This document shows positions 1 through 64,000 of a DNA stretch of 64,000 bases, piece by piece. Source of the DNA: Streptacidiphilus anmyonensis (lineage in GTDB: Bacteria > Actinomycetota > Actinomycetes > Streptomycetales > Streptomycetaceae); the NCBI RefSeq assembly GCF_000787855.1, contig NZ_BBPQ01000026.1, forward strand, positions 1 through 64,000. Reading direction: 5' to 3'. The position numbers and the translations under genes are program-made. The stretch's first letter is position 1. The number at the start of each line of letters is the position of its first letter. The notes under the pieces are model-generated. The model saw only the letters and a list, made by a program, of their open reading frames with translations, did no database searches and was not told where the DNA came from.

Positions 1-29
1 TCAGCGGGTGTGTTGATGACGGATGCCAT
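1..29 (-). CDS. Possible 5' end of a gene leaving the window
   Basis: Reading leftward, an ATG at 29-27 is preceded by an AAGGGAG ribosome-binding-like run about 8 bases upstream. The frame stays open to the window edge (MASVINTPA). Only nine codons are visible, so no family can be named. The call rests on the spacing of the ribosome-binding site alone. Confidence 0.3.
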
Positions 30-398
30 GACGGGGCTCCCTTCGTGCTCCGGGTCGCTTGGCTTCGACAAGCTGAGGCGTGTCCTGACGGTAGGCGCGA
101 TTGGCATCCGAGGCGGTTCTCCACCCCTCTGGCGGAGAGATGAAGCAGGCCTGAGGCGATGCGCGGATGGCACGTCGTGACGGGTCGGCAGGAAAGGCCG
201 ACGACGCAGCGAAGATCTAGCTTCGCGCGAAGCCAGGGCTTCTTCGGCGTGCCAGTCGCGGGAGGCGGTCGAGTCCCAGCGATGTGTACCCCAGCGGTGG
301 GTGGACTGGGGGTCGACCAGTTCGCTGGCGGTGTACCGGTTTCCCGCTGGTGTCGCCGTTGCCATGAGCCGACCGGCGGTGACCGGAAAAGTGGGGCC
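30..398. other. Intergenic stretch without a supported gene
   Basis: About 370 bases between the left-edge start codon and the left end of the insertion sequence. Open frames here have no recognisable family and poor starts. No tRNA or terminator stands out. Confidence 0.5.
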
Positions 399-404
399 GA
401 TTCA

Positions 405-428
405 GGGGTCTGGCCCAGGTTGTGTGAC
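405..428 (+). repeat. Left terminal inverted repeat of the ISL3 element
   Basis: 24 bases that are the exact reverse complement of 2754-2777. The sequence GATTCA directly precedes it and directly follows the right end. Confidence 0.9.
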
Positions 429-484
429 GTTGTCGCTCTGCGTAATCGGTTGGTTGGGCGCCCGCCGCCGAATAGGCTCACCGC

Positions 485-1024
485 GTGGCTGGTCCGGTGT
501 TGACGATCGAGTTGTCCAAACCTGTGCCCGATCGGGAGCTCAGTGAGCTTCGTGCGTTCCTGACCAGGGTGTCGTTCTCGCTGTCGGAGAGACGACCAGG
601 GGACTTCTCCGCCTCCATCCACGCAGAGAGGTTGGGCGTCACGGACACGGGCGGGCATGACGGACGCAGGCCGTTCCTCATCACTGTCATGGGTCCCGGG
701 GTCGGTGACGAGGAGATCTTTGAGGCGGAGCACGCTGACGAGGACCTGCTGCCGCTCATCGGCTTCACTCCCACGCACGCGATCGGTGTGTCCGCGATGT
801 GCAACCGGCCGGTCGACCACGTTGCGACGGCAGCGCTGACCGCGGCAATCATGGATCTTGTCGGCGGGGTCGCTATGGCGGAGCTCAGGGAAGACCAGTT
901 CTCTGTTGTGCCTGGCCTTCCAGGGGTGTTGGCGACGTCGTTCGACCGCTGGCCGACCGCGTACGGCTCCGCCACGTTCCTCAGGTCGTGGGCCGAGCTG
1001 CCCGGGTTCCGACTCGTCAAGTAG
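485..1024 (+). CDS. Passenger protein inside the IS, DUF6368-like
   Basis: A 179-residue cytosolic protein of unknown function from a GTG start; no strong ribosome-binding site is visible. The central AMCNRPVDH segment (about residues 103-111) and the C-terminal FLRSW...PGFRLVK ending resemble, from memory, the Streptomyces family DUF6368. There is no membrane segment and no catalytic motif I can name. It lies wholly between the IS ends and converges on the transposase gene, so it should move with the element. The family name is uncertain; the reading frame itself is well supported by its composition and position. Confidence 0.7.
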   Translation: MAGPVLTIELSKPVPDRELSELRAFLTRVSFSLSERRPGDFSASIHAERLGVTDTGGHDGRRPFLITVMGPGVGDEEIFEAEHADEDLLPLIGFTPTHAIGVSAMCNRPVDHVATAALTAAIMDLVGGVAMAELREDQFSVVPGLPGVLATSFDRWPTAYGSATFLRSWAELPGFRLVK

Positions 1025-1036
1025 TTCTGCTCCGAG

Positions 1037-2656
1037 TCAGGCCAGAAGTACTCGCTTGCGCAGGAGCGGGAAGCCGGCACGTCCGAACATTTGTCGTTTC
1101 AGCATCTTGATCCTGTTCACGGCGCCCTCGACGTGGCCGGAGTTCCAGTGCGTGGTCAGTCCGGCGTGGACGGCGGCGTAATCGCTGTTCAGGCCGTTCG
1201 CGAAGGTGCTGATCCCGGGCAGGCCAGCGGCTTTGGCCTCGGCGATCCACTCGGGCAGACGGTCCCCGTCGAGCAGGGTGAGCATCTCGGCGAACGTGGT
1301 GACCAGGTGGGCGGTGGTGTCCAGTTCGGGGCAGTGGGCCAGCAGGGCCTTGCGCCGCACGGCATCGTCGCCGGTAAGTCCGTCGGGATGACGGGTGAGC
1401 CAGTCGGTCGCCTCGCGGACCGTGGGCGGCCGCGGTGGCGGTGGGCCGTCCGGGAGCAGTTCCCGCTGCTTCCATGCGGCGAGCTGGGTGTATCCGCCCC
1501 GGTAGCCCCGGACCGTGATCTCGCCGAGCAGTGCCATGCCGCTGATCCTGCCCGCGGTCTCTTCCCAGCGCCGCAGCGTGTAGGGCTTGTAGGGGTCGAG
1601 CTTGACGGTGCGCGGTGCTGGCGGGCCCTTCATCAGGTCCTGCCACTTCGCGGCCCCCGCGTAGCGGCGCACGGTGTTGCGGCTCCAGCCCAGGTGCTTC
1701 GCGACGGCGCGCTGGCTCATGCCGCCGTCCAGGAGCTCGTGAGCGAGGGCGTGGTTGGCGCGCCGCCGCTCGGCCACTCGCCCGCCCGGGTCCGCCGGTT
1801 CGCCGGCATCGGCGTTGCCAGCGTCGGCGGGCAACTGGATCTCCCACTGGGGTTCGGGCTCCGGTCCGGACTCGGGAACGCGCAGGCAGGCACGGTGGTC
1901 GGTCACAACGCGCTCCACCGCGCGGACCAGGTTCGCCCACAAGTGGTACCGGTCAGCCACCTGCTGGGCCTGCGGCGCCGCGCGGTCCGCCGCCTCCGCG
2001 TAGGCGCTGGCGCGGTCCCGAGCGATCACCTCGATCTGCGGGTGCCTGGCGAGCCACGGGGCGAGCGTGCCCGCGTCGCGCTCGGGCAGCAGGTCCAGGA
2101 CCTCGTGGGTGACCGCGTTCGTGATCACCGTCCCGTAGGTATGGCCCTTGCGCAGCGCGAAATCGTCGACCCCGACCGCCACCGGGGCGCCGACGGCGGG
2201 GTCGGGAAGTTCCATCACCCGCCGCAGCAGCGTGCTGCGACTTGCCCGGATGCCCAGCAGGGTGGCCATCCGGGCGCCGGCCCGCCCGGCCAGCGCCAGA
2301 CCCAGCCCGGACACCGACACACGCTGCCGCTCGGTAACTTGCCCGTGCCGGCGCGTCAGCCCCTCGACCTGCTCGACGAACGTCCGCCGCCGGCACACCG
2401 GGGCCCGGCAAGCGAAGCGGCGCACCCGCAAGGCAACGGTCACGGGCCGCCCGCAGCTGGGCAGGTCCGACGGATAGCGCAGGTAGGAGCCGTGCACTCG
2501 CTCCGACAACGTCCCGCAGTCCGGGCAGACCGCACCCGAGACGACCACGCGGGCCTCGATCCGCGCCACCGGACCGGACACTTCGACACCGACGACCTCC
2601 ACCTGCGGCAGCGACGGGAACAGCAACTCACCGAGCCACGACCACGATTGCGACAC
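1037..2656 (-). CDS. ISL3 family transposase
   Basis: A 539-residue transposase, full length for ISL3. The N-terminus has a zinc-finger-like pair, CPDCG (about residues 44-48) and CRAPVCRRRTF (about 82-92). An acidic DDE-type catalytic core follows, beginning around VAVGVDDFALRKG (about residue 160). A helix-turn-helix-like segment (GGMSQRAVAKHLGWSRNTVRRY) lies near residue 320. No frameshift or internal stop is seen, so the gene is probably functional. About 100 bases separate its start from the right inverted repeat and should hold its promoter. Confidence 0.93.
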   Translation of the reverse strand: MSQSWSWLGELLFPSLPQVEVVGVEVSGPVARIEARVVVSGAVCPDCGTLSERVHGSYLRYPSDLPSCGRPVTVALRVRRFACRAPVCRRRTFVEQVEGLTRRHGQVTERQRVSVSGLGLALAGRAGARMATLLGIRASRSTLLRRVMELPDPAVGAPVAVGVDDFALRKGHTYGTVITNAVTHEVLDLLPERDAGTLAPWLARHPQIEVIARDRASAYAEAADRAAPQAQQVADRYHLWANLVRAVERVVTDHRACLRVPESGPEPEPQWEIQLPADAGNADAGEPADPGGRVAERRRANHALAHELLDGGMSQRAVAKHLGWSRNTVRRYAGAAKWQDLMKGPPAPRTVKLDPYKPYTLRRWEETAGRISGMALLGEITVRGYRGGYTQLAAWKQRELLPDGPPPPRPPTVREATDWLTRHPDGLTGDDAVRRKALLAHCPELDTTAHLVTTFAEMLTLLDGDRLPEWIAEAKAAGLPGISTFANGLNSDYAAVHAGLTTHWNSGHVEGAVNRIKMLKRQMFGRAGFPLLRKRVLLA

Positions 2657-2753
2657 AGCCGCCGAATGTCAGCCGCCCAGGTGACCCGACGGGCCAGTTT
2701 CGGACGATCTCCAGACCCCACGAACGCCCAGAATTCGTCACCGAGCGTCACCG

Positions 2754-2777
2754 GTCACACAACCTGGGCCAGACCCC
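2754..2777 (-). repeat. Right terminal inverted repeat of the ISL3 element
   Basis: 24 bases exactly complementary to the left end at 405-428, followed at once by GATTCA. The end lies about 46 bases beyond the ftsH stop codon, so the insertion did not interrupt ftsH. Confidence 0.9.
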
Positions 2778-2823
2778 GATTCAGACCGTTAACGCCAGTG
2801 AAGCCCGTCACCGACATTCGCGG

Positions 2824-4863
2824 TCAGACGGACTTCGGCCTGTCCTGCCCCTGCACGGTCGGCGAACCGTCGATACGAGTCGGCCGCACGGCTCCTTGCC
2901 GGACCGGCTGTCCACTTGACGCATGACGGAGTTCGCCCCGGTGTGGGGCCACCAGCGTGCCGCGTCCCGGTTCGCCGGGTGCCGGGATTCCCAGCAGCTC
3001 GTAGACCGCGGCGCCGTCGACGGTCTCCCGCGACAGCAGCAGGTCGACCAGGCTGCCCAGCTGGGCGCGGTGCTCGCTGATGAGCTTCGTCGCCGCCTGT
3101 TCGGCCTCGCCGACCAGGCGCGCCACCTCCGTGTCGACGACCGCCTGGGTGGCCTCGGCGTAGGGGCGGCTGGAAAGCGGGGCGCCTCCGCCGAGGAAGA
3201 CCGAGCCGCCCTGCGGGTAGCCGACGGGTCCGAGTGCGGGCGAGAGCCCGAACTCGCGCACCATCTTGGTGGCCAGCTCGGTGGCCTGGGCGAGGTCGTT
3301 GGCGGCGCCGGTCGAGCCCTGGCCGAGCTCGACCAGTTCGGCCGCCCGGCCGCCGAGCCGGACGGCCAGCGTCTCGGTCAGGTAGTCCTCGCCGTACAGG
3401 TGCCGTTCCACCAGTGGCAGTTGCTCGGTGGCGCCGAGGGCCTGGCCGGCCGGGAGGATGGTGACCTTGGCGACGGGATCGGTGTGCGGGAGCAGGGCGG
3501 CGACCAGGGCGTGTCCGGACTCGTGCACGGCGACGGCGTGCTTCTCGGAGGGGAGCAGCACGTTGGAGCCCTCGCGGCGGCCGAGCAGGATGCGGTCGCG
3601 GGCGGTCTCGAAGTCGTCGGCGGTGATGGTGTCCCGGTTGCCGCGGACGGCGGCGATGGCGGCTTCGTTGGCCAGGTTGGCGAGGTCCGCGCCCGAGAAG
3701 CCGGGGGTGCCGCGGGCCACCACCTGCAGGTCCACTTCGGGTGCGAGGCGCTTGCCCTGGCAGTGGACGGCGAGGATGGCGGCCCGCTCGGCGAGGGTGG
3801 GCAGCGGGATCACGACCTGCCGGTCGAACCGGCCGGGCCGCAGCAGCGCCGGGTCCAGCACCTCGGGCCGGTTGGTGGCGGCGAGCACCACGATGCCCTC
3901 GGCCGGGTCGAAGCCGTCCATCTCGGAGAGCAGTTGGTTGAGGGTCTGCTCTCGTTCGTCGTTGGCGACGGGGGACCCGCTGCCGGCGCGGCGGCCGCCG
4001 AGGGCGTCGATCTCGTCGACGAAGACGATGGCGGGCGCGCGCTTGCGTGCCTCGGCGAACAGGTCGCGCACCCGGGCGGCGCCGACGCCGACGAACATCT
4101 CCACGAAACTGGAGCCCGCCACCATCAGGAACGGCACCTCCGCCTCGCCGGCGACGGCGCGGGCCAGCAGCGTCTTTCCGGTCCCGGGCGGCCCGACCAT
4201 GAGCACGCCCCGGGGCCCGGTCGCACCCGCGCGGCGGTAGCGCTCCGGGTGCCGCAGGAAGTCCACGACCTCCGCGATCTCGGCCTTCGCGCCCTCGTAG
4301 CCGGCGACGTCGGCGAACCTCGTGGCAGGCCGCTCGGTGTCGAAGACTTTCATTTTCGACTTGCCGACCCCGAGCGCGCCCTGCATCGCCGTGCCCGCCC
4401 CGCGCGAGATCCGCCGCCAGAACCAGACGATCAGCAGGAACGGAGCGAGCAGCAGGAGCCAGGTCAGCACCTGGGATCCCACCGAGGCGCTCGACGACGA
4501 CGTCTTGGCGTCGATGGTCACGTGCCCGGCTTGCAGCCGGTCCAGCAGGGCCGGGCCCGCCAGCTGGACCGGCACGGTCGTGACGTACTTGTGGCCGTCG
4601 GTGAGCGTGCCGTTGGCGGACCCGTTGGTGGCCAAAGTGACGTCCTTGACCTGATGGGCGTCCACGTCGGTGAGGAACTGCGAGTAGGAGAGCGTCACCT
4701 TGGCCGGCTGGCTGCCGGGGTGCAGCGAGGGCACGGCCAGCCACACCACCAGCGTCAGCAGCATGGCGATCGGCCACAGCCAGTTGCGCCAGCCCGGCGG
4801 CGGCGGGGGCGCCGTCGGTGGGGGCTTGTCCCCGGGGGGTGGCGGCGTCACCTGCCGCGTCAT
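2824..4863 (-). CDS. ftsH: ATP-dependent zinc metalloprotease FtsH
   Basis: A membrane-anchored AAA+ protease of 679 residues that extracts and degrades membrane and soluble proteins. Visible parts: a proline-rich N-tail; two membrane segments (about 28-44 and 132-149) around an extracytoplasmic loop; Walker A GPPGTGKT (224-231); Walker B IVFVDEID (279-286); the second region of homology ending RPGRFDRQ; and the zinc site HESGH (447-451). I chose the ATG at 4863 because a GGGAGGG lies about 7 bases upstream; the frame stays open for about 120 more codons of arginine-rich, unlikely sequence. It may be an accessory copy beside a housekeeping ftsH elsewhere, given its setting; that is inference. 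Confidence 0.93.
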
Positions 4864-5380
4864 GACGGCCCTCCCGGAGCGCTCACCAGCGCCCGGGCGG
4901 CGCCGCAAGCCTTGGCAGTGCGCAGCATGGGCGAAATCCTTCCCCAAGGACCGGCGGATCCTCGTTGCAGCTCCCATGCTGCGACTGTCCCGGCCGTTTC
5001 CGTAGGGCCGGGTTGGCCGGATCGATGGGCCGAACGGGCCCCACCACCGCGAACGCGGCCGAGACGCGCTGCGAGCGGTCAGTGCGCCGTGCTCGGTCGA
5101 GTCAAGGACACTGCCGAAGACCGGTTCCCCCAGAGCAGGCCGGGACGCTGCCGCTCCAGGTGTGCTCCGTGGTCTCCCTGCTCGCCGGCGCGGTCGGTCT
5201 GCTGCACCAACGCGGATCACACCGCGTCAAGCGTTCCGTCGCGGCCGACAGGGTCTGACGCTGGGCGGTATCAGCTCGTCGGGGACGGTCACGCCGACCG
5301 CACGGCAACGTCGCCACCGCCATGCGGCCCGGCCTGCGACTGTCTGGACACCGGCGTGTCCGCCAGGGCCGCGTCCCGCC
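4864..5380. other. Intergenic region upstream of ftsH
   Basis: About 520 bases between the ftsH start and the small minus-strand gene at 5381-5629. It should contain the ftsH promoter. No convincing gene, RNA or terminator is seen. Confidence 0.5.
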
Positions 5381-5629
5381 TCAGGTCTCACTCGCGAAGA
5401 CGGCGCCGACCGTGGTGACCCGGGTCACCACGCGGTGGCCGCCCTCGCTCCGCTCGGTGATCATCTCGTTCTCGGCCAGGGTCCTCAGTGTTCGCCCCAC
5501 GTCGTCCACCGGCATGCCGGTGCGCTGCACGACGTCCCGGTCGGTGGGGAAGCGCCGCAGTTCCTCGAACAGCTCGGCCAGCGCCCGCAGCACGTTCTTG
5601 AGGTCCTGCGCAGTGATCTCGCCGTCCAC
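5381..5629 (-). CDS. Small putative winged-helix protein
   Basis: An 82-residue cytosolic protein starting at GTG. The predicted order is an amphipathic helix (LKNVLRALAELFEELRRFP), then a helix-turn-helix-like stretch (DVVQRTGMPVDDVGRTLRTLAENEMI) and a short strand-rich tail. This looks like a minimal winged helix such as those in MarR- or FeoC-type small regulators. No specific family was recognised. It stands alone with gaps on both sides. Confidence 0.6.
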   Translation of the reverse strand: MDGEITAQDLKNVLRALAELFEELRRFPTDRDVVQRTGMPVDDVGRTLRTLAENEMITERSEGGHRVVTRVTTVGAVFASET

Positions 5630-5953
5630 ACGTCCACCGTAGGCCGGGGTCGTCCCGGCCGCCTCTCCGTGCGTTGGCTCGGGCCGGAGCGCACGACCGG
5701 ACCCGGGACCAAGAAGGGGTACCTATGGTGATGGGTCGTCACGCAGTCCGGTGCGCGTAGCGTGGGCAGTGACTGGTGCGCCATCACCACCGTGCCCGCC
5801 GGGTCGGCCCCGCCGAGGCGGCGGTCCGCGCGTCCTGGGGACCGGTCCCCGTGCCACCGCCCACCCCACACGACCGAGGCCGCAGGAGCTGTCCCGCAGC
5901 CGGGAGCGGCTGCCGGTATGCGGCCCCCCGGGCTGACGCACGGCTTTCGGGCA
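5630..5953. other. Intergenic stretch
   Basis: About 320 bases without a gene I can support. The open frames here are arginine/proline-rich and lack recognisable domains. Confidence 0.5.
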
Positions 5954-6790
5954 TCAAACGGGGCTCTGGGGGGCGAAGGGCAGCAGCTCCTCGCGCCCCT
6001 TGCTGACCACCCCGTAGTGGGCCTCCGGAACCTCGATCCAGGCGCCGGGCAGATCTCCGACCGGCTCGGAGACCACCAGGCGCGCATCGTCGGCCGCCTT
6101 CTCACGCAGGACAGGCCGATCGGGATACATCTCCCTGAGCTGCGGGACGCTCCGGTTGAAGTAGAGCGATCGACTCCGGCCCTCGCTCGAGTACCGGAAC
6201 GCCCACAAAGAATCACCGTCGCTGGTCGCGATCGTCCCCTGGAAGGGGAACTGGTGCCCGTGCGCCCGTCCGCGCTCCTCGACAAACCCGATCATGCGCG
6301 CGACAGCGCCTGGAGGGTTGTCTTCGAGCCCGAAGGTGAGCGCCAGGTAGAACATCAGCTCGGTGTCCGTCGTGCCGGTGATGTTCACGTAGAGCGCGGG
6401 GTCGATCTCGAAGGCGAGATCGCGTTTGATATCGCTGAGCCCGTCGATGAAGCCGTTGTGCATCCACAGCCACCGCTGGTGGCGGAACGGGTGGCAGTTG
6501 GTCTGCTGGACAGACGATCCGATGGCCGCGCGGATGTGCGCGAAGAACAGTGGTGAGGTGGTGTGCGCCGACAACTCGCGCAGGTTGGCGTCGTTCCAGG
6601 CCGGCTCCGTGCCGCGGAACACACCCGGGGTGTCCGTGCCGTCGTACCAGCCGATTCCGAAGCCGTCGCCGTTGGCCGTCTCGGCTCCGAGCTTGGAATG
6701 CAGACTCTGATCGATGAGCGAGTGGACCGGTGTGTAGAGAACATCCGTCAGCCGGATGGGCGAGCCCCTGTAGGCGAGCCATCGGCACAT
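5954..6790 (-). CDS. Class II glutamine amidotransferase
   Basis: A 278-residue stand-alone Ntn-type amidotransferase of the YafJ/EgtC kind. The initiator Met is followed by the nucleophile Cys2 (MCRWLAYRG), with GDGFGIGWY near residue 42, FAHIRAA and QQTNCHPF (ammonia-transfer and substrate region), and MHNGFI near 110. The start is fixed by the AAAGGAGGT ribosome-binding site 5 bases upstream and by the need for Cys at position 2. No synthetase partner lies next to it, so the acceptor substrate is unknown. Full length for the family. Confidence 0.88.
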   Translation of the reverse strand: MCRWLAYRGSPIRLTDVLYTPVHSLIDQSLHSKLGAETANGDGFGIGWYDGTDTPGVFRGTEPAWNDANLRELSAHTTSPLFFAHIRAAIGSSVQQTNCHPFRHQRWLWMHNGFIDGLSDIKRDLAFEIDPALYVNITGTTDTELMFYLALTFGLEDNPPGAVARMIGFVEERGRAHGHQFPFQGTIATSDGDSLWAFRYSSEGRSRSLYFNRSVPQLREMYPDRPVLREKAADDARLVVSEPVGDLPGAWIEVPEAHYGVVSKGREELLPFAPQSPV

Positions 6791-8037
6791 GGTCTACCTC
6801 CTTTGACGTAACGGCCAGTCGTTTCCTTCGGTGCAAGAACGCCGGTACGCGTCAGGTGCTCCACAAATTGTTGATGAGCAGGAGCTGGATTCAAGCGCAG
6901 CGGGGCTCAGCGGAAGGGCGGTGATCGGCGTGCTCTATGGCCGGCCGGCTTCGCTCGCACCGGGTGGTTGTCATGGCGGTAGCCAGTAAGCCTTGCGCTG
7001 CATCGCACCCCGCCCTGGTGATCGCCCGTCAGGGCGAAATCGTCAGGGGGATCGTGCGGAGCGGACCGCAGGTGTCCAGTTCGAGACTTTGCGAAGCCTG
7101 GCCTACCAAGGCGAGCGGCACCTGTCCGGCTCGGTGTCCTACCCGCCTTCGGGCAGGACAGGTGCGTGGCATCGAGATGTCATGGCCGACGATGAGGCTG
7201 ACCTTTTCATTGTTTGCCCAGACCATTCCGTCCGCCAGATGGTGCGAGGATCGGCGGAGCCGTTGCTGGTGCTCATGCGGACGCAGTGATAACTGGTGAC
7301 GTGAGTGTGGAATTGCAACCAGTGCCGACAGGCCGGAAACACTGTCGAAGCGCGGCCGCCCGACGGCGGTCGACGGGCCGGGCCTTGTGGCGGACACAAC
7401 CGCCAGGATCCGTCCCAGACTTCTCACTTCACCCGGCTCGGCATCTCGGTCAAGTCCTGCCAAGTCGTCCGCGCGGACGCCGCCGCTGGATAGGCGATGG
7501 TCTCGTGTACCAGGAGAAGACACGCTTCCTGCGCTTCGCTGCTCTCGGTCATTCGGGAACATATAAGCCCACGCCGACATTCCACGTTCGAAACCGACGG
7601 CATCTGACCCGCCTCCAGGCTGGGGCTTCGGCCAGGATGCAAGCCCCTGGTCACCGTGCAAGGCTGGCTCTTGGGGTCCGACGAGGGGCTCCCTCCGACC
7701 CGCGAGGCGATCCGCCTCCTACAGGGCCGATGCGTTTGGCACCCCGGTGGGAGGCATGCGGACACGACACCAGGCCAGATCTCGGAGGCCCTTCGTAGCC
7801 GGGTGGACCAGGCTCTGGGCATCGTCCTGGCCGTTAGCGGCACAGAGTTCTCACAGGATCGGCCGTGATCGCCGGCGTGCTCTGACTGGCGTTCCACACG
7901 TCTTGGGACACCGTCGCGCTCATCGCTGCCGACATCCACAACCAGTAGGCGCTCTGAGTCGGACCGCACGCGCAGGCATGTCTGAACTTGAGGTCCCACA
8001 CCTACCGGCCGCCAGCAAGGCGCATTACTTCGAGCGA
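6791..8037. other. 1.2-kb gene-poor region with possible gene remnants
   Basis: No intact gene could be supported. A plus-strand frame around 7180-7289 (ending PLLVLMRTQ) and another around 7656-7868 (containing ALRSRVDQALGIVLA, faintly like an ANTAR helix) look more protein-like than their surroundings. They lack proper starts and neighbours. They may be decayed stress-protein genes; this is weak inference. Confidence 0.4.
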
Positions 8038-8517
8038 ATGTTCATCAAGAGAACGGAGTACGGACATGGCATCACCACCCCTGACACCGAGGAGCTGGGG
8101 CCGGTGGACTACCTCGTTGTCGAGTTCCCGCCGGCTACCTCGCACTTCACCGGCGAGATGGCTGCAGAGCTCGACAAGCTGGTCACCTCAGGGACCATCC
8201 GGATCCTGGACCTGGTCATCCTGACGAAGGGGGCAGACGGCGAGCTGGACGTACTGGAGGTCGATGACCTCGACAACGTCGGCGAACTGGTTGCCGCAGA
8301 AGCCCAGCTGGCCGGTCTGCTCACCGAAGAGGACGTCATCGACCTGGCCGCCGCCATGGAACCGGGTACGACAGCCGGGGTGCTGGTCTGGGAGAACCTA
8401 TGGGCGGGGCCCTTCGCCTCCGCCGCACGCCGCTCGGGAGGCCAGCTCATCGCCAACGGGCGCATTCCGATCCAGGCCATCCTGGCCTCGATCGAAGCCG
8501 ACGAACAGGGAGTATGA
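8038..8517 (+). CDS. DUF6325 family protein (formerly DUF1269-like)
   Basis: About 159 residues of unknown function. The core motifs are those I associate with this actinobacterial family: GPVDYLVVEFP near the N-terminus, LVTSGTIRILDLVILTKGADG, GLLTEEDVIDLAAAMEPGTTAGVLVWENLWA and GGQLIANGRIP. The start is uncertain. In-frame ATGs lie at 7978 and 8038 with weak ribosome-binding sites. A better-placed site (CGGAG before the ATG at 8066) is in the wrong frame, which could mean a small indel near the 5' end. The next gene begins 2 bases after the stop, so the two are probably cotranscribed. Confidence 0.82.
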   Translation: MFIKRTEYGHGITTPDTEELGPVDYLVVEFPPATSHFTGEMAAELDKLVTSGTIRILDLVILTKGADGELDVLEVDDLDNVGELVAAEAQLAGLLTEEDVIDLAAAMEPGTTAGVLVWENLWAGPFASAARRSGGQLIANGRIPIQAILASIEADEQGV

Positions 8518-8518
8518 G

Positions 8519-8701
8519 ATGCCCATCGGACCCATGCGTAGAGGACGACGTGGGGTCATCGGTGGCCCCGTTGTTCGCACAGCGGCCGTCGCGGGCACTG
8601 CAGCTGTCGTTGCCCACGGGGTCGGTCGCCGCAGTGACCGGCGCGAGGATCGGCGGGACGACCGTGAAGACCGCCGTGAAGACCGCCGGGACCGGCGCTG
8701 A
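8519..8701 (+). CDS. Small Arg/Asp/Glu-rich tailed protein
   Basis: A 60-residue protein, MPIGPMRRGRRG then a short hydrophobic stretch (VRTAAVAGTAAVVAHGV), ending in a charged repeat of RRED/RRDD units. GGGAG lies 6 bases before the ATG and the gene starts 2 bases after the DUF6325 stop. Small partners of this shape commonly follow DUF6325 genes in actinomycetes. The hydrophobic part is short for a membrane anchor. Function unknown. Confidence 0.65.
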   Translation: MPIGPMRRGRRGVIGGPVVRTAAVAGTAAVVAHGVGRRSDRREDRRDDREDRREDRRDRR

Positions 8702-9022
8702 CCCTACCCGTAAGCGGACACGGAAATGAGGGCCCGCCCACCGGGTTCGACACCTCGTGCGGGTTCTTCCGCTTCCAGTTCGGTGGGGCGACCGGGGGCA
8801 GGGCCAGCATCGCCGACCTGTCAGCCCTTCACAGTGACCTGGAGGGCAACGAAGTCCTCATGATTCCGGTCTGCAGAGGTCCCGGCGAAGTCCGCGCTCG
8901 GGTTCAGAGAGCCAGGTGACCGCGTGGACACGCAGAGCACCGCTCAACGCCCAGGGCTGAGACGTCGGCTGGTCTACGCTGACCAACGTGTTCGCGTCAC
9001 CGAGTCCTAACGGCGGCCGCCC
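8702..9022. other. Intergenic stretch with a possible coding remnant
   Basis: About 320 bases. A short plus-strand frame around 8730-8880 (TGFDTSCGFFRFQFGG... EGNEVLMIPVCRG) is unusually protein-like but has no clear start and no recognised family. It could be the end of a decayed gene. Confidence 0.35.
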
Positions 9023-9577
9023 GTGACCGAGTCGCAGTACGAAAGTCTCACCAAGGCGGAGCGGCGCAGGATCGTGGCCCGCGCCCTCCTGCGTCCCGCG
9101 TTGACGTCGAGCTGCCTCGTGCTGCTGTACTTCACGCTCCCCATCGGGGAGCGCGTCTCCGTGAAGACCGTGCTTCTGCTCGCGGCCGGCCTTCTGGCAG
9201 TAGGCGTTCTGATCGGCTTCCAAACCCGTGCCATCGCACGCTCGCCCTACCCGCGCTTGCAGGCCATCGAGGCGTTCGCGCTCGCCGTCCCCCTGTACCT
9301 GCTGCTCTTCTCGGCGGCGTACGTCGTGATGGCGGCCTACCGGCCCGCGGCGTTCTCCCAGCACCTGTCCCGCTTCGACTCGCTCTACTTCACCGTCACC
9401 GTGTTCAGCTCGGTCGGCTTCGGCGACATCGTTCCCCGTTCCGAGCCGGCCAGGTTCGTGACGACGATCCAGATGCTCGGCAACCTCTTGCTCCTGGGGG
9501 TGGCGGTGCGGATCATTCTCGAGGCCGTACAGGTCGGCCTGCGGCGACGAGGGGAGGGCGGCCCCGAGCGGCCATAG
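9023..9577 (+). CDS. Potassium channel family protein (Ion_trans_2 type)
   Basis: A 184-residue integral membrane protein with four predicted membrane segments (about 27-43, 49-66, 84-105, 150-170). A pore loop between the last two carries the filter SVGFGD (130-135), a variant of TVGYGD seen in bacterial potassium channels. There is no RCK or other regulatory domain, so gating is not evident. GTG start. It lies alone, convergent with the DUF7144 gene. Confidence 0.87.
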   Translation: MTESQYESLTKAERRRIVARALLRPALTSSCLVLLYFTLPIGERVSVKTVLLLAAGLLAVGVLIGFQTRAIARSPYPRLQAIEAFALAVPLYLLLFSAAYVVMAAYRPAAFSQHLSRFDSLYFTVTVFSSVGFGDIVPRSEPARFVTTIQMLGNLLLLGVAVRIILEAVQVGLRRRGEGGPERP

Positions 9578-9614
9578 CGCCCAGCACGGTCATGCCGAAT
9601 CAGTGTGTGGCCGG

Positions 9615-10034
9615 TCAGGCCATGCTTTCTGGGCTGCCCGCATAGCTGACGAGCGCCCACACGATGAAGACGTCGATTGCGATGATCACCAAGCTCCACA
9701 CTGGTAGGTAGACCAGGAAGAGGAAGCTCGCGACGATGCTCACGCTGGCCAGCCAAATCCCGAGCGTCCGACCCCAGGTGGCGTCTTTGAGTACCCCCCA
9801 TCCGGCTGTCACCGAGAGGACCCCGAGGGCCAGGTGGATCCAACCCCACGCCGTGAGGTTGAACTTGAAGGCATACTTCCCGACAGTCGCATAAACCGAG
9901 TCCCCGGCGACCGCCGAGATGCCCTGAAGGACAGCCAGAACGCCGACGACCAGCAGAAGTACCGCAGCGAATCGCATCCCACCGTGAACGCGGGAGGGGG
10001 ACGCCGAGGCATCCGATGGGGAAGACACGGGCAT
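9615..10034 (-). CDS. DUF7144 family membrane protein
   Basis: A 139-residue protein with four predicted membrane segments. The segment YAFKFNLTAWGWIHLALG and the final LVIIAIDVFIVWALV are typical of this actinobacterial family of unknown function. The ATG at 10034 has a weak purine-rich site upstream. A paralogue lies at 12134-12565, on the other side of the DUF2252 gene and on the same strand, suggesting local duplication. Role in envelope stress is often guessed but not shown. Confidence 0.82.
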   Translation of the reverse strand: MPVSSPSDASASPSRVHGGMRFAAVLLLVVGVLAVLQGISAVAGDSVYATVGKYAFKFNLTAWGWIHLALGVLSVTAGWGVLKDATWGRTLGIWLASVSIVASFLFLVYLPVWSLVIIAIDVFIVWALVSYAGSPESMA

Positions 10035-10332
10035 GACGCGCTCGCTTTCGTGGCAGGGATTGCTCGCTTCCGACCGTCCGCTGAGCGAGACACTACGTTC
10101 TGGCAAGCGGATTGGCCCGCCGGGGCAACCCGATCGGTTGAACGCGACCTGCGCGGGTCCTGCCTGGCCCGGCCAGGCAGAGAAGACAGGCCCTCGCTGA
10201 GTGCTGCGCGTCCCAGGCGGGCACAGCACATGCTCGGGCTCGCTCGCGGCCTCAGGGATGTCGTTCGGACGCTCGTCGCGGCTTCCTTGTGACCCTTGTG
10301 CCCGCACTGGCCGAAACCGGAGGACCGAACCC
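10035..10332. other. Intergenic stretch
   Basis: About 300 bases between the DUF7144 start and the DUF2252 stop. No gene, terminator or RNA was recognised. Confidence 0.45.
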
Positions 10333-11802
10333 TCAGATGTCGGTGGTGGCTTCGGCTCTGCCCTCTTTCACGGCAGTCTGGAGGGCGGTGAAGTCGTCTT
10401 CGTTCTGGTCGGCGTAGGTTTCGGCGAAGTCCGCGATGGCGTGGTCGAACCGTTTCGAACTGCCGAGGTAGGCGGCCAGGGCGATGCGGTCACCGGAGCG
10501 GGCGTGGGCTCGGGCCAGGGTCCAACCACACAGCTGGGCGTACAGCAGCATGCCCGAGGGGCGCATCATCTCGATGGGAGCGGAGAACTTCCAGTCGCGC
10601 AATTGGCGCACGTAGAAGTCGCGGTCCACTCCGTCTGCCCCCGTGGCGTGGGTCCAGCCGAGGAAGATGTCGCTCTCGGCCTGCATGAGGTGCTGCCCGG
10701 CGACGACCCGCTCGCCCTGATTCTTGTACCGGCTGCGCCCGGCGTAGTCCACCAGGACGGAAGGCTGGGCCTCCTTTGCCTGGAGGAACAGCGGCTCGAC
10801 GCCGTCCCCGGCGTCCAGCAACGCGATCCAGGCCCGGGTGCCGACGCTGCCGACCCCGACGACCTTGCGGGCCATCTGAATCAACGTGAACTGATTGAGC
10901 AGGTGCCGCCGATCGGACTGCAGCGTGCGCCGGTACTTGCCCAGCACGGTGCCGATCAGCTCGTAGAGCGCGTCGGCCTGCACGTCGCTGAACACCTCCT
11001 CGACCGGGACGATCGTGGGAGGATCGCTGAGGATCCGCCGCCGGCCGTCGACGACGGTGGTGAGCTTGCCCAGCGCCTGGGTGCTGTCGTGGGTGTGGGC
11101 CTTGGCCAGCAGCCCCTCCGCCTGCTGGAACCGCTTCGCCTTGATCTGGGACCGGAACTCCCCGACGGCCTCCTCGATGTCCAGATGCGCGTACCAGACG
11201 TCCAGCAGGGGCTGCAGCGCGAAGTCGTGCATCGCCTTGCGGTAGCCCCCGGCCGCCGCCAGGACGATCTTGCGGCGGTCCTTGTCGGAGAAGTCGTTGT
11301 CCCGCCCCGCCACCGCCAGGCTCGCGGCCAGCCGCTTGACATCCCACTCGAACGGCCCGGGCAGCGTCTCGTCGAAATCGTTGACGTCGAAGACAAGTTG
11401 CCGCTCGGGCGAGGCGAACGCGCCGAAGTTGGACAGATGCGCGTCTCCGCACAGCTGGACCCACAGTCCCGAGGTGGGCGTGACTGCCAGATCCGCCGCC
11501 ATCGGCAGGGCCGCCCCCCGGTAGTACGTGAACGGCGACACCAGCATCCGCCCGTGCCGGATCGGCACCAGCTCAGGCACCCGCGACTCCGCCTGGCCCA
11601 GCAGCAGCCCGACCGGATCCCGCGACGCGCCCGGCTGGAACTCTCCATGCGCCTGCAACGGCGTCGCTTCCCGGACGTCCTTCCCCAGCGCCACCCGGTC
11701 CGCACGGCTCAACCGCTCCGTCGCTGTCGGCACCGCGACGCTCGGGGGGAACGCCCGCGCACCAAACTTTCTGTCAGTCACGGTAATTTTTGTCGCCGTC
11801 AT
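10333..11802 (-). CDS. DUF2252 domain protein
   Basis: A 489-residue cytosolic protein of the uncharacterised, kinase-like DUF2252 family; full length. Signature segments: RMLVSPFTYYRGAA (about 90), LCGDAHLSNFGAFASPE, VFDVNDFDETLPGPFEWDVKRLAASL (both resembling the kinase catalytic loop and metal-binding region), and GWTLARAHARSGD near the C-terminus. The start at 11802 is chosen for GGGAG 5 bases upstream. Phosphotransferase activity is inferred from the fold relation and not established for this family. Confidence 0.87.
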   Translation of the reverse strand: MTATKITVTDRKFGARAFPPSVAVPTATERLSRADRVALGKDVREATPLQAHGEFQPGASRDPVGLLLGQAESRVPELVPIRHGRMLVSPFTYYRGAALPMAADLAVTPTSGLWVQLCGDAHLSNFGAFASPERQLVFDVNDFDETLPGPFEWDVKRLAASLAVAGRDNDFSDKDRRKIVLAAAGGYRKAMHDFALQPLLDVWYAHLDIEEAVGEFRSQIKAKRFQQAEGLLAKAHTHDSTQALGKLTTVVDGRRRILSDPPTIVPVEEVFSDVQADALYELIGTVLGKYRRTLQSDRRHLLNQFTLIQMARKVVGVGSVGTRAWIALLDAGDGVEPLFLQAKEAQPSVLVDYAGRSRYKNQGERVVAGQHLMQAESDIFLGWTHATGADGVDRDFYVRQLRDWKFSAPIEMMRPSGMLLYAQLCGWTLARAHARSGDRIALAAYLGSSKRFDHAIADFAETYADQNEDDFTALQTAVKEGRAEATTDI

Positions 11803-12133
11803 GACCACTCCCGTCGGGCGGCCGCCGCGTTCTGCTAGCGGCTGGCAAGACACCGCAACGCTGAAGCGCAGATCACTGTCCACTGCTCAGCGCCGGCATC
11901 AGATGGTGGAGGAAGGAGACCGCTTTCGCGGCGTCAGCGGGATCGGCACCTCGCGCCGCACCCCGCCGTCACGCGCAGTATGTTCGCACTCTCACGGGTC
12001 CGGTGGCATAGGCACGGCCCTGGAGTTGAGCGGCCCGGCGCTGGACTCTGAGGCTCAACGCTTGATGACACATCACGTCCGGGCCGCCCTTCTGCCACTC
12101 GCGGTCGAGCTGTGCACGTAGCTCAGCTCGGCT
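11803..12133. other. Intergenic stretch between DUF2252 and the second DUF7144 gene
   Basis: About 330 bases expected to hold the DUF2252 promoter. No further feature is recognised. Confidence 0.45.
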
Positions 12134-12565
12134 TTACCCTTCCACCGCCTGTCTGTGTGTACCGGCCGTCAGGGCCCAGATCACGAAGCCGTCAATGGCG
12201 ATGAGCACGATGGCCCAGAACGGGTAGTAGGGCAGCCACAGGAAGTTGGCGATCATGCCGAGGCCAGCGGCGATGACACCGATCACCCGAGCCCAGACAG
12301 CCCCGGTAAAGAGTGCACAGCCAGCGAGGAAGATCAGAAGGCCCAGACACAGGTGCAGCCAGCCCCAGCCGGTGACGTTGAAGCTGAAGACGTAGCTGCC
12401 GGTGACCACGTAGCGGGTGTTGTTGACGATCGCGCCGATTCCCTGCAGAACCGCCATCGCGCCGCCGAAGATCATGAGGCACGCGGCAAAGAGGGTCCAG
12501 CCAGCCGCGAACGGCTTCCGGTACGTCTCAGCGCGCGTCGAACTCTCACTGACATGGGTAGCCAT
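12134..12565 (-). CDS. DUF7144 family membrane protein (second copy)
   Basis: A 143-residue, four-segment membrane protein. It shares with the copy at 9615-10034 the signature YVFSFNVTGWGWLHLCLG and the end IVLIAIDGFVIWAL. The start at 12565 has an excellent GAGGAGG site about 6 bases upstream. It lies upstream of the DUF2252 gene on the same strand, but with a gap too long for certain cotranscription. Confidence 0.84.
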   Translation of the reverse strand: MATHVSESSTRAETYRKPFAAGWTLFAACLMIFGGAMAVLQGIGAIVNNTRYVVTGSYVFSFNVTGWGWLHLCLGLLIFLAGCALFTGAVWARVIGVIAAGLGMIANFLWLPYYPFWAIVLIAIDGFVIWALTAGTHRQAVEG

Positions 12566-13675
12566 GTCGGCCTCCTCAGGCAAGATCCAACGGACTTCCG
12601 CGACCAGTAGGGACCCTCTGGTCTCCGCCGTGGCCTCGGCTTACACCGGTTCGCCGCTTCAGCGATCGGGAAATCCCATGGAACGTGGCCATGGGCGACG
12701 CGTCCCACGTAGCGAACGGTGCGGGGTGCGGGGCTCGAGCCGGTGGCGGTGGGGCCGGAAGATGCCCCGACTGATGATGGGACTGTTCTTCCACCAACCA
12801 TGGCACCGCGGCCCCGAGTCGATCAGGGGCCATCAGGCCCTCATGTCGGGGCCGTACGGCTGTCGGTGTCCGGCGTTGGTCCCGGCAGCGCGGTCCGCCA
12901 CGATCTGTGAACCGTATGCTCATTGCAGAGCGCACGACGAGCACCAGCAGTACTGCGGGCGCGGAACCCGGGCATGACTGAGCCCTCGGGAGAGATTGTC
13001 AGGGTGATCGTCGAGCCCTTCCCGAGATTGCCCTCAGTTCCACAGCCCGGCCCCAACACAGACAAAAAGTATGAACGCGAAGGCCGGCGGACCGATGTCG
13101 ATCCGCCGCCCGAACTCGCATCCGAGGCGCAAGCTCACTGACCGATGCCCAGCGCAGGCAGCAGGTTGTCGCCCCGCGGACGAGGATCTCGGTCCTGTGG
13201 CAGTGGGCCGCGGGGTGCGGCAGAGCGCGCAACAAGATCCCGGCCTCGTCGAGGCTCTGGATGGGGAGTTCACCCAGCCACGCCTTCATGATCCGGGACT
13301 GCCTCGACGGGATCGACCGGCTCAAGAACCGCGAACAGATCAAGGGCTATCCGGTGCTCCTCATTGTCGGGGGGCATACTCGGCGTCGTCGCCGGCCAGC
13401 GCGACCGGTTCAGTCCGAGCTATCGGCCCGCTCGGGCATACGGGTGCTTTCGGTCGGAGCTGCGGCGTCGCAGCGGCCGCACACCCACATCCTGCACACA
13501 GGATCTCCCGTATGGAGACATCCTCGCAGCACCGACGATGGTGGTGGCCATGGGCGTCTCGGCGTCAGGCAGGTCTACCAAGCCCGGTTCGGGAAGCCCC
13601 GGCGGCGCCGGCCGTACGTTCATCCCGCCTGCTTCCCACATCATGCTGTCAAGTCTCAGGTTAGGGAGGGCGTTG
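12566..13675. other. 1.1-kb gene-poor region before the ClC gene
   Basis: No intact gene supported. A plus-strand frame at about 13270-13360 (HAFMIRDCLDGIDRLKNREQ... YPVLLIVGG) looks like a coding remnant without a start. The segment near 12990-13010 resembles one near 7030-7050, perhaps parts of related decayed genes. No terminator stands out. Confidence 0.4.
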
Positions 13676-15055
13676 GTGACGACACCGTCCGATCCTCTTG
13701 CGTTGCTGCGGTCAAAGAGCTATGCAGCGCTGTTGGTGCTTGCCGCGATCATCGGCGTTCCCATCTCGGCAGGGGCCTACTTCTTTCTTGCCCTGGTCAG
13801 CGAACTGCAGGGGTGGATCTTCACCAGCCTGCCGAAGGCCCTGGGCTTCCACGGCGAACCCCTGTGGTGGCCCGTTCCGCCGCTGCTGCTGGCCGGCGTG
13901 CTGGTCGCGCTCACCATCCGGTGCCTGCCTGGCACGGGCGGGCGTTCACCGGCCGACGGGTTCAAGGCGGGCGAGGGCCCGCCATCCGGGACCGACCTCC
14001 CCGGCATCGTACTCGCGGCCTTCACCACCTTGAGCCTGGGTGTGGTGCTTGGGCCCGAAGGGCCTCTGATCGCCATCGGCGCGGGGCTCGGCGCTCTCGC
14101 GGTGCGCCTCGTCAAGCGGGACGCGCCGCCCAGGGTCCAGTCCGTGCTGGCCGCCGCAGGCAGCTTCGCCGCGATCAGCACCCTCCTTGGCTCGCCCCTG
14201 ACCGGTGCCTTCCTGTTGATGGAAGCCTCGGGCCTGGGCGGCGCCATGATGCAACTCGTGCTGGTACCAGGGCTGCTGGCCGCAGGCGTCGGCTCCCTCA
14301 TGTTCGTCGGCCTGGACGCCTGGACCGGCCTGGGCACGTTCTCGCTGGCGATTCCCGATCTGCCGCACGTCGGTGCGCCCACCGGCGCCGAATTCCTGTG
14401 GGCCGTGGCGATCGGGATCACGGCCGTCCCGGTCGGCTCCGGAATCCGGTGGCTCGCCCTGATCCTGCGGCCCTATTCCGAGCGGTGGATCGTGCCGGTC
14501 ACCGCAGCGGTCGGCCTAACGGTCGCGGGTCTGGCGATCGCGTTCGCCGCAGCCACCGGCAAGAGCTCCTCCGAGGTGCTGTTCTCGGGGCAGTCCGCAC
14601 TCGGCCCGCTCATCGCCAACAGCGCCGGCTATACCGTCGGAGCACTGCTGCTGCTCATCGTCTGCAAAGGGCTCGCCTACGGAGTGTCGTTGAGCTGCTT
14701 CCGCGGTGGTCCGACGTTCCCGGCCCTGTTCATCGGGGCGGCCGGTGGCATCGCACTGTCGCACCTGCCGGGCCTGCCGCTCGTCGACGGCGTCGCCCTG
14801 GGCATCGGCGCGATGTCCGTCGTAATGCTCAGGCTGCCGCTGACGTCCGTCCTGCTGGCCACCCTGCTGCTCGCGTCGGACGGCCTGGCGGTCATGCCGC
14901 TGGTGATTGTGGCAGTCGTCGTGGCGTATGTGGCCTCCGCCAGGCTCGCACCGCCCCCGCCTCAGGGAACCCCTGCTGCCACGACGCCGCTCCCCGAACC
15001 GCACGAACCGCACGAACCGCACGAACCGCGCCCCCGGCCCGATCGCGCGGCCTGA
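13676..15055 (+). CDS. ClC-family chloride channel or H+/Cl- antiporter
   Basis: A 459-residue polytopic membrane protein. The GPEGP motif (126-130) holds the glutamate at the position of the ClC gating/proton glutamate, followed by LIAIGAG. A later GGPTFPALFIGAAGG segment corresponds to the fourth anion-site region. About ten or more hydrophobic segments are present; there are no CBS domains. I chose the GTG at 13676, which has GGGAGGG about 7 bases upstream. The C-terminus ends in a PEPHEPHEPHEP low-complexity tail encoded by a 9-bp tandem repeat. Confidence 0.87.
   Translation: MTTPSDPLALLRSKSYAALLVLAAIIGVPISAGAYFFLALVSELQGWIFTSLPKALGFHGEPLWWPVPPLLLAGVLVALTIRCLPGTGGRSPADGFKAGEGPPSGTDLPGIVLAAFTTLSLGVVLGPEGPLIAIGAGLGALAVRLVKRDAPPRVQSVLAAAGSFAAISTLLGSPLTGAFLLMEASGLGGAMMQLVLVPGLLAAGVGSLMFVGLDAWTGLGTFSLAIPDLPHVGAPTGAEFLWAVAIGITAVPVGSGIRWLALILRPYSERWIVPVTAAVGLTVAGLAIAFAAATGKSSSEVLFSGQSALGPLIANSAGYTVGALLLLIVCKGLAYGVSLSCFRGGPTFPALFIGAAGGIALSHLPGLPLVDGVALGIGAMSVVMLRLPLTSVLLATLLLASDGLAVMPLVIVAVVVAYVASARLAPPPPQGTPAATTPLPEPHEPHEPHEPRPRPDRAA
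14995..15030 (+). repeat. 9-bp tandem repeat coding a Pro-His-Glu tail
   Basis: Four head-to-tail units of CGAACCGCA (the last with one change) in the 3' end of the ClC gene. They encode the repeated EPH residues. Repeat number may vary among strains. Confidence 0.85.
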
Positions 15056-15563
15056 TCGCGTCACTGGCGGCCGGGAACCGCCGTCGCCGGCGCCTCATAC
15101 AGACGGCATAACCGCGACGATCATGCTTCGTCAGGCCCGACGACATCACGCGTCGAAGCTCAGTAGCTGAGCTCCGCGGGCTGCGGCGGAGCGAGGAAGC
15201 GGACCGTCGCCGGGTCTCAGTCGGAGTCACCGAGCAGGAAACCCTCCCGCCAGGACGAGGAACGGGAATGGTCAGGGCGTCGCAGCCGGCCGTCAGTTCA
15301 GCGGTCTTTGAAGGCGGTGACCTCCCGCAAGGGCTCCGGGCACAGTCGGGCAGCATTGGACCGATGGCGGTGGCGAGGTCCGAACCTCCGCACTTTGCCG
15401 GCGGTCACGGCGAGCCCGACCGGCGGACAGGTGGGAACCTGGCATCATGCCAGTACACGGACGGCACGAGGAGGCCGCGCCACATGGCGAGGCTCTCTGA
15501 AGCGCCAGTCGTCCAGGAGCACATCCGGCCCGTCGTGTGCCCTACCCGCCTCCGGAGGCACCC
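15056..15563. other. Intergenic stretch
   Basis: About 510 bases between the ClC and DUF1622 genes. No gene, RNA or strong hairpin was recognised. Confidence 0.45.
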
Positions 15564-15983
15564 GTGACGTTCACCGAGGCCATGGACGACACAGCCAAAG
15601 CCTTCGAGGCTGTCGGTGCCGCGGTCCTGGTCGGCGGTTTTGTTCTCTCGCTCGTTGTCGCGGTGCAGACCTGGCGCCGCTCCGGGGTAGCCGCCCGCAG
15701 CTACGAGGCGCTGCGGGAGTGCTTCGGGGGGACGATTCTGTTGGGGCTGGAGGTCCTCGTCGCAGCCGACCTCATTCGGACGGTAGCGGTGGCACCCACC
15801 TTGGAGAACGTTGGTGTGCTGGGCGTCATCGTGCTGATCCGCACCTTCCTCAGCTTCTCGTTGGAGATCGAGATCGAGGGTGTCGCTCCTTGGCGCCGTG
15901 CCCTCGTCAGCGGCGCAAGGGCGACTCGCCGCGCTGCAAAGCGGGGATCCTCTGACCCGGCTCGCCCCCAGGAGTCCCAGTGA
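15564..15983 (+). CDS. DUF1622 family membrane protein
   Basis: A 139-residue protein with three predicted membrane segments: VGAAVLVGGFVLSLVVAV, TILLGLEVLVAADLIRTVAV and VGVLGVIVLIRTFLSFSLEIEIEG. The last two are typical of DUF1622. The GTG at 15564 has CGGAGG about 6 bases upstream and is preferred to an ATG nine codons earlier. Function unknown. Confidence 0.82.
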   Translation: MTFTEAMDDTAKAFEAVGAAVLVGGFVLSLVVAVQTWRRSGVAARSYEALRECFGGTILLGLEVLVAADLIRTVAVAPTLENVGVLGVIVLIRTFLSFSLEIEIEGVAPWRRALVSGARATRRAAKRGSSDPARPQESQ

Positions 15984-16102
15984 GCGCAGGCGGAGCCCAG
16001 CCAGGCCAGAGTGCTCGTAGGTTCGCGGCAAGGAGCCGCAACGGGGTTGCGCTCCAGTGGCCTTGAGGCATGGCATGGCGGATCGCGAGCTCGGCGGCCT
16101 GG

Positions 16103-16795
16103 GCGTGGCGTCGCACATCCCTGACGGTGAACTCCTCGTTCACGCTTTTCACCTCCAGCGAAGTCTCCAAGATCCAGACGGGTTACCATCTTTTGAATGC
16201 TGTTGGGAATTGGCTTCCCATCCTCACCGTGCTGATCGCGGCGGGCGGAGTCCTTCTCGCCGTACGGAGCCGGCGAGCGTTGGTGGCCGTGGCGCTGGGC
16301 GGCGCGGCGGGCATGCTGATCCTGGGCATCGGCCTCGCGGTCGCCCGCCACCTCTTTCTCGACCATCTGTCGGCCGACTCCTCCGAGGCGGCCGCCTCAG
16401 CGATCTTCGATCAGACTGCCTTCTACCTGCGCCACACGATCAGGGCGGTTGGCATCCTCAGCTTGGTCGTGGCGCTTGGCGCGTACGCCTCCGGTGGCGG
16501 TCGGTACGCGGTGCTGGTTCGCAGCAAGTGCCGTGAGTGGATCGGGCGACTTCGTGACCGCTCCGGCTTCGGCCGTGGCACGGTGGGACCGTGGGTGCAC
16601 CGCTACAAGCGTTGGGTGCTGACAGCCGTCCTCGCGGTGGCGGCGGTCATCCTGGGCTTCTGGACCTACCCCACCGGCTGGGTCGTCTTCTGCCTGGCCG
16701 TGGCCGTCCTGGGAGCCGTCGCCGTTGTGGAGTTCCTGGGCGCACCCGAGGCGGTCGACGAACCGCCAGCCGTCGTAACAGCGAGCAGCGGATAG
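16103..16795 (+). pseudogene. 5'-truncated multi-pass membrane protein
   Basis: From about SSFTLFTSSEVSKIQTGYHLL onward the frame looks like the C-terminal half of a Streptomyces membrane protein: hydrophobic segments near NWLPILTVLIAAGGVLL, ALGGAAGMLILGIGLAV, AVGILSLVVALGAY, VLTAVLAVAAVILGF and WVVFCLAVAVLGAV. In the family as I know it, this part follows an N-terminal anchor and an outer loop, which are missing here. The first codons of the open frame (arginine/serine-rich) do not look like real protein. The reading is a gene that has lost its 5' portion; a rescued start is possible. Confidence 0.55.
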
Positions 16796-17002
16796 GGCGT
16801 ACTCCAGGTGGATGCTCTCCTCCCGCTTTGCCGTCAAGCTGACACCGCCAACGCGGACCGGGCCTCATCGGCACGTCGTAACCACACGCGACCCTTCGGT
16901 GACCCGGCCCGCGGACGTGTCGCGTGTCGACTTCAGCGGTGTCCACGCCGGTGGTACTGTGGTAAATCCCGAGACCGTGGCTGCCAAGAGGAGATCGAGG
17001 CT

Positions 17003-17403
17003 GTGCCAGATGCGGCGGTTCTCGCCGGGCTCGCCAGCCCTGGCGTGATCAGCGTGCCCAGCCCCTTCTCGGTGCGGACGACGGCGCTGCGGCTGGAACG
17101 CCAGATCGAGGTGAGTGGCTATCGCTGTTTGCGGTCATGGATCACGCTGCCGCGGCGCGTAGAGTCGGTGTGCGGATGGCCGACACCCAATTGCTGATCT
17201 TCGGCAGCCCCCGTGTCGGGATGTCGGCGATGGTGGCCTCGCGGCTGCTCGCTCTGGAGCTGCCGCTTCGAGCACAGGTGTGGGCAGACGACCGTGCCCG
17301 CGTGTGGGTGAGCTTCTCGGACAGCACCTACGGGGTGTCGGACAACGTGATGAAGCCCCTGGACGTGGTCGGATCACTGGTTTCGACGGCGCTGTCGGCG
17401 TAG
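17003..17403 (+). pseudogene. DUF302 family protein, broken by a one-base frameshift
   Basis: The first part (GTG at 17003, GAGG just upstream) encodes GVISVPSPFSVRTTALRLERQIEVSG in one frame. The second part (MDHAAAARRVG... TQLLIFGSPRVG... ALELPLRAQVWADD... VWVSFSDS) follows in another. Together they match the full DUF302 domain in order. Adding one base next to the C at 17119 restores a continuous reading GLSLFAVMDHAAAA. The gene is therefore either a fresh pseudogene or carries a sequencing error. The domain's function is unknown. Confidence 0.8.
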
Positions 17404-17486
17404 GCCTTGAAGGAGCGTGGGAGTTCCCGGACTTCTTGGTGACGGGTGAGAGCTGACCGCTGAGCGGTCCCGCAGGTCGCCTGCTG

Positions 17487-18185
17487 CTACTGCAGGAGGT
17501 TGACGGCGCGGGCGATCACCAGCGCGCCGATTCCGAGAGAGGCAACCGCTTCCGTCATCATCATCAGCTTGGCCCAGCGCTTGATCGCGGAGATGTCGGT
17601 GGGGCTGAAGGCAGTGGCGGTCCAGAAGGCCAGCACGAGGTAGTCGGCGAAGATCGGCACCCAGGTGGTGGGCACGTAGTCCGTGTGCAGCATCTCCGGG
17701 AAGATCAGGGCCGGATTCGTATAGGGCTGGTGCGCGCGAGCGGCGGCACCACCGCGATCCAGATCCCAGAACCACAGACCGAAGGCGATCACATTCGTGG
17801 CCCAGACCACTCCGCCGGTGGCCAGCAGCGCGCCGGCGTTGTTGGCGAACAACTTGTTGTTGGTCAGGATGTCGGCCACCAAGCGGACGCCGGCGAACAG
17901 ATTCGCGACCGTCAAGGCGGCGACGGCGACGCTGGTTGTGATCCGCAGCCACGGCTTCCGGCGATCGATGCGGCCGGGATCTCCGATGATCAGCGCGGCC
18001 AGCAGGGCGAACATGACGGCCGGGAGGACCCAGACGGGGTTCACTCGGTACTGTGCGGGCAGTGCCACGTGCAGAGCCGTGGCGACCAGAATCGCCAGCG
18101 CCACCGGCCACCAGTGCTCGCCGCGTTCAGAGGCCTGGACCGGCGTCGGCGGGGGCGGAGCAACCGGGTTCGGGCCAGATGCCAT
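17487..18185 (-). CDS. Integral membrane protein, DUF1345-like
   Basis: A 232-residue protein with a proline-rich N-terminus and about six membrane segments. The C-terminal part (FADYLVLAFWTATAFSPTDIS... AKLMMMTEAVASLGIGALVIARAVNLL) has the arrangement of DUF1345 proteins, though the match is distant. ATG at 18185 follows a weak ribosome-binding site. No transport or catalytic motif is evident. It stands alone. Confidence 0.7.
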   Translation of the reverse strand: MASGPNPVAPPPPTPVQASERGEHWWPVALAILVATALHVALPAQYRVNPVWVLPAVMFALLAALIIGDPGRIDRRKPWLRITTSVAVAALTVANLFAGVRLVADILTNNKLFANNAGALLATGGVVWATNVIAFGLWFWDLDRGGAAARAHQPYTNPALIFPEMLHTDYVPTTWVPIFADYLVLAFWTATAFSPTDISAIKRWAKLMMMTEAVASLGIGALVIARAVNLLQ

Positions 18186-18544
18186 ACCCCATTCTTGCCT
18201 CGCCGGTCATGACCTCAACGCAGTGGCGCGCCGGTTCTCCGGCCACGCCGATGCCTCCCTCAACGGCACGAGAGGAGCCGATGGCCGTCGTCCCTGTGTG
18301 CCGCCGAGCCCCAGGCAGGGGGTTGCAGCGGCTCGGCGTCGTGGCTGTTCGCCCGATCACCATGGGCGAGCCCGCTGCTCCCAGGCCTCGGCGTCGCTTG
18401 AAATTGGGCCGCCGCCGACACGCGCGCCTACAGCGCGCCGCCATCGCACGGTCCGGGAGGTGGCCAAGTTGCTTCGTCGAATGGCACTCCTGTGATGACC
18501 CTCTCCACCAGGTCACGAGCTCGGCCACCACGTGAGACAAGGAC
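18186..18544. other. Intergenic stretch
   Basis: About 360 bases; no gene, RNA or hairpin recognised. Confidence 0.45.
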
Positions 18545-18766
18545 CTAGCTTTGGTCATCGGTCTCTCTTGGGGCCCGCTCCAGGGCGGTACGGCAGCGCG
18601 GACACAGTTGACTGGCTTCGATGTCCTCGCAGTCAGCATCGGTAATCGGGCGGACCTCTGCGATGGACGACAACAGTCTGTGGCACAGTGTGGCGCCGTT
18701 GGCGTCGCCAACGATGTGCCACAGTACGGCGGTCGCGACTCCGTACTCGGCCTTCAGCGTCGTCAT
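18545..18766 (-). CDS. Small cysteine-containing protein
   Basis: A 73-residue protein with CHRLL near residue 24, DADCEDIE and a final LCPRC pair. The cysteines (and one His) could bind a metal. It begins with an ATGA overlap at the stop of the gene at 18763-19161, so the two are probably translationally coupled. No family name was recognised. Confidence 0.62.
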   Translation of the reverse strand: MTTLKAEYGVATAVLWHIVGDANGATLCHRLLSSIAEVRPITDADCEDIEASQLCPRCRTALERAPRETDDQS

Positions 18767-19161
18767 GGCCGGTGGCCTGCTTCCTCTGTTTCTTGGCGCA
18801 CTCGGGCGTGGACGGAGCGGATGAGTCGCTGCTGGGGGTCGCTGAGTCCACACAGGCCGGCCATGGTGTCACCGGGTACGGCGTGGGTGCCGCAGATGGC
18901 CAGGGTGCCGTGGATCGGCGGTTCGGGGCTGCCGAAGGCGGCCAGGAGCGCCTGGCCGAGCGGGTTGGATTGCTGGCCGGAGGGGAGGGAGTCATCCCCC
19001 GTGTAACCGCACAACCCTTGGGCTCTGCCCTGGGCGCGCAGAATGGTGAAGGCGACGGGTCCCGTCTGCGCGGCGTCGGGGTCCTTGAGCATCGTGCGAG
19101 TATCGCCGTCACGGAAGTGCAGCCGTCCGTCGGGATCGATGAGGGCATAGATGCCAGGCAT
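18763..19161 (-). CDS. Hypothetical protein, first gene of a coupled pair
   Basis: A 132-residue protein starting MPGIYALIDPDGRLHFRDGD, with FTILRAQGRAQGLCGYTGDD and PIHGTLAICGTHAVPG. AGGAGG lies about 11 bases before the chosen ATG; the frame extends upstream through less typical sequence. The N-terminal 'D-DGR' pattern suggests a small beta-rich domain. Function unknown. The stop overlaps the start of the downstream cysteine-containing protein. Confidence 0.6.
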   Translation of the reverse strand: MPGIYALIDPDGRLHFRDGDTRTMLKDPDAAQTGPVAFTILRAQGRAQGLCGYTGDDSLPSGQQSNPLGQALLAAFGSPEPPIHGTLAICGTHAVPGDTMAGLCGLSDPQQRLIRSVHARVRQETEEAGHRP

Positions 19162-20144
19162 GGCGAAGTATCCTCCTGTCCAAGGAGGTTTGGGCGCCAG
19201 TTCCAGGCGCGGTGACGTGCCCTCCCGTGCGCTGACCTCGACGTCGGTGTCGTCGGCTTTGGTCCAGGGCAGCTCGGGCCTCGACGAGTGAGGCGTATCC
19301 GGTCTCATGCATCTCGGTCGCGGGCGCCCAGACCCCAGCGGGGATCGGGTCCCGACGATCTCCAGGATCCGCCCGAAGAGGTCGTCGAACTCGGCAGCGA
19401 TCGGCTGGCCTCAGCCTACTCCTTGAAGCCGCCACGGCTCGGTCAGTCTGGCGCAGGCAGCATCAGGGCGGCGGCTCGCCGCAGCCATTGCCGACGCCGG
19501 ACCACACCCTATGAGTGCGGGGAGTGAGCCAGGCGGCTCTCTCCCGTACCCGGGTCTCGTCCTTTCGCTGTGCGGGTACCCGCATCGCCCTGGCGGACAG
19601 GTCGGCTTTGACGACCGTGTTCGCCCGACTGGTCCGTCTCGGCAGAACGCATGTCGGGAAGACGCTGATCAGGCGAGGGCCGACCAGCCGAGAGGGAGCG
19701 GCCGGTAGCCAGGGCCGACCATGTCCGACCTTGGGAAGATCGTTGTACACGACTTGTGGATAAGTGTGGACAACGCGGTACTCGCTTCTCTGCTCAGTGG
19801 CCGTCGATCCACCATGAAGTGAGTATTCGGCCGCGTGGGTGGAAGTCTGTCAGTTCTGTCCACTTCGTCCGCGGCCGCGCCGGACAAGAGTCGCTCCATC
19901 ACCTGGTCCGCTGCCCGACCGCGTCAGGCACTGGACCTGTCCGCCCGCTCCGCGCTCGACGCTCTGGACACAGGCGTTCGCAAGGGCCCCGAGCCCGAGA
20001 ACCTCACGCTGTAGGCGTTCGTCCGTCCCATCCCGGAAGCCTGAGCGCCGGGTTCTGTATCCGACAGCTCCCCCGTGGATGAGTCGACAGCCGGAGCCCG
20101 GGTGCGGAGCCGGATGAGCGCCGGGCACGCTGGGCGAGTGCAAG
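19162..20144. other. 1-kb gene-poor region
   Basis: No gene could be supported. It contains two adjacent DnaA-box-like 9-mers near 19755-19773 (listed separately). No oriC partner genes (dnaA, dnaN) are nearby. Confidence 0.45.
19755..19773 (-). promoter_or_regulatory. Two adjacent DnaA-box-like sites
   Basis: TGTGGATAA (19755-19763) and TGTGGACAA (19765-19773) lie in the same orientation, one base apart. They read on the minus strand as TTATCCACA and TTGTCCACA, the E. coli and Streptomyces consensus forms. A weaker variant lies near 19856. DnaA binding is inferred from sequence alone. Confidence 0.45.
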
Positions 20145-20223
20145 GTTGTTACTAACTGTGACAAGCGAACTGCTCGAGGGGTGGTGGACGATGGCAAGCA
20201 TTGCGCATCACCGCTTCCTGACG

Positions 20224-20239
20224 TTGCGTCAGTGTTGCG
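20224..20239 (+). promoter_or_regulatory. TTGCG tandem box A1
   Basis: TTGCG at 20224-20228 and 20235-20239, start to start 11 bases. The same box recurs at 20639-20654, 32236-32251 and 32647-32662, each followed by a purine-rich GAG/GGAG. An 11-base direct-repeat spacing is common for OmpR/PhoB-type regulator sites; the actual binder is unknown. Confidence 0.5.
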
Positions 20240-20344
20240 CGGGAGAGCTGAAAGCCATGGCAAACGGCGCGAACTCGTGAAGAGAGCCTTCGCAGGTCAG
20301 CCGGGCCGCCTGGGGCAAAGTCGCAGGTTGCCCGGCTGTACCTC

Positions 20345-20414
20345 CAAGACCACCCAGATCTACGAGGGCACCAACCAGGTCCAGCGGATCGTCATGGCGC
20401 GCAACCTGCCGTAG
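20345..20414 (+). pseudogene. Acyl-CoA dehydrogenase 3' stub (copy A)
   Basis: Encodes only the final residues KTTQIYEGTNQVQRIVMARN plus LP and a stop. This is the classic C-terminus of short/medium-chain acyl-CoA dehydrogenases, including the catalytic-loop glutamate of IYEGT. The upstream sequence does not encode the rest of the enzyme. An almost identical stub lies in copy B of the long repeat. Confidence 0.82.
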
Positions 20415-20425
20415 GGTCAAAAGCG

Positions 20426-20440
20426 CAGGTCAATGACCTG
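20426..20440. promoter_or_regulatory. 15-bp perfect palindrome
   Basis: CAGGTCA-A-TGACCTG directly after the dehydrogenase stub. It is not conserved in copy B. It could be a regulator site or part of a termination structure. Confidence 0.4.
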
Positions 20441-20455
20441 ATTGCGCCATCGGAA

Positions 20456-20487
20456 CAGGCGCCCTTCCGGCCCCGGAAGGGCGCCTG
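20456..20487. terminator. Strong hairpin after the dehydrogenase stub
   Basis: Two perfect 15-base arms (20456-20470 and 20473-20487) separated by CC, GC-rich and without a T-run, as usual for actinomycete terminators. Copy B has a weaker hairpin in the same position (32462-32497). Confidence 0.75.
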
Positions 20488-20638
20488 CCCGCGTAGATGT
20501 GCGAGATCTACGAGGGCAAGGCAGGGCGGCTGGACAGTGTGATGGCACGGCCCTTGCCGTCATCGCAGGTCAGCGGCATTGAGCGGCCCGGTTGCCCCGC
20601 TCCGGCCCGAGGCATCACGGTGCCCGTGAGCACGGTTG

Positions 20639-20654
20639 TTGCGTGTATGTTGCG
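20639..20654 (+). promoter_or_regulatory. TTGCG tandem box A2
   Basis: TTGCG at 20639-20643 and 20650-20654, again 11 bases apart and followed by GAGAG. It lies about 300 bases upstream of the PucR gene at 20951, so it may be part of that promoter region or a relic. Confidence 0.5.
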
Positions 20655-20950
20655 TGAGAGATGTCCCAGACCGATTCGAGCCTCCGGTGAGGGGGTTGCC
20701 GTCGGGTTCGTTTGCTGAAAGCCGAGAGTCGGGCCATATACGGAGAGTGAGAGCCGATCGGTCCTGTTCTCCCCCGGGCTCGGGAAACTGCATGGGGCCG
20801 CTGCGCCTGGGGAGGCGTACGAAGCCTCACGTGCCGTGAGCCTTCCGGCGCGGCCCCGGCGACCGGGCGGACCCTCGACCCTCACCATCGAGAATCCTTG
20901 CGAATGGCGCCAGGAAGTCGCTCTGTTCGAGCTTGGTCTAATATCGGCCC

Positions 20951-22135
20951 GTGAGCGTGCTTCCCCCGTCCGGCCCGGGAAGGGCAGGCGGCGAACTGCG
21001 GCGTGTTCTGGAGCGCTTCGATGTCGGCGTCGTGGTGCGCCGGATGGAAGCAGGGTTCGGCCGGCTGCCGGCCTATACCGACTTCGAATGGTCGGTGGAC
21101 CGAACGGCTGTGGTGCGCTGGAACGTCGACCTCGCTCTGCGCTGGTTGGTCAACGGGATCCCGCCGGACGACTATCTCCTGTCGGAACTGCACGAGTTCC
21201 TGCGGGCTCGGGCCGCCGCCGGCCAACCCATCGAGGACAGCATCCTTGTCTACCGGCGCGGCGCGCGCATGTTCTGGGAGGCGCTGCTCGACCTGGCGAG
21301 TGACGAGGACCGGGCGGTGCTCGTCGCGGAGTGGGACACGGTCTGGTCCTGTCTGGAGGATTACCTCGATCTGGTCGTGGACGTGTTCGCACAGGCCTAC
21401 GCAGACCAGCAGGACGCGCCTTCGACGGCCGGTGACCGGCGCGCCCGCGCCCTTTTCGACCGCTTGTGCGCGCGGTTGCCGGTCACGATCGAGGATCGGG
21501 ACCGTGCCGCGCGGCTCGGGTTCGAGCTTGTCGGACCGTACCGGCCCTTCGCCGCCCTGTTGGCCGGGGCGGGCGTTTCCGGCCAGGCCGATCTGGCGTC
21601 GCGGCTGCGCACGGCCGGGGCGCTCGCCTTCACCGAAGGGGTCCGGGTGATGGGTCTGACACCGGCCGGGTTCCGCTGGGCGACGTTTCTTGAGGACCCC
21701 CGGCTGATCCTCGCGCTGGACCCGCCGCTCGCCCGCGACCGGCTCAGCGCGGCGGCCGACGGCCTGCGCGCGCTGGTCGCGATCGCGGCCCGGTCCGGGC
21801 GCCGGGGCCGGGTCCGCGCCGACGACTACCTGCCCGAACTACTGCTGGCCGATGCACCGGAAGCCTCCGACCGGATCGTCCGGCGGGTTTTCGGTCCCTT
21901 GGAGGCGACCGGAGCCGCGGATCTCGCAGACACCCTGCGAAGTCTCGCTGTCCACGGCTTCGACAGCACGAAGACTGCGACCGCGCTGCCGGTGCACCGC
22001 AACACGCTCCTGTACCGGGTGGCCCGGATCGAGAAGCTCACCGGTCTGTCACTCAAGGACCAGCGGGACCGCACGCTCGTGCTGCTCGCGGTCACCTGGG
22101 AGACCGTCGCCGCGGACGTACGGTCGGTCTGGTGA
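20951..22135 (+). CDS. PucR-type transcriptional regulator
   Basis: A 394-residue cytosolic regulator from a GTG start. The middle part resembles the GGDEF-like sensory region found in CdaR/PucR proteins. The C-terminus holds the PucR helix-turn-helix: LAVHGFDSTKTATALPVHRNTLLYRVARIEKLTGLSL (about residues 338-374). A second, clearly related PucR gene lies at 23420-24613, so this pair may have arisen by duplication. Likely targets are the nearby catabolic genes, by position only. Confidence 0.87.
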   Translation: MSVLPPSGPGRAGGELRRVLERFDVGVVVRRMEAGFGRLPAYTDFEWSVDRTAVVRWNVDLALRWLVNGIPPDDYLLSELHEFLRARAAAGQPIEDSILVYRRGARMFWEALLDLASDEDRAVLVAEWDTVWSCLEDYLDLVVDVFAQAYADQQDAPSTAGDRRARALFDRLCARLPVTIEDRDRAARLGFELVGPYRPFAALLAGAGVSGQADLASRLRTAGALAFTEGVRVMGLTPAGFRWATFLEDPRLILALDPPLARDRLSAAADGLRALVAIAARSGRRGRVRADDYLPELLLADAPEASDRIVRRVFGPLEATGAADLADTLRSLAVHGFDSTKTATALPVHRNTLLYRVARIEKLTGLSLKDQRDRTLVLLAVTWETVAADVRSVW

Positions 22136-22175
22136 CGGCACGACTCCGTCGGCCGGGGCCGTCCTCCGGGTGCAT

Positions 22176-22727
22176 CTAGGCTGGTCGGGCGATGCTCCGG
22201 ATACCGCGTGCCAGGCCGAGTTGCATAGCGCCGAGCATGATCAGCCACAGCCCGGCCAAGAAGGACAGCGTCAGCAACGAAAGCCCTGGCCAGGCCAGCA
22301 GCGTCAGGCCGGCGAAGACGCCGAGCAGCCCGATGAAGACGTTCCAGCCTCGCCCGGGCAGACCTGGGTGGTCGAGAGCCGCGAACACAGCGGTGAAGCC
22401 GTCCACGATCCAGTAGACGCCGAGCAGTAGTCCCAATGCGAGCAGCGTGATCAGAATGTGCCGGATCGCGTACAGCCCGAGTAGCAGGCTCACGACGCCG
22501 AGGACCGCGGTGAGGGTGCGGGCTGTGCCGGTCTCTCCCAGGCTTGCCGATCCGACGAGTCGGAAGACTCCGGCTGCGATCAGTTGAGCGCCGAAGACCA
22601 CGGCGAGCACGACGAGGGTGGGGCTGGGCCACGCCACGGCGATGAGGCCCGTGACAATCGAGACCAGCCCGTAGAGCAGATGCCAGGACCAGGAACCGCC
22701 CAGGCGGGCGATGAGGCTCTTGTTCAT
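22176..22727 (-). CDS. HdeD/DUF308 family membrane protein
   Basis: A 183-residue protein with about six membrane segments arranged as repeated hairpins. Typical motifs are YGLVSIVTGLIAVAWP at the N-terminus, LLGVYWIVDGFTAVFAAL in the middle, and WLIMLGAMQLGLA near the end. HdeD relatives are linked to acid resistance in enterobacteria; that role is not shown in actinomycetes. Divergent from the gene at 22871 and convergent with the first PucR gene. Confidence 0.86.
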   Translation of the reverse strand: MNKSLIARLGGSWSWHLLYGLVSIVTGLIAVAWPSPTLVVLAVVFGAQLIAAGVFRLVGSASLGETGTARTLTAVLGVVSLLLGLYAIRHILITLLALGLLLGVYWIVDGFTAVFAALDHPGLPGRGWNVFIGLLGVFAGLTLLAWPGLSLLTLSFLAGLWLIMLGAMQLGLARGIRSIARPA

Positions 22728-22870
22728 GCCGCGACGCTATGGGCGCCGCCGGTGGGCGAACTCCCAAAATCCCGCCAAGTCTTCGTGCCCTCGCACAACA
22801 GGGGCGGGCGTTCAATGGCGACGAGGATCCCGAAGGACGTGGTCCGGTTGCCGATGGGGGAGTGCAGGTC

Positions 22871-23371
22871 ATGGCCGTTCCTGGTAGCTGGGAAAACTTC
22901 GCCGTGATGACCGGAGGCGCCAGCGCGGCCCTCACCGGACTGTTGTTCGTCGCGGTGTCCCTGAACGCGGGGCGGATAGCCAGACACGCAGACCTGCGGG
23001 CGATCGCGGGGCAGACCCTCGTGCTGTTCGTTGCCCCGCTGGTCATGGCGACGCTTCTGCTGACACCCCGCCAGCCCGACCGGGTCCTGGGCGTCGAACT
23101 CATGGCGGCCGGCGTGTGCGGGGGCCTGAGCCTACTGGCCATCGGGCGGCGCAGACGCGGGCCGGCCGCCGCCGGCAACCGGGTGACCGGCCTGTTCGAC
23201 CGCCGGGACACCAGCGTGGTCGTCATGCTGCTGTTCGTGGGCAGCGGGGCCGTCCTGGCGGCCGGCAGGCCCGCCGGCCTCTACCCGCTGGTGCCCGCCT
23301 CGCTGGTGGCGTTCCTCAGCGGGGTGCTGAGCGCATGGAACTTCCTGCTCCCGCCGCCGGACCTGGTGTAG
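22871..23371 (+). CDS. Small actinobacterial membrane protein
   Basis: A 166-residue protein. It starts MAVPGSWENFAVMTGGASAALTGLLFVAVSLN, then has segments at LVLFVAPLVMATLLL, LMAAGVCGGLSLLAI, VVVMLLFVGSGAVLAAG and YPLVPASLVAFLSGVLSAW. The N-terminal pattern (aromatic-rich, GGASAALTGLLFVAVSL) marks a common uncharacterised family. A GGGGGAG lies 9 bases before the ATG. It is followed 48 bases later by the second PucR gene on the same strand. Confidence 0.72.
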   Translation: MAVPGSWENFAVMTGGASAALTGLLFVAVSLNAGRIARHADLRAIAGQTLVLFVAPLVMATLLLTPRQPDRVLGVELMAAGVCGGLSLLAIGRRRRGPAAAGNRVTGLFDRRDTSVVVMLLFVGSGAVLAAGRPAGLYPLVPASLVAFLSGVLSAWNFLLPPPDLV

Positions 23372-23419
23372 CGGCGCTCTGCCTCCGGTCCGCACCGATT
23401 TCTCTGGAAGGTCACACCC

Positions 23420-24613
23420 ATGTACGCCATGCCCCGGGTCGGTCACGGGCCTGCGGCGGTCGCCCGGCTGCGCGGCGTCATGTGCGAGCTCGACAGTGAG
23501 CTGATGGTACGTCGGCTGGCAGGTGAGCTGAGCGACACTCCCGTAGGCCGGATCGGCGGCCAGGGCTGCCGGCCCGACGTGAGGGAGGACATCGTCCGCC
23601 GCAGCGCCGAGCTGATCAGGAACTGGTTGGTCAGCGGGCAGGAGCCCGCCACGGGCGCGCTGTCGGAACTGTACGAGGCGGCGCGCGTGGCGGCCGGGTG
23701 CGGTCTGACCGCCGAGGACGTGTTCCGTGCCTGTTGCGCGGTTGCGCGGTCGGTGCGGGGTACTCTCCTCGAGTCCAGTCCGGCCGAGGAGTGGTTCCTG
23801 CTCGTGCCCCAGCTGGACGTGCCGTGGGCCTTCCTGGACGTCGCGCTGACCACGGTCGCTCGGGCCTTCGCTGACCAACGAGACCTTCCGTCGGCCGGCG
23901 ACAACGCCCGTGCGACGATGCTGTTCGCCAGCCTCTGCGCCCGGTCGGCGACGACCCTTGAGGATCTCGACCGGGCGGCGCGGCTGGGCTTCGTTCTCGA
24001 GGGCCCGCACTGCCCGTTCGTCGTGGCGATCGAGGGCGGTTCGGCCGCCGCACACGCCGGCCTGGCGGCCCGCCTGCGGGCCGAGGGCGCGCTCGCCTGC
24101 GCGCAGGGGTATCGCGTTGCCGGTCTGACCGGGCCGGGATTCGACTGGACGGTCCCCCTGGCCGACAGTGCCTTGATCCTCGCCACCGCGCCGACGACCG
24201 CGTCGGAAGGGATCGCTGACGCGGTCGGCAACCTGCACGATCTGGTCACTCTCGCGTCGAGAGCGGGGCGCCGAGGACGCATCCGCCCCGACGACTTTGT
24301 GACGGAGATCATGCTCGCCAACTCTCCGCAGTTGGCGGAGACCATCACGCAGCGGGTTCTGGGGCGGCTGAACACCGAGGACCCCACCGGGACCCTGGCG
24401 CAGACCCTGGCCTGCCTCGCCGTACACGGATTCGACCGGTCGGCGACCGCGGCGGCGCTCCCGGTCCACCGCAACACCCTGCTGTACCGCATCAGTCGGA
24501 TCGAGAAGCTGTCCGGTCTCGACCTCGATCACCACGCGCATCGTGAGCTGGCCCGACTGGCCGTCGTCTGGACGGAGGCGGTCGGCGTGGGCGCAACCGG
24601 TCGTTCCGGGTGA
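23420..24613 (+). CDS. PucR-type transcriptional regulator (second copy)
   Basis: A 397-residue regulator with the same layout as the gene at 20951. Its C-terminal helix-turn-helix reads LAVHGFDRSATAAALPVHRNTLLYRISRIEKLSGLDL. Both also share DLDRAARLGF/DRDRAARLGF and the RxGRRGRxRxDD segment. It converges on the keto-acid decarboxylase gene across a shared hairpin, making that enzyme or its divergent partner a plausible target. Confidence 0.87.
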   Translation: MYAMPRVGHGPAAVARLRGVMCELDSELMVRRLAGELSDTPVGRIGGQGCRPDVREDIVRRSAELIRNWLVSGQEPATGALSELYEAARVAAGCGLTAEDVFRACCAVARSVRGTLLESSPAEEWFLLVPQLDVPWAFLDVALTTVARAFADQRDLPSAGDNARATMLFASLCARSATTLEDLDRAARLGFVLEGPHCPFVVAIEGGSAAAHAGLAARLRAEGALACAQGYRVAGLTGPGFDWTVPLADSALILATAPTTASEGIADAVGNLHDLVTLASRAGRRGRIRPDDFVTEIMLANSPQLAETITQRVLGRLNTEDPTGTLAQTLACLAVHGFDRSATAAALPVHRNTLLYRISRIEKLSGLDLDHHAHRELARLAVVWTEAVGVGATGRSG

Positions 24614-24649
24614 GCGGGCCGGGCAACGGAATCCTGGCCGGCTCGCTCA
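24611..24649. terminator. Bidirectional hairpin between convergent genes
   Basis: Arms TGAGCGGGCCGG (24611-24622) and CCGGCTCGCTCA (24638-24649) pair with one mismatch. The structure sits between the stops of the second PucR gene and the decarboxylase gene and can serve both strands. Confidence 0.7.
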
Positions 24650-24661
24650 CCTGACGCCACC

Positions 24662-26350
24662 TCAGATCTGCGCGCCGGGGCGGAGTTGGGGGCCGCGCGG
24701 CCCGTAGTCCAGGTCGGCGGATCCGTGCCCGGCGCCGATGAGCAGGTCGGGGGTGTCGAACCGGTCCATGACCGCCTCGATGAAGACCAGGGAGTCGTGC
24801 GGTGCGGCGAGAGCCTCCTTGAGCTCTTCGAGCGTCGAGACGGTGCACGACCGGGCGGTGGTGCCGGGCTGGAACACCTGGGGCAACTGCGCGTAGGACC
24901 AGTTGGCCACGTCGTTGTAGCGTGCGGTCCTGCCGAGGATCGTCCGTTCGATGGTGTAACCGCCGTTGTTGACCAGGAGGATGATCGGCTTCAGGTCGTG
25001 CCGCAGCATTGTGGACACCTCCTGGGCGGTGAGCTGGAACGAGCCGTCCCCGACGAAGAGCAAGTGCCGCCGGTGCGGTGCCGCGAGGAGGGTTCCGAGA
25101 GTGGAGCCGACGCTGTAGCCGATCGAGCCCCAGACGGCCTGGGTGACGAACGTGCAGTCCGGCGGCAGGCTGAGCCCCCACGCGCCGCCGTTGGCGGTGC
25201 CGTCCTCGGCGATCAGCACGTCGCCCGCGCGGACGAACTCCTGTATGGCTGCCCAGTATTCGCCCTGGGTGAGTCGGCCCGCGGTCGGTGGGGTGTTCGT
25301 TGCGACCGGCATCGGGACCGGGCGGGTGATCTGCCGGTCAGTGACCGGCTCGACTGCGTCGATCACGGCGTGGAGAAGTTCCTTGAGCGTCACCGCCTGG
25401 TAGTTCACGCCGTCCACGTCCGCCGAGTAGGCGTGCAGCCGGATCGCGGAATCGGGGATCGCGTCGTTGAAGCAACTGGTCGTCAGGTCGACCGGCCGGT
25501 ATCCCAGTGTCACCAGGCAGTCGCTCTTCTCGACCGAGTCGCGGGTGACCGGCAGGCTGCCCGCTCCCGCGTACAGGCCGACAGAGGTGGGTGCCGTCTC
25601 GTCGATGACGGCCTTGGAGGTGACCATGGTCGCCACCGGCAGCGCCAGCTTCCCGGCGAGCTCCGCCACCTCACCGGCGACACCGAACCGGTCCACATCG
25701 AGATCGATGACGACCGCCGGCGCGGTGGCCGCGGCCAGCCTGGCGGCGACGGCGTCGGCGCAGGCCCGCAACCGCTCGGGATCGCTGGCCGGCAGGGCCA
25801 ACCGCAGCGGCTCGTCCGGAACCTCGATGTCCAGGTAGACGATGTCGGAGGGGAGTTCGAGGTAGACCGGGCGCTTGAGCTGCCAGGCGGTGGTGATCAG
25901 CCGGTCGATCTCGATCACCGCGTTCTGCGGGGTGATCCTCGCCTGCGCCGCGGTGACCTGCTCGAACGCGCGGTAGAACGTGTTCTGGCTGCCGTCGGCC
26001 GGGGTGTGGTGCATGAGCAGCCGCTGGTCCACCGCCTTCAGCGGCAGCGAGCCGCAGACGACGACCACCGGGACGTGCTCGCTGTTCGCCCCCGCGACCC
26101 CGTTGATCGCGCTCAGCGCGCCGACCCCGTTGGTGACGACGAGACCCGCGATGCCGTTCAGTCGCGCGTAGCCGTCTGCGGCGTAGGACGCGTTCAGTTC
26201 GTTGCAGGTGCCGACCCAGGCGAGCGCGCCCCCGTCCTCGATCTGCTGCATGAAAGCGAGGTTGAAATCGCCGGGGACGCCGAAGAGGTGCGCGATCCCC
26301 GCCTCGCACAGGCGCCGCAGGAGGAAGTCCCCGATGGTGCTTGTGGTCAT
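24662..26350 (-). CDS. Thiamine-diphosphate alpha-keto-acid decarboxylase (PDC/IPDC type)
   Basis: A 562-residue cytosolic enzyme that splits 2-keto acids (pyruvate, indolepyruvate or branched-chain) into aldehyde and CO2. Evidence: Glu51 in CNELNASYAADGYAR, which activates the cofactor; the His114-His115 pair in HHTPADG, diagnostic for the decarboxylase branch; and the cofactor motif GDGSFQLTAQEVSTMLR...LVNNGGYTIE near residues 435-465. Full length. Substrate cannot be fixed from sequence. It is divergent from the hydrolase-poxB pair, with palindromes in the shared promoter region. Confidence 0.9.
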   Translation of the reverse strand: MTTSTIGDFLLRRLCEAGIAHLFGVPGDFNLAFMQQIEDGGALAWVGTCNELNASYAADGYARLNGIAGLVVTNGVGALSAINGVAGANSEHVPVVVVCGSLPLKAVDQRLLMHHTPADGSQNTFYRAFEQVTAAQARITPQNAVIEIDRLITTAWQLKRPVYLELPSDIVYLDIEVPDEPLRLALPASDPERLRACADAVAARLAAATAPAVVIDLDVDRFGVAGEVAELAGKLALPVATMVTSKAVIDETAPTSVGLYAGAGSLPVTRDSVEKSDCLVTLGYRPVDLTTSCFNDAIPDSAIRLHAYSADVDGVNYQAVTLKELLHAVIDAVEPVTDRQITRPVPMPVATNTPPTAGRLTQGEYWAAIQEFVRAGDVLIAEDGTANGGAWGLSLPPDCTFVTQAVWGSIGYSVGSTLGTLLAAPHRRHLLFVGDGSFQLTAQEVSTMLRHDLKPIILLVNNGGYTIERTILGRTARYNDVANWSYAQLPQVFQPGTTARSCTVSTLEELKEALAAPHDSLVFIEAVMDRFDTPDLLIGAGHGSADLDYGPRGPQLRPGAQI

Positions 26351-26590
26351 TTGTCCTGCCTCCTTGGTCGAGTACGCCCGGATGCCGGCACATACCCATG
26401 GTCGGGGCGAGGCCTACCTCGCCCATGCCCACCATGCTCACGGCAGGGATGTTGTGCACAGGCCCAACAAGTGGGCGGGGTCCTGTGCCCCGGGCACAAC
26501 GCGACGACTGCCACGCTGGGCAGCCACAGGGCGTGAGCCGAAGAGGCTCGTGCTCTTCCAAATCCCTTACTGCGACGGAGGGTTGCAGAC
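26351..26590. promoter_or_regulatory. Divergent promoter region with operator-like palindromes
   Basis: This 240-base region separates the decarboxylase (minus) from the hydrolase (plus). It holds TGTGCACA (26453-26460) and, 31 bases on, TGTGCC-CCG-GGCACA (26484-26498). The second has perfect 6-base arms and a 3-base spacer. The shared TGTGC half-sites suggest one regulator controlling both directions. The regulator is unknown; a PucR protein is a positional guess. Confidence 0.5.
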
Positions 26591-27436
26591 ATGCCCACGA
26601 CACCGGACACGATCGTACTGATCCATGGCCTGTGGATGACGCCACTCGCCTGGGAACACTGGGCGGCGCGCTACGAAGAGCGCGGCTTCACCGTGCTGAC
26701 GCCCGGCTACCCCGGAATCGAGCCGGGGGAGGCCGGGGTGAAGGCGCTGCGGGAGGACGCCTCGGGTATCGCCGGTGTCGGTGTACGCGAGGTGATGGAC
26801 CACCTCACCCGCGTGATCGGAGAGCTCGACACCCCGCCGATCATCATGGGCCACTCGTTCGGCGGGACCTTCGCCCAACTGCTGGTGGGCGCCGGCCTGG
26901 GGGCGGCCGGGGTGTCGATCGACGGCGCCGCGGTCAAGGGCGTGAACGCGATGCCGATCTCGGAGCTGCGTTCCGTGCTGCCGGTCCTGAAGGACCCCGC
27001 GAACGCGCGGCGGGCTGTCCCGTTGACGCCCAAGCAGTTCCACTACGCTTTCACCAACACCCTGGACAAGGACGCCTCCCGGTTGGCATACGACCGCTAC
27101 GCGGTGCCGACACCGGCCCGCATCCTGTTCCAGGGCGGTCTCGCCGCTGTCACCCCGCACGCGGCCACGACCTTCGACTTCACCGACGGCGAACGGGGAC
27201 CCCTGCTGTTCGTCTCCGGCGGCAGCGACCACATCTTGCCGCCCGTCGTGCAGCGGCAGAACTACGAGAAGAACGCGAAGCACTCCGCTGCGATCACCGC
27301 CCACACGGTGTTCGACGGTCGCGACCACTTCACCTGCGGCGAGCCCGGTTGGGAGGCCGTTGCCGACTTCGCCCTCGATTGGGCCCTGAACCCACGCGCC
27401 GGAGTCCTCGACGCCACCACCGGCGACCCCCGCTGA
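26591..27436 (+). CDS. Alpha/beta-hydrolase
   Basis: A 281-residue cytosolic hydrolase. HGLW (12-15) forms the oxyanion loop, GHSFGG (87-92) holds the nucleophile Ser89, and GGSDHILP and GRDHFT near the C-terminus supply candidate Asp and His of the triad. AGGGTTG is the nearest site before the ATG. It is followed 40 bases later by poxB and so is probably cotranscribed. The substrate (ester, lactone or acyl compound) is not evident. Confidence 0.85.
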   Translation: MPTTPDTIVLIHGLWMTPLAWEHWAARYEERGFTVLTPGYPGIEPGEAGVKALREDASGIAGVGVREVMDHLTRVIGELDTPPIIMGHSFGGTFAQLLVGAGLGAAGVSIDGAAVKGVNAMPISELRSVLPVLKDPANARRAVPLTPKQFHYAFTNTLDKDASRLAYDRYAVPTPARILFQGGLAAVTPHAATTFDFTDGERGPLLFVSGGSDHILPPVVQRQNYEKNAKHSAAITAHTVFDGRDHFTCGEPGWEAVADFALDWALNPRAGVLDATTGDPR

Positions 27437-27476
27437 CGGGATCCGACCGAAACCGCTGAGAACGGAGACACTCGTC

Positions 27477-29213
27477 ATGTCGAAAACAGTGGCCGACGGC
27501 CTGTGGGAGATGCTGGTCAGCGCAGGCGTACGGCGCTGCTACGGCATCGTGGGCGACGCGCTCAACCCGGTGGTCGACGCGATGCGCCGCAACGGCCAGG
27601 TCGACTTCGTGCATGTGCGCAACGAGGAGTTCGGTGTTTTCGCCGCGGTCGCCGAGGCGAAACTGACAGGGCACCCGGTCGCGGTGTGCGGGACCGCGGG
27701 CCCCGGGGTCGTGCACCTGATCAACGGCATGCTGGACGCCCTCAAGGAACAGGTTCCCGTCATCGTCCTGGCCGGCGACACAGAAACCCATCTGATGGAC
27801 AGCGAGACCGTTGAGGAGCTGAACCCCTATCGGTTCTTCGCGCCCGCGTCGGTGTACGTGGGGCGGCTGGTGAGTCCCGGCCAGCTGCGTACCGTCGTGA
27901 CCGCCGCGGTGACGGCAGCGATGACACGGGGCGGCCCCGCAGTCGTCTCCCTGCCCGGCGACGTGGCGGCGGCGCCCGCGCCGAAGGACCGCTACGAGAT
28001 CCGGCTGCCGCGCCCGCTGCGTGCGGCCGCCGGGCCGGACGACCTCGCCGCCATGGCCCAGATCATCAACGATGCCGGCACCGTGGCGGTCTTCGGCGGC
28101 CAGGGCTGCGCCGGGGCGCACGCCGAAGTCACGGCCCTGGCCGGGAGGCTGAGTGCACCGGTCGGCTACTCACTCAAGGGTAAGCCGATCCTGGAGCACG
28201 ACAACGCGAACGCGGTCGGGATGACCGGCCTGTTGGGCTACGGCGGCTGTCATCACGCGCTCCAGCACGCGGACGTGCTGCTGATGCTCGGCACCGACTT
28301 CCCCTTCAGTCCCTTCCTGCCACAGCACGGCACGGCCCGCGTCATCCAGGTCGACCACCACCCGGAGCGGCTCGGCCGGCGCGTCCCGGTGGACCTGGCC
28401 GTCGCCGGCGACGTCCAGGCCACGGTGGCGGCGCTGCTGCCCCTGGTCGAGCCGAAGCCCGATAACGGGTTCCTCGCCCGCTGCGTGGAGGAGACCGAGC
28501 GATTCCACCGCCGTATGCGGCACTACACCGACAAGGGGCCACGAATCAAGCCGATCCGGCCCGAGTACCTGGCCGCGGTCCTCAGCGACCTCGCCGACGA
28601 CGACGCGTTGTTCTTCGCCGACACCGGAACCGCCGTGATCTGGGCTGCCCGGCACATCCGCTACGGGCCGCGGCGCCGGTTGTTCGGATCGTTCTCGTGG
28701 GCGTCGATGGCCACCGCCTCACCCGGGGCGTTCGGCGCCCAGCTCGCCTTCCCCGGCCGGCAGACGATCGCGCTGTGCGGCGACGGCGGCTTCACCATGC
28801 TCGCGCTCGGCGACCTCCTCACGGAAGTCCAGCGCAGGCTACCGGTTGTGCACATCGTGCTGAACAACAGCGGCCTCGACTTCGTCAAGATCGAGCAGCA
28901 GGAAGCCGGCCTCGTCCCGTTCGGGACAGACTTCGCCAACCCCGACTTCGCCGCCGTCGCCGAGGCCATGGGGGCCAAAGGAATCCGCATCGAAGACCCC
29001 GAAGACGTGCCGGACGGACTCGCGGCTGCGCTGTCACACACGGGCGGCCCGGTCGTCGTGGACGTCCTCGTCGACCCCTACGCCCTCGCCGTCCCCGCCC
29101 ACGTCCCCGCCGGCCCAGCCGCCGGATTCACCCTCAGCGCGGCACGACAGGTCCTCGCCGGCAGCCTCGACGACGTCATCGAAACCGCAACGCACAACGC
29201 CCGGCTCATCTGA
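27477..29213 (+). CDS. poxB: Pyruvate dehydrogenase (quinone)/pyruvate oxidase, PoxB type
   Basis: A 578-residue ThDP and FAD enzyme. The PoxB type oxidises pyruvate to acetate and CO2, passing electrons to membrane quinone. Visible: GIVGDALNPVVDAMRR at the N-terminus, the activating Glu in HVRNEEFGVFAAVAEA (about residue 50), GTAGPGVVHLINGMLDA, and the ThDP motif GDGGFTMLALGDLLTEVQRRLPV...NNSGLDFVK. GGAGA lies upstream of the ATG. Acetolactate synthase and oxalyl-CoA decarboxylase are relatives, but the overall pattern is PoxB. The electron acceptor is inferred. Confidence 0.87.
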   Translation: MSKTVADGLWEMLVSAGVRRCYGIVGDALNPVVDAMRRNGQVDFVHVRNEEFGVFAAVAEAKLTGHPVAVCGTAGPGVVHLINGMLDALKEQVPVIVLAGDTETHLMDSETVEELNPYRFFAPASVYVGRLVSPGQLRTVVTAAVTAAMTRGGPAVVSLPGDVAAAPAPKDRYEIRLPRPLRAAAGPDDLAAMAQIINDAGTVAVFGGQGCAGAHAEVTALAGRLSAPVGYSLKGKPILEHDNANAVGMTGLLGYGGCHHALQHADVLLMLGTDFPFSPFLPQHGTARVIQVDHHPERLGRRVPVDLAVAGDVQATVAALLPLVEPKPDNGFLARCVEETERFHRRMRHYTDKGPRIKPIRPEYLAAVLSDLADDDALFFADTGTAVIWAARHIRYGPRRRLFGSFSWASMATASPGAFGAQLAFPGRQTIALCGDGGFTMLALGDLLTEVQRRLPVVHIVLNNSGLDFVKIEQQEAGLVPFGTDFANPDFAAVAEAMGAKGIRIEDPEDVPDGLAAALSHTGGPVVVDVLVDPYALAVPAHVPAGPAAGFTLSAARQVLAGSLDDVIETATHNARLI

Positions 29214-29245
29214 ACGGCTGCCCAGTCGACAGAGGAGGACGCACC

Positions 29246-29696
29246 ATGACCGACAGCCACGACTCCTCGCCGGACGCACCGGACGCGATGCCCGGCGGCT
29301 GGCGCGAGATCTACCACGGCGGCTCACTGGAGGCCGAAGAGGTCCAGGTGCTCCCGCTCGACGACCTGACCGTCCTGCCGACGACGCGTGCTGTCGCCGA
29401 CACCACTGAGGGGCCCGCCTTCCACCGTGCCGTGGTGGACCTGCCTGAGCCGGCCGACGCCTTCGTCACGGTCCCGGGAAGCGACCGAACCCTGGGGTCT
29501 GGGTCAACGGCTTCCTCCTCGGCCGCCTCGCACCGAGCAGGGTCCGCAAGTCACTCTCTACGCCCCCGGACCGCAGTGGCGCGCAGGAGCCAACGAGGTC
29601 CTGGTCCTCGACCTTGTCGGCACCGCCGCGCCGATCACCCTGGAGCTGCGGGTCGAGCCCGCCCTCGGGCCGACCACCCCCGCGCCCGGGTACTGA
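29246..29696 (+). pseudogene. Beta-galactosidase (GH35-like) C-terminal fragment with two frameshifts
   Basis: Three frames together give a family-like C-terminal domain. Frame one runs from the ATG at 29246 through GPAFHRAVVDLPEPADAFVTVPG. Frame two gives GVWVNGFLLGRL (about 29493-29530). Frame three gives EQGPQVTLYAPGPQWRAGANEVLVLDL to the stop. In GH35 enzymes these pieces occur in this order at the end of a 550-600 residue protein; the catalytic barrel is absent. A strong GAGGAGG precedes the ATG and the fragment follows poxB by 32 bases. It is almost certainly non-functional. Confidence 0.72.
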
Positions 29697-29709
29697 TGGC
29701 CCGGCGGTC

Positions 29710-31074
29710 TCAGAACGGTGGCGTGGCCGGGGCGGGGCCGAGTGTGGTGGTGCCCGGCGCGGCCTGGTGCTGGAGACCATCGCGGTAGGCGTCGAGTGCT
29801 TCCTCCAGGCGTCCCGCGCGGCGCAGCAGATCCCCGAGCAGGCGGCACAGGTCGGCCAGATCGGTGGCGGCTCCGGCGCCGGTCAGCAGGTTGAGGGCGG
29901 CCCGGTAGTGGTCCTCGGCGGCAGCCGGGTCGCCGCGCTGCTCGGCGATCCGGCCGAGGAGCCGGTGCGCCGCGCCCGCGTGCACCGCGCCGCGGCCGTG
30001 GTGCAGCTCCTCGGTCAGGTCGGTCAGCAGCGCCGCGGCTTCGTCAGGGCGGCCCGCGCGGCGCAGCACGTCGGCCAGTTCGACGTCGATCTGCTGGGTG
30101 TAGAGGGTGGACTGATCGCGTGCCAGCAGCTCCCGGGCGAGACGCAGTTCCCGCTCGGCGGCGGGCAGGTCGCCGTCCTGGGCCCGGAGGTAGCCGCGCA
30201 TCCAGTGGCAGTGGGCGAGTTCGATGCCGATCCGCAGCTGCCGGTAGAGCTCCTCGGCCTTCGACAGGGACGCCTCGGCCTCTGCAGCCCGGCCCTCGGC
30301 CAGCAGGGTACGCGCCACTCCACGGTGCAGCCGGGCGACCAGCGCGGGGTCGTCGACCTTGGGGGCCAGCGCAAGGGCGAGGTCGGCGGCCTGGGCGGCG
30401 CGGCGGTGCGCGCCGAGGTCCATGTAGGGGCCCATCACCGCGGAGTAGAGCAGCAGCAGAGCGTGCGGATCCGCCAGCCCGCCGGTGTTTAGCTGGTCGA
30501 TCGCGCTCTCGAGCAGGTAGCAGCTGTAGCGCAGGTCGCCGGCAAGCAGGTGGGCGACCGCCCGGCCGCGCAGAGCCGGCACCCGCTGCGGCAGCGGTGC
30601 CTCCCGCAGCAGTTCCTCGCAGCGTTCGAAGGATGCGATGGCCAGGTCCAACTCGCCGAGATCCAGGGCGCAGTCACCAAGCCCCAGCAGGGCCGCCGCC
30701 TGCTGCTCGCCCAGGCCGTGCCGCTCGGCCTCGGCGGCGAGCTCCCGGTAGTCCTCTGCCGCCTGAGCGGGCTCGCCCGCGCAGAGCAGTTGGCGGGCCT
30801 CGGCCAGACGCAGTCCAAGCTCGCCGGCCAACTGCGGGGGCCGCCCCGTGGCCAGCAGTTCGTAGGGCACGTCGAGCCGGTCGGCCAGGTAACGCAGCGC
30901 GGCCTCGGAGGGGCGTACCTTGCCGGCCTCCAGAGTGGAGATGTAGGCGGCGGTGTAGTCCGGCTCCGCCAGGGCACGCTGGGTCAGGCCGCGCTCGGTC
31001 CGAAGTCTCAGCACCCGGCGGCCGACGGCCTGCCGATCGGTCGGCTCGTTCACTGGCGTCACATCCCCAGACAC
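29710..31074 (-). CDS. XRE-family regulator with TPR repeats
   Basis: A 454-residue cytosolic protein. An N-terminal XRE helix-turn-helix (about 15-70: LRLRTERGLTQRALAEPDYTAAYISTLEAG...SEAALRYLADRLDVP) is followed by an alpha-helical array of about eight or more TPR units, with repeated A-AE...LG-A...-GD patterns. This shape is shared with peptide- or ligand-sensing actinomycete regulators. It is divergent from the secreted protein gene at 31217, which is a likely target by position. Confidence 0.87.
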   Translation of the reverse strand: MSGDVTPVNEPTDRQAVGRRVLRLRTERGLTQRALAEPDYTAAYISTLEAGKVRPSEAALRYLADRLDVPYELLATGRPPQLAGELGLRLAEARQLLCAGEPAQAAEDYRELAAEAERHGLGEQQAAALLGLGDCALDLGELDLAIASFERCEELLREAPLPQRVPALRGRAVAHLLAGDLRYSCYLLESAIDQLNTGGLADPHALLLLYSAVMGPYMDLGAHRRAAQAADLALALAPKVDDPALVARLHRGVARTLLAEGRAAEAEASLSKAEELYRQLRIGIELAHCHWMRGYLRAQDGDLPAAERELRLARELLARDQSTLYTQQIDVELADVLRRAGRPDEAAALLTDLTEELHHGRGAVHAGAAHRLLGRIAEQRGDPAAAEDHYRAALNLLTGAGAATDLADLCRLLGDLLRRAGRLEEALDAYRDGLQHQAAPGTTTLGPAPATPPF

Positions 31075-31216
31075 TACGGCCGCAGGCGCTCTTGCCGGAA
31101 CCGGGCGGCGCCACTAGCTTGGCGGCGATGTAAGTCTGGCACTTAATCAGAGTTACATAGCGATTTACGTCGTCATCCCCACTCCTGCACCTCCTCCTGC
31201 ACCGGAACGGGACCCC
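31075..31216. promoter_or_regulatory. Divergent promoter region
   Basis: This stretch between the XRE/TPR gene and the secreted-protein gene is AT-richer than the surroundings near 31130-31165. It contains two GTTACATA/CATAGCG-like stretches. No clear palindrome could be assigned. Confidence 0.4.
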
Positions 31217-32077
31217 ATGCGCATCCACCAGGCCCTGGTCAGCGGCGCCGCCACCGTCGCCACCGCGCTCAGCCTGCTCGCCGCCGCACCCACCGCCCAC
31301 GCCATGGCCGTCACGACCGTCCACGCCCGCGCGGAACGGACCTTCGTGGCGGCGCCGACACCGCCCGGGCTGCCGCCGCTGGTCAACGGCAGCGGTCCGA
31401 TCTGCTGGTTCGGCGCCTGCTACGACTACGTGGCCGGGCGTCAGCGCACCGACACCGCCGGCGCCACCGTCCGAATGCTCCAGGCGTCGCCGACGCTCAC
31501 GTCCGGCGACACCAACGCACACTCGCTGCAGGAGCTGGCCCTGCAGTCCGCGGACCAGAAGTCCACCGTCGAGATCGGCTGGACCGTCGACCTCGGGCTC
31601 AACGGCGACCTGCTGCCGCACCTGTTCGTCTACCACTGGGTGGACGGGGCCGTGAGCTGCTACAACGGCTGCGGCTTCGTCCAGGTCTCGCGCACTGCCA
31701 AGGCGGGCATGGCACTGCGACCCGGCGAGGCCGCCGAGTTCTCGATCCGGAACATCGCGGGCGACTGGTGGGTGTTCTACGACGAGCACGCGGTGGGGTA
31801 CTTCCCCGGCTCGCTGTGGGGCGGCGGCTACACCCGCGCCCAGGTGATCACTGCCTTCAGCGAGGTGGCCCACGCCACCGGCAGTACCTGCGAGCAGATG
31901 GGAGACGGCCGTTTCGGCACCGCCGACGGCTCCGGCTGGATAGCCGACTACCGCCTGCTCGACGCCACCGACCGCCCCCAGCTCACGGTTGCCGCCACCA
32001 GCCCCGCTCTTTACGACGCCGGGCGCGTCACCCGGACATCGTTCCACCTCGGCGGCCCCGGCACCGGGCCCTGCTGA
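31217..32077 (+). CDS. Secreted neprosin-like (DUF239) protein
   Basis: A 286-residue protein exported by a Sec signal peptide (MRIHQALVSGAATVATALSLLAAAPTAHA, cleavage about residue 29). The middle has PHLFVYHWVDGAVSCYNGCGFVQVS and then WWVFYDEHAVGYFPGSLWGGGYT, the pattern of the neprosin/DUF239 domain, some members of which are prolyl endopeptidases. Cysteines in CWFGAC, CYNGC and near the C-terminus could form disulfides. Enzyme activity is not proven by sequence. Divergently transcribed from the XRE/TPR regulator. Confidence 0.77.
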   Translation: MRIHQALVSGAATVATALSLLAAAPTAHAMAVTTVHARAERTFVAAPTPPGLPPLVNGSGPICWFGACYDYVAGRQRTDTAGATVRMLQASPTLTSGDTNAHSLQELALQSADQKSTVEIGWTVDLGLNGDLLPHLFVYHWVDGAVSCYNGCGFVQVSRTAKAGMALRPGEAAEFSIRNIAGDWWVFYDEHAVGYFPGSLWGGGYTRAQVITAFSEVAHATGSTCEQMGDGRFGTADGSGWIADYRLLDATDRPQLTVAATSPALYDAGRVTRTSFHLGGPGTGPC

Positions 32078-32235
32078 ACCTCTGTTGCGCTCCTGAACAG
32101 CGCCCTGGAAGGCGGACGAGTTGGCCTGTGCTCCGGGCGCGTTGGTCGACTTCGGGCTGGTTACTGACTGTGACATGGGAACCGGTCGAGGATTGGTAGG
32201 TGATGGCAGGCGGTGCACATTTCCGCTTCTTGACG

Positions 32236-32251
32236 TTGCGTCAGTGTTGCG
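32236..32251 (+). promoter_or_regulatory. TTGCG tandem box B1
   Basis: TTGCG at 32236-32240 and 32247-32251, identical to box A1 and within a 27-base block conserved without change. Confidence 0.5.
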
Positions 32252-32355
32252 CGGGAGGGCGGAAAGCCATGGCAAGCGGTGCGAACTCGTGTAGAGAGTT
32301 TTCGCAGTTCAGCCGGGCTTCTGGGGTAAAGCCCCAGGCAGCCCGGCTGTACCTC

Positions 32356-32425
32356 CAAGACCACCCAGATCTACGAGGGCACCAACCAGGTCCAGCGCAT
32401 CGTCATGGCGCGCAACCTGCCGTAG
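32356..32425 (+). pseudogene. Acyl-CoA dehydrogenase 3' stub (copy B)
   Basis: Encodes the same final KTTQIYEGTNQVQRIVMARN plus LP and a stop as copy A, with a single silent-position difference in the block. The rest of the enzyme is absent. Confidence 0.82.
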
Positions 32426-32461
32426 GTAAAAGAGCTGGTCAGACCGTATATTGTGCCGTCA

Positions 32462-32497
32462 GGAGGGCTCCTTTCCGATCACGGCTGGGGGCCCTCC
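32462..32497. terminator. Hairpin after stub B
   Basis: GGAGGGC (32462-32468) pairs with GCCCTCC (32491-32497), extended by partly paired flanks. It takes the place of the stronger hairpin in copy A. Confidence 0.55.
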
Positions 32498-32646
32498 CGC
32501 GTAGATCTGCGACATCTACGAGGGCGTGGCTGCGCAATGAGTGACTGCGGCAGTCTGATCCAGGACGTCGCTGCAGGTCAGCGGCTTGTCGTGATTCGGC
32601 TGTGCCGTTCCGCCGCGCTGCCCAGCGGGGCGTACGAGCGCCGCTG

Positions 32647-32662
32647 TTGCGCGTATGTTGCG
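32647..32662 (+). promoter_or_regulatory. TTGCG tandem box B2
   Basis: TTGCG at 32647-32651 and 32658-32662, followed by CAGAG; matches box A2 in place and spacing. Confidence 0.5.
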
Positions 32663-32816
32663 TCAGAGGTGCGCCAAGGCGATTCTCGCTTCCGCTGACG
32701 TCGCGTTTGCCGACGACGAGTTGGGAGTCGCGGCATGCGCGGAGAGTGAATGTGGACTGGACCCAATGTGCTGGGACCCATGGCTGGGGGCCGCACGGCT
32801 GTGTGTCCTGTCGTCG

Positions 32817-33797
32817 TCAGCGGCCGCGGCTGATGATGTCCTTGGGCGTCGTTCCGTCGAGGTGGGCGGCGACATTCTCCAGCGCGGCCGCGGCAATACG
32901 ACGCACAGTCTCACGGGTGACGCCGGCGAGGTGGGGGGAGAGGACGACGTTCGGCGCGCGCAGCAGCCGCAGCGCGGCGGTCGGGGGTTCGGGGTCGAAG
33001 ACGTCGAGACCAGCTCCCGCGATCCGGCCCGCGATCAGGGCGTCGGCCAGGGCCTCCTGGTCAACGACTGCCCCGCGGGCGGTGTTGACCACGAACGCGG
33101 TGGGCTTGAGCAGCGCGATCCGTTCGGCGTCGAGGAGGTTCCGGGTCCCGGCGTTCAATGGGACGTGCAGCGAGATGTAGTCGGAGCTGCGCAGCAAGTC
33201 GTCCAAGGACACCCGTCGTGCGCCGGTCCGCTGCTCGGCGTGGGGGTGGGCGCGGCGGGCGTCGTAGAGCACGGTCATGCCGAAGGCGGCGGCGCGAACG
33301 GCGACCTCCTGGCCGATGGCGCCGAAGCCGATCAGGCCCAGAGTCTTGCCGTGTAGTTCGGTGAGCGAGCGTTGCAGGCCAGGCGCGGTCCACTCGGCGC
33401 GGGCGAGCGCGTTGTGAGCGGGGACGATCTGCTTGGCCAGGGCCAGTATCAGCGCGAAGGTGTGCTCTGCGACGTTGTGGTGCTCCGCGCCGCTGGAACC
33501 GATGGTGGCGACGGTCACTCCGCGAGCGCGGGCGGCCGCCAGGTCCACGTAGTCGAAACCGTGACTGGTGCACTGGACGAACTCCAGCCGCGGGGCGGCA
33601 GCGAAGTCGGCTGCGGTGACCGGCGCGAGGGCGGTGACCACCACGTGGGCGCGGGCCAGCGCGTCGGGAACCTCCGTCACCGACTCCACCGCGGTGACCT
33701 CGGCGCAGTGGGCGACGCGTGACGCCAGGGCCGCGGCGGCGCGCCGCCCGCCGGCGTGAGGCGGCACGACAGCGATCAGATGCTTGCGGTCGTTCAT
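32817..33797 (-). CDS. D-isomer-specific 2-hydroxyacid dehydrogenase
   Basis: A 326-residue NAD(P)-dependent enzyme interconverting 2-keto acids and D-2-hydroxy acids. Visible: the cofactor loop LGLIGFGAIGQEVAVRAAAFGM (about 153-174), NTARGAVVDQEAL with the substrate-binding Arg, DVFDPEPP, and the catalytic-His region LSPHLAGVT. Full length. First gene (by transcription, next to the lactate-monooxygenase-like gene) of a minus-strand set. Phosphoglycerate dehydrogenase is a relative, but the ACT domain is absent. Confidence 0.87.
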   Translation of the reverse strand: MNDRKHLIAVVPPHAGGRRAAAALASRVAHCAEVTAVESVTEVPDALARAHVVVTALAPVTAADFAAAPRLEFVQCTSHGFDYVDLAAARARGVTVATIGSSGAEHHNVAEHTFALILALAKQIVPAHNALARAEWTAPGLQRSLTELHGKTLGLIGFGAIGQEVAVRAAAFGMTVLYDARRAHPHAEQRTGARRVSLDDLLRSSDYISLHVPLNAGTRNLLDAERIALLKPTAFVVNTARGAVVDQEALADALIAGRIAGAGLDVFDPEPPTAALRLLRAPNVVLSPHLAGVTRETVRRIAAAALENVAAHLDGTTPKDIISRGR

Positions 33798-33819
33798 GGG
33801 GCCTTTCGGGTCGTGGCCC

Positions 33820-35004
33820 TCAGCTGTCGGCGCGGACGAGCGCGCCGGGGCTGAGTTCAGCGGGACGGGAGTAGCCCGAGAGGGCCATGGTCAGTTCGAA
33901 CTCGGCGAGCAGGGTGCGCAGCACGTGGGTGACGCCGGCCTGCCCGTCCAGACCGAGGCCGTAGGCGTACGGGCGGCCGAGCAGGACGCCACTTGCGCCG
34001 AGCGCCAGGGCCTTGAGGACGTCGTCGCCGGTGCGGATGCCGCTGTCGAAGAGCACGGTGAGCCGGTCGCCGACGGCGCGGGCGATCGCCGGCAGCGTGT
34101 CGGCCGCGCCGACGGCCCCGTTGACCTGGCGTCCGCCGTGGTTGGAGACGACGATGCCGTCCATGCCGGCGTCGGCGGCGCGGCGTGCGTCGTCGACGTG
34201 CTGGATGCCCTTCAGGACGATCGGGCCGTCCCAGTGCTCGTGCAGGAACGGCAGGTCGTCCCAGGTCTTGCTGGGATCGGAGAACATCCGCGACCAGTGC
34301 CGCACCGCCGCCTGCGGGTCCTCCTCGACCGGTTTGGCCAGGCTGGCCCGGAAGGCCGGATCGCTGAAGTAGTTGGCGGTGCCGATGCCACGCAGGAACG
34401 GGATGTAGGCCTGGTCGAGGTCGGTCGGCCGCCAGGCGAGCAGCCACGTGTCGAGGGTGACGACCAGCGTCGAGTATCCGGACGCCTTGGCCCGGGCCAG
34501 AAAGCTCCGGGTGACCTCGCGGTCCGTGGGCCAATACAGTTGGAACCACCGCTCGGCGCCCGCTCCCATCGCTTCGGCGACCTCCTCCATGGGGGTGCTG
34601 GAGGCCGAGGAGAGGGTGAACGGCAGGCCGAGGCGTGCGGCGGCCCGTGCGGCGGCGGGCTCGGCGTCGGGGTGCATGATCGACAGCACCCCGATGGGGG
34701 CCAGTGCCAACGGGGCGGGCACCGCCCGGCCGAACAGCTCGACCCCCATGTCCCGTTCGCTGACGTCGCGCAGCATCCGCGGCACGATCTGCCAGCGGTC
34801 CAACGCATTGCGGTTGGCACGATCGGTCCGGCCGCTGCCGGCGTTGCCCGCGACGTAGCCCACCGGGCCCGGCGCGAGCCGCTGCGCGGCCAGAGCCTCC
34901 AGCCGCGTCAGATCCGTGGGCAGGCGTGGGACGGTGCCCGCCATTCCCTTGAGGTAGATGTCGAACTGGTAGTCGTGCCAGTCGTCGTTGTCGCGGTTCG
35001 TCAT
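33820..35004 (-). CDS. Lactate 2-monooxygenase-like FMN hydroxyacid oxidase
   Basis: A 394-residue FMN enzyme of the alpha-hydroxyacid oxidase family. Key segments: PLALAPIGVLSIMHPDAE, FTLSSASSTPMEEVAEA, QLYWPTDREV, LVVTLDT, GPIVLKGIQHVDDARRA with the flavin-side Lys, and GIVVSNHGGRQVNGAVG with the catalytic His and substrate Arg. The insert RGIGTANYFSDPAF is typical of lactate-monooxygenase-type members. ATG 35004 is chosen; an upstream ATG at 35049 is possible. L-lactate or a larger hydroxyacid may be the substrate. Confidence 0.85.
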   Translation of the reverse strand: MTNRDNDDWHDYQFDIYLKGMAGTVPRLPTDLTRLEALAAQRLAPGPVGYVAGNAGSGRTDRANRNALDRWQIVPRMLRDVSERDMGVELFGRAVPAPLALAPIGVLSIMHPDAEPAAARAAARLGLPFTLSSASSTPMEEVAEAMGAGAERWFQLYWPTDREVTRSFLARAKASGYSTLVVTLDTWLLAWRPTDLDQAYIPFLRGIGTANYFSDPAFRASLAKPVEEDPQAAVRHWSRMFSDPSKTWDDLPFLHEHWDGPIVLKGIQHVDDARRAADAGMDGIVVSNHGGRQVNGAVGAADTLPAIARAVGDRLTVLFDSGIRTGDDVLKALALGASGVLLGRPYAYGLGLDGQAGVTHVLRTLLAEFELTMALSGYSRPAELSPGALVRADS

Positions 35005-35100
35005 GTGTTCGATGGGTCCTTCGGAGGTTTGGATCAGGTGGAAGCCCATGCCGAAGGGGGTTGCCCCAGGGCCGGTCCGGTGAGCTGGGGAGGAGCCGGT

Positions 35101-35877
35101 TCAGCGGGCGGCGTAGGCCCCGTCGACGAGGTGGAGACTGCCGTGGACGAAGGAGGCCCGGTCGGAGAGCAGGAACGCGGCCATCTCGGCGACTTCCTCG
35201 GCGGTTCCGAGCCGCCCGGCCGGGTGCAGGCCCACCAGGAGGTCGCGCTTCGCCGGGTCGTAGGCGGCCAGCAGCGGGGTGTCGATGAAGCCCGGAACGA
35301 CTGCGTTGATCCGGACGCCCTTGGCCGCGTACTCGAGGGCCGCCGTCTTCGTGAGACCGACGACGCCGTGCTTGGCCGCGGTGTAGGCGGGCGTGTTTGG
35401 GAAGCCGTGGGTGCCGCACGTCGATGCCATGTTGACGATCGCCCCGCCGCCGGAGGCGAGGATCGCGGGGATCTCGTGGCGCAGTGAGTAGAAGACGCCG
35501 TCGAGGTTGGTGGCGATGACGCGGCGCCACTCCTCCAGCGGGTACTGGCCGGTGGGGGCGGTGACGCCGCCGATGCCCGCGTTGTTGACGGCCAGGTGCA
35601 GGCCGCCGAGGCGGTCGGCGGCGGTGCGGACGGCTTCCTCCACCGACGCGGGGTCGGTGACGTCGACGCGGACGGCGATGGCCGTGGCGCCGGAGGCGGT
35701 CAGCTCCGCGGCAGCCTTGGCAGCGCCCTCCTGGTTGAAGTCGGCGAGGGTGACGGCGGCGCCACCAGCGGCGAGTCGGCGGGCGATGGCCAGTCCGATA
35801 CCGGACGCGGCTCCGGTGACGAGGGCGTTGCGTCCGGTGAACTCGCCGGCGTCATGGGGAGTGGAGTTGGGATTCAT
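35101..35877 (-). CDS. Short-chain dehydrogenase/reductase
   Basis: A 258-residue classical SDR. TGAASGIG (about 21-28) binds the cofactor, NNAG (about 94-97) is the structural motif, and Ser/Tyr/Lys are supplied by MASTCG and YTAAKHG. The C-terminal FVHGSLHLVDGAYAAR is typical. An Asp after the second strand (LADFN) favours NAD over NADP. Substrate likely an alcohol or hydroxy compound of the neighbouring pathway. Confidence 0.87.
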   Translation of the reverse strand: MNPNSTPHDAGEFTGRNALVTGAASGIGLAIARRLAAGGAAVTLADFNQEGAAKAAAELTASGATAIAVRVDVTDPASVEEAVRTAADRLGGLHLAVNNAGIGGVTAPTGQYPLEEWRRVIATNLDGVFYSLRHEIPAILASGGGAIVNMASTCGTHGFPNTPAYTAAKHGVVGLTKTAALEYAAKGVRINAVVPGFIDTPLLAAYDPAKRDLLVGLHPAGRLGTAEEVAEMAAFLLSDRASFVHGSLHLVDGAYAAR

Positions 35878-35994
35878 GGGCGGGGCGTCTCTCTTCGCTA
35901 TGTCTTGGGGTTCAACGGGCGGGAACGATGAGGGCCTTGGCAGCCTCGGGTGGGGTGGCCAGGTTCCGGAGGGCGCGCAGTTCTCCGCGTTCCA

Positions 35995-36576
35995 TCAGGA
36001 CGGCGCACACGACTGCTCCCCGTTCGTCTCACCGACGGTGACGGCGCTGCCGCCGTGGATGTACCGCAGTGTGATGTCCTGCGCGTGGGCGGCTTTCTCG
36101 GCGAGGTACTGGATGCTGACGGCGTCGATGACGGAGTCGAACGCGCCGTCCTCGGTGAAGTTGATGTTGGCGCCGGTCACCAGGACCAGCATCACGGTGT
36201 CCTCGGTGTTGTCGGCCGGGGTGTGCAGCGTGTGGACCGAGCCGCCGGGCTCGTACAGGAAGCAGCCGGCGGTCTGGGGCTGATCCGGGTACTCCGCGTA
36301 GTGCCAGCGGCCGGAGATCGTCCAGACCTCGGCGGTCCCGGTGTGGTAGTGGACCGGTACTGTGCGGCCCGGGGCCATGTGCACCAGTACCACCCAGCGG
36401 CCGGCCTCGGGGTCCAGGCGCAGCAGTTGGACGTCGGCGCCGTCACCGAAGGCGCGCTTGAGCATAGGCGCGGTGGTGGTGTCGATGGTCAGCAGCTCGG
36501 TCTGCGGCAGGGCGATGAGCGGCAGCGTCGCTCCGCTCCTCGTCGTCGCGACGGTGGGGGTGGGGATGACGGACAT
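35995..36576 (-). CDS. Cupin, 2,4'-dihydroxyacetophenone dioxygenase-like
   Basis: A 193-residue cupin. VPVHYHTG (His ligands) with WTISGRWHYAEY forms the first cupin motif; AGCFLYEPGGSVHTLHT the second. The surrounding pattern (GrW-Y-E, EPGGSVHTL, VTGANINFTEDG) resembles the 2,4'-dihydroxyacetophenone dioxygenase family, which cleaves C-C bonds beside a carbonyl using iron. GGAGGAC lies upstream of the ATG. Placement beside hydroxyacid enzymes fits a ring- or side-chain-cleaving role; this is inference. Confidence 0.75.
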   Translation of the reverse strand: MSVIPTPTVATTRSGATLPLIALPQTELLTIDTTTAPMLKRAFGDGADVQLLRLDPEAGRWVVLVHMAPGRTVPVHYHTGTAEVWTISGRWHYAEYPDQPQTAGCFLYEPGGSVHTLHTPADNTEDTVMLVLVTGANINFTEDGAFDSVIDAVSIQYLAEKAAHAQDITLRYIHGGSAVTVGETNGEQSCAPS

Positions 36577-36706
36577 GGCGTGGTCCTCCTGGAGAGGGTC
36601 GTGGCGGCCCCCGGCGCAGCACGCGTGCTGCGCCGGGCGCCTGCCGGGGCGTGACGAAAGGCGAGGGATGACCGAGATGCGACGAGGGACCCGTCCCGGG
36701 ACCCTG

Positions 36707-38056
36707 TCAAGGGGTGCTGACGACCGGTTCGGTCCGCTGCACCGGAGTTGAGCGGGTCGCCAGCCGGGCGGCGTCGCGTTCCGGGTCGATGAGCAGGAGG
36801 CCGGCGGTGGAGCCGACGACGAGCGCTGCTCCGATGATCAGGAACGCCGAGCGGTAGCCGGCGAGAGCAGGGTGCGCTGCGGCGACGAGTGCCCCGACGA
36901 ACGCCGGGGCGATGACGGCCCCGAGGCTGTAGACGGCCACCACGATCCCGAAGGCGGCGGTGCGCCGGCGCGCCGGGACGAGGTCGGACAGGCCCGCGAA
37001 GACGATGGCGTAGCCGCCGCCGATGCAGCAGGTGCTGAGCGTGAGCACGGTGACGAACAGCGGGCCGCGTCCCAGCCAGGGGTAGACCAGCGTGAGCAGC
37101 GCTCCCACCAGGACGACGGCGCTGGGCATGACGCCTCGGGTGAGGCGGCTGCCGTGCCCTCGGCGGGTCAGCGCGCGGGAGGCGAACCCGATGGTCACGA
37201 GGGCGATCGAGGCGCCGAGGAAGGGCAGTGCGACCAGGACGCCGGTGGTGGAGGTGTCGTAGCCGAGGCCCTTCTCGAAGTAGAGCGGCAGCCAGCTGAG
37301 CTTGGTGGCGGCGTCGGCGTAGGCGACGAAGAGCAGGGCCAGGGCCCCGGCCATGGTGCGGGTGGCGAATAGACGGCGCAGGGGGACGGTGTCGGGCAGC
37401 GGGCGCGGCTGCGGCGCCGCGGTGTCGGTGCCGGTGTCCTCCGGTCCCTCGCTCCCGAGGAGCAGCCAGAGCAGGGCGACGGCTCCGCCGAAGACCGCGA
37501 GGACGCCGAACCCGGCGTGCCAGGACTGGTTCTTGATCACGGCGGTCAGCACGGGCGAGGCGACGAGGGGCCCGGCGCCCGCCCCGAGCAGCACCACGGC
37601 GGTCGGCAGGGCGCGACGTTGGGCCGGGAACCAGGAGTGGGCCGCCTGCAGGGCGATGGCGAGGGTCGGCCCCTCCGCGAATCCGAGCAGGACGCGGCAG
37701 GCGACGGCGCCGGTGAAGCCGATCTGTCCGGTCATCGGGGAGAGGCTGACGGCCCACAGCAGGGCGATGCCTCCGAGGAGCCATCGGGCGCTGACCTTCC
37801 CGCCGAGCCATCCGCCGAGCACGGAGCCGACGGCGAAGAGCCAGAAGAAGCTGCTCTGAACCACCCCGAAGCCGGCGTCGCCGATCCCGAGGTCCTTCTT
37901 GAGCGGTGCGCCGGCGAGACCCACGCCGATCTTTGCGGCGAAGTTGGCGAGCATCAGCAAGGACAGCAGGGCGACGACGAGCCAGGCGCGTCCGGCGGTG
38001 CGGGCCGGCCCGGCGGTGTCGGACGGTGCTGCGTCGGACGGTGTGGTGGGGTCCAT
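36707..38056 (-). CDS. MFS transporter, anion:cation symporter type
   Basis: A 449-residue transporter with about twelve membrane segments. Typical elements: LANFAAKIGVGLAGAPLKKDLGI in the first helix, WLGGKVSARWLLG between helices 2 and 3, RVLLGFAEGP and a middle loop near residues 215-235. Similar proteins import organic acids such as tartrate, galactarate or hydroxyphenylacetate. The ATG at 38056 has GAGGAG about 12 bases upstream. It is divergent from the thioesterase, with shared operator-like sites. Likely imports the pathway substrate. Confidence 0.85.
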   Translation of the reverse strand: MDPTTPSDAAPSDTAGPARTAGRAWLVVALLSLLMLANFAAKIGVGLAGAPLKKDLGIGDAGFGVVQSSFFWLFAVGSVLGGWLGGKVSARWLLGGIALLWAVSLSPMTGQIGFTGAVACRVLLGFAEGPTLAIALQAAHSWFPAQRRALPTAVVLLGAGAGPLVASPVLTAVIKNQSWHAGFGVLAVFGGAVALLWLLLGSEGPEDTGTDTAAPQPRPLPDTVPLRRLFATRTMAGALALLFVAYADAATKLSWLPLYFEKGLGYDTSTTGVLVALPFLGASIALVTIGFASRALTRRGHGSRLTRGVMPSAVVLVGALLTLVYPWLGRGPLFVTVLTLSTCCIGGGYAIVFAGLSDLVPARRRTAAFGIVVAVYSLGAVIAPAFVGALVAAAHPALAGYRSAFLIIGAALVVGSTAGLLLIDPERDAARLATRSTPVQRTEPVVSTP

Positions 38057-38114
38057 GGCCAAGGCGGACTCCTCGGAGTGAGGGCGGTGTTCCGGAGGCG
38101 GGCAACAGACCAGA

Positions 38115-38131
38115 ACTGAATCATTAGTCAC
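38115..38131. promoter_or_regulatory. Operator-like near-palindrome, site 2
   Basis: ACTGAATCATTAGTCAC in the MFS/thioesterase divergent promoter. It matches site 1 (42542-42558) at ACTGAAT and A-TCAC on both sides of a variable 4-base centre. The shared flank ACAT follows in both. Confidence 0.55.
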
Positions 38132-38203
38132 ATCCTTGTGCAAGGCCTCTGGGGCCATCACTCGGTTAGTCTTCTGCTGATAGTGGCTCCAGGATGTCCA
38201 GTT

Positions 38204-38220
38204 ACTGATTCTTTGTTCAC
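38204..38220. promoter_or_regulatory. Operator-like near-palindrome, site 3
   Basis: ACTGATTCTTTGTTCAC, a weaker copy of the same motif 25 bases before the thioesterase start. The symmetric core is TGA...TCA. Confidence 0.45.
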
Positions 38221-38244
38221 TCTCAATCGCCCATGGAGGTTCTC

Positions 38245-39162
38245 GTGCCGGTGACGGTGGAACGTGCGTCGGCTGACCCGGCCGGAGTGGATGCCGTCGA
38301 GGTGCTGCGCCTGGCGGCTCTCGGCCGTGACCGGTTCCAGGGCCGGTGCCACGCCGGCGCGCCGGGGCGCGGCTTCGGTGGCCTGGTGGTGGCGCAAGGC
38401 TTGACGGCGGCCGGACTGACCGTGCGGGCAGGGCAGCTGCCGCACTCGCTCCACAGCTACTTCCTCCTCCCCGTGGACCTGGAACAGCCCGTCGCCTACG
38501 AGGTCGACCGGGTGCGAGACGGTCGCGGATACTCGGCACGCCGGGTGACGGCTCGCCAGGCCGGAGCGGAGGTCTTCACGTTGACTGCGTCGTTCAAGGC
38601 GCCTGAACGCACGGCCGCGGTCCTGCCGGAGCGTCAGCGCGAGATGCCGTCCGGGCCGGAACCGGAGGGCCGGCCGAACCTGCTCGACGCCTGGCGCGAG
38701 AACGCCGCCGCGCGGCGGGTGTGCAGCTCCCGGCCGTTCGAAGTGCTCGATCTGCGGCACGTGCCCCAGGCGCAGGTCCGTGCCGCTGGTCGGCCGGGCG
38801 ACTGTCGTCAGCAGACCTGGCTGCGAACGCCCGCACTGCTGCCGGATGATGCGCTGCTCCACGCCGCCTTGCTCGTCTACGGGTCGGACCTGCTGTTCGC
38901 GCCGACCGCGGCGCTGCACGTCGAGGAGCCCGCCGTGGCGAGGTCGGCCGCGCCGCAGGTGTTCATGACCTCACTCGACCATGCGGTCTGGTTCCACCGG
39001 CCGTTCCGGGCCGACGAGTGGCTGCTCTTCGACCAGCGCAGCCCGTCCGCTGCGGACGGGCGCGGTTTCGTCCGGGGCGAGCTCTGGTCGCGCGACGGAA
39101 CGCTGGTCGCGTCCGTCGCTCAGGAGACCGTCCTGCGGCCACTGCGGCCGCAGGACGGCTGA
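38245..39162 (+). CDS. Acyl-CoA thioesterase, TesB family
   Basis: A 305-residue double-hotdog protein that hydrolyses acyl-CoA esters. Signature segments: FGGLVVAQGLTAAG with HSLHSYFL (first hotdog) and FMTSLDHAVWFHRPFRADEWLLFDQRSPSAADGRGFVRGELWSRDG (second hotdog, with the catalytic Asp in SLDHA). I chose the GTG at 38245, where GGAGG lies 5 bases upstream, over the ATG at 38233. It may recycle CoA from dead-end acyl-CoA in the neighbouring pathway. Confidence 0.87.
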   Translation: MPVTVERASADPAGVDAVEVLRLAALGRDRFQGRCHAGAPGRGFGGLVVAQGLTAAGLTVRAGQLPHSLHSYFLLPVDLEQPVAYEVDRVRDGRGYSARRVTARQAGAEVFTLTASFKAPERTAAVLPERQREMPSGPEPEGRPNLLDAWRENAAARRVCSSRPFEVLDLRHVPQAQVRAAGRPGDCRQQTWLRTPALLPDDALLHAALLVYGSDLLFAPTAALHVEEPAVARSAAPQVFMTSLDHAVWFHRPFRADEWLLFDQRSPSAADGRGFVRGELWSRDGTLVASVAQETVLRPLRPQDG

Positions 39163-39170
39163 TACCCGGT

Positions 39171-39201
39171 CGGCGGCTGGGCCCAGCGACCCCTGCCGCC
39201 G
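39171..39201. terminator. Bidirectional hairpin between thioesterase and TetR
   Basis: CGGCGGC (39171-39177) pairs with GCCGCCG (39195-39201); the loop contains the palindrome GCTGGGCCCAGC. It lies between two convergent stops. Confidence 0.6.
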
Positions 39202-39229
39202 GCCGGGCGGCTTGCCAGGCCCGGCGCGG

Positions 39230-40402
39230 TCAGTCGTCCAGCAGCAGGGCCATGCCCAGGTCCACGAGACGTTCGCGCAGGTCCGGCCACCGGTCGGTGC
39301 CGCCGGAGCGGACCACGAAATAGACCATCCCCTGCACGGCGAGGACGATCATCTTCAGCTCGGCGGTGTCACGGCCGGGTCGCACCGCGTCCAGTGTCTG
39401 CACCCACACGTCACGGTGGTCGCGCTGCACGCGGCGCAGTGCGGTGCGCTCCTTCTCGGGCAGCTGGTCGCGCTCGTTGGTCAGGATGCCCAGGAGATGG
39501 ACCTGGTCGAGGGCGATGGTGATGCGGGCGCGCAGCAGCCGCTCCAGGGCGTCGCGCGGGTCGCGCGCCTGGCTGAGGGCCTCCTCGGTGCTGCTGTACA
39601 TGCGCTCGACGCCGCGGTTGACCGCGGCGACCAGGAGGTCGGTCTTGCCGGGGAAGTGCCGGTAGACCCCGGAGGCGACGATGCCGGCGGCCTTCCCGAT
39701 GTCCGCCACCGTGACGGACTGGTAGCCGCGCTCGTCGAAGAGGCGGATCGCCTCGGTGAGGATCTGGTCGCGGCGCGGGCGCTGCAGGCCGGGCACCGGA
39801 AGGCCGACGCCTTCCGGCGTGCCCGTCGCGGCCCGTGCTCCGCCGTGTTCTGGGAGCGGGCACGTCGCGACGACGGTGGCCAGGCGGTAGGCCAACTGCT
39901 CGTCCTTGCGGCGGGAGAGGCTGATCCGGTGGCGCGTCTGGGCTCCCAGCGCGCCCAGGACCGCGGCGGCGACCAGGCCGGTGTCGGCGTCGTCCAGATC
40001 GGTGCGGCCGACGCGCAGCAGTGGCTCCAGGTCGGCGACGACCTCGGCCTCGCGGGTGTCGATGACGCCGCGCTGGGCGCCGTCGAGGTGGCGGGCCTCG
40101 CGCTCCCAGGTGGCGAGCAGGCCGCGAGGGCGTCCGGCGATGAACTCGGCCAGGCTGCGCAGCGCTTCGTCGAGGGTGCCTGCGGCCTTGATCCGGGCGT
40201 CGACCTGGTCCAGCCCGTCCAGGACGGTGTGCAGGAGGAGGTCCTGCTTGTTGCGGTAGTGGTGGTAGAGCGCGGACGGGCCGATGCCCAGGGCCTCGGC
40301 GACGTCGGACATCGACACGTTGTGGTAGCCGCGCTCGACGAACAGGTCGGCTGCCGCCTGTCGGATCAGGGCCTTGCGATTGGGCGGCCTGCGCGTCGCC
40401 AT
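39230..40402 (-). CDS. TetR-family regulator with two DNA-binding domains
   Basis: A 390-residue repressor built of two consecutive TetR units. The first helix-turn-helix is FVERGYHNVSMSDVAEALGIGPSALYHHYRNKQDLL (about 19-54). The second is FDERGYQSVTVADIGKAAGIVASGVYRHFPGKTDLL (about 213-248). Each is followed by an alpha-helical ligand domain. A tandem double-TetR chain is about twice the usual family length. It lies inside the catabolic block, next to the alkylsulfatase, and is the natural candidate to bind the operator-like sites at 38115 and 42542. GAGGAAGG precedes the ATG. Confidence 0.85.
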   Translation of the reverse strand: MATRRPPNRKALIRQAAADLFVERGYHNVSMSDVAEALGIGPSALYHHYRNKQDLLLHTVLDGLDQVDARIKAAGTLDEALRSLAEFIAGRPRGLLATWEREARHLDGAQRGVIDTREAEVVADLEPLLRVGRTDLDDADTGLVAAAVLGALGAQTRHRISLSRRKDEQLAYRLATVVATCPLPEHGGARAATGTPEGVGLPVPGLQRPRRDQILTEAIRLFDERGYQSVTVADIGKAAGIVASGVYRHFPGKTDLLVAAVNRGVERMYSSTEEALSQARDPRDALERLLRARITIALDQVHLLGILTNERDQLPEKERTALRRVQRDHRDVWVQTLDAVRPGRDTAELKMIVLAVQGMVYFVVRSGGTDRWPDLRERLVDLGMALLLDD

Positions 40403-40507
40403 CTGCCTGCCTTCCTCGCCTGCGGTCGAGCCCAAGGTTAGCGAACCCCTCCCCGGCATTCGCCGCCCCGGTGCCCACGCTGCCGCAGGGCCGGCGGCGG
40501 AGGAGTC

Positions 40508-42445
40508 TCAGGGGGTGACGATGGGGAACCAGAACGGGAACTCGTCGAGCAGGTCGAAGAGCCCCGCCATGGCGGAGGTGTCGCCGGTGACGCGGACGGT
40601 TCCGTCGGCCGTCTCGGTGGTCAGGTCGCCGGCTCCGAACAGGACCCGTTCGAAGGCGCGGCGGTCCCAGAGCACCGAGGCGTCGGCGTCGTCGAGCGTC
40701 CGGTCGGGGGTGTAGGCGAGGACGCCGTTGCGGAGCCGCACGGCGAAGGTGCGCCGTGTTCCGTCGGGTTGCGGGAAGGTCCAGTTGAAGGCGGCCGTGC
40801 GGTCCCAGGCGCGCGGTCCGTTCAGGCGGATGCCCAGGTAGTCCAGCAGCATCTCGAGGGTCATCGCCGCCAGGACGTCGGGGGTGGCCAGCTTGACCGC
40901 GCCCAGGTCCCGGACCCCGTGGCGCAGTTCGAAGGCGCCCATCAGGTACTCGTTGCGCCAGGTGGCGCACTCGGCCTGGTAGCCCAACTGCTCCAGGGCG
41001 TCGGCCTGGAGGCGGCGGGCGGTGGTGTTGTCCGGCTCCGCGAAGACCAGATGGGTGAGCAGTTCGGAGACCCACCGGTACTCGCCGGCGGCGAACGCCT
41101 CACCGGCGGTGGTCAGCACGGAGTCGGGCCCGCCCATCGCGGCGACGTAGCGGGGTGCGGAGCGCTCCGGCGGGAGCGGGTCCAGGCGGGCCGGGTGGCT
41201 GTCGTACCAGCCGAGGTAACGCTGGTAGACGCCTTTGGCGTTGTGGCTGGCGGTGCCGTAGAAGCCGCGGACGTGCCACTCGCGGGCCAGGGACGGCGGC
41301 AGTTCGACCAGGTCGCCGAGCTCGGCGAGGGTGTGTCCGTGGTTGGCCAGTCGCAGCGACTGGTCGTGCAGGTACTTGTAGGCGTCGCGCTGCTGCTCCA
41401 GGAACGCGACGACGTCGGCGTTGCCCCAACGCGGCCAGTGGTGCTGGGCCATGACCACGTCGGTCTCGGCTCCGAACAGCTCGATCGACTCGTCGAGCTT
41501 CTTCCACCAGCCGGCGGCGTCGCGGATCTCCGCGCCGCGCAGGGTGTAGATGTTGTGCATCGTGTGCACGGCGTCCTCGGCGGCGCAGAACAGGCGCAGC
41601 GCCGGGAAGTGGATCATGAACTCGGACGGCGCCTCGGTGCCGTTGGCCATCTGGAAGACCATCTCGACGCCGTCGACCGTGCGCTTCTCGCCGGTGGTGT
41701 GGACGGTGTCGGTGGGCTCGATGAGGGTGAAGCTGCCGCCGTGGGCCGGGGTGGCGGTGAGTCCGGCGCTGACCTGGCCCTGCGGGCCGCGGGCCAGGAC
41801 CGGGCCGTACTGGTAGAGGGCTCGCCGGGTCATCGCGTTGCCGGCATAGATGTTCTCGGAGACCGCCTCCTTGAGGAATCCCTCCGGGGCGATCACGGTG
41901 ACCCGGCCTGCGTCCACGTCGGCTTGGTCGACGACGCCCTTGACGCCGCCGAAGTGGTCGCCGTGGCTGTGGGTGTAGATGACGGCGACCACGGGGCGTC
42001 GGGGGCGGTGCCGGTAGTACAGCTCCAGTGCCGCGTGGGCGGTCTCGGCGTAGATCAGCGGATCGATCACGATGACGCCGGTGTCGCCCTCGACGACCGT
42101 CATGTTGGCCTGGTCGAAGCCGCGGATCTGGTAGACGCCTTCGACCACCTCGAACAGGCCGTGGTAGGCGGCGAGTCTGGCGTGGCGCCACAGGCCCGGG
42201 TGGACGGTGGGCGGGGCCTCGTCGGTCTTGAGGAAGTCGTAGCGGCCCAGGTCGATCATCACGTGGCCGTCGGCGCGTCGGATGACAGGCGGCTCCAGGG
42301 TGCCGAGGAAGCCGCGGGCGGCGTCGTCGAAATCCCTTCGGTCCTCGAAGGGGAGGGTGGCCGCCGCGCGTCGCTGGGCGGCCAGGGTCGCCTCGGTGGC
42401 CGGCTTCGGGGCCAGAGCGGGATCGGGCGTCGTCGGGTTGGGCAT
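40508..42445 (-). CDS. Alkyl sulfatase (SdsA1/BDS1 metallo-beta-lactamase type)
   Basis: A 645-residue zinc enzyme that hydrolyses alkyl sulfate esters to alcohols and sulfate. The N-terminal metallo-beta-lactamase domain has DPLIYAETAHAALELY and HSHGDHFGGVKG; further ligands lie in EDAVHTMHNIYTLRG and QHHWPRWG. An alpha-helical dimerisation domain and a C-terminal SCP2-like lipid-binding domain (FNWTFPQPDG...LRNGVLAYT) follow. This is the family's three-part layout. No signal peptide is seen. The start at 42445 has GGAAGG 7 bases upstream. Divergent from the thiolase operon. Confidence 0.9.
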   Translation of the reverse strand: MPNPTTPDPALAPKPATEATLAAQRRAAATLPFEDRRDFDDAARGFLGTLEPPVIRRADGHVMIDLGRYDFLKTDEAPPTVHPGLWRHARLAAYHGLFEVVEGVYQIRGFDQANMTVVEGDTGVIVIDPLIYAETAHAALELYYRHRPRRPVVAVIYTHSHGDHFGGVKGVVDQADVDAGRVTVIAPEGFLKEAVSENIYAGNAMTRRALYQYGPVLARGPQGQVSAGLTATPAHGGSFTLIEPTDTVHTTGEKRTVDGVEMVFQMANGTEAPSEFMIHFPALRLFCAAEDAVHTMHNIYTLRGAEIRDAAGWWKKLDESIELFGAETDVVMAQHHWPRWGNADVVAFLEQQRDAYKYLHDQSLRLANHGHTLAELGDLVELPPSLAREWHVRGFYGTASHNAKGVYQRYLGWYDSHPARLDPLPPERSAPRYVAAMGGPDSVLTTAGEAFAAGEYRWVSELLTHLVFAEPDNTTARRLQADALEQLGYQAECATWRNEYLMGAFELRHGVRDLGAVKLATPDVLAAMTLEMLLDYLGIRLNGPRAWDRTAAFNWTFPQPDGTRRTFAVRLRNGVLAYTPDRTLDDADASVLWDRRAFERVLFGAGDLTTETADGTVRVTGDTSAMAGLFDLLDEFPFWFPIVTP

Positions 42446-42515
42446 GGGTCGCCTTCCGGGGGCGGGGATGGGAAGAACCCAATCCTGCATCTCCAGATCA
42501 GACGACAGCAAGGGC

Positions 42516-42544
42516 TTGACGTTAGGTGCAGAGTCCAACAAACT
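42516..42544 (+). promoter_or_regulatory. Possible sigma-70-type promoter of the thiolase operon
   Basis: TTGACG (42516-42521), 17 bases, then CAAACT (42539-42544). The -10-like box touches the operator-like site 1, so a protein bound there would block it. Prediction from sequence only. Confidence 0.4.
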
Positions 42545-42558
42545 GAATTTCCATTCAC
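42542..42558. promoter_or_regulatory. Operator-like palindrome, site 1
   Basis: ACTGAATTTCCATTCAC with a perfect core TGAAT-TTCC-ATTCA. Similar TGAAT/ATTCA half-sites are known for TetR-type FadR of Bacillus, which controls fatty-acid degradation. Two related sites lie in the MFS/thioesterase promoter region. Confidence 0.6.
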
Positions 42559-42582
42559 ATGAATCCCTCTTGGAGGTCAGCG

Positions 42583-43773
42583 ATGGGCCGTCGAGTCCTT
42601 GTGGCCGGCGTCGGGATGATCCCGTTCGCCAAGCCGGGCAAGAGCGACACGTACAACGTCATGGGTGAGCGCGCGATCCGCGCCGCACTCCAGGACGCCG
42701 GGGTCTCCTACAACCTGGTCCAGCAGGCCTACGCCGGTTACGTCTACGGCGACTCGACCAGTGGGCAGGCCGCGCTCTACAGCGTCGGCATCACGGGCAT
42801 CCCGGTCGTCAACGTCAACAACAACTGCGCCACCGGCTCCACCGCGCTGTGGCTGGCCAAGCAGGCTGTCGAGGCCGGCATCGTCGAGTGCGCGATCGCC
42901 GTCGGCTTCGAGCAGATGCGCCCCGGTCCCCTGGTCAAGCACTGGATCGGCGACCGCCCGAGCCCCACCGCCCGCTTCGACGCGGTGCTGGACGAGCTGC
43001 ACGGCATCGACGAGTCACTGCCGCGCGCGGCCCAGTTGTTCGGCGGTGCGGGCATCGAGTACCTGGAGAAGTACAGTCCGGACCCGACGATCTTCGCCAA
43101 GATCGCGGTCAAGTCGCGCAAGCACGCGGCCAACAACCCCTACTCGGTCTTCCGCACCCCGATCACCGAGCAGGAGGTGCTGGACTCGCCGCACATCTTC
43201 GGCCCGGTCACCCGCCTCCAGGCCTGCCCGCCCACCTGCGGGGCGGGTGCCGCGATCCTGTGCTCGGAGGAGTTCGCCCGCAAGCACGGGCTGAACCCCG
43301 AGGTCGCCATCAAGGCCCAGGCCTTCGTCTCGGACACCGAGTCCAGCTTCGAACCGAAGAGCATGATCGAGGTCGTCGGCTCCGGCCTGACCCGCCGCGC
43401 CTCCCAGCAGGTCTACGAGGCCTCAGGCGTCGACCCCCGCGACATCGGGGTCGTCGAGCTGCACGACTGCTTCACGGTCAACGAGGCCCTCACCTACGAG
43501 GCCCTCGGCCTGTGCGAGGAGGGCGGCGCCGAGAAGATGATCATTGACGGCGACAACACCTACGGCGGCCGCGTGGTCGTCGGCCCCTCCGGCGGCCTGA
43601 TGTCCAAGGGGCACCCGCTGGGCGCCACCGGTCTGGCCCAGTGCACCGAGCTGGTCTGGCAGCTGCGCGGCCTCTCCGAGGACCGGCAGGTCGAGGGCGT
43701 CAACCTCGCCCTGCAGCACAACCTCGGCCTCGGCGGCGTGGGCGTCGTGACCCTCTACGAGAAGCTCTCCTGA
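42583..43773 (+). CDS. SCPx-type thiolase (lipid-transfer protein)
   Basis: A 396-residue thiolase of the sterol-carrier-protein-x kind, which cleaves 3-ketoacyl-CoA. Active-site Cys in NNNCATGS (about 86-93), then ELHDCFTVNEALTYEALGLCEEG and GHPLGATGLAQ with the catalytic His. The start follows GGAGG by 6 bases; an ATG eight codons upstream is less likely. SCPx thiolases often handle branched or steroid-side-chain substrates. First gene of the long plus-strand operon. Confidence 0.9.
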   Translation: MGRRVLVAGVGMIPFAKPGKSDTYNVMGERAIRAALQDAGVSYNLVQQAYAGYVYGDSTSGQAALYSVGITGIPVVNVNNNCATGSTALWLAKQAVEAGIVECAIAVGFEQMRPGPLVKHWIGDRPSPTARFDAVLDELHGIDESLPRAAQLFGGAGIEYLEKYSPDPTIFAKIAVKSRKHAANNPYSVFRTPITEQEVLDSPHIFGPVTRLQACPPTCGAGAAILCSEEFARKHGLNPEVAIKAQAFVSDTESSFEPKSMIEVVGSGLTRRASQQVYEASGVDPRDIGVVELHDCFTVNEALTYEALGLCEEGGAEKMIIDGDNTYGGRVVVGPSGGLMSKGHPLGATGLAQCTELVWQLRGLSEDRQVEGVNLALQHNLGLGGVGVVTLYEKLS

Positions 43774-43823
43774 CGCCGCGTCCCACCGATTCCCCGTTCC
43801 ACACAGAGAAAGTGAGCAACCCC

Positions 43824-44726
43824 ATGGGACAGCTGGATGGCCGCGTCGCGGTGATCACCGGCGCCGGCGGCGGACTCGGCCGTGAGCACGCGCTGCTCTT
43901 CGCCGCCGAGGGCGCCAAGGTCGTCATCAACGACGTCAACAACGCCAAGTCCGTGGTCGAGGAGATCCTGGCGGCCGGCGGCGAGGCCGTGGCGGTCGAG
44001 GGCAGCGTTGCGGACCTCGCGGTCGGCGAGCAGCTGGTGACCGCCGCGGTCGAGTCCTTCGGCGACCTGCACGTCGTCGTGAACAACGCGGGTGTCATCC
44101 GCGACGCGATGCTGTGCAACATGACCGAGGAGCAGTTCGACCTGGTCGTCGCCGTCCACCTCAAGGGCGCCTTCTCGGTCAGCCGGGCGGCCGCCCGCTA
44201 CTGGCGCGAGCAGTCCAAGGCCGGCGTCGTCGCCGACCGCGCGCTCGTCAACACCTCCTCCGGCTCGGGCCTGCACGGCAACATCGGCCAGTGGAACTAC
44301 TCGGCGGTCAAGGCCGGGCTGGCGATCCAGGTCGTCAACGCCTCCCGCGAGCTGGCCCGCTACGGGGTGCGCGCCAACTCCATCGCCCCCGTCGGGCGCA
44401 CCGAGCCGGTCAAGGCCACTCCGGGCATCGGCGCCGCGGTCGCCGCGCCGGTGGACGAGAACGCGTTCGACCGCTACCACCCCAAGCACATCTCTCCGCT
44501 GGTCGCCTACCTGTCCACCGCGAACTGCCCGTTCAACGGCCAGGTCTTCTCGGTGCACGGCGGCCATGTCGGCTTGTACGGCGGCTACTCGCTCGGGCAC
44601 GCGATCAACTCCGCCGACCACCAGTGGTCCACGGCCGAGCTCGCCGAGATCATGGGCGCCGAGGACTTCCCCAAGTCGGTCGAGATCACCCGCCAGCGCA
44701 TCGTCCCGCAGGATGGCGCGCAGTGA
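43824..44726 (+). CDS. SDR, (3R)-hydroxyacyl-CoA dehydrogenase type
   Basis: A 300-residue SDR like the N-terminal unit of peroxisomal multifunctional enzyme 2. TGAGGGLG binds NAD, NNAG is present, and Ser/Tyr/Lys come from NTSSGSG and WNYSAVKAG. The sequence after the core (PFNGQVFSVHGGHVGLYGGYSLGHAI) fits this subgroup. It would oxidise the hydroxyacyl-CoA made by the next two gene products. Its stop overlaps the next start by 4 bases (GTGA). Confidence 0.87.
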   Translation: MGQLDGRVAVITGAGGGLGREHALLFAAEGAKVVINDVNNAKSVVEEILAAGGEAVAVEGSVADLAVGEQLVTAAVESFGDLHVVVNNAGVIRDAMLCNMTEEQFDLVVAVHLKGAFSVSRAAARYWREQSKAGVVADRALVNTSSGSGLHGNIGQWNYSAVKAGLAIQVVNASRELARYGVRANSIAPVGRTEPVKATPGIGAAVAAPVDENAFDRYHPKHISPLVAYLSTANCPFNGQVFSVHGGHVGLYGGYSLGHAINSADHQWSTAELAEIMGAEDFPKSVEITRQRIVPQDGAQ

Positions 44727-45154
44727 GCCACGCGTACGAGTTCCCGATCGACTACAGCAAGATCCGCGAGTTCGCCCGCGCGGTGAAGTCCGAGCACGGG
44801 GCCCACCTGGGCGCCAAGCCGGTGATCCCGCCCACCATGCTCACCAGCGCGCGGCTGATCTGGGAGGACCCGGAGCGGACCATCACCAAGCTGACCGGCT
44901 TCGACCGCAGCCGCATCCTGCACGGCGAGGAGGAGTACGTCTTCCATGGCCCGCTGCCGCGCGCTGGGCAGACCCTCACCTGCGAGACCCGCATCACCGA
45001 GCGCTTCGAGAAGCCGGGCAAGCGCGGTGGCGTCATGAAGTTCGCCAGGCTGGTGACCGAGTTCCGTGACGAGAACGGCACCCTGGTCGCCGAGCAGAAC
45101 AGCACCATCGTCGAGACCGCACGTCCGCCGAAGGCCGAGGAGGAGCAGGCATGA
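44723..45154 (+). CDS. MaoC-like dehydratase, N-terminal subunit
   Basis: A 143-residue hotdog protein of the FAS1-type dehydratase N-terminal kind. VIPPTMLTSARLIWEDP and LHGEEEYVFHGPLPRAGQTLTCETRITERFEKPGKRGG are typical. It lacks the catalytic Asp-His pair. It overlaps both neighbours (GTGA, ATGA), so it is made together with the catalytic subunit, with which it probably forms a heterodimer that hydrates enoyl-CoA. Confidence 0.84.
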   Translation: MSHAYEFPIDYSKIREFARAVKSEHGAHLGAKPVIPPTMLTSARLIWEDPERTITKLTGFDRSRILHGEEEYVFHGPLPRAGQTLTCETRITERFEKPGKRGGVMKFARLVTEFRDENGTLVAEQNSTIVETARPPKAEEEQA

Positions 45155-45591
45155 GCACCATCACCGCGCTGACCCTGGCCGTCGGCCAGGAGGCCGAGCC
45201 GCGCACCTTCGCGCCGATGACCCGCACCGACTACGTCAAGTACCAGGGTGCCTCGGGCGACTTCCACCCGCTGCACCACGACGAGGTGTACGCGCAGTCG
45301 GTCGGCTTCCCGAGCGTCTTCTCGGTCGGCATGCTGCAAGCCGGCATGCTCGCCACCTACGTCACCGACTGGCTCGGCGTCGAGGACATCCGCCGCTTCA
45401 AGGTCCGCTTCGTCGACCAGATGTGGCCCGGCGACGAGCTCACCTGCTCCGCGAAGATCGCCGACATCACCGACGAGCCCGGCGGCGGCAAGCGCGTCAC
45501 GCTCGAACTGCAGGCGCTGCGCCAGACCGGAACCGCCGCCCTGTTGGGCACCGCCGAGTTCGTCCTGCCGAGCGTCAGCGCCGCAGTCTGA
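45151..45591 (+). CDS. MaoC-like (R)-enoyl-CoA hydratase, catalytic subunit
   Basis: A 146-residue hotdog protein. YQGASGDFHPLHHDEVYAQ carries the catalytic Asp and His of R-specific hydratases, followed by SVFSVGMLQAGML and RFVDQMWPGDELTC. Start overlaps the previous stop by ATGA. It completes the hydration step between acyl-CoA dehydrogenase and SDR. Confidence 0.88.
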   Translation: MSTITALTLAVGQEAEPRTFAPMTRTDYVKYQGASGDFHPLHHDEVYAQSVGFPSVFSVGMLQAGMLATYVTDWLGVEDIRRFKVRFVDQMWPGDELTCSAKIADITDEPGGGKRVTLELQALRQTGTAALLGTAEFVLPSVSAAV

Positions 45592-45737
45592 CGAATTCCC
45601 ACGGCCCGGCCCGGTGCCTGGCCTCCCTTCGCGCTGGCCCCGGCCGGTCCGGACCGCTTCAGCCGGCCGGGGCTGGCGCCCACATGAACAGCGCTTCACC
45701 CCTGGCTCACGTGCCGTGCCAGTACTCGGAGGACGTC

Positions 45738-47267
45738 GTGTATCTCACCCAGCCCCTGCACCGGGGCCTTCAGCAGTCCCCGGACCGGCCCATGACGGTC
45801 TGCGGCGAGCGGATCCGCACCACCCGCGAGGTGGCCGACCGGGTGGCCCGCCTCGCGGCGTCCTTCATGGGCCTCGGCGCGCAGGAGGGCGCCCGGATCG
45901 GGATCCTCGCCCTCAACTCCGACCGCTACCACGAGTTCTTCTTCGCCAGCTGGTGGATGGGCGGCGTCGCCCATCCGATCAACACCCGCTGGTCAGCCGC
46001 CGAGATCAGCTACGCCCTCACCGACTCGGGCACCGAGGTGCTGCTCCTCGACGACACCTTCGCCCACCTCGGCCCCGAACTGCGCGAGCACTGCCCAGGC
46101 CTGCACACCCTGATTCACTGCGGCGACGGCCCCACCCCCGAGGGCATGCTCGGCTACGAGGAACTGGTGGCCGAATTCGCCCCGGCCCCGGACGTCCGGC
46201 GCGGCGGAGACGACCTCGCGCTCCTCCTTTACACCGGCGGCACGACCGGTCAGCCCAAGGGCGTCATGTCCAGTCACCGCGGCCTGATGGCATCGATGTA
46301 CGGCTCGATGCTGACCAATCACGCGGTCCACCCCGGGAGCGTCACCCTGATCACGGCGCCCCTGTTTCACATCGCCGCCTTCTGCAGCTGGCACAACCAG
46401 AACGTGGTGGGCGGCACACAGGTCTTCCTGCCCGTCTTCTCGGCGCAGGCCTTCATGGAAACCGTCCAGCGGCACCGGATCACCACCTCGATCCTGGTAC
46501 CGGTGATGGTCCAGGCCATCAGCGACCACCCGGAGTTGGAACGCTACGACCTCAGCAGCCTGCGCACCATCACCTACGGCGGCGCAGGCAGCCCCGAAAG
46601 CCTGCTGCACCGGGCGATGAAGGCCTTCCCGCAAGCCGAATTCACCCAGGGCTACGGCATGACCGAGACCGGGGTCCTCACCATCCTCGGCCGCCAGGAA
46701 CACCACGAGGGCGGTCCCCGGTTGCGATCGGCCGGACGGGCGACCGCGAGCGTGGAGATCGCGGTCGTCGGACCGGACGGCGCCGAGCTGGCGCCGGGAC
46801 AGGTCGGCGAGGTGGTCACCCGCGGCGACCACCTGATGCTCGGCTATTGGGGCAGACCCGAACTGACCGCCGAGGCCCTGCGCGACGGCTGGATGCACAC
46901 GGGCGACGGCGGCTACGTCGACGACGACGGCTACCTGTACATCGTGGACCGACTCAAGGACATGATCATCAGCGGCGGCGAGAACGTCTACTCCGCCGAG
47001 GTCGAGAACGCCCTCGCCGCCCACCCGGCGGTGGCCTCCTGCGCCGTCATCGGCGTCCCCGACCCGCAGTGGGGTGAGCGCGTCCACGCGATCGTCGTCC
47101 TGCGACCCGGGCACGCCACCACCGCGGAGGAGCTCCGCGCCCACGCCAAGACCCTGATCGCCGGATACAAGGCCCCGCGCACCGCCGAGTTCGTCGACTC
47201 CCTGCCGACCTCGGCCGCCGGAAAGACCCTGAAGCGCCAGCTGCGGGACGCCCGCGCCGACGGCTGA
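45738..47267 (+). CDS. Acyl-CoA synthetase (FadD-type AMP-forming ligase)
   Basis: A 509-residue AMP-forming enzyme that activates a carboxylic acid to its CoA thioester. Motif LLYTGGTTGQPKG (P-loop-like), YGMTETG, TGDGGYVDDDGYLYIVDRLKDMIISGGENVYS and the C-terminal Lys in SAAGKTLKRQLR are all present. I chose GTG 45738: CGGAGG lies 5 bases upstream and YLTQPLHRGLQQ is the usual N-terminus. An ATG at 45684 adds 18 residues. Substrate chain type unknown. Confidence 0.89.
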   Translation: MYLTQPLHRGLQQSPDRPMTVCGERIRTTREVADRVARLAASFMGLGAQEGARIGILALNSDRYHEFFFASWWMGGVAHPINTRWSAAEISYALTDSGTEVLLLDDTFAHLGPELREHCPGLHTLIHCGDGPTPEGMLGYEELVAEFAPAPDVRRGGDDLALLLYTGGTTGQPKGVMSSHRGLMASMYGSMLTNHAVHPGSVTLITAPLFHIAAFCSWHNQNVVGGTQVFLPVFSAQAFMETVQRHRITTSILVPVMVQAISDHPELERYDLSSLRTITYGGAGSPESLLHRAMKAFPQAEFTQGYGMTETGVLTILGRQEHHEGGPRLRSAGRATASVEIAVVGPDGAELAPGQVGEVVTRGDHLMLGYWGRPELTAEALRDGWMHTGDGGYVDDDGYLYIVDRLKDMIISGGENVYSAEVENALAAHPAVASCAVIGVPDPQWGERVHAIVVLRPGHATTAEELRAHAKTLIAGYKAPRTAEFVDSLPTSAAGKTLKRQLRDARADG

Positions 47268-47320
47268 ACGCCACCCGCACCGCGCCCACCACGAACCAAG
47301 GAACAGAAGCGAGAACCGTC

Positions 47321-48478
47321 ATGAAGCGCAGCGTCTACAACGAGGACCACGAGGCCTTCCGGGCCGTCGTCCGCGACTTCGTCGCCAAGGAGGTCACCCC
47401 CCACTTCGCCGACTGGGAGGCGGCAGGCATGCCCCCGCGCGACCTGTTCCGCAAGCTCGGTGAGCTCGGCGTGATGGGCTTCGGCATCCCCGAGGAGTAC
47501 GGCGGCCCCGGCGACACCGGCCACAAGTACCAGGCCATCATCAGCGAGGAGACCGCCCTGGCGGGCGTCGCCCTCGGCCACTACAACGTCAGCTCCGGCA
47601 TCGTGCTGCCCTACCTGCTCAACCTGGCCACACAGGAGCAGAAGCGCCGCTGGTTCCCCGGCATCGCCTCCGGCGACATCATGCTCTGCGTCGCCATGAC
47701 CGAGCCGGGAACAGGCTCCGACCTCGCGGGCATCCGCACCACCGCGAAGCTCTCCGAGGACGGCACCCACTACGTCCTCAACGGCGCCAAGACCTTCATC
47801 ACCGGCGCGCGCAACTCCGAACTGTGCGTCGTAGCCGCCCGCACTTCCGCCCCCACCGCCGAGGACCGCCGCGCCGGGCTCAGCCTGCTCGTCGTCCCCA
47901 CCGACGCCGACGGCTTCACCTTCGGCCGCAAGCTGGAGAAGATCGGGCTCAAGTCCTCAGACACCAACGAACTGTCCTTCGTGGACGTCAAGGTGCCGGC
48001 CGCGAACCTGCTCGGCGAGGAAGGCAAGGGCTTCTCCTACCTCGGGCAGAACCTCCCGCGCGAGCGGCTCCAGATCGGCGTCAGCGCGACCTCCGCCGCC
48101 ACCGCCGCGATCCGCTTCGCCAAGGCCTATGTGCAGGAGCGCAACGTCTTCGGCAAGCCGGTCGCGTCCTTCCAGAACACCAAGTTCGTGCTCGCCGAGT
48201 GCGAGACGGAGGTCGCGGCCGCCCAGGCCCTGGTCGACAAGGGCCTGGACCTGGAGGAGGCCGGCGAACTCACGCCCGCCGACGCCGCCCGGATCAAGCT
48301 GTTCTGCACCGAGACGGCCGGCCGGGTCATCGACAAGTGCCTCCAGCTGCACGGCGGTTACGGCTACATGCTGGAGTACCCGATCGCCCGCCTCTACGCG
48401 GACATCCGGGTCAACCGCATCTACGGCGGTACCAGCGAGGTCATGAAGACCATCATCGCCAAGGACATGGGCCTGTAG
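47321..48478 (+). CDS. Acyl-CoA dehydrogenase (first of tandem pair)
   Basis: A 385-residue FAD enzyme making trans-2-enoyl-CoA. Typical: CVAMTEPGTGSDLAGIRTTA, YVLNGAKTFITGARN, FGKPVASFQNTKFVLAE and LHGGYGYMLEYPIARLYADIRVNRIYGGTSEVMK. The IYGGT (Gly where short-chain enzymes have the catalytic Glu) is as in long-chain and isovaleryl types, where the base lies in another helix. Preceded by AGGAAC. The next gene is a near copy. Confidence 0.9.
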   Translation: MKRSVYNEDHEAFRAVVRDFVAKEVTPHFADWEAAGMPPRDLFRKLGELGVMGFGIPEEYGGPGDTGHKYQAIISEETALAGVALGHYNVSSGIVLPYLLNLATQEQKRRWFPGIASGDIMLCVAMTEPGTGSDLAGIRTTAKLSEDGTHYVLNGAKTFITGARNSELCVVAARTSAPTAEDRRAGLSLLVVPTDADGFTFGRKLEKIGLKSSDTNELSFVDVKVPAANLLGEEGKGFSYLGQNLPRERLQIGVSATSAATAAIRFAKAYVQERNVFGKPVASFQNTKFVLAECETEVAAAQALVDKGLDLEEAGELTPADAARIKLFCTETAGRVIDKCLQLHGGYGYMLEYPIARLYADIRVNRIYGGTSEVMKTIIAKDMGL

Positions 48479-48623
48479 CGCCCAGCATGAGCAGCCTCCC
48501 TACCCGCACTGTGGGGACGCACGCGGGCAGGGAGGCGCCCGGGAAGCGGGCAACGGCGGAGGCAGCCCCGAGGGAAGGGCTGCCTTCGCCCCGGACCAGC
48601 GACACACGACGGCGAGGCCGACC

Positions 48624-49784
48624 ATGAAGCGCAGCATCTACAACGAGGAGCACGAGGCGTTCCGCAGCGTGATCCGCGACTTCGTCGCCAAGGAGGTGAC
48701 CCCCTGCTTCACCGAGTGGGAGGCCGCCCGGCGCACCCCGAGGGAGCTGTTCCACAAGCTCGGCGCGCTCGGCGTGCTGGGCTTCGACATCCCCGAGGAG
48801 TACGGCGGCCCGGGGGAGACCAGCTTCAGGTACCAGGCGATCATCGCCGAGGAGACCGCTGCCGCCGCCGGGGTGTCCTTCGGCCACTACTCGGTCACGA
48901 CCAGCATCGTCCTGCCGTACCTGCTGAAGCTGGCCACCGAGGAGCAGAAGCGCCGCTGGTTGCCCGGCGTCGCCAGCGGCGAGACCGTGCTGTGCATCGC
49001 CATGACCGAGCCGGGCACTGGCAGCGACCTGGCCGGCATCCGCACCATCGCGAGGCTATCCGAGGACGGCAGCCACTACGTCCTCAACGGTTCCAAGACC
49101 TTCATCACCGGTGCGCTCAACTCCGAGCTGTGCGTGGTTGCCGCCCGCACCTCCGCGGCGACCCCGGAGGATCGTCGCGCCGGGCTGACCCTGCTGGTCG
49201 TGTCCACCGACAGCGAGGGCTTCGGCTACGGCAAGCAACTGGAGAAGATCGGCCTCCACGCCCGCGACACCTCCGAGCTGCACTTCACCGACGTGAGGGT
49301 GCCGGTCGGGAACGTCCTCGGGGAGGTCGGCAAGGGCTTTTCCTACCTCGGCCAGAACCTGCCCCGGGAGCGGCTCTCCATCGCGGTCAACGCCGTGGCG
49401 GCGGCCGTCGCCGCGATCCGGTTCGCCTCTGACTATGTGCAGGAACGCACCGTCTTCGGCAAGCCGGTGGCCTCCTTCCAGAACACCAAGTTCGTGCTCG
49501 CCGAGTGCGAGACGGAGGTCGCGGCCGCCCAGGCCCTGGCCGACCAGGCCATCGAGCTCGACGACGCACGGGAACTCACGCCCGCCCACGCCGCGCGGGT
49601 CAAGCTGTTCTGCACCGAGACGGCGGGCCGGGTCATCGACAAGTGCCTCCAGCTGCACGGTGGTTACGGCTACATGCTGGAGTACCCCATCGCCCGCCTC
49701 TACGCCGACACCCGGGTCAACCGCATCTACGGCGGTACCAGCGAGGTCATGAAGACCATCATCGCCAAGGACATGGGCCTGTAG
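48624..49784 (+). CDS. Acyl-CoA dehydrogenase (second of tandem pair)
   Basis: A 386-residue paralogue of the preceding gene with the same ends (MKRS-YNE-HEAFR at the start, the same IYGGTSEVMKTIIAKDMGL at the end). DNA identity is near complete in several blocks of the 3' half. Differences cluster in the first third and around the acyl-binding part, which may give another chain or branch preference. Separated from the first copy by about 145 bases. Confidence 0.9.
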   Translation: MKRSIYNEEHEAFRSVIRDFVAKEVTPCFTEWEAARRTPRELFHKLGALGVLGFDIPEEYGGPGETSFRYQAIIAEETAAAAGVSFGHYSVTTSIVLPYLLKLATEEQKRRWLPGVASGETVLCIAMTEPGTGSDLAGIRTIARLSEDGSHYVLNGSKTFITGALNSELCVVAARTSAATPEDRRAGLTLLVVSTDSEGFGYGKQLEKIGLHARDTSELHFTDVRVPVGNVLGEVGKGFSYLGQNLPRERLSIAVNAVAAAVAAIRFASDYVQERTVFGKPVASFQNTKFVLAECETEVAAAQALADQAIELDDARELTPAHAARVKLFCTETAGRVIDKCLQLHGGYGYMLEYPIARLYADTRVNRIYGGTSEVMKTIIAKDMGL

Positions 49785-49830
49785 CGCTGTGGCGCTCACA
49801 CCCGTCCGTATGAAAGGAAAGCACCACATC

Positions 49831-50634
49831 ATGGGAACCCTGGACGGCAAGGTCGCCATCGTCTCCGGCTCCGGCCGCGGCATCGGACGCGAGATCGCCC
49901 TCAAACTCGCCTCCGAGGGAGCGGCCGTCGTGGTCAACGACCTCGACCCGGAGCCCGCCGAGCAGACCGCCACCGACATCAAGGCCGCCGGCGGCAACGC
50001 CGTGGTCTGCGCCGGATCGGTGACCGAGGAAGGCTTCGCCGAGCGCTTCGTGGCCACCGCCGTCGACTCCTTCGGCGGACTGGACGTCATCGTCAACAAC
50101 GCCGGCTACACCTGGGACTCCGTCATCCAGAAAATGACCGACGAGCAGTGGGACACCATCCTCGACGTCAACCTCAAGGCACCGTTCCGGATCCTGCGCG
50201 CCGCCCAGCCGTTCATCAAGGCCAACCCGAGCGAGTACCACCGCAAGGTCGTCAACATCTCCTCCACCTCGGGCTTCTACGGTGCCGCCGGGCAGTCCAA
50301 CTACGGTGCGGCCAAGGCGGGCGTGATCGGTCTGACCAGGACGCTGGCGAAGGAGTGGGGCCGCTACAAGGTCAACGTCAACGCTGTCGCCTTCGGCTTC
50401 ATCCTGACCCGCATGACCGAGGTCACCGCCGCCGACAACGCCACCCTGGAGATCGACGGCCGCGAGATCCGCGTCGGCATGAACCCCGACCGGGCCGCCA
50501 TGGCATCCAAGATCATCCCCTTTGGCCGGGCGGGCACCCCCAAGGAGGCGGCCGGCGCGGTGTACCTGCTGTGCACCCCGGAAGCCGACTACATCAACAG
50601 CCAGTGCATCGTCGTCGACGCCGGCCGCGTCTGA
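49831..50634 (+). CDS. SDR, FabG-like 3-oxoacyl reductase/dehydrogenase
   Basis: A 267-residue classical SDR. SGSGRGIG (cofactor; the usual first Thr is Ser), NNAG, ISSTSGFYGAAGQSNYGAAKAG with Ser/Tyr/Lys. GAAAGGAAAG lies upstream of the ATG. Beside acyl-CoA dehydrogenases it more likely works as a hydroxyacyl-CoA dehydrogenase than in fatty acid synthesis. Confidence 0.86.
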   Translation: MGTLDGKVAIVSGSGRGIGREIALKLASEGAAVVVNDLDPEPAEQTATDIKAAGGNAVVCAGSVTEEGFAERFVATAVDSFGGLDVIVNNAGYTWDSVIQKMTDEQWDTILDVNLKAPFRILRAAQPFIKANPSEYHRKVVNISSTSGFYGAAGQSNYGAAKAGVIGLTRTLAKEWGRYKVNVNAVAFGFILTRMTEVTAADNATLEIDGREIRVGMNPDRAAMASKIIPFGRAGTPKEAAGAVYLLCTPEADYINSQCIVVDAGRV

Positions 50635-50663
50635 CCAACCAGCGGAAGAACGAGGAAATCCCC

Positions 50664-51836
50664 ATGTCCGTCCCCGACCCCCGCGACCCGCTCGGCTTCG
50701 ACGACCTGCTGAGCGATGAGGACCTCGCGGTCCGCGACACCGTCCGCGCCTGGTGCGCGGACAAGGTGATGCCGCACATCGCCGACTGGTACGAGTCCGG
50801 CGAGCTGCCGACCGTCCGCGAGCTGGCCCGCGAGCTCGGCTCGATCGGCGCGCTGGGCATGCACCTGGAGGGCTACGGCTGCGCCGGCGCGACCGCCGTG
50901 CAGTACGGCCTGGCCTGTCTGGAGCTGGAGGCGGCCGACTCCGGGCTGCGCTCGCTGGTCTCGGTCCAGGGCTCGCTGGCGATGTACGCGATCCACCGCT
51001 GGGGCTCCGAGGAGCACAAGCAGACCTGGCTGCCGCGGATGGCCGCGGGCGAGATCATCGGCTGCTTCGGCCTGACCGAGCCCGACCACGGCTCCGACCC
51101 GGCCTCCATGCGCACCAACGCCAAGCGCGACGGCGGCGACTGGGTCCTCAACGGCCGCAAGATGTGGATCACCAACGGGTCCGTGGCCGGCGTCGCGGTG
51201 GTCTGGGCCCAGACCGAGGACGGCATCCGCGGGTTCATCCTCCCCACCGACACCCCTGGGTTCTCGGCGCCGGAGATCAAGCACAAGGGCTCGCTGCGCG
51301 CCTCGGTGACCGCTGAGCTGGTGCTGGACAACGTGCGGCTGCCCGCCGACGCGGTCTTCCCCGAGGTCCGCGGCCTCAAGGGCCCGCTGTCCTGCCTGAA
51401 CCAGGCCCGCTACGGCATCGTGTGGGGGGCGTTGGGCGCGGCCCGCTCCTGCCTGGAGACGGCGCGCGAGTACTCCATCACCCGCGAGCAGTTCGGCAAG
51501 CCGATCGGCGGCTTCCAGCTGACCCAGGCCAAGCTGGCCGACATGTCCCTGGAGCTCAACAAGGGCCTGCTGCTGGCCTGGCACCTGGGCAACCGCATGG
51601 ACGCGGGCACGCTGCGTCCGGAGCAGGTCAGCTACGGCAAGCTCAACAACGTGCGCGAGTCCATCGAGATCGCCCGCACGTCCCGGACGATCCTCGGCGC
51701 GAACGGCATCAGCTACGAGTACCCGATCATGCGGCACGCCAACAACCTGGAGTCCGTGCTGACCTACGAGGGCACCGTCGAGATGCACCAGCTCGTCATC
51801 GGCAAGGCCCTCACCGGGCAGGACGCCTTCCGTTGA
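50664..51836 (+). CDS. Acyl-CoA dehydrogenase, glutaryl-CoA dehydrogenase type
   Basis: A 390-residue FAD enzyme. CFGLTEPDHGSDPASMRTNA, WVLNGRKMWITNGS, SCLNQARYGIVWGALGAARSCLETAREYSITREQFGKPIGGFQLTQAKLADM and the end LTYEGTVEMHQLVIGKALTGQDAFR match the glutaryl-CoA dehydrogenase subfamily, with the catalytic Glu in TYEGT. The substrate may be glutaryl-CoA or another short acyl-CoA formed by the cluster. GAGGAAA precedes the ATG. Confidence 0.87.
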   Translation: MSVPDPRDPLGFDDLLSDEDLAVRDTVRAWCADKVMPHIADWYESGELPTVRELARELGSIGALGMHLEGYGCAGATAVQYGLACLELEAADSGLRSLVSVQGSLAMYAIHRWGSEEHKQTWLPRMAAGEIIGCFGLTEPDHGSDPASMRTNAKRDGGDWVLNGRKMWITNGSVAGVAVVWAQTEDGIRGFILPTDTPGFSAPEIKHKGSLRASVTAELVLDNVRLPADAVFPEVRGLKGPLSCLNQARYGIVWGALGAARSCLETAREYSITREQFGKPIGGFQLTQAKLADMSLELNKGLLLAWHLGNRMDAGTLRPEQVSYGKLNNVRESIEIARTSRTILGANGISYEYPIMRHANNLESVLTYEGTVEMHQLVIGKALTGQDAFR

Positions 51837-51985
51837 GCACGAACGGGGACTCCGCGCCGTCCTACGGCGGGCCGGCGCCCAGGAGCTCCCCCTTGGTCAC
51901 CTACTGAGTGCGCCCTCCCGGAGTCGATCCAGGGCGGGTCGCGGCAGCGCTCACGCGCGTCCGCAGAACGAGAAAGGATGGGTCC

Positions 51986-52876
51986 ATGACGACCGAGCGC
52001 AAGGGGGTCGTCGGCATCGAGCGGATCGGTGTCGTGGGCTGCGGGCAAATGGGCGCGGGTATTGCGGAGGTGTGCGCCCGTGCCGGGTTCGACGTCCTCG
52101 TTGCCGAAGCCGATGCTGACGCCGTGGGGCGCGGTCGGGAGCGCGTTGAGGCCTCGCTGGCTCGCGCCGTCCGTGCAGGTAAGCTCGCCGAGGGGGATTC
52201 GGCGGCGACTCTCGCCCGGCTGCGCTTCACCGCCGATCTCGGCGATATGGCCGACCGTCAGGTGGTGGTCGAGGCCGTCGCCGAGATCGAGGAGGTCAAG
52301 ACGGACCTGCTGGCCGAGCTCGACGCGATTGTCGCCGACCCGGACGCGATCCTCGCCACGAACACCTCGTCCATCCCGATCATGCGTCTGGGCACCGCTA
52401 CGTCCCGCCCGGCGCAGGTCATCGGGATCCACTTCTTCAACCCGGTGCCGGTGCTGCCCCTGGTGGAACTGGTCCCCTCACTGCTGACCTCGCAGGAGAC
52501 CCGGGCCCGCGCGGAACGCTTCGTCGTCGACGGGCTCGGCAAGCACGCCGTGCCCGCCCGCGACCGCGCCGGGTTCGTCGTCAACGCCCTGCTCATCCCC
52601 TACCTGCTTTCCGCGGTGCGGATGGCCGAGTCCGGCTTCGCCACTGCCGACGATATCGACGCCGGCATGGTGCTCGGGTGTGCCCACCCGATGGGCCCGC
52701 TCAAGCTGGCGGACCTCATCGGCCTCGACACCGTCCGCGCGGCGGCCGAGGCGATGTACGAAGAGTTCAAGGAACCGCTCTACACGCCACCCGCGCTGCT
52801 GCTGCGCATGGTCGAGGCCGGCCTGCTCGGCCGAAAGACGGGGCGCGGCTTCTACGACTACACCACGACGGCCTGA
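51986..52876 (+). CDS. 3-hydroxyacyl-CoA dehydrogenase (HBD/PaaH type)
   Basis: A 296-residue NAD enzyme oxidising (S)-3-hydroxyacyl-CoA. VVGCGQMGAGIAEVCA binds NAD; ATNTSSIPIM, GIHFFNPVPVLPLVELVPS with the catalytic His, and the C-terminal PMGPLKLADLIGLDTV are typical. AAAGGA precedes the ATG. Last gene of the operon; just beyond its stop lies a truncated methyltransferase gene on the other strand. Confidence 0.89.
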   Translation: MTTERKGVVGIERIGVVGCGQMGAGIAEVCARAGFDVLVAEADADAVGRGRERVEASLARAVRAGKLAEGDSAATLARLRFTADLGDMADRQVVVEAVAEIEEVKTDLLAELDAIVADPDAILATNTSSIPIMRLGTATSRPAQVIGIHFFNPVPVLPLVELVPSLLTSQETRARAERFVVDGLGKHAVPARDRAGFVVNALLIPYLLSAVRMAESGFATADDIDAGMVLGCAHPMGPLKLADLIGLDTVRAAAEAMYEEFKEPLYTPPALLLRMVEAGLLGRKTGRGFYDYTTTA

Positions 52877-53457
52877 ATCCCTGGGGGAACCGGTGACGAA
52901 CATGGGCTTCCTGCGCCAGGCCCCGGTGGCCGCTCCGTTGCGCTACCGGCGCTGGGGTGGTATCCGGCGGCTGCCAGGCGGGTACGGGCCTTGGTGGTCA
53001 CGGAGGCGTCGACGTCGAGGGCGGTCACCGCGGCGTCGCCGAGCTCGTGCACGAGCAGCGCGGTGTCCCAGCCGGTGCCCACGCCGAGGTTCAGCGCCGT
53101 GTGGCCGCGGTGGGCGTCGAGTGCGGCGACCATGCGGGCGACGACGGACGGCATGCTCGCCGAGCTTGTCGATACCCGCCCGGCCTCGATGCCGTCGTGA
53201 GCGCCGTCGTCCCACTGCGTGACGATCGGGATGTCCGACGCGGCGGCGGCGAGCCAGGCGTCCGGGTCCGTGCGGCGGTCGATCGCCACGCTCGTGCCAC
53301 TGTCCATGTCCCACGCCCAGATCAGCTCAGGCAGGAACAGCGAGCGCGGCAGTGCGGTGAAGGCCTCGACCCATTCGGGTGCGGTGTTGTCGGGCAGGTA
53401 CCGCCCCGGCGCGTGGCCGGGGCTGTCCTCCTGCCGCTCAGCAGGGGTGAGCGTCAC
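52858..53457 (-). pseudogene. Protein-isoaspartate methyltransferase-like gene, 3' truncated
   Basis: The 199-residue frame begins as a PCMT-like methyltransferase: ALPRSLFLPELIWAWD, then DIPIVTQWDDG, STSSASMPSVVARMVAAL and the AdoMet motif ALNLGVGTGWDTALLVHELGDAAVTALDVDASV. After LAAAGYHP (near 52965) it turns into unrelated proline/serine-rich sequence, and the second half of the domain is missing. The break falls close to the end of the beta-oxidation operon, so a deletion or insertion joined the two regions. The GTG start overlaps the stop of the small peptide gene at 53454. Confidence 0.68.
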
Positions 53458-53576
53458 TTGCGGTGGCCTCCGTCACCGGGAGGGGTGGAGCCGTCCGGGG
53501 ATGGCGGGTCCGGCGGCGGCGTCCACGGGGTGCCGGGGGTTTTGTCGTCGTCACCGCCGTCGTGGGCGAGGACCAT
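53454..53576 (-). CDS. Small proline/aspartate-rich peptide, possible RiPP precursor
   Basis: A 40-residue frame: MVLAHDGGDDDKTPGTPW, then several PPP/DPP/SPDG units and a final GGHRK. AAGGAG lies 7 bases before the ATG, and the stop overlaps the methyltransferase start (GTGA), so the two were translated together. Short genes coupled to PCMT-like methyltransferases can be precursors of modified peptides. No known precursor motif was recognised, so this is a lead only. Confidence 0.45.
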   Translation of the reverse strand: MVLAHDGGDDDKTPGTPWTPPPDPPSPDGSTPPGDGGHRK

Positions 53577-53716
53577 CGGGTGCTCCTTCCGCTCGGTCTG
53601 ATGGTGCATGAGGTAGTGCGGGTGCCGCCCCCTGTGTGCGGGAACAAGCCAGCGGGCGGCACCGTCCCGCCCGGCGGTGAGTCCATCCCCGGGCGGAGAT
53701 CGTGGAGGCCGGCCGC

Positions 53717-53935
53717 TTAGGACGCGGCCTTGATGTTGCCGGGCTCGGTGGTCCACTCGACGCCGCCGCCCGGCGGCAGGACGTACGCGAGCTTCACGGT
53801 GCGGGTGCCGTGGTTACCGATGAGCTGGGTGTCCATCACTGCCCGCAGGGTGCCCGTGCGGCCCGTGGCGGTGTCCTCCACGGTCCGCCCGAGGAGCGGG
53901 TGCCGGTGGTGGCCGAATGAGCCCGGCGCGGTCAT
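53717..53935 (-). CDS. Small hypothetical protein
   Basis: A 72-residue protein: MTAPGSFGHHRHPLLGRTVEDTATGRTGTLRAVMDT... ending PPGGGVEWTTEPGNIKAAS. It looks like a small beta-barrel-type domain. It starts in an ATGA overlap with the stop of the 49-residue gene upstream. Common near XRE/DUF6879 loci in Streptomyces; function unknown. Confidence 0.6.
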   Translation of the reverse strand: MTAPGSFGHHRHPLLGRTVEDTATGRTGTLRAVMDTQLIGNHGTRTVKLAYVLPPGGGVEWTTEPGNIKAAS

Positions 53936-54081
53936 GGGGTCAGTCCTGCCGCGAGGCGTCGGGCGCGGCCGCGTGCGTGCTGGGCGAGGACCAGGGCGCG
54001 GCGCTGGCGGCGTGCCCCGTCGGGGACGTGGACGGTTCGGGTGCCGTCCGGGGCGGTGGTGATCAGGAGCGGTGTCGCCAT
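53932..54081 (-). CDS. Tiny basic protein
   Basis: A 49-residue frame starting MATPLLITTAPDGTRTVHVP, with an arginine/alanine-rich helix after it and ending AAGLTP. GGGAGG lies about 8 bases before the ATG and the stop overlaps the next start (ATGA). Function unknown. Confidence 0.5.
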   Translation of the reverse strand: MATPLLITTAPDGTRTVHVPDGARRQRRALVLAQHARGRARRLAAGLTP

Positions 54082-54325
54082 CGGTCGGTCCTCCCGGTGC
54101 TGGCGTGGTGGCCGCTCGCACCCGCGACGGGGGACACGGGAGCGAGCGGCGCTTCGTGGGCCAGGACCAGAGCCGGGGGAACGGCGCGCGTGTGGTGTGG
54201 TGGCTCCGGTCGTCAGCCGATCACCCTTGCGCCGCCACCGGTTGACGGTGCGTCACTAGGCGATGACTCGAAGGTAGGAGCGTGTGCACCCGGGCCGCGA
54301 GTTTCTTCTACGCAATTGCACGGAA

Positions 54326-55174
54326 CTACGCGTCGAGGGCTGCCAGGGCGTCTGTGATCAGGGTGCGGGCGGCCTCGCCGTAGACGGCGCTGCGGCTCAG
54401 CTCGGCGAAGGCGTGCAGGTAGTCGGCGATCTCGCGGGGCTGTATGACGTTGATCTCCGCTGTCAGGCTCTCCACGCCTACGTGGTGGTCGTCGAACGCG
54501 TAGAACGCTTCCAGGGGCCACACGGTGCGCTCGGCCCCGAACGGGATGATCCCGAGGGAGACGGAGGCGAGCGGCATGACGGCGAGTAGGTGGCGCAGTT
54601 GATCGGCCATCGCTTGCGCCGAGCCGAGTCGGTGCCGCAGCACGGTCTCTTCCAGCAGGAACGCGAAGCGGTGGCCGTCGTAGAGCAGGCGGGAGCGGGC
54701 GACGCGGGCGGCGACGGCGTCGGTCACGTCGTCCGGGGTGCCCTGGAAGCGCGTGATGGACGCCAAGAGGGCGGCTGCGTACCCGGGGGTCTGCAGCACG
54801 CCGGGGACGACGTTGGACACGTAGATGCGGCACAGGCCGGCCTCTTCGTGCCAGGTGTTCCAGTCGCGCTGTGCCTTGCGCATGCCGTCGCGGTGGACGC
54901 GCCGCCATTCCCGGTACATGCCGTCGACCGCGCGGGCGGTGGCGATCAGGTCTCGGGCCTGGTCCTCGGCTCCGCACGCGGTGCACCAGGCACGGATGTC
55001 GGTCTCGGATGGCGGGGTGGTGGCGTTGAGGATGCGGGAGGTCTTCGACGGGTGCCACCCGCACCGGGTGGCCAGCTCCTGCCCTTTGAGTCCGGCGTCG
55101 CGCATCAGCTCGCGCAGGCGTACCGCGACCGCTTGGCGTGCGGCCTGGGCGCTGGACGACGGGGAGACGGGCAT
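54326..55174 (-). CDS. XRE-family regulator with DUF5753 domain
   Basis: A 282-residue protein. The N-terminal helix-turn-helix reads LRELMRDAGLKGQELATRCGWHPSKTSRILNATTPPSETDIRAW (about 18-62). The DUF5753 domain follows (YVSNVVPGVLQTPGYAAALL...FLLEETVLRHRLG...PLEAFYAFDD...SAVYGEAARTLI). Such regulators usually pair with small partner genes in Streptomyces. AGGTAGCC precedes the ATG. The upstream neighbour is the DUF6879 gene, 29 bases away on the same strand. Confidence 0.88.
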   Translation of the reverse strand: MPVSPSSSAQAARQAVAVRLRELMRDAGLKGQELATRCGWHPSKTSRILNATTPPSETDIRAWCTACGAEDQARDLIATARAVDGMYREWRRVHRDGMRKAQRDWNTWHEEAGLCRIYVSNVVPGVLQTPGYAAALLASITRFQGTPDDVTDAVAARVARSRLLYDGHRFAFLLEETVLRHRLGSAQAMADQLRHLLAVMPLASVSLGIIPFGAERTVWPLEAFYAFDDHHVGVESLTAEINVIQPREIADYLHAFAELSRSAVYGEAARTLITDALAALDA

Positions 55175-55203
55175 GGCGGCTACCTGGTGCGGGCGGACAC
55201 GGG

Positions 55204-55998
55204 TCAGACGGCGTACTGGTCGTGCGGAATGGCGCGGTCCCACACTTGCTCGAACGCGGCGGCGGACTGGGCGACCGTGAGCGGGTGGTCGGTGTACGCG
55301 TGGCCTGCCCAGTCGCCCTCACCGGTCCAGTAGTGGACCAGCAGGCGGCGGCCGTCGATCAGCCACAGGTCGTTCGCGGGAAGCAGCAGCCCGGACGCCT
55401 TCGAGCGGGGCAGCCAGCGCACCTGCTCACCCGAGGCGACGTTCAGCGGCGTGACGGCGTGCTCCCACCGGATGTAGTCCGTGACCGGTTCAGAGACGAC
55501 GCGGGCCCGACGCATCACCACGCCGCGGCCGATCGTCTCGCGGACCAGGCCCAGCCACTCGGGCCACCACGAGTGCTCGGGGTCCACGATGGCGTGCCCG
55601 GTGCGGCGGAACTCTTCGAACTCTTCCGCCTCGTCACCGACGCCGTAGGCGTCGCGCAGCTCCAGGTGCACCGCCGTGTGCTCGGCGCTGCGCAGCAGCG
55701 CGGCGAAGTCCGGCACGCCGGGGCGTTCGTGCCACACGGGGCCGGTCGAGTCGGTGAGCGTCGCGAACGCCTGCTGCACGATGGGTTCCATCCGTGCGGG
55801 CAGGCGCACCACGGACTCACCGGCCGGCACGCCGGTCGCGTGCCCGGGTACCCACTCGGTGGCGTCGATCTCCGCCAGCATCCCGGGCGCGGGCTTCCAG
55901 CCTTGGATCACGACCTCCTGTCGCTCCTCGTCCGCCCACACCGTGGGCGAACCGCCACCGCCCGTGCTCGGGTCGATCCCGATGAACCGTAGTCCCAT
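55204..55998 (-). CDS. DUF6879 family protein with fused N-terminal domain
   Basis: A 264-residue protein. The C-terminal 165 residues (FAALLRSAEHTAVHLELRD..., IVDPEHSWWPEWLGLVRETIGRGVVMRRARVVSEPVTDYIRWEH...) are DUF6879. The first 85 (MGLRFIGIDPSTGGGGSPTVW..., ESVVRLPARMEPIVQQAF) correspond to a small protein that I recall as a separate gene in many Streptomyces. Here both are in one frame without a stop. Function unknown; coexpressed with the XRE regulator. Confidence 0.78.
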   Translation of the reverse strand: MGLRFIGIDPSTGGGGSPTVWADEERQEVVIQGWKPAPGMLAEIDATEWVPGHATGVPAGESVVRLPARMEPIVQQAFATLTDSTGPVWHERPGVPDFAALLRSAEHTAVHLELRDAYGVGDEAEEFEEFRRTGHAIVDPEHSWWPEWLGLVRETIGRGVVMRRARVVSEPVTDYIRWEHAVTPLNVASGEQVRWLPRSKASGLLLPANDLWLIDGRRLLVHYWTGEGDWAGHAYTDHPLTVAQSAAAFEQVWDRAIPHDQYAV

Positions 55999-56439
55999 GG
56001 GGTGCTCCGTCCCTCATCGCTTCTACGTCATTGCACGGTTTCGCGGACATGGCGGACCGTCAAGAGCGCACGGGCGCATCCGGGACCCGCCGCTGTCCTG
56101 GGCGATGAAACCGTAGCCCCTCTTCGCGTTGAGCCGCTCCAGGGTGCCGCTGGCCCTGCTGATCTTCCGTTCGGGTGATCGCCAACTATGCTGACACCGA
56201 CCTGAACGTGTCGAGGTCGATCTCCGCCCCGTGCCGTCCGTGGTGCCACGGCACGACGGATTCGCGGTCGGGCCACTTGACGACCAGGAAGGTGCTTTCG
56301 ACCACTACGGTCGGCCTGAGTACCGTTGCACGACAGTCGGCAGACCGGGGGAGCCTCCGAAGATCTGGCCCACTCGAACTCACGGTGCGGTTACGGGTCT
56401 GGCCGGAGTTCCGTGAAGGGCCAGGTCGGGGCCGTGCAT
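55999..56439. other. Intergenic stretch with a hairpin
   Basis: About 440 bases between the DUF6879 start and the IS1380 fragment. A hairpin with arms CGTGCCGT (56230-56237) and ACGGCACG (56248-56255) is present. No gene is supported. Confidence 0.45.
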
Positions 56440-56736
56440 GCAGGATCGTTTCCCTGTGGAAGCCAGCCCGAACACGGCGGGCTCGGCCCGCAGCATCCCG
56501 ACGTCGGACAGGCAGTCCCCGCCCAACGCGACCGCCAGTGCCAGGTCGAGCAGGACCTTCCCGGGATCGTGCACCGCCCGCGGCCTGCGCCACGGTTCCA
56601 GAGCCGCCGACAGCGAGGTGTCGAGGCCGGTCCGACGGGCGGTCTCCACCAGCAGCACCCCACCGGCCTGCGAGACCGCACCGGCACCACCGCCCCGGAC
56701 ACGGACATGCGGATAGAACCCACTACGCTTCTTCAC
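56440..56736 (-). pseudogene. IS1380-family transposase N-terminal fragment
   Basis: From a GTG at 56736 the frame reads VKKRSGFYPHVRVRGGG, then TARRTGLDTSLSAAL, VHDPGKVLLDLALAVALGGDCLSDVGMLRAEPAVFG. This is the N-terminus of an IS1380-type transposase. Similarity stops at about 56440; the DDE core is missing. The flanking sequence to about 56850 probably includes the old IS end. Confidence 0.78.
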
Positions 56737-56779
56737 CTGGAGAGTGCTTCTTTCCCTGCGGCGACCGGACCCTAGACAA

Positions 56780-56808
56780 GCCCTATCGTCCCAGGTCAGA
56801 GGCACTCT
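56780..56808 (+). repeat. IS1380-type end relic, copy 1
   Basis: About 23 of 29 bases match 57605-57633 in the same orientation (GCCCTA..., CCCAGGTCA..., GCACTC). It directly precedes the transposase fragment and so probably belongs to the IS end. Confidence 0.5.
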
Positions 56809-56873
56809 CCGCTTGTTTGATCAAGACCCGGACAAGCCCGCTCGTGAAGGCACGGGGTGGCGGGGCACGGGAA

Positions 56874-57389
56874 TCAACGATTGTTCAGTAGCGCGGGGCA
56901 GGTCCCGACGTCCAGAACCATCGTGTCCGCATTGCCGCTACGCCCGACCCGGGTGAAGCCGAGGGTAGTGTAGAGGTGCACGGCGGGGTTGCCGTCCTCG
57001 ACGCTCAGGCTGAGCCGAGCGACCGGGGCCGGTCCCTCGGCGGCGGCCTGGACCAGCGCCTCCATCAGAGCCCGGCCGTGCCCGCGGCCGCGGTGTTCGG
57101 GCAGCAGGCCGAGGGTCAACTCGGGAACGTCCGCAGCGACGAAGCCGTATCCGGGCTCACTCTCGGGGAGATACCGTGCCCAGGCCGCACCGATCGGTTC
57201 GCCGGCAACGGTCTCCGCGATGACCCCGAAGTCGTCCCTGCGGGGCCAGCCGACGAGGCAGCGCGCGGCGTGCGGCTCAGCGGCGAGCTGCTCGGCAGTG
57301 AACCGCGGCTCGCCGTTACAGTTGTATGCCTCGAGCAGGATGCGCCAGAGGAAGTCGGCGTCGCTAGCGACGGCGGGGCGGAAAGGCAT
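56874..57389 (-). CDS. GNAT-family N-acetyltransferase
   Basis: A 171-residue acetyltransferase. Acetyl-CoA site LTLGLLPEHRGRGHGRALMEALV (about 104-126) matches the Q/RxxGxG/A motif; LSLSVEDGNPAVHLYTTLGFTRVGRSG is the usual C-terminal part. GAAGGA lies before the ATG. It sits between two IS1380-type relics, so it may have been carried or trapped by them. Substrate unknown. Confidence 0.85.
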   Translation of the reverse strand: MPFRPAVASDADFLWRILLEAYNCNGEPRFTAEQLAAEPHAARCLVGWPRRDDFGVIAETVAGEPIGAAWARYLPESEPGYGFVAADVPELTLGLLPEHRGRGHGRALMEALVQAAAEGPAPVARLSLSVEDGNPAVHLYTTLGFTRVGRSGNADTMVLDVGTCPALLNNR

Positions 57390-57763
57390 CAACGTCCTTC
57401 GGGTCGGGAGCGATGCGGGCCGCCCGACGATAGGTCGCCATCCGCAGATCGGCAAGGAGTTTTGTCGCGGAGCGCCTGCCCCGCCTGTCGACCCTCACAG
57501 AGCTGCCGGGAACCTCCGGGCCGACGCCCCAGCCGACGATCACCCGCTACTGGCCTTCACTCCGGGAGTGAACTTCCCCGCACTGCCCATCAGGACCCAG
57601 GAATGCCCTACCACCCCAGGTCAAAAGCACTCCTGGACGTGTTGGCCACTCTCAGCTGCGCTGGCTCGTGAAAGCCCGAGGTTAAGGCATGAGACCAGGC
57701 CCGCCACACGAGCCTGGCTCCACCGGGAGCGCGAGCTCTATGATCGCCGCCGAAGGGGATGCT
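57390..57763. other. Intergenic stretch with IS relic
   Basis: About 370 bases. It contains the second IS1380-type end relic (57605-57633). No gene is supported. Confidence 0.45.
57605..57633 (+). repeat. IS1380-type end relic, copy 2
   Basis: Matches copy 1 at 56780-56808 in the same orientation. The transposase portion is absent here. Confidence 0.45.
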
Positions 57764-58099
57764 ATGGGATTCTGGGACTGGCTCGGCGTGATCCTCGGCG
57801 GCCTGATGGTCGTCACGGCAATCGCGGCAGCAACCATCGGGGTGTTCCGCGAAGGGGAACGATCGACCCTGCGCGGAGCCGCAGGCATGGCTGGGCTCGG
57901 GCTGATTTGGGGCACCAACTCTGTTAAGCCCCTGCACCCGCCCGGTATAGCGACGGACCTGCTCTACGCTGCCGGGATCGCACTTGTGCTCCCCTCGACC
58001 GTGGTCGAGGTGCGATGGAGAAGGGACCGTCGCGCCGAGCGTAAAGCTGCAGCAGCACTACGCGATGCCGCCGACGCGACGCCGCGGCGGGGCAGCTGA
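57764..58099 (+). CDS. Small membrane protein of unknown function
   Basis: A 111-residue protein: MGFWDWLGVILGGLMVVTAIAAATIGVF, a charged stretch, a second hydrophobic segment (AAGMAGLGLIWGT), a third (LLYAAGIALVLPSTVVEV), then a basic alanine-rich tail. AAGGGG lies 7 bases before the chosen ATG; an ATG eight codons upstream is also in frame. No family recognised. Confidence 0.6.
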   Translation: MGFWDWLGVILGGLMVVTAIAAATIGVFREGERSTLRGAAGMAGLGLIWGTNSVKPLHPPGIATDLLYAAGIALVLPSTVVEVRWRRDRRAERKAAAALRDAADATPRRGS

Positions 58100-58680
58100 C
58101 CCAAGAAGCCCCAGGCCGCCCGGCCCGAGCGCGCGGCCGACCGGTGCCGTTCTGTCTGGCCGCCCACAGGTTTTGGCAATTCCTCGGAGCCTAGGCAGGT
58201 ACCCGAGCCTGCGGTACCGCCGGAGGCAGCGTCAGAGCGACTTTTCGGCACCAACGCGGCTGCAGTGGCCTTCGCAACTCGACCTCTCACCGCATCTCGT
58301 CCCGTTGGGAGCTCCCTCGCCACTCTGCCGTTCTGCGGATTTCTCCGCGCTGGACCTGAGCCGATGAGAGTCGGTCAGGTCGCGCACAACAAGAGGATTC
58401 CTCAAGGTGCACGATGGGGAGCGAGTCAGCTGCCGTGACGTCGGTGCACACGGTGACGCTGGGTGCCCGCAGCCGCCCGCTTCGGGCCCGGCACACCACC
58501 TTCGATCGCCCCTTCGGCGTCGTGATCTTCGCCGACGTCAGTGGCGTCCCCCTCTGCACCGCCTGGCAGGCGAGGCTTCCGCGTAGCACCTGACCCGTAC
58601 TCGGCCCGCACGTACCTGCTCGAGGTCCGTCCGGGGCAGAGGAGGCCATGGACGGGGCTTCGCCGCGCTTGAGGGATCCA
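58100..58680. other. Intergenic stretch before the pilus operon
   Basis: About 580 bases. It holds only a possible serpin fragment (58414-58593). No clear terminator for the pilus operon was found. Confidence 0.4.
58414..58593 (+). pseudogene. Possible serpin C-terminal remnant
   Basis: A 59-residue frame ending with ARHTTFDRPFGVVIFADVSGVPLCTAWQARLP. Serpins end with a similar F-ADRPFLF-I-...TG-PLF-G pattern. The rest of the inhibitor fold is absent. Similarity is short and could be chance. Confidence 0.3.
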
Positions 58681-61600
58681 TCAGGCGCTGCCCTTCAGGT
58701 CCCGGTCGTGGAACTGTTGGATGAGCTTCTCGGTCGCGTCTTCCATCTCGACGTCCAGGGCACGCAGTTCTTTCTGGAGGCGGGAGATCACACGCTGTAC
58801 CTCCGCGCGGTTGCCGCAGGCCGCCTCGAGTGCGATCCAGTCCCGGTACAAGCGCTCTGCGGTGGGTTCGACCTCGACGCCCTTGGCGATCGCGGCCCTC
58901 GCCGCGGAGTAGTGGCCGCTCGCGGTCTGGTAGCGGGCGACGGTGTGGGCGGTGTCGACGATGCGCGAGACCATCTCCTGCTGGTCCGGCATACTCCACG
59001 CTGCGGTACTCCCGGCGAAGGGGCGGCCCCGGACCAGCGCGAGCGCGGTCTCGAGGCCGTCGACACCTGCGGGGCCGGCGAGCAGGCCGCTTTCCGCGAG
59101 CTTGCAGAACCGGGTCCAGTCGCAGCGAACCCCGATGAGGGCGGGCAGGACGCCGTCCCGGGACTTGCGGGGCAGCCGCGGATTTCCGTCGGAGGTGTTC
59201 CCGAGGAGGATGCGCACGTCGTGCAGACGCTGTTTGACGGTTCGTTCGTTCCAGGGCGTGATCGGGTTCATGGCGTAGGCGAGGTCGTCGCGCATGCGGC
59301 CTGGCCGCAGGTAGAGGTACGCCGCGACCTCCGCCAGGCGTCGGCCGCGACCGCTGCTGCCGAGCCCGGTGACGTCCACCGGGCCCAGCACCCGGATCTC
59401 CGGAGCATGCAGGTCAGCGGGCCCTGCGACCGCCGCAGACTGCGTCGCCACGCCGTCCGTCTTCGCAGCGGGCGCGGCGACCTGCGTCGGCGGTACGGGG
59501 ACAGGCACGGCCGGCCGCGCGGTCTCGCCTGCCGACTTGGTGAAGGCGAGGAACGGCGTCACCGGTGCGCTCCCGGCAGGCTCCTCAGCGGCGGACTTCG
59601 ACGTGTGGGCCGACGCGGCCGCGCCGGCGAGCCCCGGTTTGGGATCGTCCAGGTCCTGGGAGTCGTCGGCTACCCGGGTCCACGCGCCGGTGGCCTCTTT
59701 GGCGGGCTCTTCGGTGGTGCCCAGGTCGCGCTTGAGGATCTGGTACTCGGTTTCCGTCACGCGCTGCAGGTTGACCGCGGCGGCGCCGGGGGGAACCAGT
59801 TGGGGGTCGGTCGTCGCGCAGTCAAGGACCAGTGCTTCCGGGAACAGCGACTGCAGTCCGTGGGCCGGCAAGGCGAGCGCGACCGGTGCGGTGGGGGAGC
59901 GGGAGATGAGATTGGCGAGCTCCCAGGCGGTCTCGGGGTCGATGTTGTCGGCGGCGACCAGCATCCACGGCATGGAGGCGTCGTGGTCCTGGTAGGCCGT
60001 CAGGAGCAGGTCGGCGAGGTCGGTAACGGCGTGCCGGATCCGGTCGAGGCACCGGATGCGTCCCGTGGCCATCATCGCGGGGAGGCCGGCCTCGACCAGG
60101 CCGGCGCTGAGGACTTGGAGTTCCTGGCCCCACGGACTGGTGGCGGTATCGAGTGCGAGTCCGCGGGCGACCTCGCGGATCTCCTGTGCGCTGCCGTCCA
60201 GGAGCAGGGTGCGCGCGGCGGCGAGGTTGAGGAGCAGCAGCGTGCCGTCGGGCTCGGTGCCGATGGTGGTCAGCATCGGGTAGGGCGCCGCCACGTCGGC
60301 GGCCGTGGCCGGGTCGAGGAGGTCAGCTGTCGGGTCGAGGTTCCACCAGCCGTCCTCGCCGGCGGTGAACGGCGCGATGGGCGGCCCGTCTGCGCGCAGG
60401 TGGATGCCGGTCGGGGTGATCCGGGCCGCCTCGAGCACCGGGAGCGGCTCGTCCTCGGGAATCCGACCGGCCAGGGTGCGCAGCGCCAGGTCGAGCCGTT
60501 CGGCGGTGGGGGCGTCGGCCTGGTTGGCGAGGATCTGCTCCAGCGAGCTGGCCTCGGGAGCAATCGCGATGGTTTCGCCGGGGCGGCGGGAGCGCTGTTG
60601 CAGGGCTCTCTTGATGCCGTATCCACCGACGAGCCCAGCGGCGAGCAGGGCTGCGATCGCGGCGCCGATGCGAAGCTCGCTTCCGGTTTCGGTGGCAGAT
60701 GCCTCGGCGGCTGGCGAGGGCGTGGCAGGGGAGGCGGCTCCGGTCGGCGTGCTGCTCGCAGCCGTTGTGGGCGGCGCTTTGGCCGTGGTGGAGGGGCCGG
60801 GTGCGGTGGGCGCGCCCACCGCAGCCGCGACGGGGCCGGATAGCGCAGCCGCGCTCTGGGACCCGGTCGGCGCCGGAGTCGCCGTCGGTGCGGTCGGTGC
60901 GGCGGTAGGCGTCGCGGCGGGAGAGGTTCCGGTGTGGGAGCCGTCGCCGGTCGGCGCAGGCGGCGGGGTCGGCGTGCGCTCTGGGCTCTCGAGCGCGGGC
61001 GCTGAGGCGGGCTGGGGGATGGTCAGGTGCCAGCCGGGCAGGATGTGGTTGGAATCGGTCAGGTGCGCGCCGCCGGGCTGCTCGATCCGTTGGCTGGCCT
61101 TGAAGATGGCCGGGTAGTCGTCGGCGTTGCCGAGATCGTCTGCGGCGATGCCGGACAGCGTCTCACCGGGCTTCACGATGTGCACCGTCTCGTGGGTGAT
61201 GGATTCGTGCTCGGCGCCGGACTCCTGCGTCCCGTGGCGTGCGGTCCGGTGATCCTCTTCGGCGGACTTGGTGGCGTGGTGTGCGCTGGACGCGGGCGCG
61301 GGGTGCTTGGCGTCGGCGGGTAGCCGCAGGGTCCACCCGGGCACGAGGTGGAGGGTGGAAGCGGTCAGGGTCTGGCCGTCCGTCTGCATGATGCCGTCGT
61401 TGAGGGCGGCGATGTCCTTCCAGCGGGTCCCGTCGCCGAGGTAGTGCTCGGCCAGGCCCCACATGGTCTCGTCGCCGGAGGTGACCTGGTGAACCCTGCC
61501 CTTCCAGCCCGACGCGGCGTCGGCGACGACGTCCGCGGCGACATGGTGCGGGTCGGGTGTGGCGTGGTGGGGGAGGTGGAGTGTCGCCGCCGGCGCGGGG

Positions 61601-61980
61601 GCGGTCTGGGCGATCGCCGTCCCGGTGGTGGGCAGCAGCAGGACGGCCGCGGCGACTAGCGTTGCGGCCAGGTGCTGGCCCGCGCCGAGCACCGGCAGGC
61701 GCGGGGCGGCGCGGTGGCGCAGCACGGCGACGAGTTCGAGGAGAACCTGGAGGGTGAACAGGCCCCAGGCGAGCCAGCCGACGGCGGTGATGGCGCCGAG
61801 GAACAGGCCGCCGTTGTCGGGGCTGGTGAGCGCGTTGGTGGTCTGCTGCCAGGTCGGGACATGGTGTGGGTTGGTGCCCCAGGCCAGCAGGGCGAGCGGG
61901 ACGCCGGCCTCCAGGGCTGCGAGCGCGGTGAGCGCGCCGAGACCCTTAAGCAGGCGGGGGAGCGGGCGCGAGCCCATCAT
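58681..61980 (-). CDS. LysM-BTAD membrane protein of the Tad pilus locus
   Basis: A 1099-residue protein. Order: an N-terminal set of membrane segments (about 10-30, 55-80, 105-125); two LysM-like domains (near TSGDETMWGLAEHYLGDG and VKPGETLSGIAADDLGNADDYP); a long Pro/Thr/Ala-rich linker; a further membrane segment (IGAAIAALLAAGLVGGYG); a large cytosolic region; and a C-terminal winged helix plus BTAD (IRVLGPVDVTG..., TVKQRLHDVRILLG..., YHSARAAIAKGVEVEPTAERLYRDWI-like). LysM with a transcription-type domain on one chain is typical of actinomycete Tad loci, but the role is unknown. Start overlaps the upstream stop (TGATG). Confidence 0.83.
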   Translation of the reverse strand: MMGSRPLPRLLKGLGALTALAALEAGVPLALLAWGTNPHHVPTWQQTTNALTSPDNGGLFLGAITAVGWLAWGLFTLQVLLELVAVLRHRAAPRLPVLGAGQHLAATLVAAAVLLLPTTGTAIAQTAPAPAATLHLPHHATPDPHHVAADVVADAASGWKGRVHQVTSGDETMWGLAEHYLGDGTRWKDIAALNDGIMQTDGQTLTASTLHLVPGWTLRLPADAKHPAPASSAHHATKSAEEDHRTARHGTQESGAEHESITHETVHIVKPGETLSGIAADDLGNADDYPAIFKASQRIEQPGGAHLTDSNHILPGWHLTIPQPASAPALESPERTPTPPPAPTGDGSHTGTSPAATPTAAPTAPTATPAPTGSQSAAALSGPVAAAVGAPTAPGPSTTAKAPPTTAASSTPTGAASPATPSPAAEASATETGSELRIGAAIAALLAAGLVGGYGIKRALQQRSRRPGETIAIAPEASSLEQILANQADAPTAERLDLALRTLAGRIPEDEPLPVLEAARITPTGIHLRADGPPIAPFTAGEDGWWNLDPTADLLDPATAADVAAPYPMLTTIGTEPDGTLLLLNLAAARTLLLDGSAQEIREVARGLALDTATSPWGQELQVLSAGLVEAGLPAMMATGRIRCLDRIRHAVTDLADLLLTAYQDHDASMPWMLVAADNIDPETAWELANLISRSPTAPVALALPAHGLQSLFPEALVLDCATTDPQLVPPGAAAVNLQRVTETEYQILKRDLGTTEEPAKEATGAWTRVADDSQDLDDPKPGLAGAAASAHTSKSAAEEPAGSAPVTPFLAFTKSAGETARPAVPVPVPPTQVAAPAAKTDGVATQSAAVAGPADLHAPEIRVLGPVDVTGLGSSGRGRRLAEVAAYLYLRPGRMRDDLAYAMNPITPWNERTVKQRLHDVRILLGNTSDGNPRLPRKSRDGVLPALIGVRCDWTRFCKLAESGLLAGPAGVDGLETALALVRGRPFAGSTAAWSMPDQQEMVSRIVDTAHTVARYQTASGHYSAARAAIAKGVEVEPTAERLYRDWIALEAACGNRAEVQRVISRLQKELRALDVEMEDATEKLIQQFHDRDLKGSA

Positions 61981-62399
61981 CAGCCTCCCTCGTAGAGGAG
62001 TTGTGCGCTGCCGTGCCCGGTGACGCTGCCGGGGCCGATCAGCGGGAACGGCGGGGCGTAGGGGGTGGTGACCGTGACCTGGACCTGGTTGCCGTTGACG
62101 GTGACGGTGCCGCTCACCCCTGCGGAACGCAGGTAGGCATGGGCGGCGGTGACGGCCCGCTGGGGCTGGATCTGGAAGCCGTGCCCGGTCAGGGCGGCGC
62201 CGGTGTCGAGCGCCTGCGCGCCGGAGCGCGCGGCCTCTTGGGCGGTTGCGTCGGCCTTGGCCAGTGCCTGGAGCTTGAGGCCACCGTCGACAACCAGGGC
62301 CAGGACCGCGAAACACGCGAGGATCACGATCGCAGTGAACATCGACAGGCTTCCCCGCTCACCGTCCTCGTGTCGCGCGCGCAGGTGGCGCTCACGCAA
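61980..62399 (-). CDS. TadG/TadE-like pilus assembly protein
   Basis: A 139-residue protein. The N-terminal GERGSLSMFTAIVILACFAVLALVVDGGLKLQALAKADATAQEAARSGAQALD is the single membrane helix and the processing-like region of TadG-type minor pilins, followed by a small external domain. It overlaps both neighbours by a few bases. Confidence 0.8.
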   Translation of the reverse strand: MRERHLRARHEDGERGSLSMFTAIVILACFAVLALVVDGGLKLQALAKADATAQEAARSGAQALDTGAALTGHGFQIQPQRAVTAAHAYLRSAGVSGTVTVNGNQVQVTVTTPYAPPFPLIGPGSVTGHGSAQLLYEGG

Positions 62400-62877
62400 C
62401 GCGCACCCCCAAGGTCTCCCTGGTGAGCGGCATCGGGGCGGTGGCGCGCTGCCGGTACTGGTCGATCGAGCAGGTGAAGCTGCCGCGAAGGGTCTTGGTT
62501 CCGGGCACCCCCGGGAAGAGGCCCGCGAGCTGGACCTGGCAGGTGACGGTGACGGTGACCGCGGCGGGCTGCCCCAACGGGGCGGTGAATCCGGCGGTCG
62601 GGACGGTGACGTCCGTGTTCACGCAGTGGATCCCCTGGGAGGTCAGGGACTGGGTTGCGACCTGGAGGGCGGCCTGCCGGGCACCACCGGGGGAGTTCTG
62701 CAGAGAGGCCGCGCGGGCGGCGTCGCGGGCAGCGTTGGCGACCGTTGAGCCGGCCAGGTAGACCCGTCCGGCCAGAGCCATCAGCCCGAACACGAGCAGC
62801 AGCACAGGGGCGAGGATCGCCATCTCCAACGACAGTGCCCCATGTTCGCCTGCCACGGGCCTGGGGGAGCGGGTCAT
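62392..62877 (-). CDS. TadE-like minor pilin
   Basis: A 161-residue protein with EHGALSLEMAILAPVLLLVFGLMALAGRVYLAGSTVANAARDAARAASL, the TadE signature: a Glu within the hydrophobic stretch after a GALSLE prepilin-like site. An external domain with two Cys follows. Starts with an ATGA overlap at the preceding stop (62874). Confidence 0.85.
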   Translation of the reverse strand: MTRSPRPVAGEHGALSLEMAILAPVLLLVFGLMALAGRVYLAGSTVANAARDAARAASLQNSPGGARQAALQVATQSLTSQGIHCVNTDVTVPTAGFTAPLGQPAAVTVTVTCQVQLAGLFPGVPGTKTLRGSFTCSIDQYRQRATAPMPLTRETLGVRVA

Positions 62878-63305
62878 CGGGTGAGCTGCTCCTTCGCGGC
62901 GGTGGCGGTCTGGGACAGATGGAAGGTCAGGCCAGGGATCCAGGTGGTCACGCTGCCGGTGACGGTGATCGTCACGTTCGCGCCCGTCTGCGAGCCGGAG
63001 ACCGCAGGGCCGGTGATGCTGCCGCCGGTGCGGTGCAGCAGGTCCCAGGTCTGCGCCTCGCCCTCGCCGAGGGTTCCGCCGTGGACGCGGGCGGTCTCGA
63101 CGCCCTGTTGGGCCGCGGTGACGGCCACGTCGCGGGTGTAGAAGTAGAAGCCCGCCTGGACGATCGTGAACAACAGCAGCATCACGACCGGTGCGAGGAT
63201 CGCCAACTCCAGCGACAGTGCGCCCCGGTCGGCGCCGTCAAGGCCGCGGCCGTGTAGGCGGATGCGCTGTGGAGGTCTTCTTCGCCGTGGTGGTCGACGA
63301 GTCAT
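62874..63305 (-). CDS. TadE-like minor pilin
   Basis: A 143-residue protein: a basic N-terminus, then DRGALSLELAILAPVVMLLLFTIVQAGFYFYTRDVAVTAAQQGVETAR. Same processing-like site and helix as the next gene, with a different external domain. These proteins act in assembly of type IVb (Flp) pili at the membrane. Confidence 0.85.
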   Translation of the reverse strand: MTRRPPRRRRPPQRIRLHGRGLDGADRGALSLELAILAPVVMLLLFTIVQAGFYFYTRDVAVTAAQQGVETARVHGGTLGEGEAQTWDLLHRTGGSITGPAVSGSQTGANVTITVTGSVTTWIPGLTFHLSQTATAAKEQLTR

Positions 63306-63352
63306 GGGCCTGTGATCTTCCTCCCTTGGTGCCGGTGGCGCTTCCCGGCTGG

Positions 63353-63559
63353 TCAGCCGATCTGGTTGGCCTTCTGGGTGGCTTTGGTGGTGACGATGGC
63401 GACGACGATGCCGGCGATGACGACCAGCGCGGCGATCAGCAGGGCGAGCTCGATGGACAGCGCTCCGCGCTCGCGGTCCTCGTCTCGGTGCAGGGTGCGA
63501 ATGCGGGAGGCGCGGGCCCGCAGCGTGGTCGTCAACAGGGTGATCAGTGGGTCGGACAT
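63353..63559 (-). CDS. Flp-type pilin
   Basis: A 68-residue protein with a 30-residue basic leader and ERGALSIELALLIAALVVIAGIVVAIVTTKATQKANQIG at the end, the size and form of the major Flp pilin. Cleavage probably before the ALSIE segment by a prepilin peptidase, which is not in this window. GGAGG precedes the ATG. Confidence 0.8.
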   Translation of the reverse strand: MSDPLITLLTTTLRARASRIRTLHRDEDRERGALSIELALLIAALVVIAGIVVAIVTTKATQKANQIG

Positions 63560-63592
63560 GGAAGCCTCCGTGCAGGGTTGATGAGGGAGAAG

Positions 63593-64000
63593 TCAGCTGT
63601 TGACGACCCGGATCATCGCCGGCAGGGCGATGTAGCAGGTCATGATGATCACCAGCGCGGCGACGGGGACGACCATCTTTTCCGAGGCCGTGTTGGCGTG
63701 GGCCTGCTGGTCGGTGAGCAGCACACCGCGCAGTGAGCGGGCCTGCGCCTGGAGCGTGGAGTAGACGGACGCGCCCTCTTCGCCGGCGATCGCGATGATG
63801 TCGGCGGGCATGCCGAGTTCGGGGACGTCGATCTCCTCCGACAGCTGCCGCAGTCCGTCCCAGGTCGCGATTCCCGCGAGCTCGGCGTGCAGCAGGGCGT
63901 CGCGGATCCTCTCGAACACCCAGCCGTCTCCGACCTGGGCGGCGCGCTTGAGGGCTTCGCTGGGGCCGGCGTCGGCTGCGCGCTCCAGCGAGACCAGGTC
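63593..64000 (-). CDS. TadC-like type II/IV secretion F-domain protein (partial)
   Basis: The last 135 residues of a polytopic membrane protein; the frame is open to the window end. A cytosolic helical part (LVSLERAADAGPSEALKRAAQVGDGWVFERIRDALLHAELAG..., GEEGASVYSTLQAQARSLR) is followed by a membrane segment (MVVPVAALVIIMTCYIALPAMIRVV). This is the C-terminal half of the GspF/TadC domain that anchors the pilus ATPase. The 5' part lies beyond the window. Confidence 0.8.
   Translation of the reverse strand, partial: DLVSLERAADAGPSEALKRAAQVGDGWVFERIRDALLHAELAGIATWDGLRQLSEEIDVPELGMPADIIAIAGEEGASVYSTLQAQARSLRGVLLTDQQAHANTASEKMVVPVAALVIIMTCYIALPAMIRVVNS

Follow-up and report, generated by a model that had tools for sequence, protein, structure and literature searches.

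Among the systems described so far, the island PAISt of Streptomyces turgidiscabies is the nearest Streptomyces counterpart to the repeats described here. It lies at the 3′-end of the protein-coding gene bacA, it has flanking and internal direct att sites that permit modular excision, and related islands have become fixed through erosion of the integrase gene and the sites (PMC4057263). PAISt has an 8-bp palindromic att site, an integrase gene and a length of 674 kb, whereas at our locus the shared site is ~600 bp long and no integrase was found (PMC4057263). In tandem prophages of Mycobacterium abscessus, a central attR/attL junction joins the two elements, and their cores resemble each other without being identical; unlike the case treated here, these are complete prophages with integrases at a tRNA target, and the target attB-21, in an acyl-CoA dehydrogenase (ACAD) gene of that species, is a serine-integrase site inside the gene and not at its 3′-end (PMC9934374). 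The attP of mycobacteriophage cluster K has two pairs of 11-bp arm-type repeats flanking the core and a putative terminator between the core and one arm. This is also the layout of our repeats, but the cluster K target is a tmRNA or tRNA and the integrase is adjacent (PMC3203893). Among the open-access papers listed, none was found to describe a tyrosine-integrase site at an ACAD 3′-end.

Here we describe two direct repeats, A and B, in a stretch of 64,000 nucleotides from Streptacidiphilus anmyonensis (the window). Judging from their sequence, we think it probable that both are composite tyrosine-integrase-type attachment sites (left arm-core-right arm) of elements inserting at one ACAD 3′-end.

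Two diverged direct repeats built around the end of an ACAD gene

A sequence-only reading of the window had described two diverged ~600-bp direct repeats with all parts in the same order, and these are real: A and B lie on the same strand with their parts in identical order, are 76% identical across 586 bp (20115-20690 versus 32127-32698; BLAST, E 9e-111), and are separated by 12,011 bp from core to core. Three ungapped blocks (81%, 91% and 77%) align A with B, and the two have an exact stretch of 57 bp in common. Alignment with relatives makes the shared unit slightly longer than first described, about 20115-20795 for A and 32127-32790 for B. Two features had been missed, namely that an ACAD 3′-end forms the middle of each repeat, and that the genome holds a third, half copy on contig C151, directly 3′ of the intact ACAD gene. 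Each copy consists, in order, of a left arm, a strong hairpin, a 69-bp core, a terminator-like hairpin, a partial second core and a right arm:

20115-20795 (ends approximate), + strand: copy A, complete arm-core-arm unit (BLAST against B, and relatives)
20223-20239, + strand: left arm pair of A, GTTGCGTCAGTGTTGCG, putative integrase arm-type sites (motif scan)
20294-20343, + strand: hairpin just 5′ of the core of A (20288-20345 folds at -39.2 kcal/mol, z -5.5, which 0 of 200 shuffles reached)
20346-20414, + strand: core of A, the last 22 codons and stop of ACAD, after non-ACAD DNA (sequence comparison)
20456-20487, + strand: terminator-like hairpin 3′ of the core of A, a perfect or near-perfect palindrome (BLAST self-match; fold z -5.0)
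20505-20517, + strand: partial second core copy of A, GATCTACGAGGGC (alignment)
20638-20654, + strand: right arm pair of A, GTTGCGTGTATGTTGCG, 292 bp from the core start
32127-32790 (ends approximate), + strand: copy B, complete arm-core-arm unit (BLAST against A, and relatives)
32235-32251, + strand: left arm pair of B, 122 bp from the core
32357-32425, + strand: core of B, with 1 difference from A over its 69 bp (sequence comparison)
32462-32500, + strand: terminator-like hairpin 3′ of the core of B, weaker than that of A (z -2.6 for the fold of 32450-32510, reached by 5 of 200 shuffles)
32646-32662, + strand: right arm pair of B, 289 bp from the core start

The core corresponds to the final 22 codons and the stop of the ACAD gene (KTTQIYEGTNQVQRIVMARNLP-stop in A), and in both copies it is preceded by DNA that is not ACAD. 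It differs from the ACAD end of its own genome at 4 of 69 positions in A and at 3 of 69 in B, the near-identity that would be expected between the core of an attachment site and its chromosomal attB. Pairs of the form TTGCG-N6-TTGCG occur four times in the 64-kb window, where 0.11 would be expected, and these are the two arm pairs of A and the two of B; the left arm of each copy contains GTTGCGTCAGTGTTGCG, and the right arm pairs follow the consensus GTTGCGyGTATGTTGCG. A near form of the arm motif gave 10 matches in 14 same-genus genomes, eight of them within units, and the reversed control gave none. At two single-arm matches, in G001 and G003, neither integrase nor core was seen.

Arm-type repeats thus stand on both sides of the core at a fixed spacing, which is 122–123 bp from left arm to core in all six related units and 289–301 bp from core to right arm in all eight, although the identity of the arms between units varies from 66 to 95%. 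Compared with the left arm, the core is the more similar part in 14 of 15 pairs of units, and only the pair G008b/G009b departs from this (arm 0.95 versus core 0.91).

The two strong hairpins around the core of A, the first of which is stronger still in B (fold z -6.4), could also suggest a conserved regulatory RNA or a transcription terminator cassette that has been retained for its hairpins. We regard this as highly improbable, since the downstream hairpin is weak in B and the best-conserved part of the repeat is the ACAD coding tail and not the stems.

Comparison with the attachment site of phage Stiles

The attP of Corynebacterium phage Stiles (MK977710) is built like A and B. Its core starts at the same ACAD codons (AAGATCACCCAG), with 36 bp of homology to the core of A by BLAST, it supplies a replacement ACAD C-terminus with a stop followed by a GC-rich terminator-like stem, and it has one 11-bp-phased arm pair on each side of the core. 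These arms are identical 19-bp pairs; measured from the core start, one is 130 bp upstream and the other 166 bp downstream, the latter inside the terminal part of the tyrosine integrase gene. Unlike A and B, the Stiles site is thus adjoined by a tyrosine integrase gene, and its arm sequence is a different one (GTCCCGCACTGGTCCCGCA). Phages Adelaide and Bran match the same stretch according to the match list, the anatomy having been read from Stiles alone.

The ACAD locus and further copies in relatives

The window was compared with same-genus genomes (14 sampled, including our own, G000) and with wider family genomes. The intact ACAD gene of our genome lies on contig C151 (L007:6984-8135), and its end with ~380 bp of downstream DNA is 77% identical to A and 74% to B, covering the right half only. 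The right arm follows the ACAD gene in G000, G006, G008 and G009, and the left arm is present in the same four of the 14 same-genus genomes; among family genomes the left arm was found in 6 of 200, two of these being single one-mismatch matches elsewhere. Five of the 14 same-genus genomes have the core in its element form, and within the genus sample the units are confined to these; among 394 family genomes six have this form, the one additional genome through a two-mismatch match. An exact scan of contigs from 84,980 species, among which our own genome is possibly not included, returned four stretches, in S. jiangxiensis, S. neutrinimicus and S. melanogenes. The core as such was matched in 301 of 394 genomes of the family, mostly, among the matches listed, in ordinary ACAD genes. 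Many genomes of genus g14 (e.g. G125, G110 and G166) have two ACAD-type core matches among those listed, and in several g14 drafts contigs start at most 60 bp from the core motif, as if two near-identical ACAD genes had broken the assembly.

A plain segmental duplication, produced by homologous or illegitimate recombination, of the ACAD 3′-end together with the native DNA downstream, and with no site-specific function, would fit the presence of the right half directly 3′ of ACAD in four genomes as well as the exact 57-bp stretch common to A and B. It leaves unexplained the left arm, the arm motifs on two sides, their spacing and the phage site of the same layout, and the right arm is missing in G002 and in seven genomes with a different ACAD neighbor, for which reasons we consider a duplication of this kind quite improbable.

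Four more units with left arm and core were found in relatives, one in G008, one in G009 and two in G006. The right arm is also present in the unit of G008 and in that of G006 on contig C63, and G009 has an additional left arm without a core. One G006 unit is located 3′ of an amidohydrolase gene in a fucose-type operon, of which G000 has a 95.8%-identical version without the unit. Those of G008 and G009 are located 3′ of an SDR gene, where G002 has none and relative to which the G009 insertion is about 357 bp, and another copy in the relatives adjoins a quinone-oxidoreductase gene. G002 does not offer a clean empty site, since it retains the SDR gene that lies within the supposed G009 element but has neither arm. 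The G006 unit on C63 is followed by a helicase gene with helicase-associated domains and two further genes (L066:10142-15374), which may resemble telomere or linear-plasmid genes.

The position of the units at varied loci, often just 3′ of a gene (Neprosin in the case of B, amidohydrolase in G006, SDR in G008 and G009), and the unit-free counterpart loci in G000 and G002 would also be in line with a small dispersed MITE-like repeat, mobile or copied, that once captured an ACAD 3′-end; the genes bracketed by A and B would then be there by chance. We hold this to be unlikely, as such a repeat does not account for the constant arm-core-arm spacing, for a core that is more alike than its flanks, or for copies 3′ of intact ACAD genes that comprise the right half only. 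Furthermore, a second, different family in G004 uses the same core. By eye, no terminal inverted repeats or target duplications were seen at the junctions inspected.

In G004 this different insert occupies the same place: the ACAD gene has a new tail end and is followed, 3,011 bp from core to core, by a core with the native terminator, and a copy of this insert type with both sides is found on another G004 contig. The corresponding distance from ACAD to the next core is 4,088 bp in G009 and 6,685 bp in G008, and G002 keeps interior DNA without the arms. The ACAD locus of our own genome (C151:255.9 kb) showed no further core next to the gene as a mark of the far end. Behind the ACAD terminator, at the same point, there is extra DNA of ~1.4 kb in G009 and ~4 kb in G008 as compared with G002, the 357-bp insert of G009 lying further on (L059:4868-4874 and 7490-7493 versus L067 and L060). 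Downstream of the ACAD gene of our genome there is a run of phage-tail-like genes (L007:15618-17909 and L061:326-9040, C151), which presumably resemble a contractile injection system.

Search for an integrase and for mobile relatives

Matches to the tyrosine integrase domain PF00589 numbered 61 in six genomes and those to PF07508 numbered 13 in five genomes, in both cases with none on a unit-bearing contig, including C128 and C151 of our own genome. When 132 loci including the window were searched by tblastn with 32 integrases, there was a single match, in L072. The Stiles integrase has matches at E 1e-20 in 29 of 150 family genomes, G000 not among them, and none of the 30 loci brought in by this search contains the core motif. 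The integrase gene by which an integrative element or a prophage is recognized was accordingly not found at A or B. Several units lie at or near contig ends, and part of an element may therefore be missing.

The left arm of A had no match in the phage collection, and the core pattern had no exact match in viral_contigs. Two exact matches of the arm pattern in the latter, on contigs with a GC content of 40% and 49% and with neither core nor second arm, were judged to be chance. Matches in the plasmid collection were to ACAD-type stretches, and among those listed (30 of 92 and 5 of 95 records) none reached 80% coverage of the query. A tRNA-borne island was rejected, as there is no tRNA within the window.

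The DNA between and around the repeats

The genes enclosed by A and B agree with their earlier description as regulators, keto-acid enzymes and a secreted protein, as judged from Pfam domain matches and, for the signal peptide, from reading of the sequence:

20951-22135, + strand: PucR-type regulator (HTH_30; Pfam)
22176-22727, - strand: DUF308 protein (Pfam)
22907-23371, + strand: protein without Pfam match (Pfam search)
23420-24613, + strand: second PucR-type regulator (HTH_30; Pfam)
24662-26350, - strand: TPP-dependent decarboxylase-like enzyme (Pfam)
26591-27436, + strand: alpha/beta hydrolase (Pfam)
27477-29213, + strand: TPP-dependent pyruvate-oxidase-like enzyme (Pfam)
29710-31053, - strand: HTH/TPR regulator (Pfam), whose orthologue adjoins the Neprosin gene in G006 and G008 at other loci
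31217-32077, + strand: secreted Neprosin-domain protein (Pfam; signal peptide by sequence reading), with orthologues in G006 and G008 without the repeat

Copy B begins 50–80 bp past the stop of the Neprosin gene. G006 and G008 have the pair formed by this gene and the HTH/TPR regulator (29701-32077) at other loci, with 85% identity; among the matches listed no repeat follows it there, and the homology ends at the Neprosin stop, 32077.

A and B had been proposed as the borders of an island, and in this respect the comparison points the other way. Homology of the left flank stops at 19423 in four of five compared relatives and at 19257 in the fifth, and non-syntenic DNA begins at 19424, left of A, and goes on past B. 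Right of B, six relatives match only piecewise, with several of the pieces on G009 contig C43. The interior does not stand out, because GC (0.706 between A and B, 0.683 to the left, 0.706 to the right) and GC3 (0.893, 0.886 and 0.923, respectively) are similar inside and outside. Neither a strain with one repeat and no island nor an empty site in which the flanks of A and B are joined was seen in the 13 same-genus genomes searched. Further copies, which had been suggested as something to look for, do exist, one half copy in the genome and more in relatives, but the latter are at unrelated loci, which argues against simple bracketing. Of the idea that the repeats served as a route of acquisition or loss, what stands is that they are built like site-specific recombination sites, which makes such a link reasonable, whereas their role in delimiting an island is not borne out. 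Recombination between A and B would free a circle of 12,011 bp; we doubt that A and B have ever excised the 12-kb segment as a unit, possible as it is, nor does the comparison support the bracketed genes as a mobile unit.

A tyrosine integrase gene (PF00589) at L072:10607-11944 in G012 adjoins the orthologue of window gene 18763-19161, the neighbor of copy A, and the neighborhood of that gene therefore receives different inserts in different relatives. Internal fragments of another ACAD gene (window 50664-51836; piece 51187-51431) adjoin the orthologue of the same gene in two relatives (G006:C63:33266-33498 and G002:C159:47676-47747; 83% and 96% identical).

Discussion

If A and B are attachment sites, the integrase would exchange strands inside the core, and as the core brings the last 22 ACAD codons, a stop and a terminator, an equivalent gene end would be swapped in and the ACAD gene would stay whole. 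Integration would leave ACAD with the right arm behind it at one end, and the left arm with the core at the other. Both product types are observed, at the ACAD loci of four relatives, which fits the predicted outcome. A full unit away from ACAD would be either the junction of two tandem elements or a site moved by rearrangement to a new place; complete units amid unrelated genes need such a second step, because a single integration would split the full site. The anatomy of A and B suggests that an integrase has acted on sites of this type, and we infer that the elements either lost their integrase or depend on one acting in trans, most of the sites by now being eroded relics.

Integron cassettes are an example of elements that rely on an integrase encoded elsewhere. 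By analogy, integrase-less gene blocks ending in an ACAD-tail site could be shuttled into and out of secondary loci of Streptacidiphilus as well as the ACAD 3′-end by the integrases of phages or conjugative elements. We consider such trans-mobilized cassettes rather unlikely. We favor, as the probable assignment, that A and B belong to a known type, the tyrosine-integrase attachment site at the 3′-end of a protein-coding gene, with no integrase gene found nearby that would make them an integrative element.

The attachment-site reading accounts for an otherwise odd repeat. It implies that the end of a conserved ACAD gene is an insertion target which a phage of Corynebacterium apparently has in common with a set of Streptacidiphilus elements, and it makes the ACAD 3′-end a candidate attB for actinobacterial vectors. 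Furthermore, the anatomy of A and B offers a way to recognize eroded elements that have no integrase, and if the sites still work with a supplied integrase, they would mark movable gene blocks.
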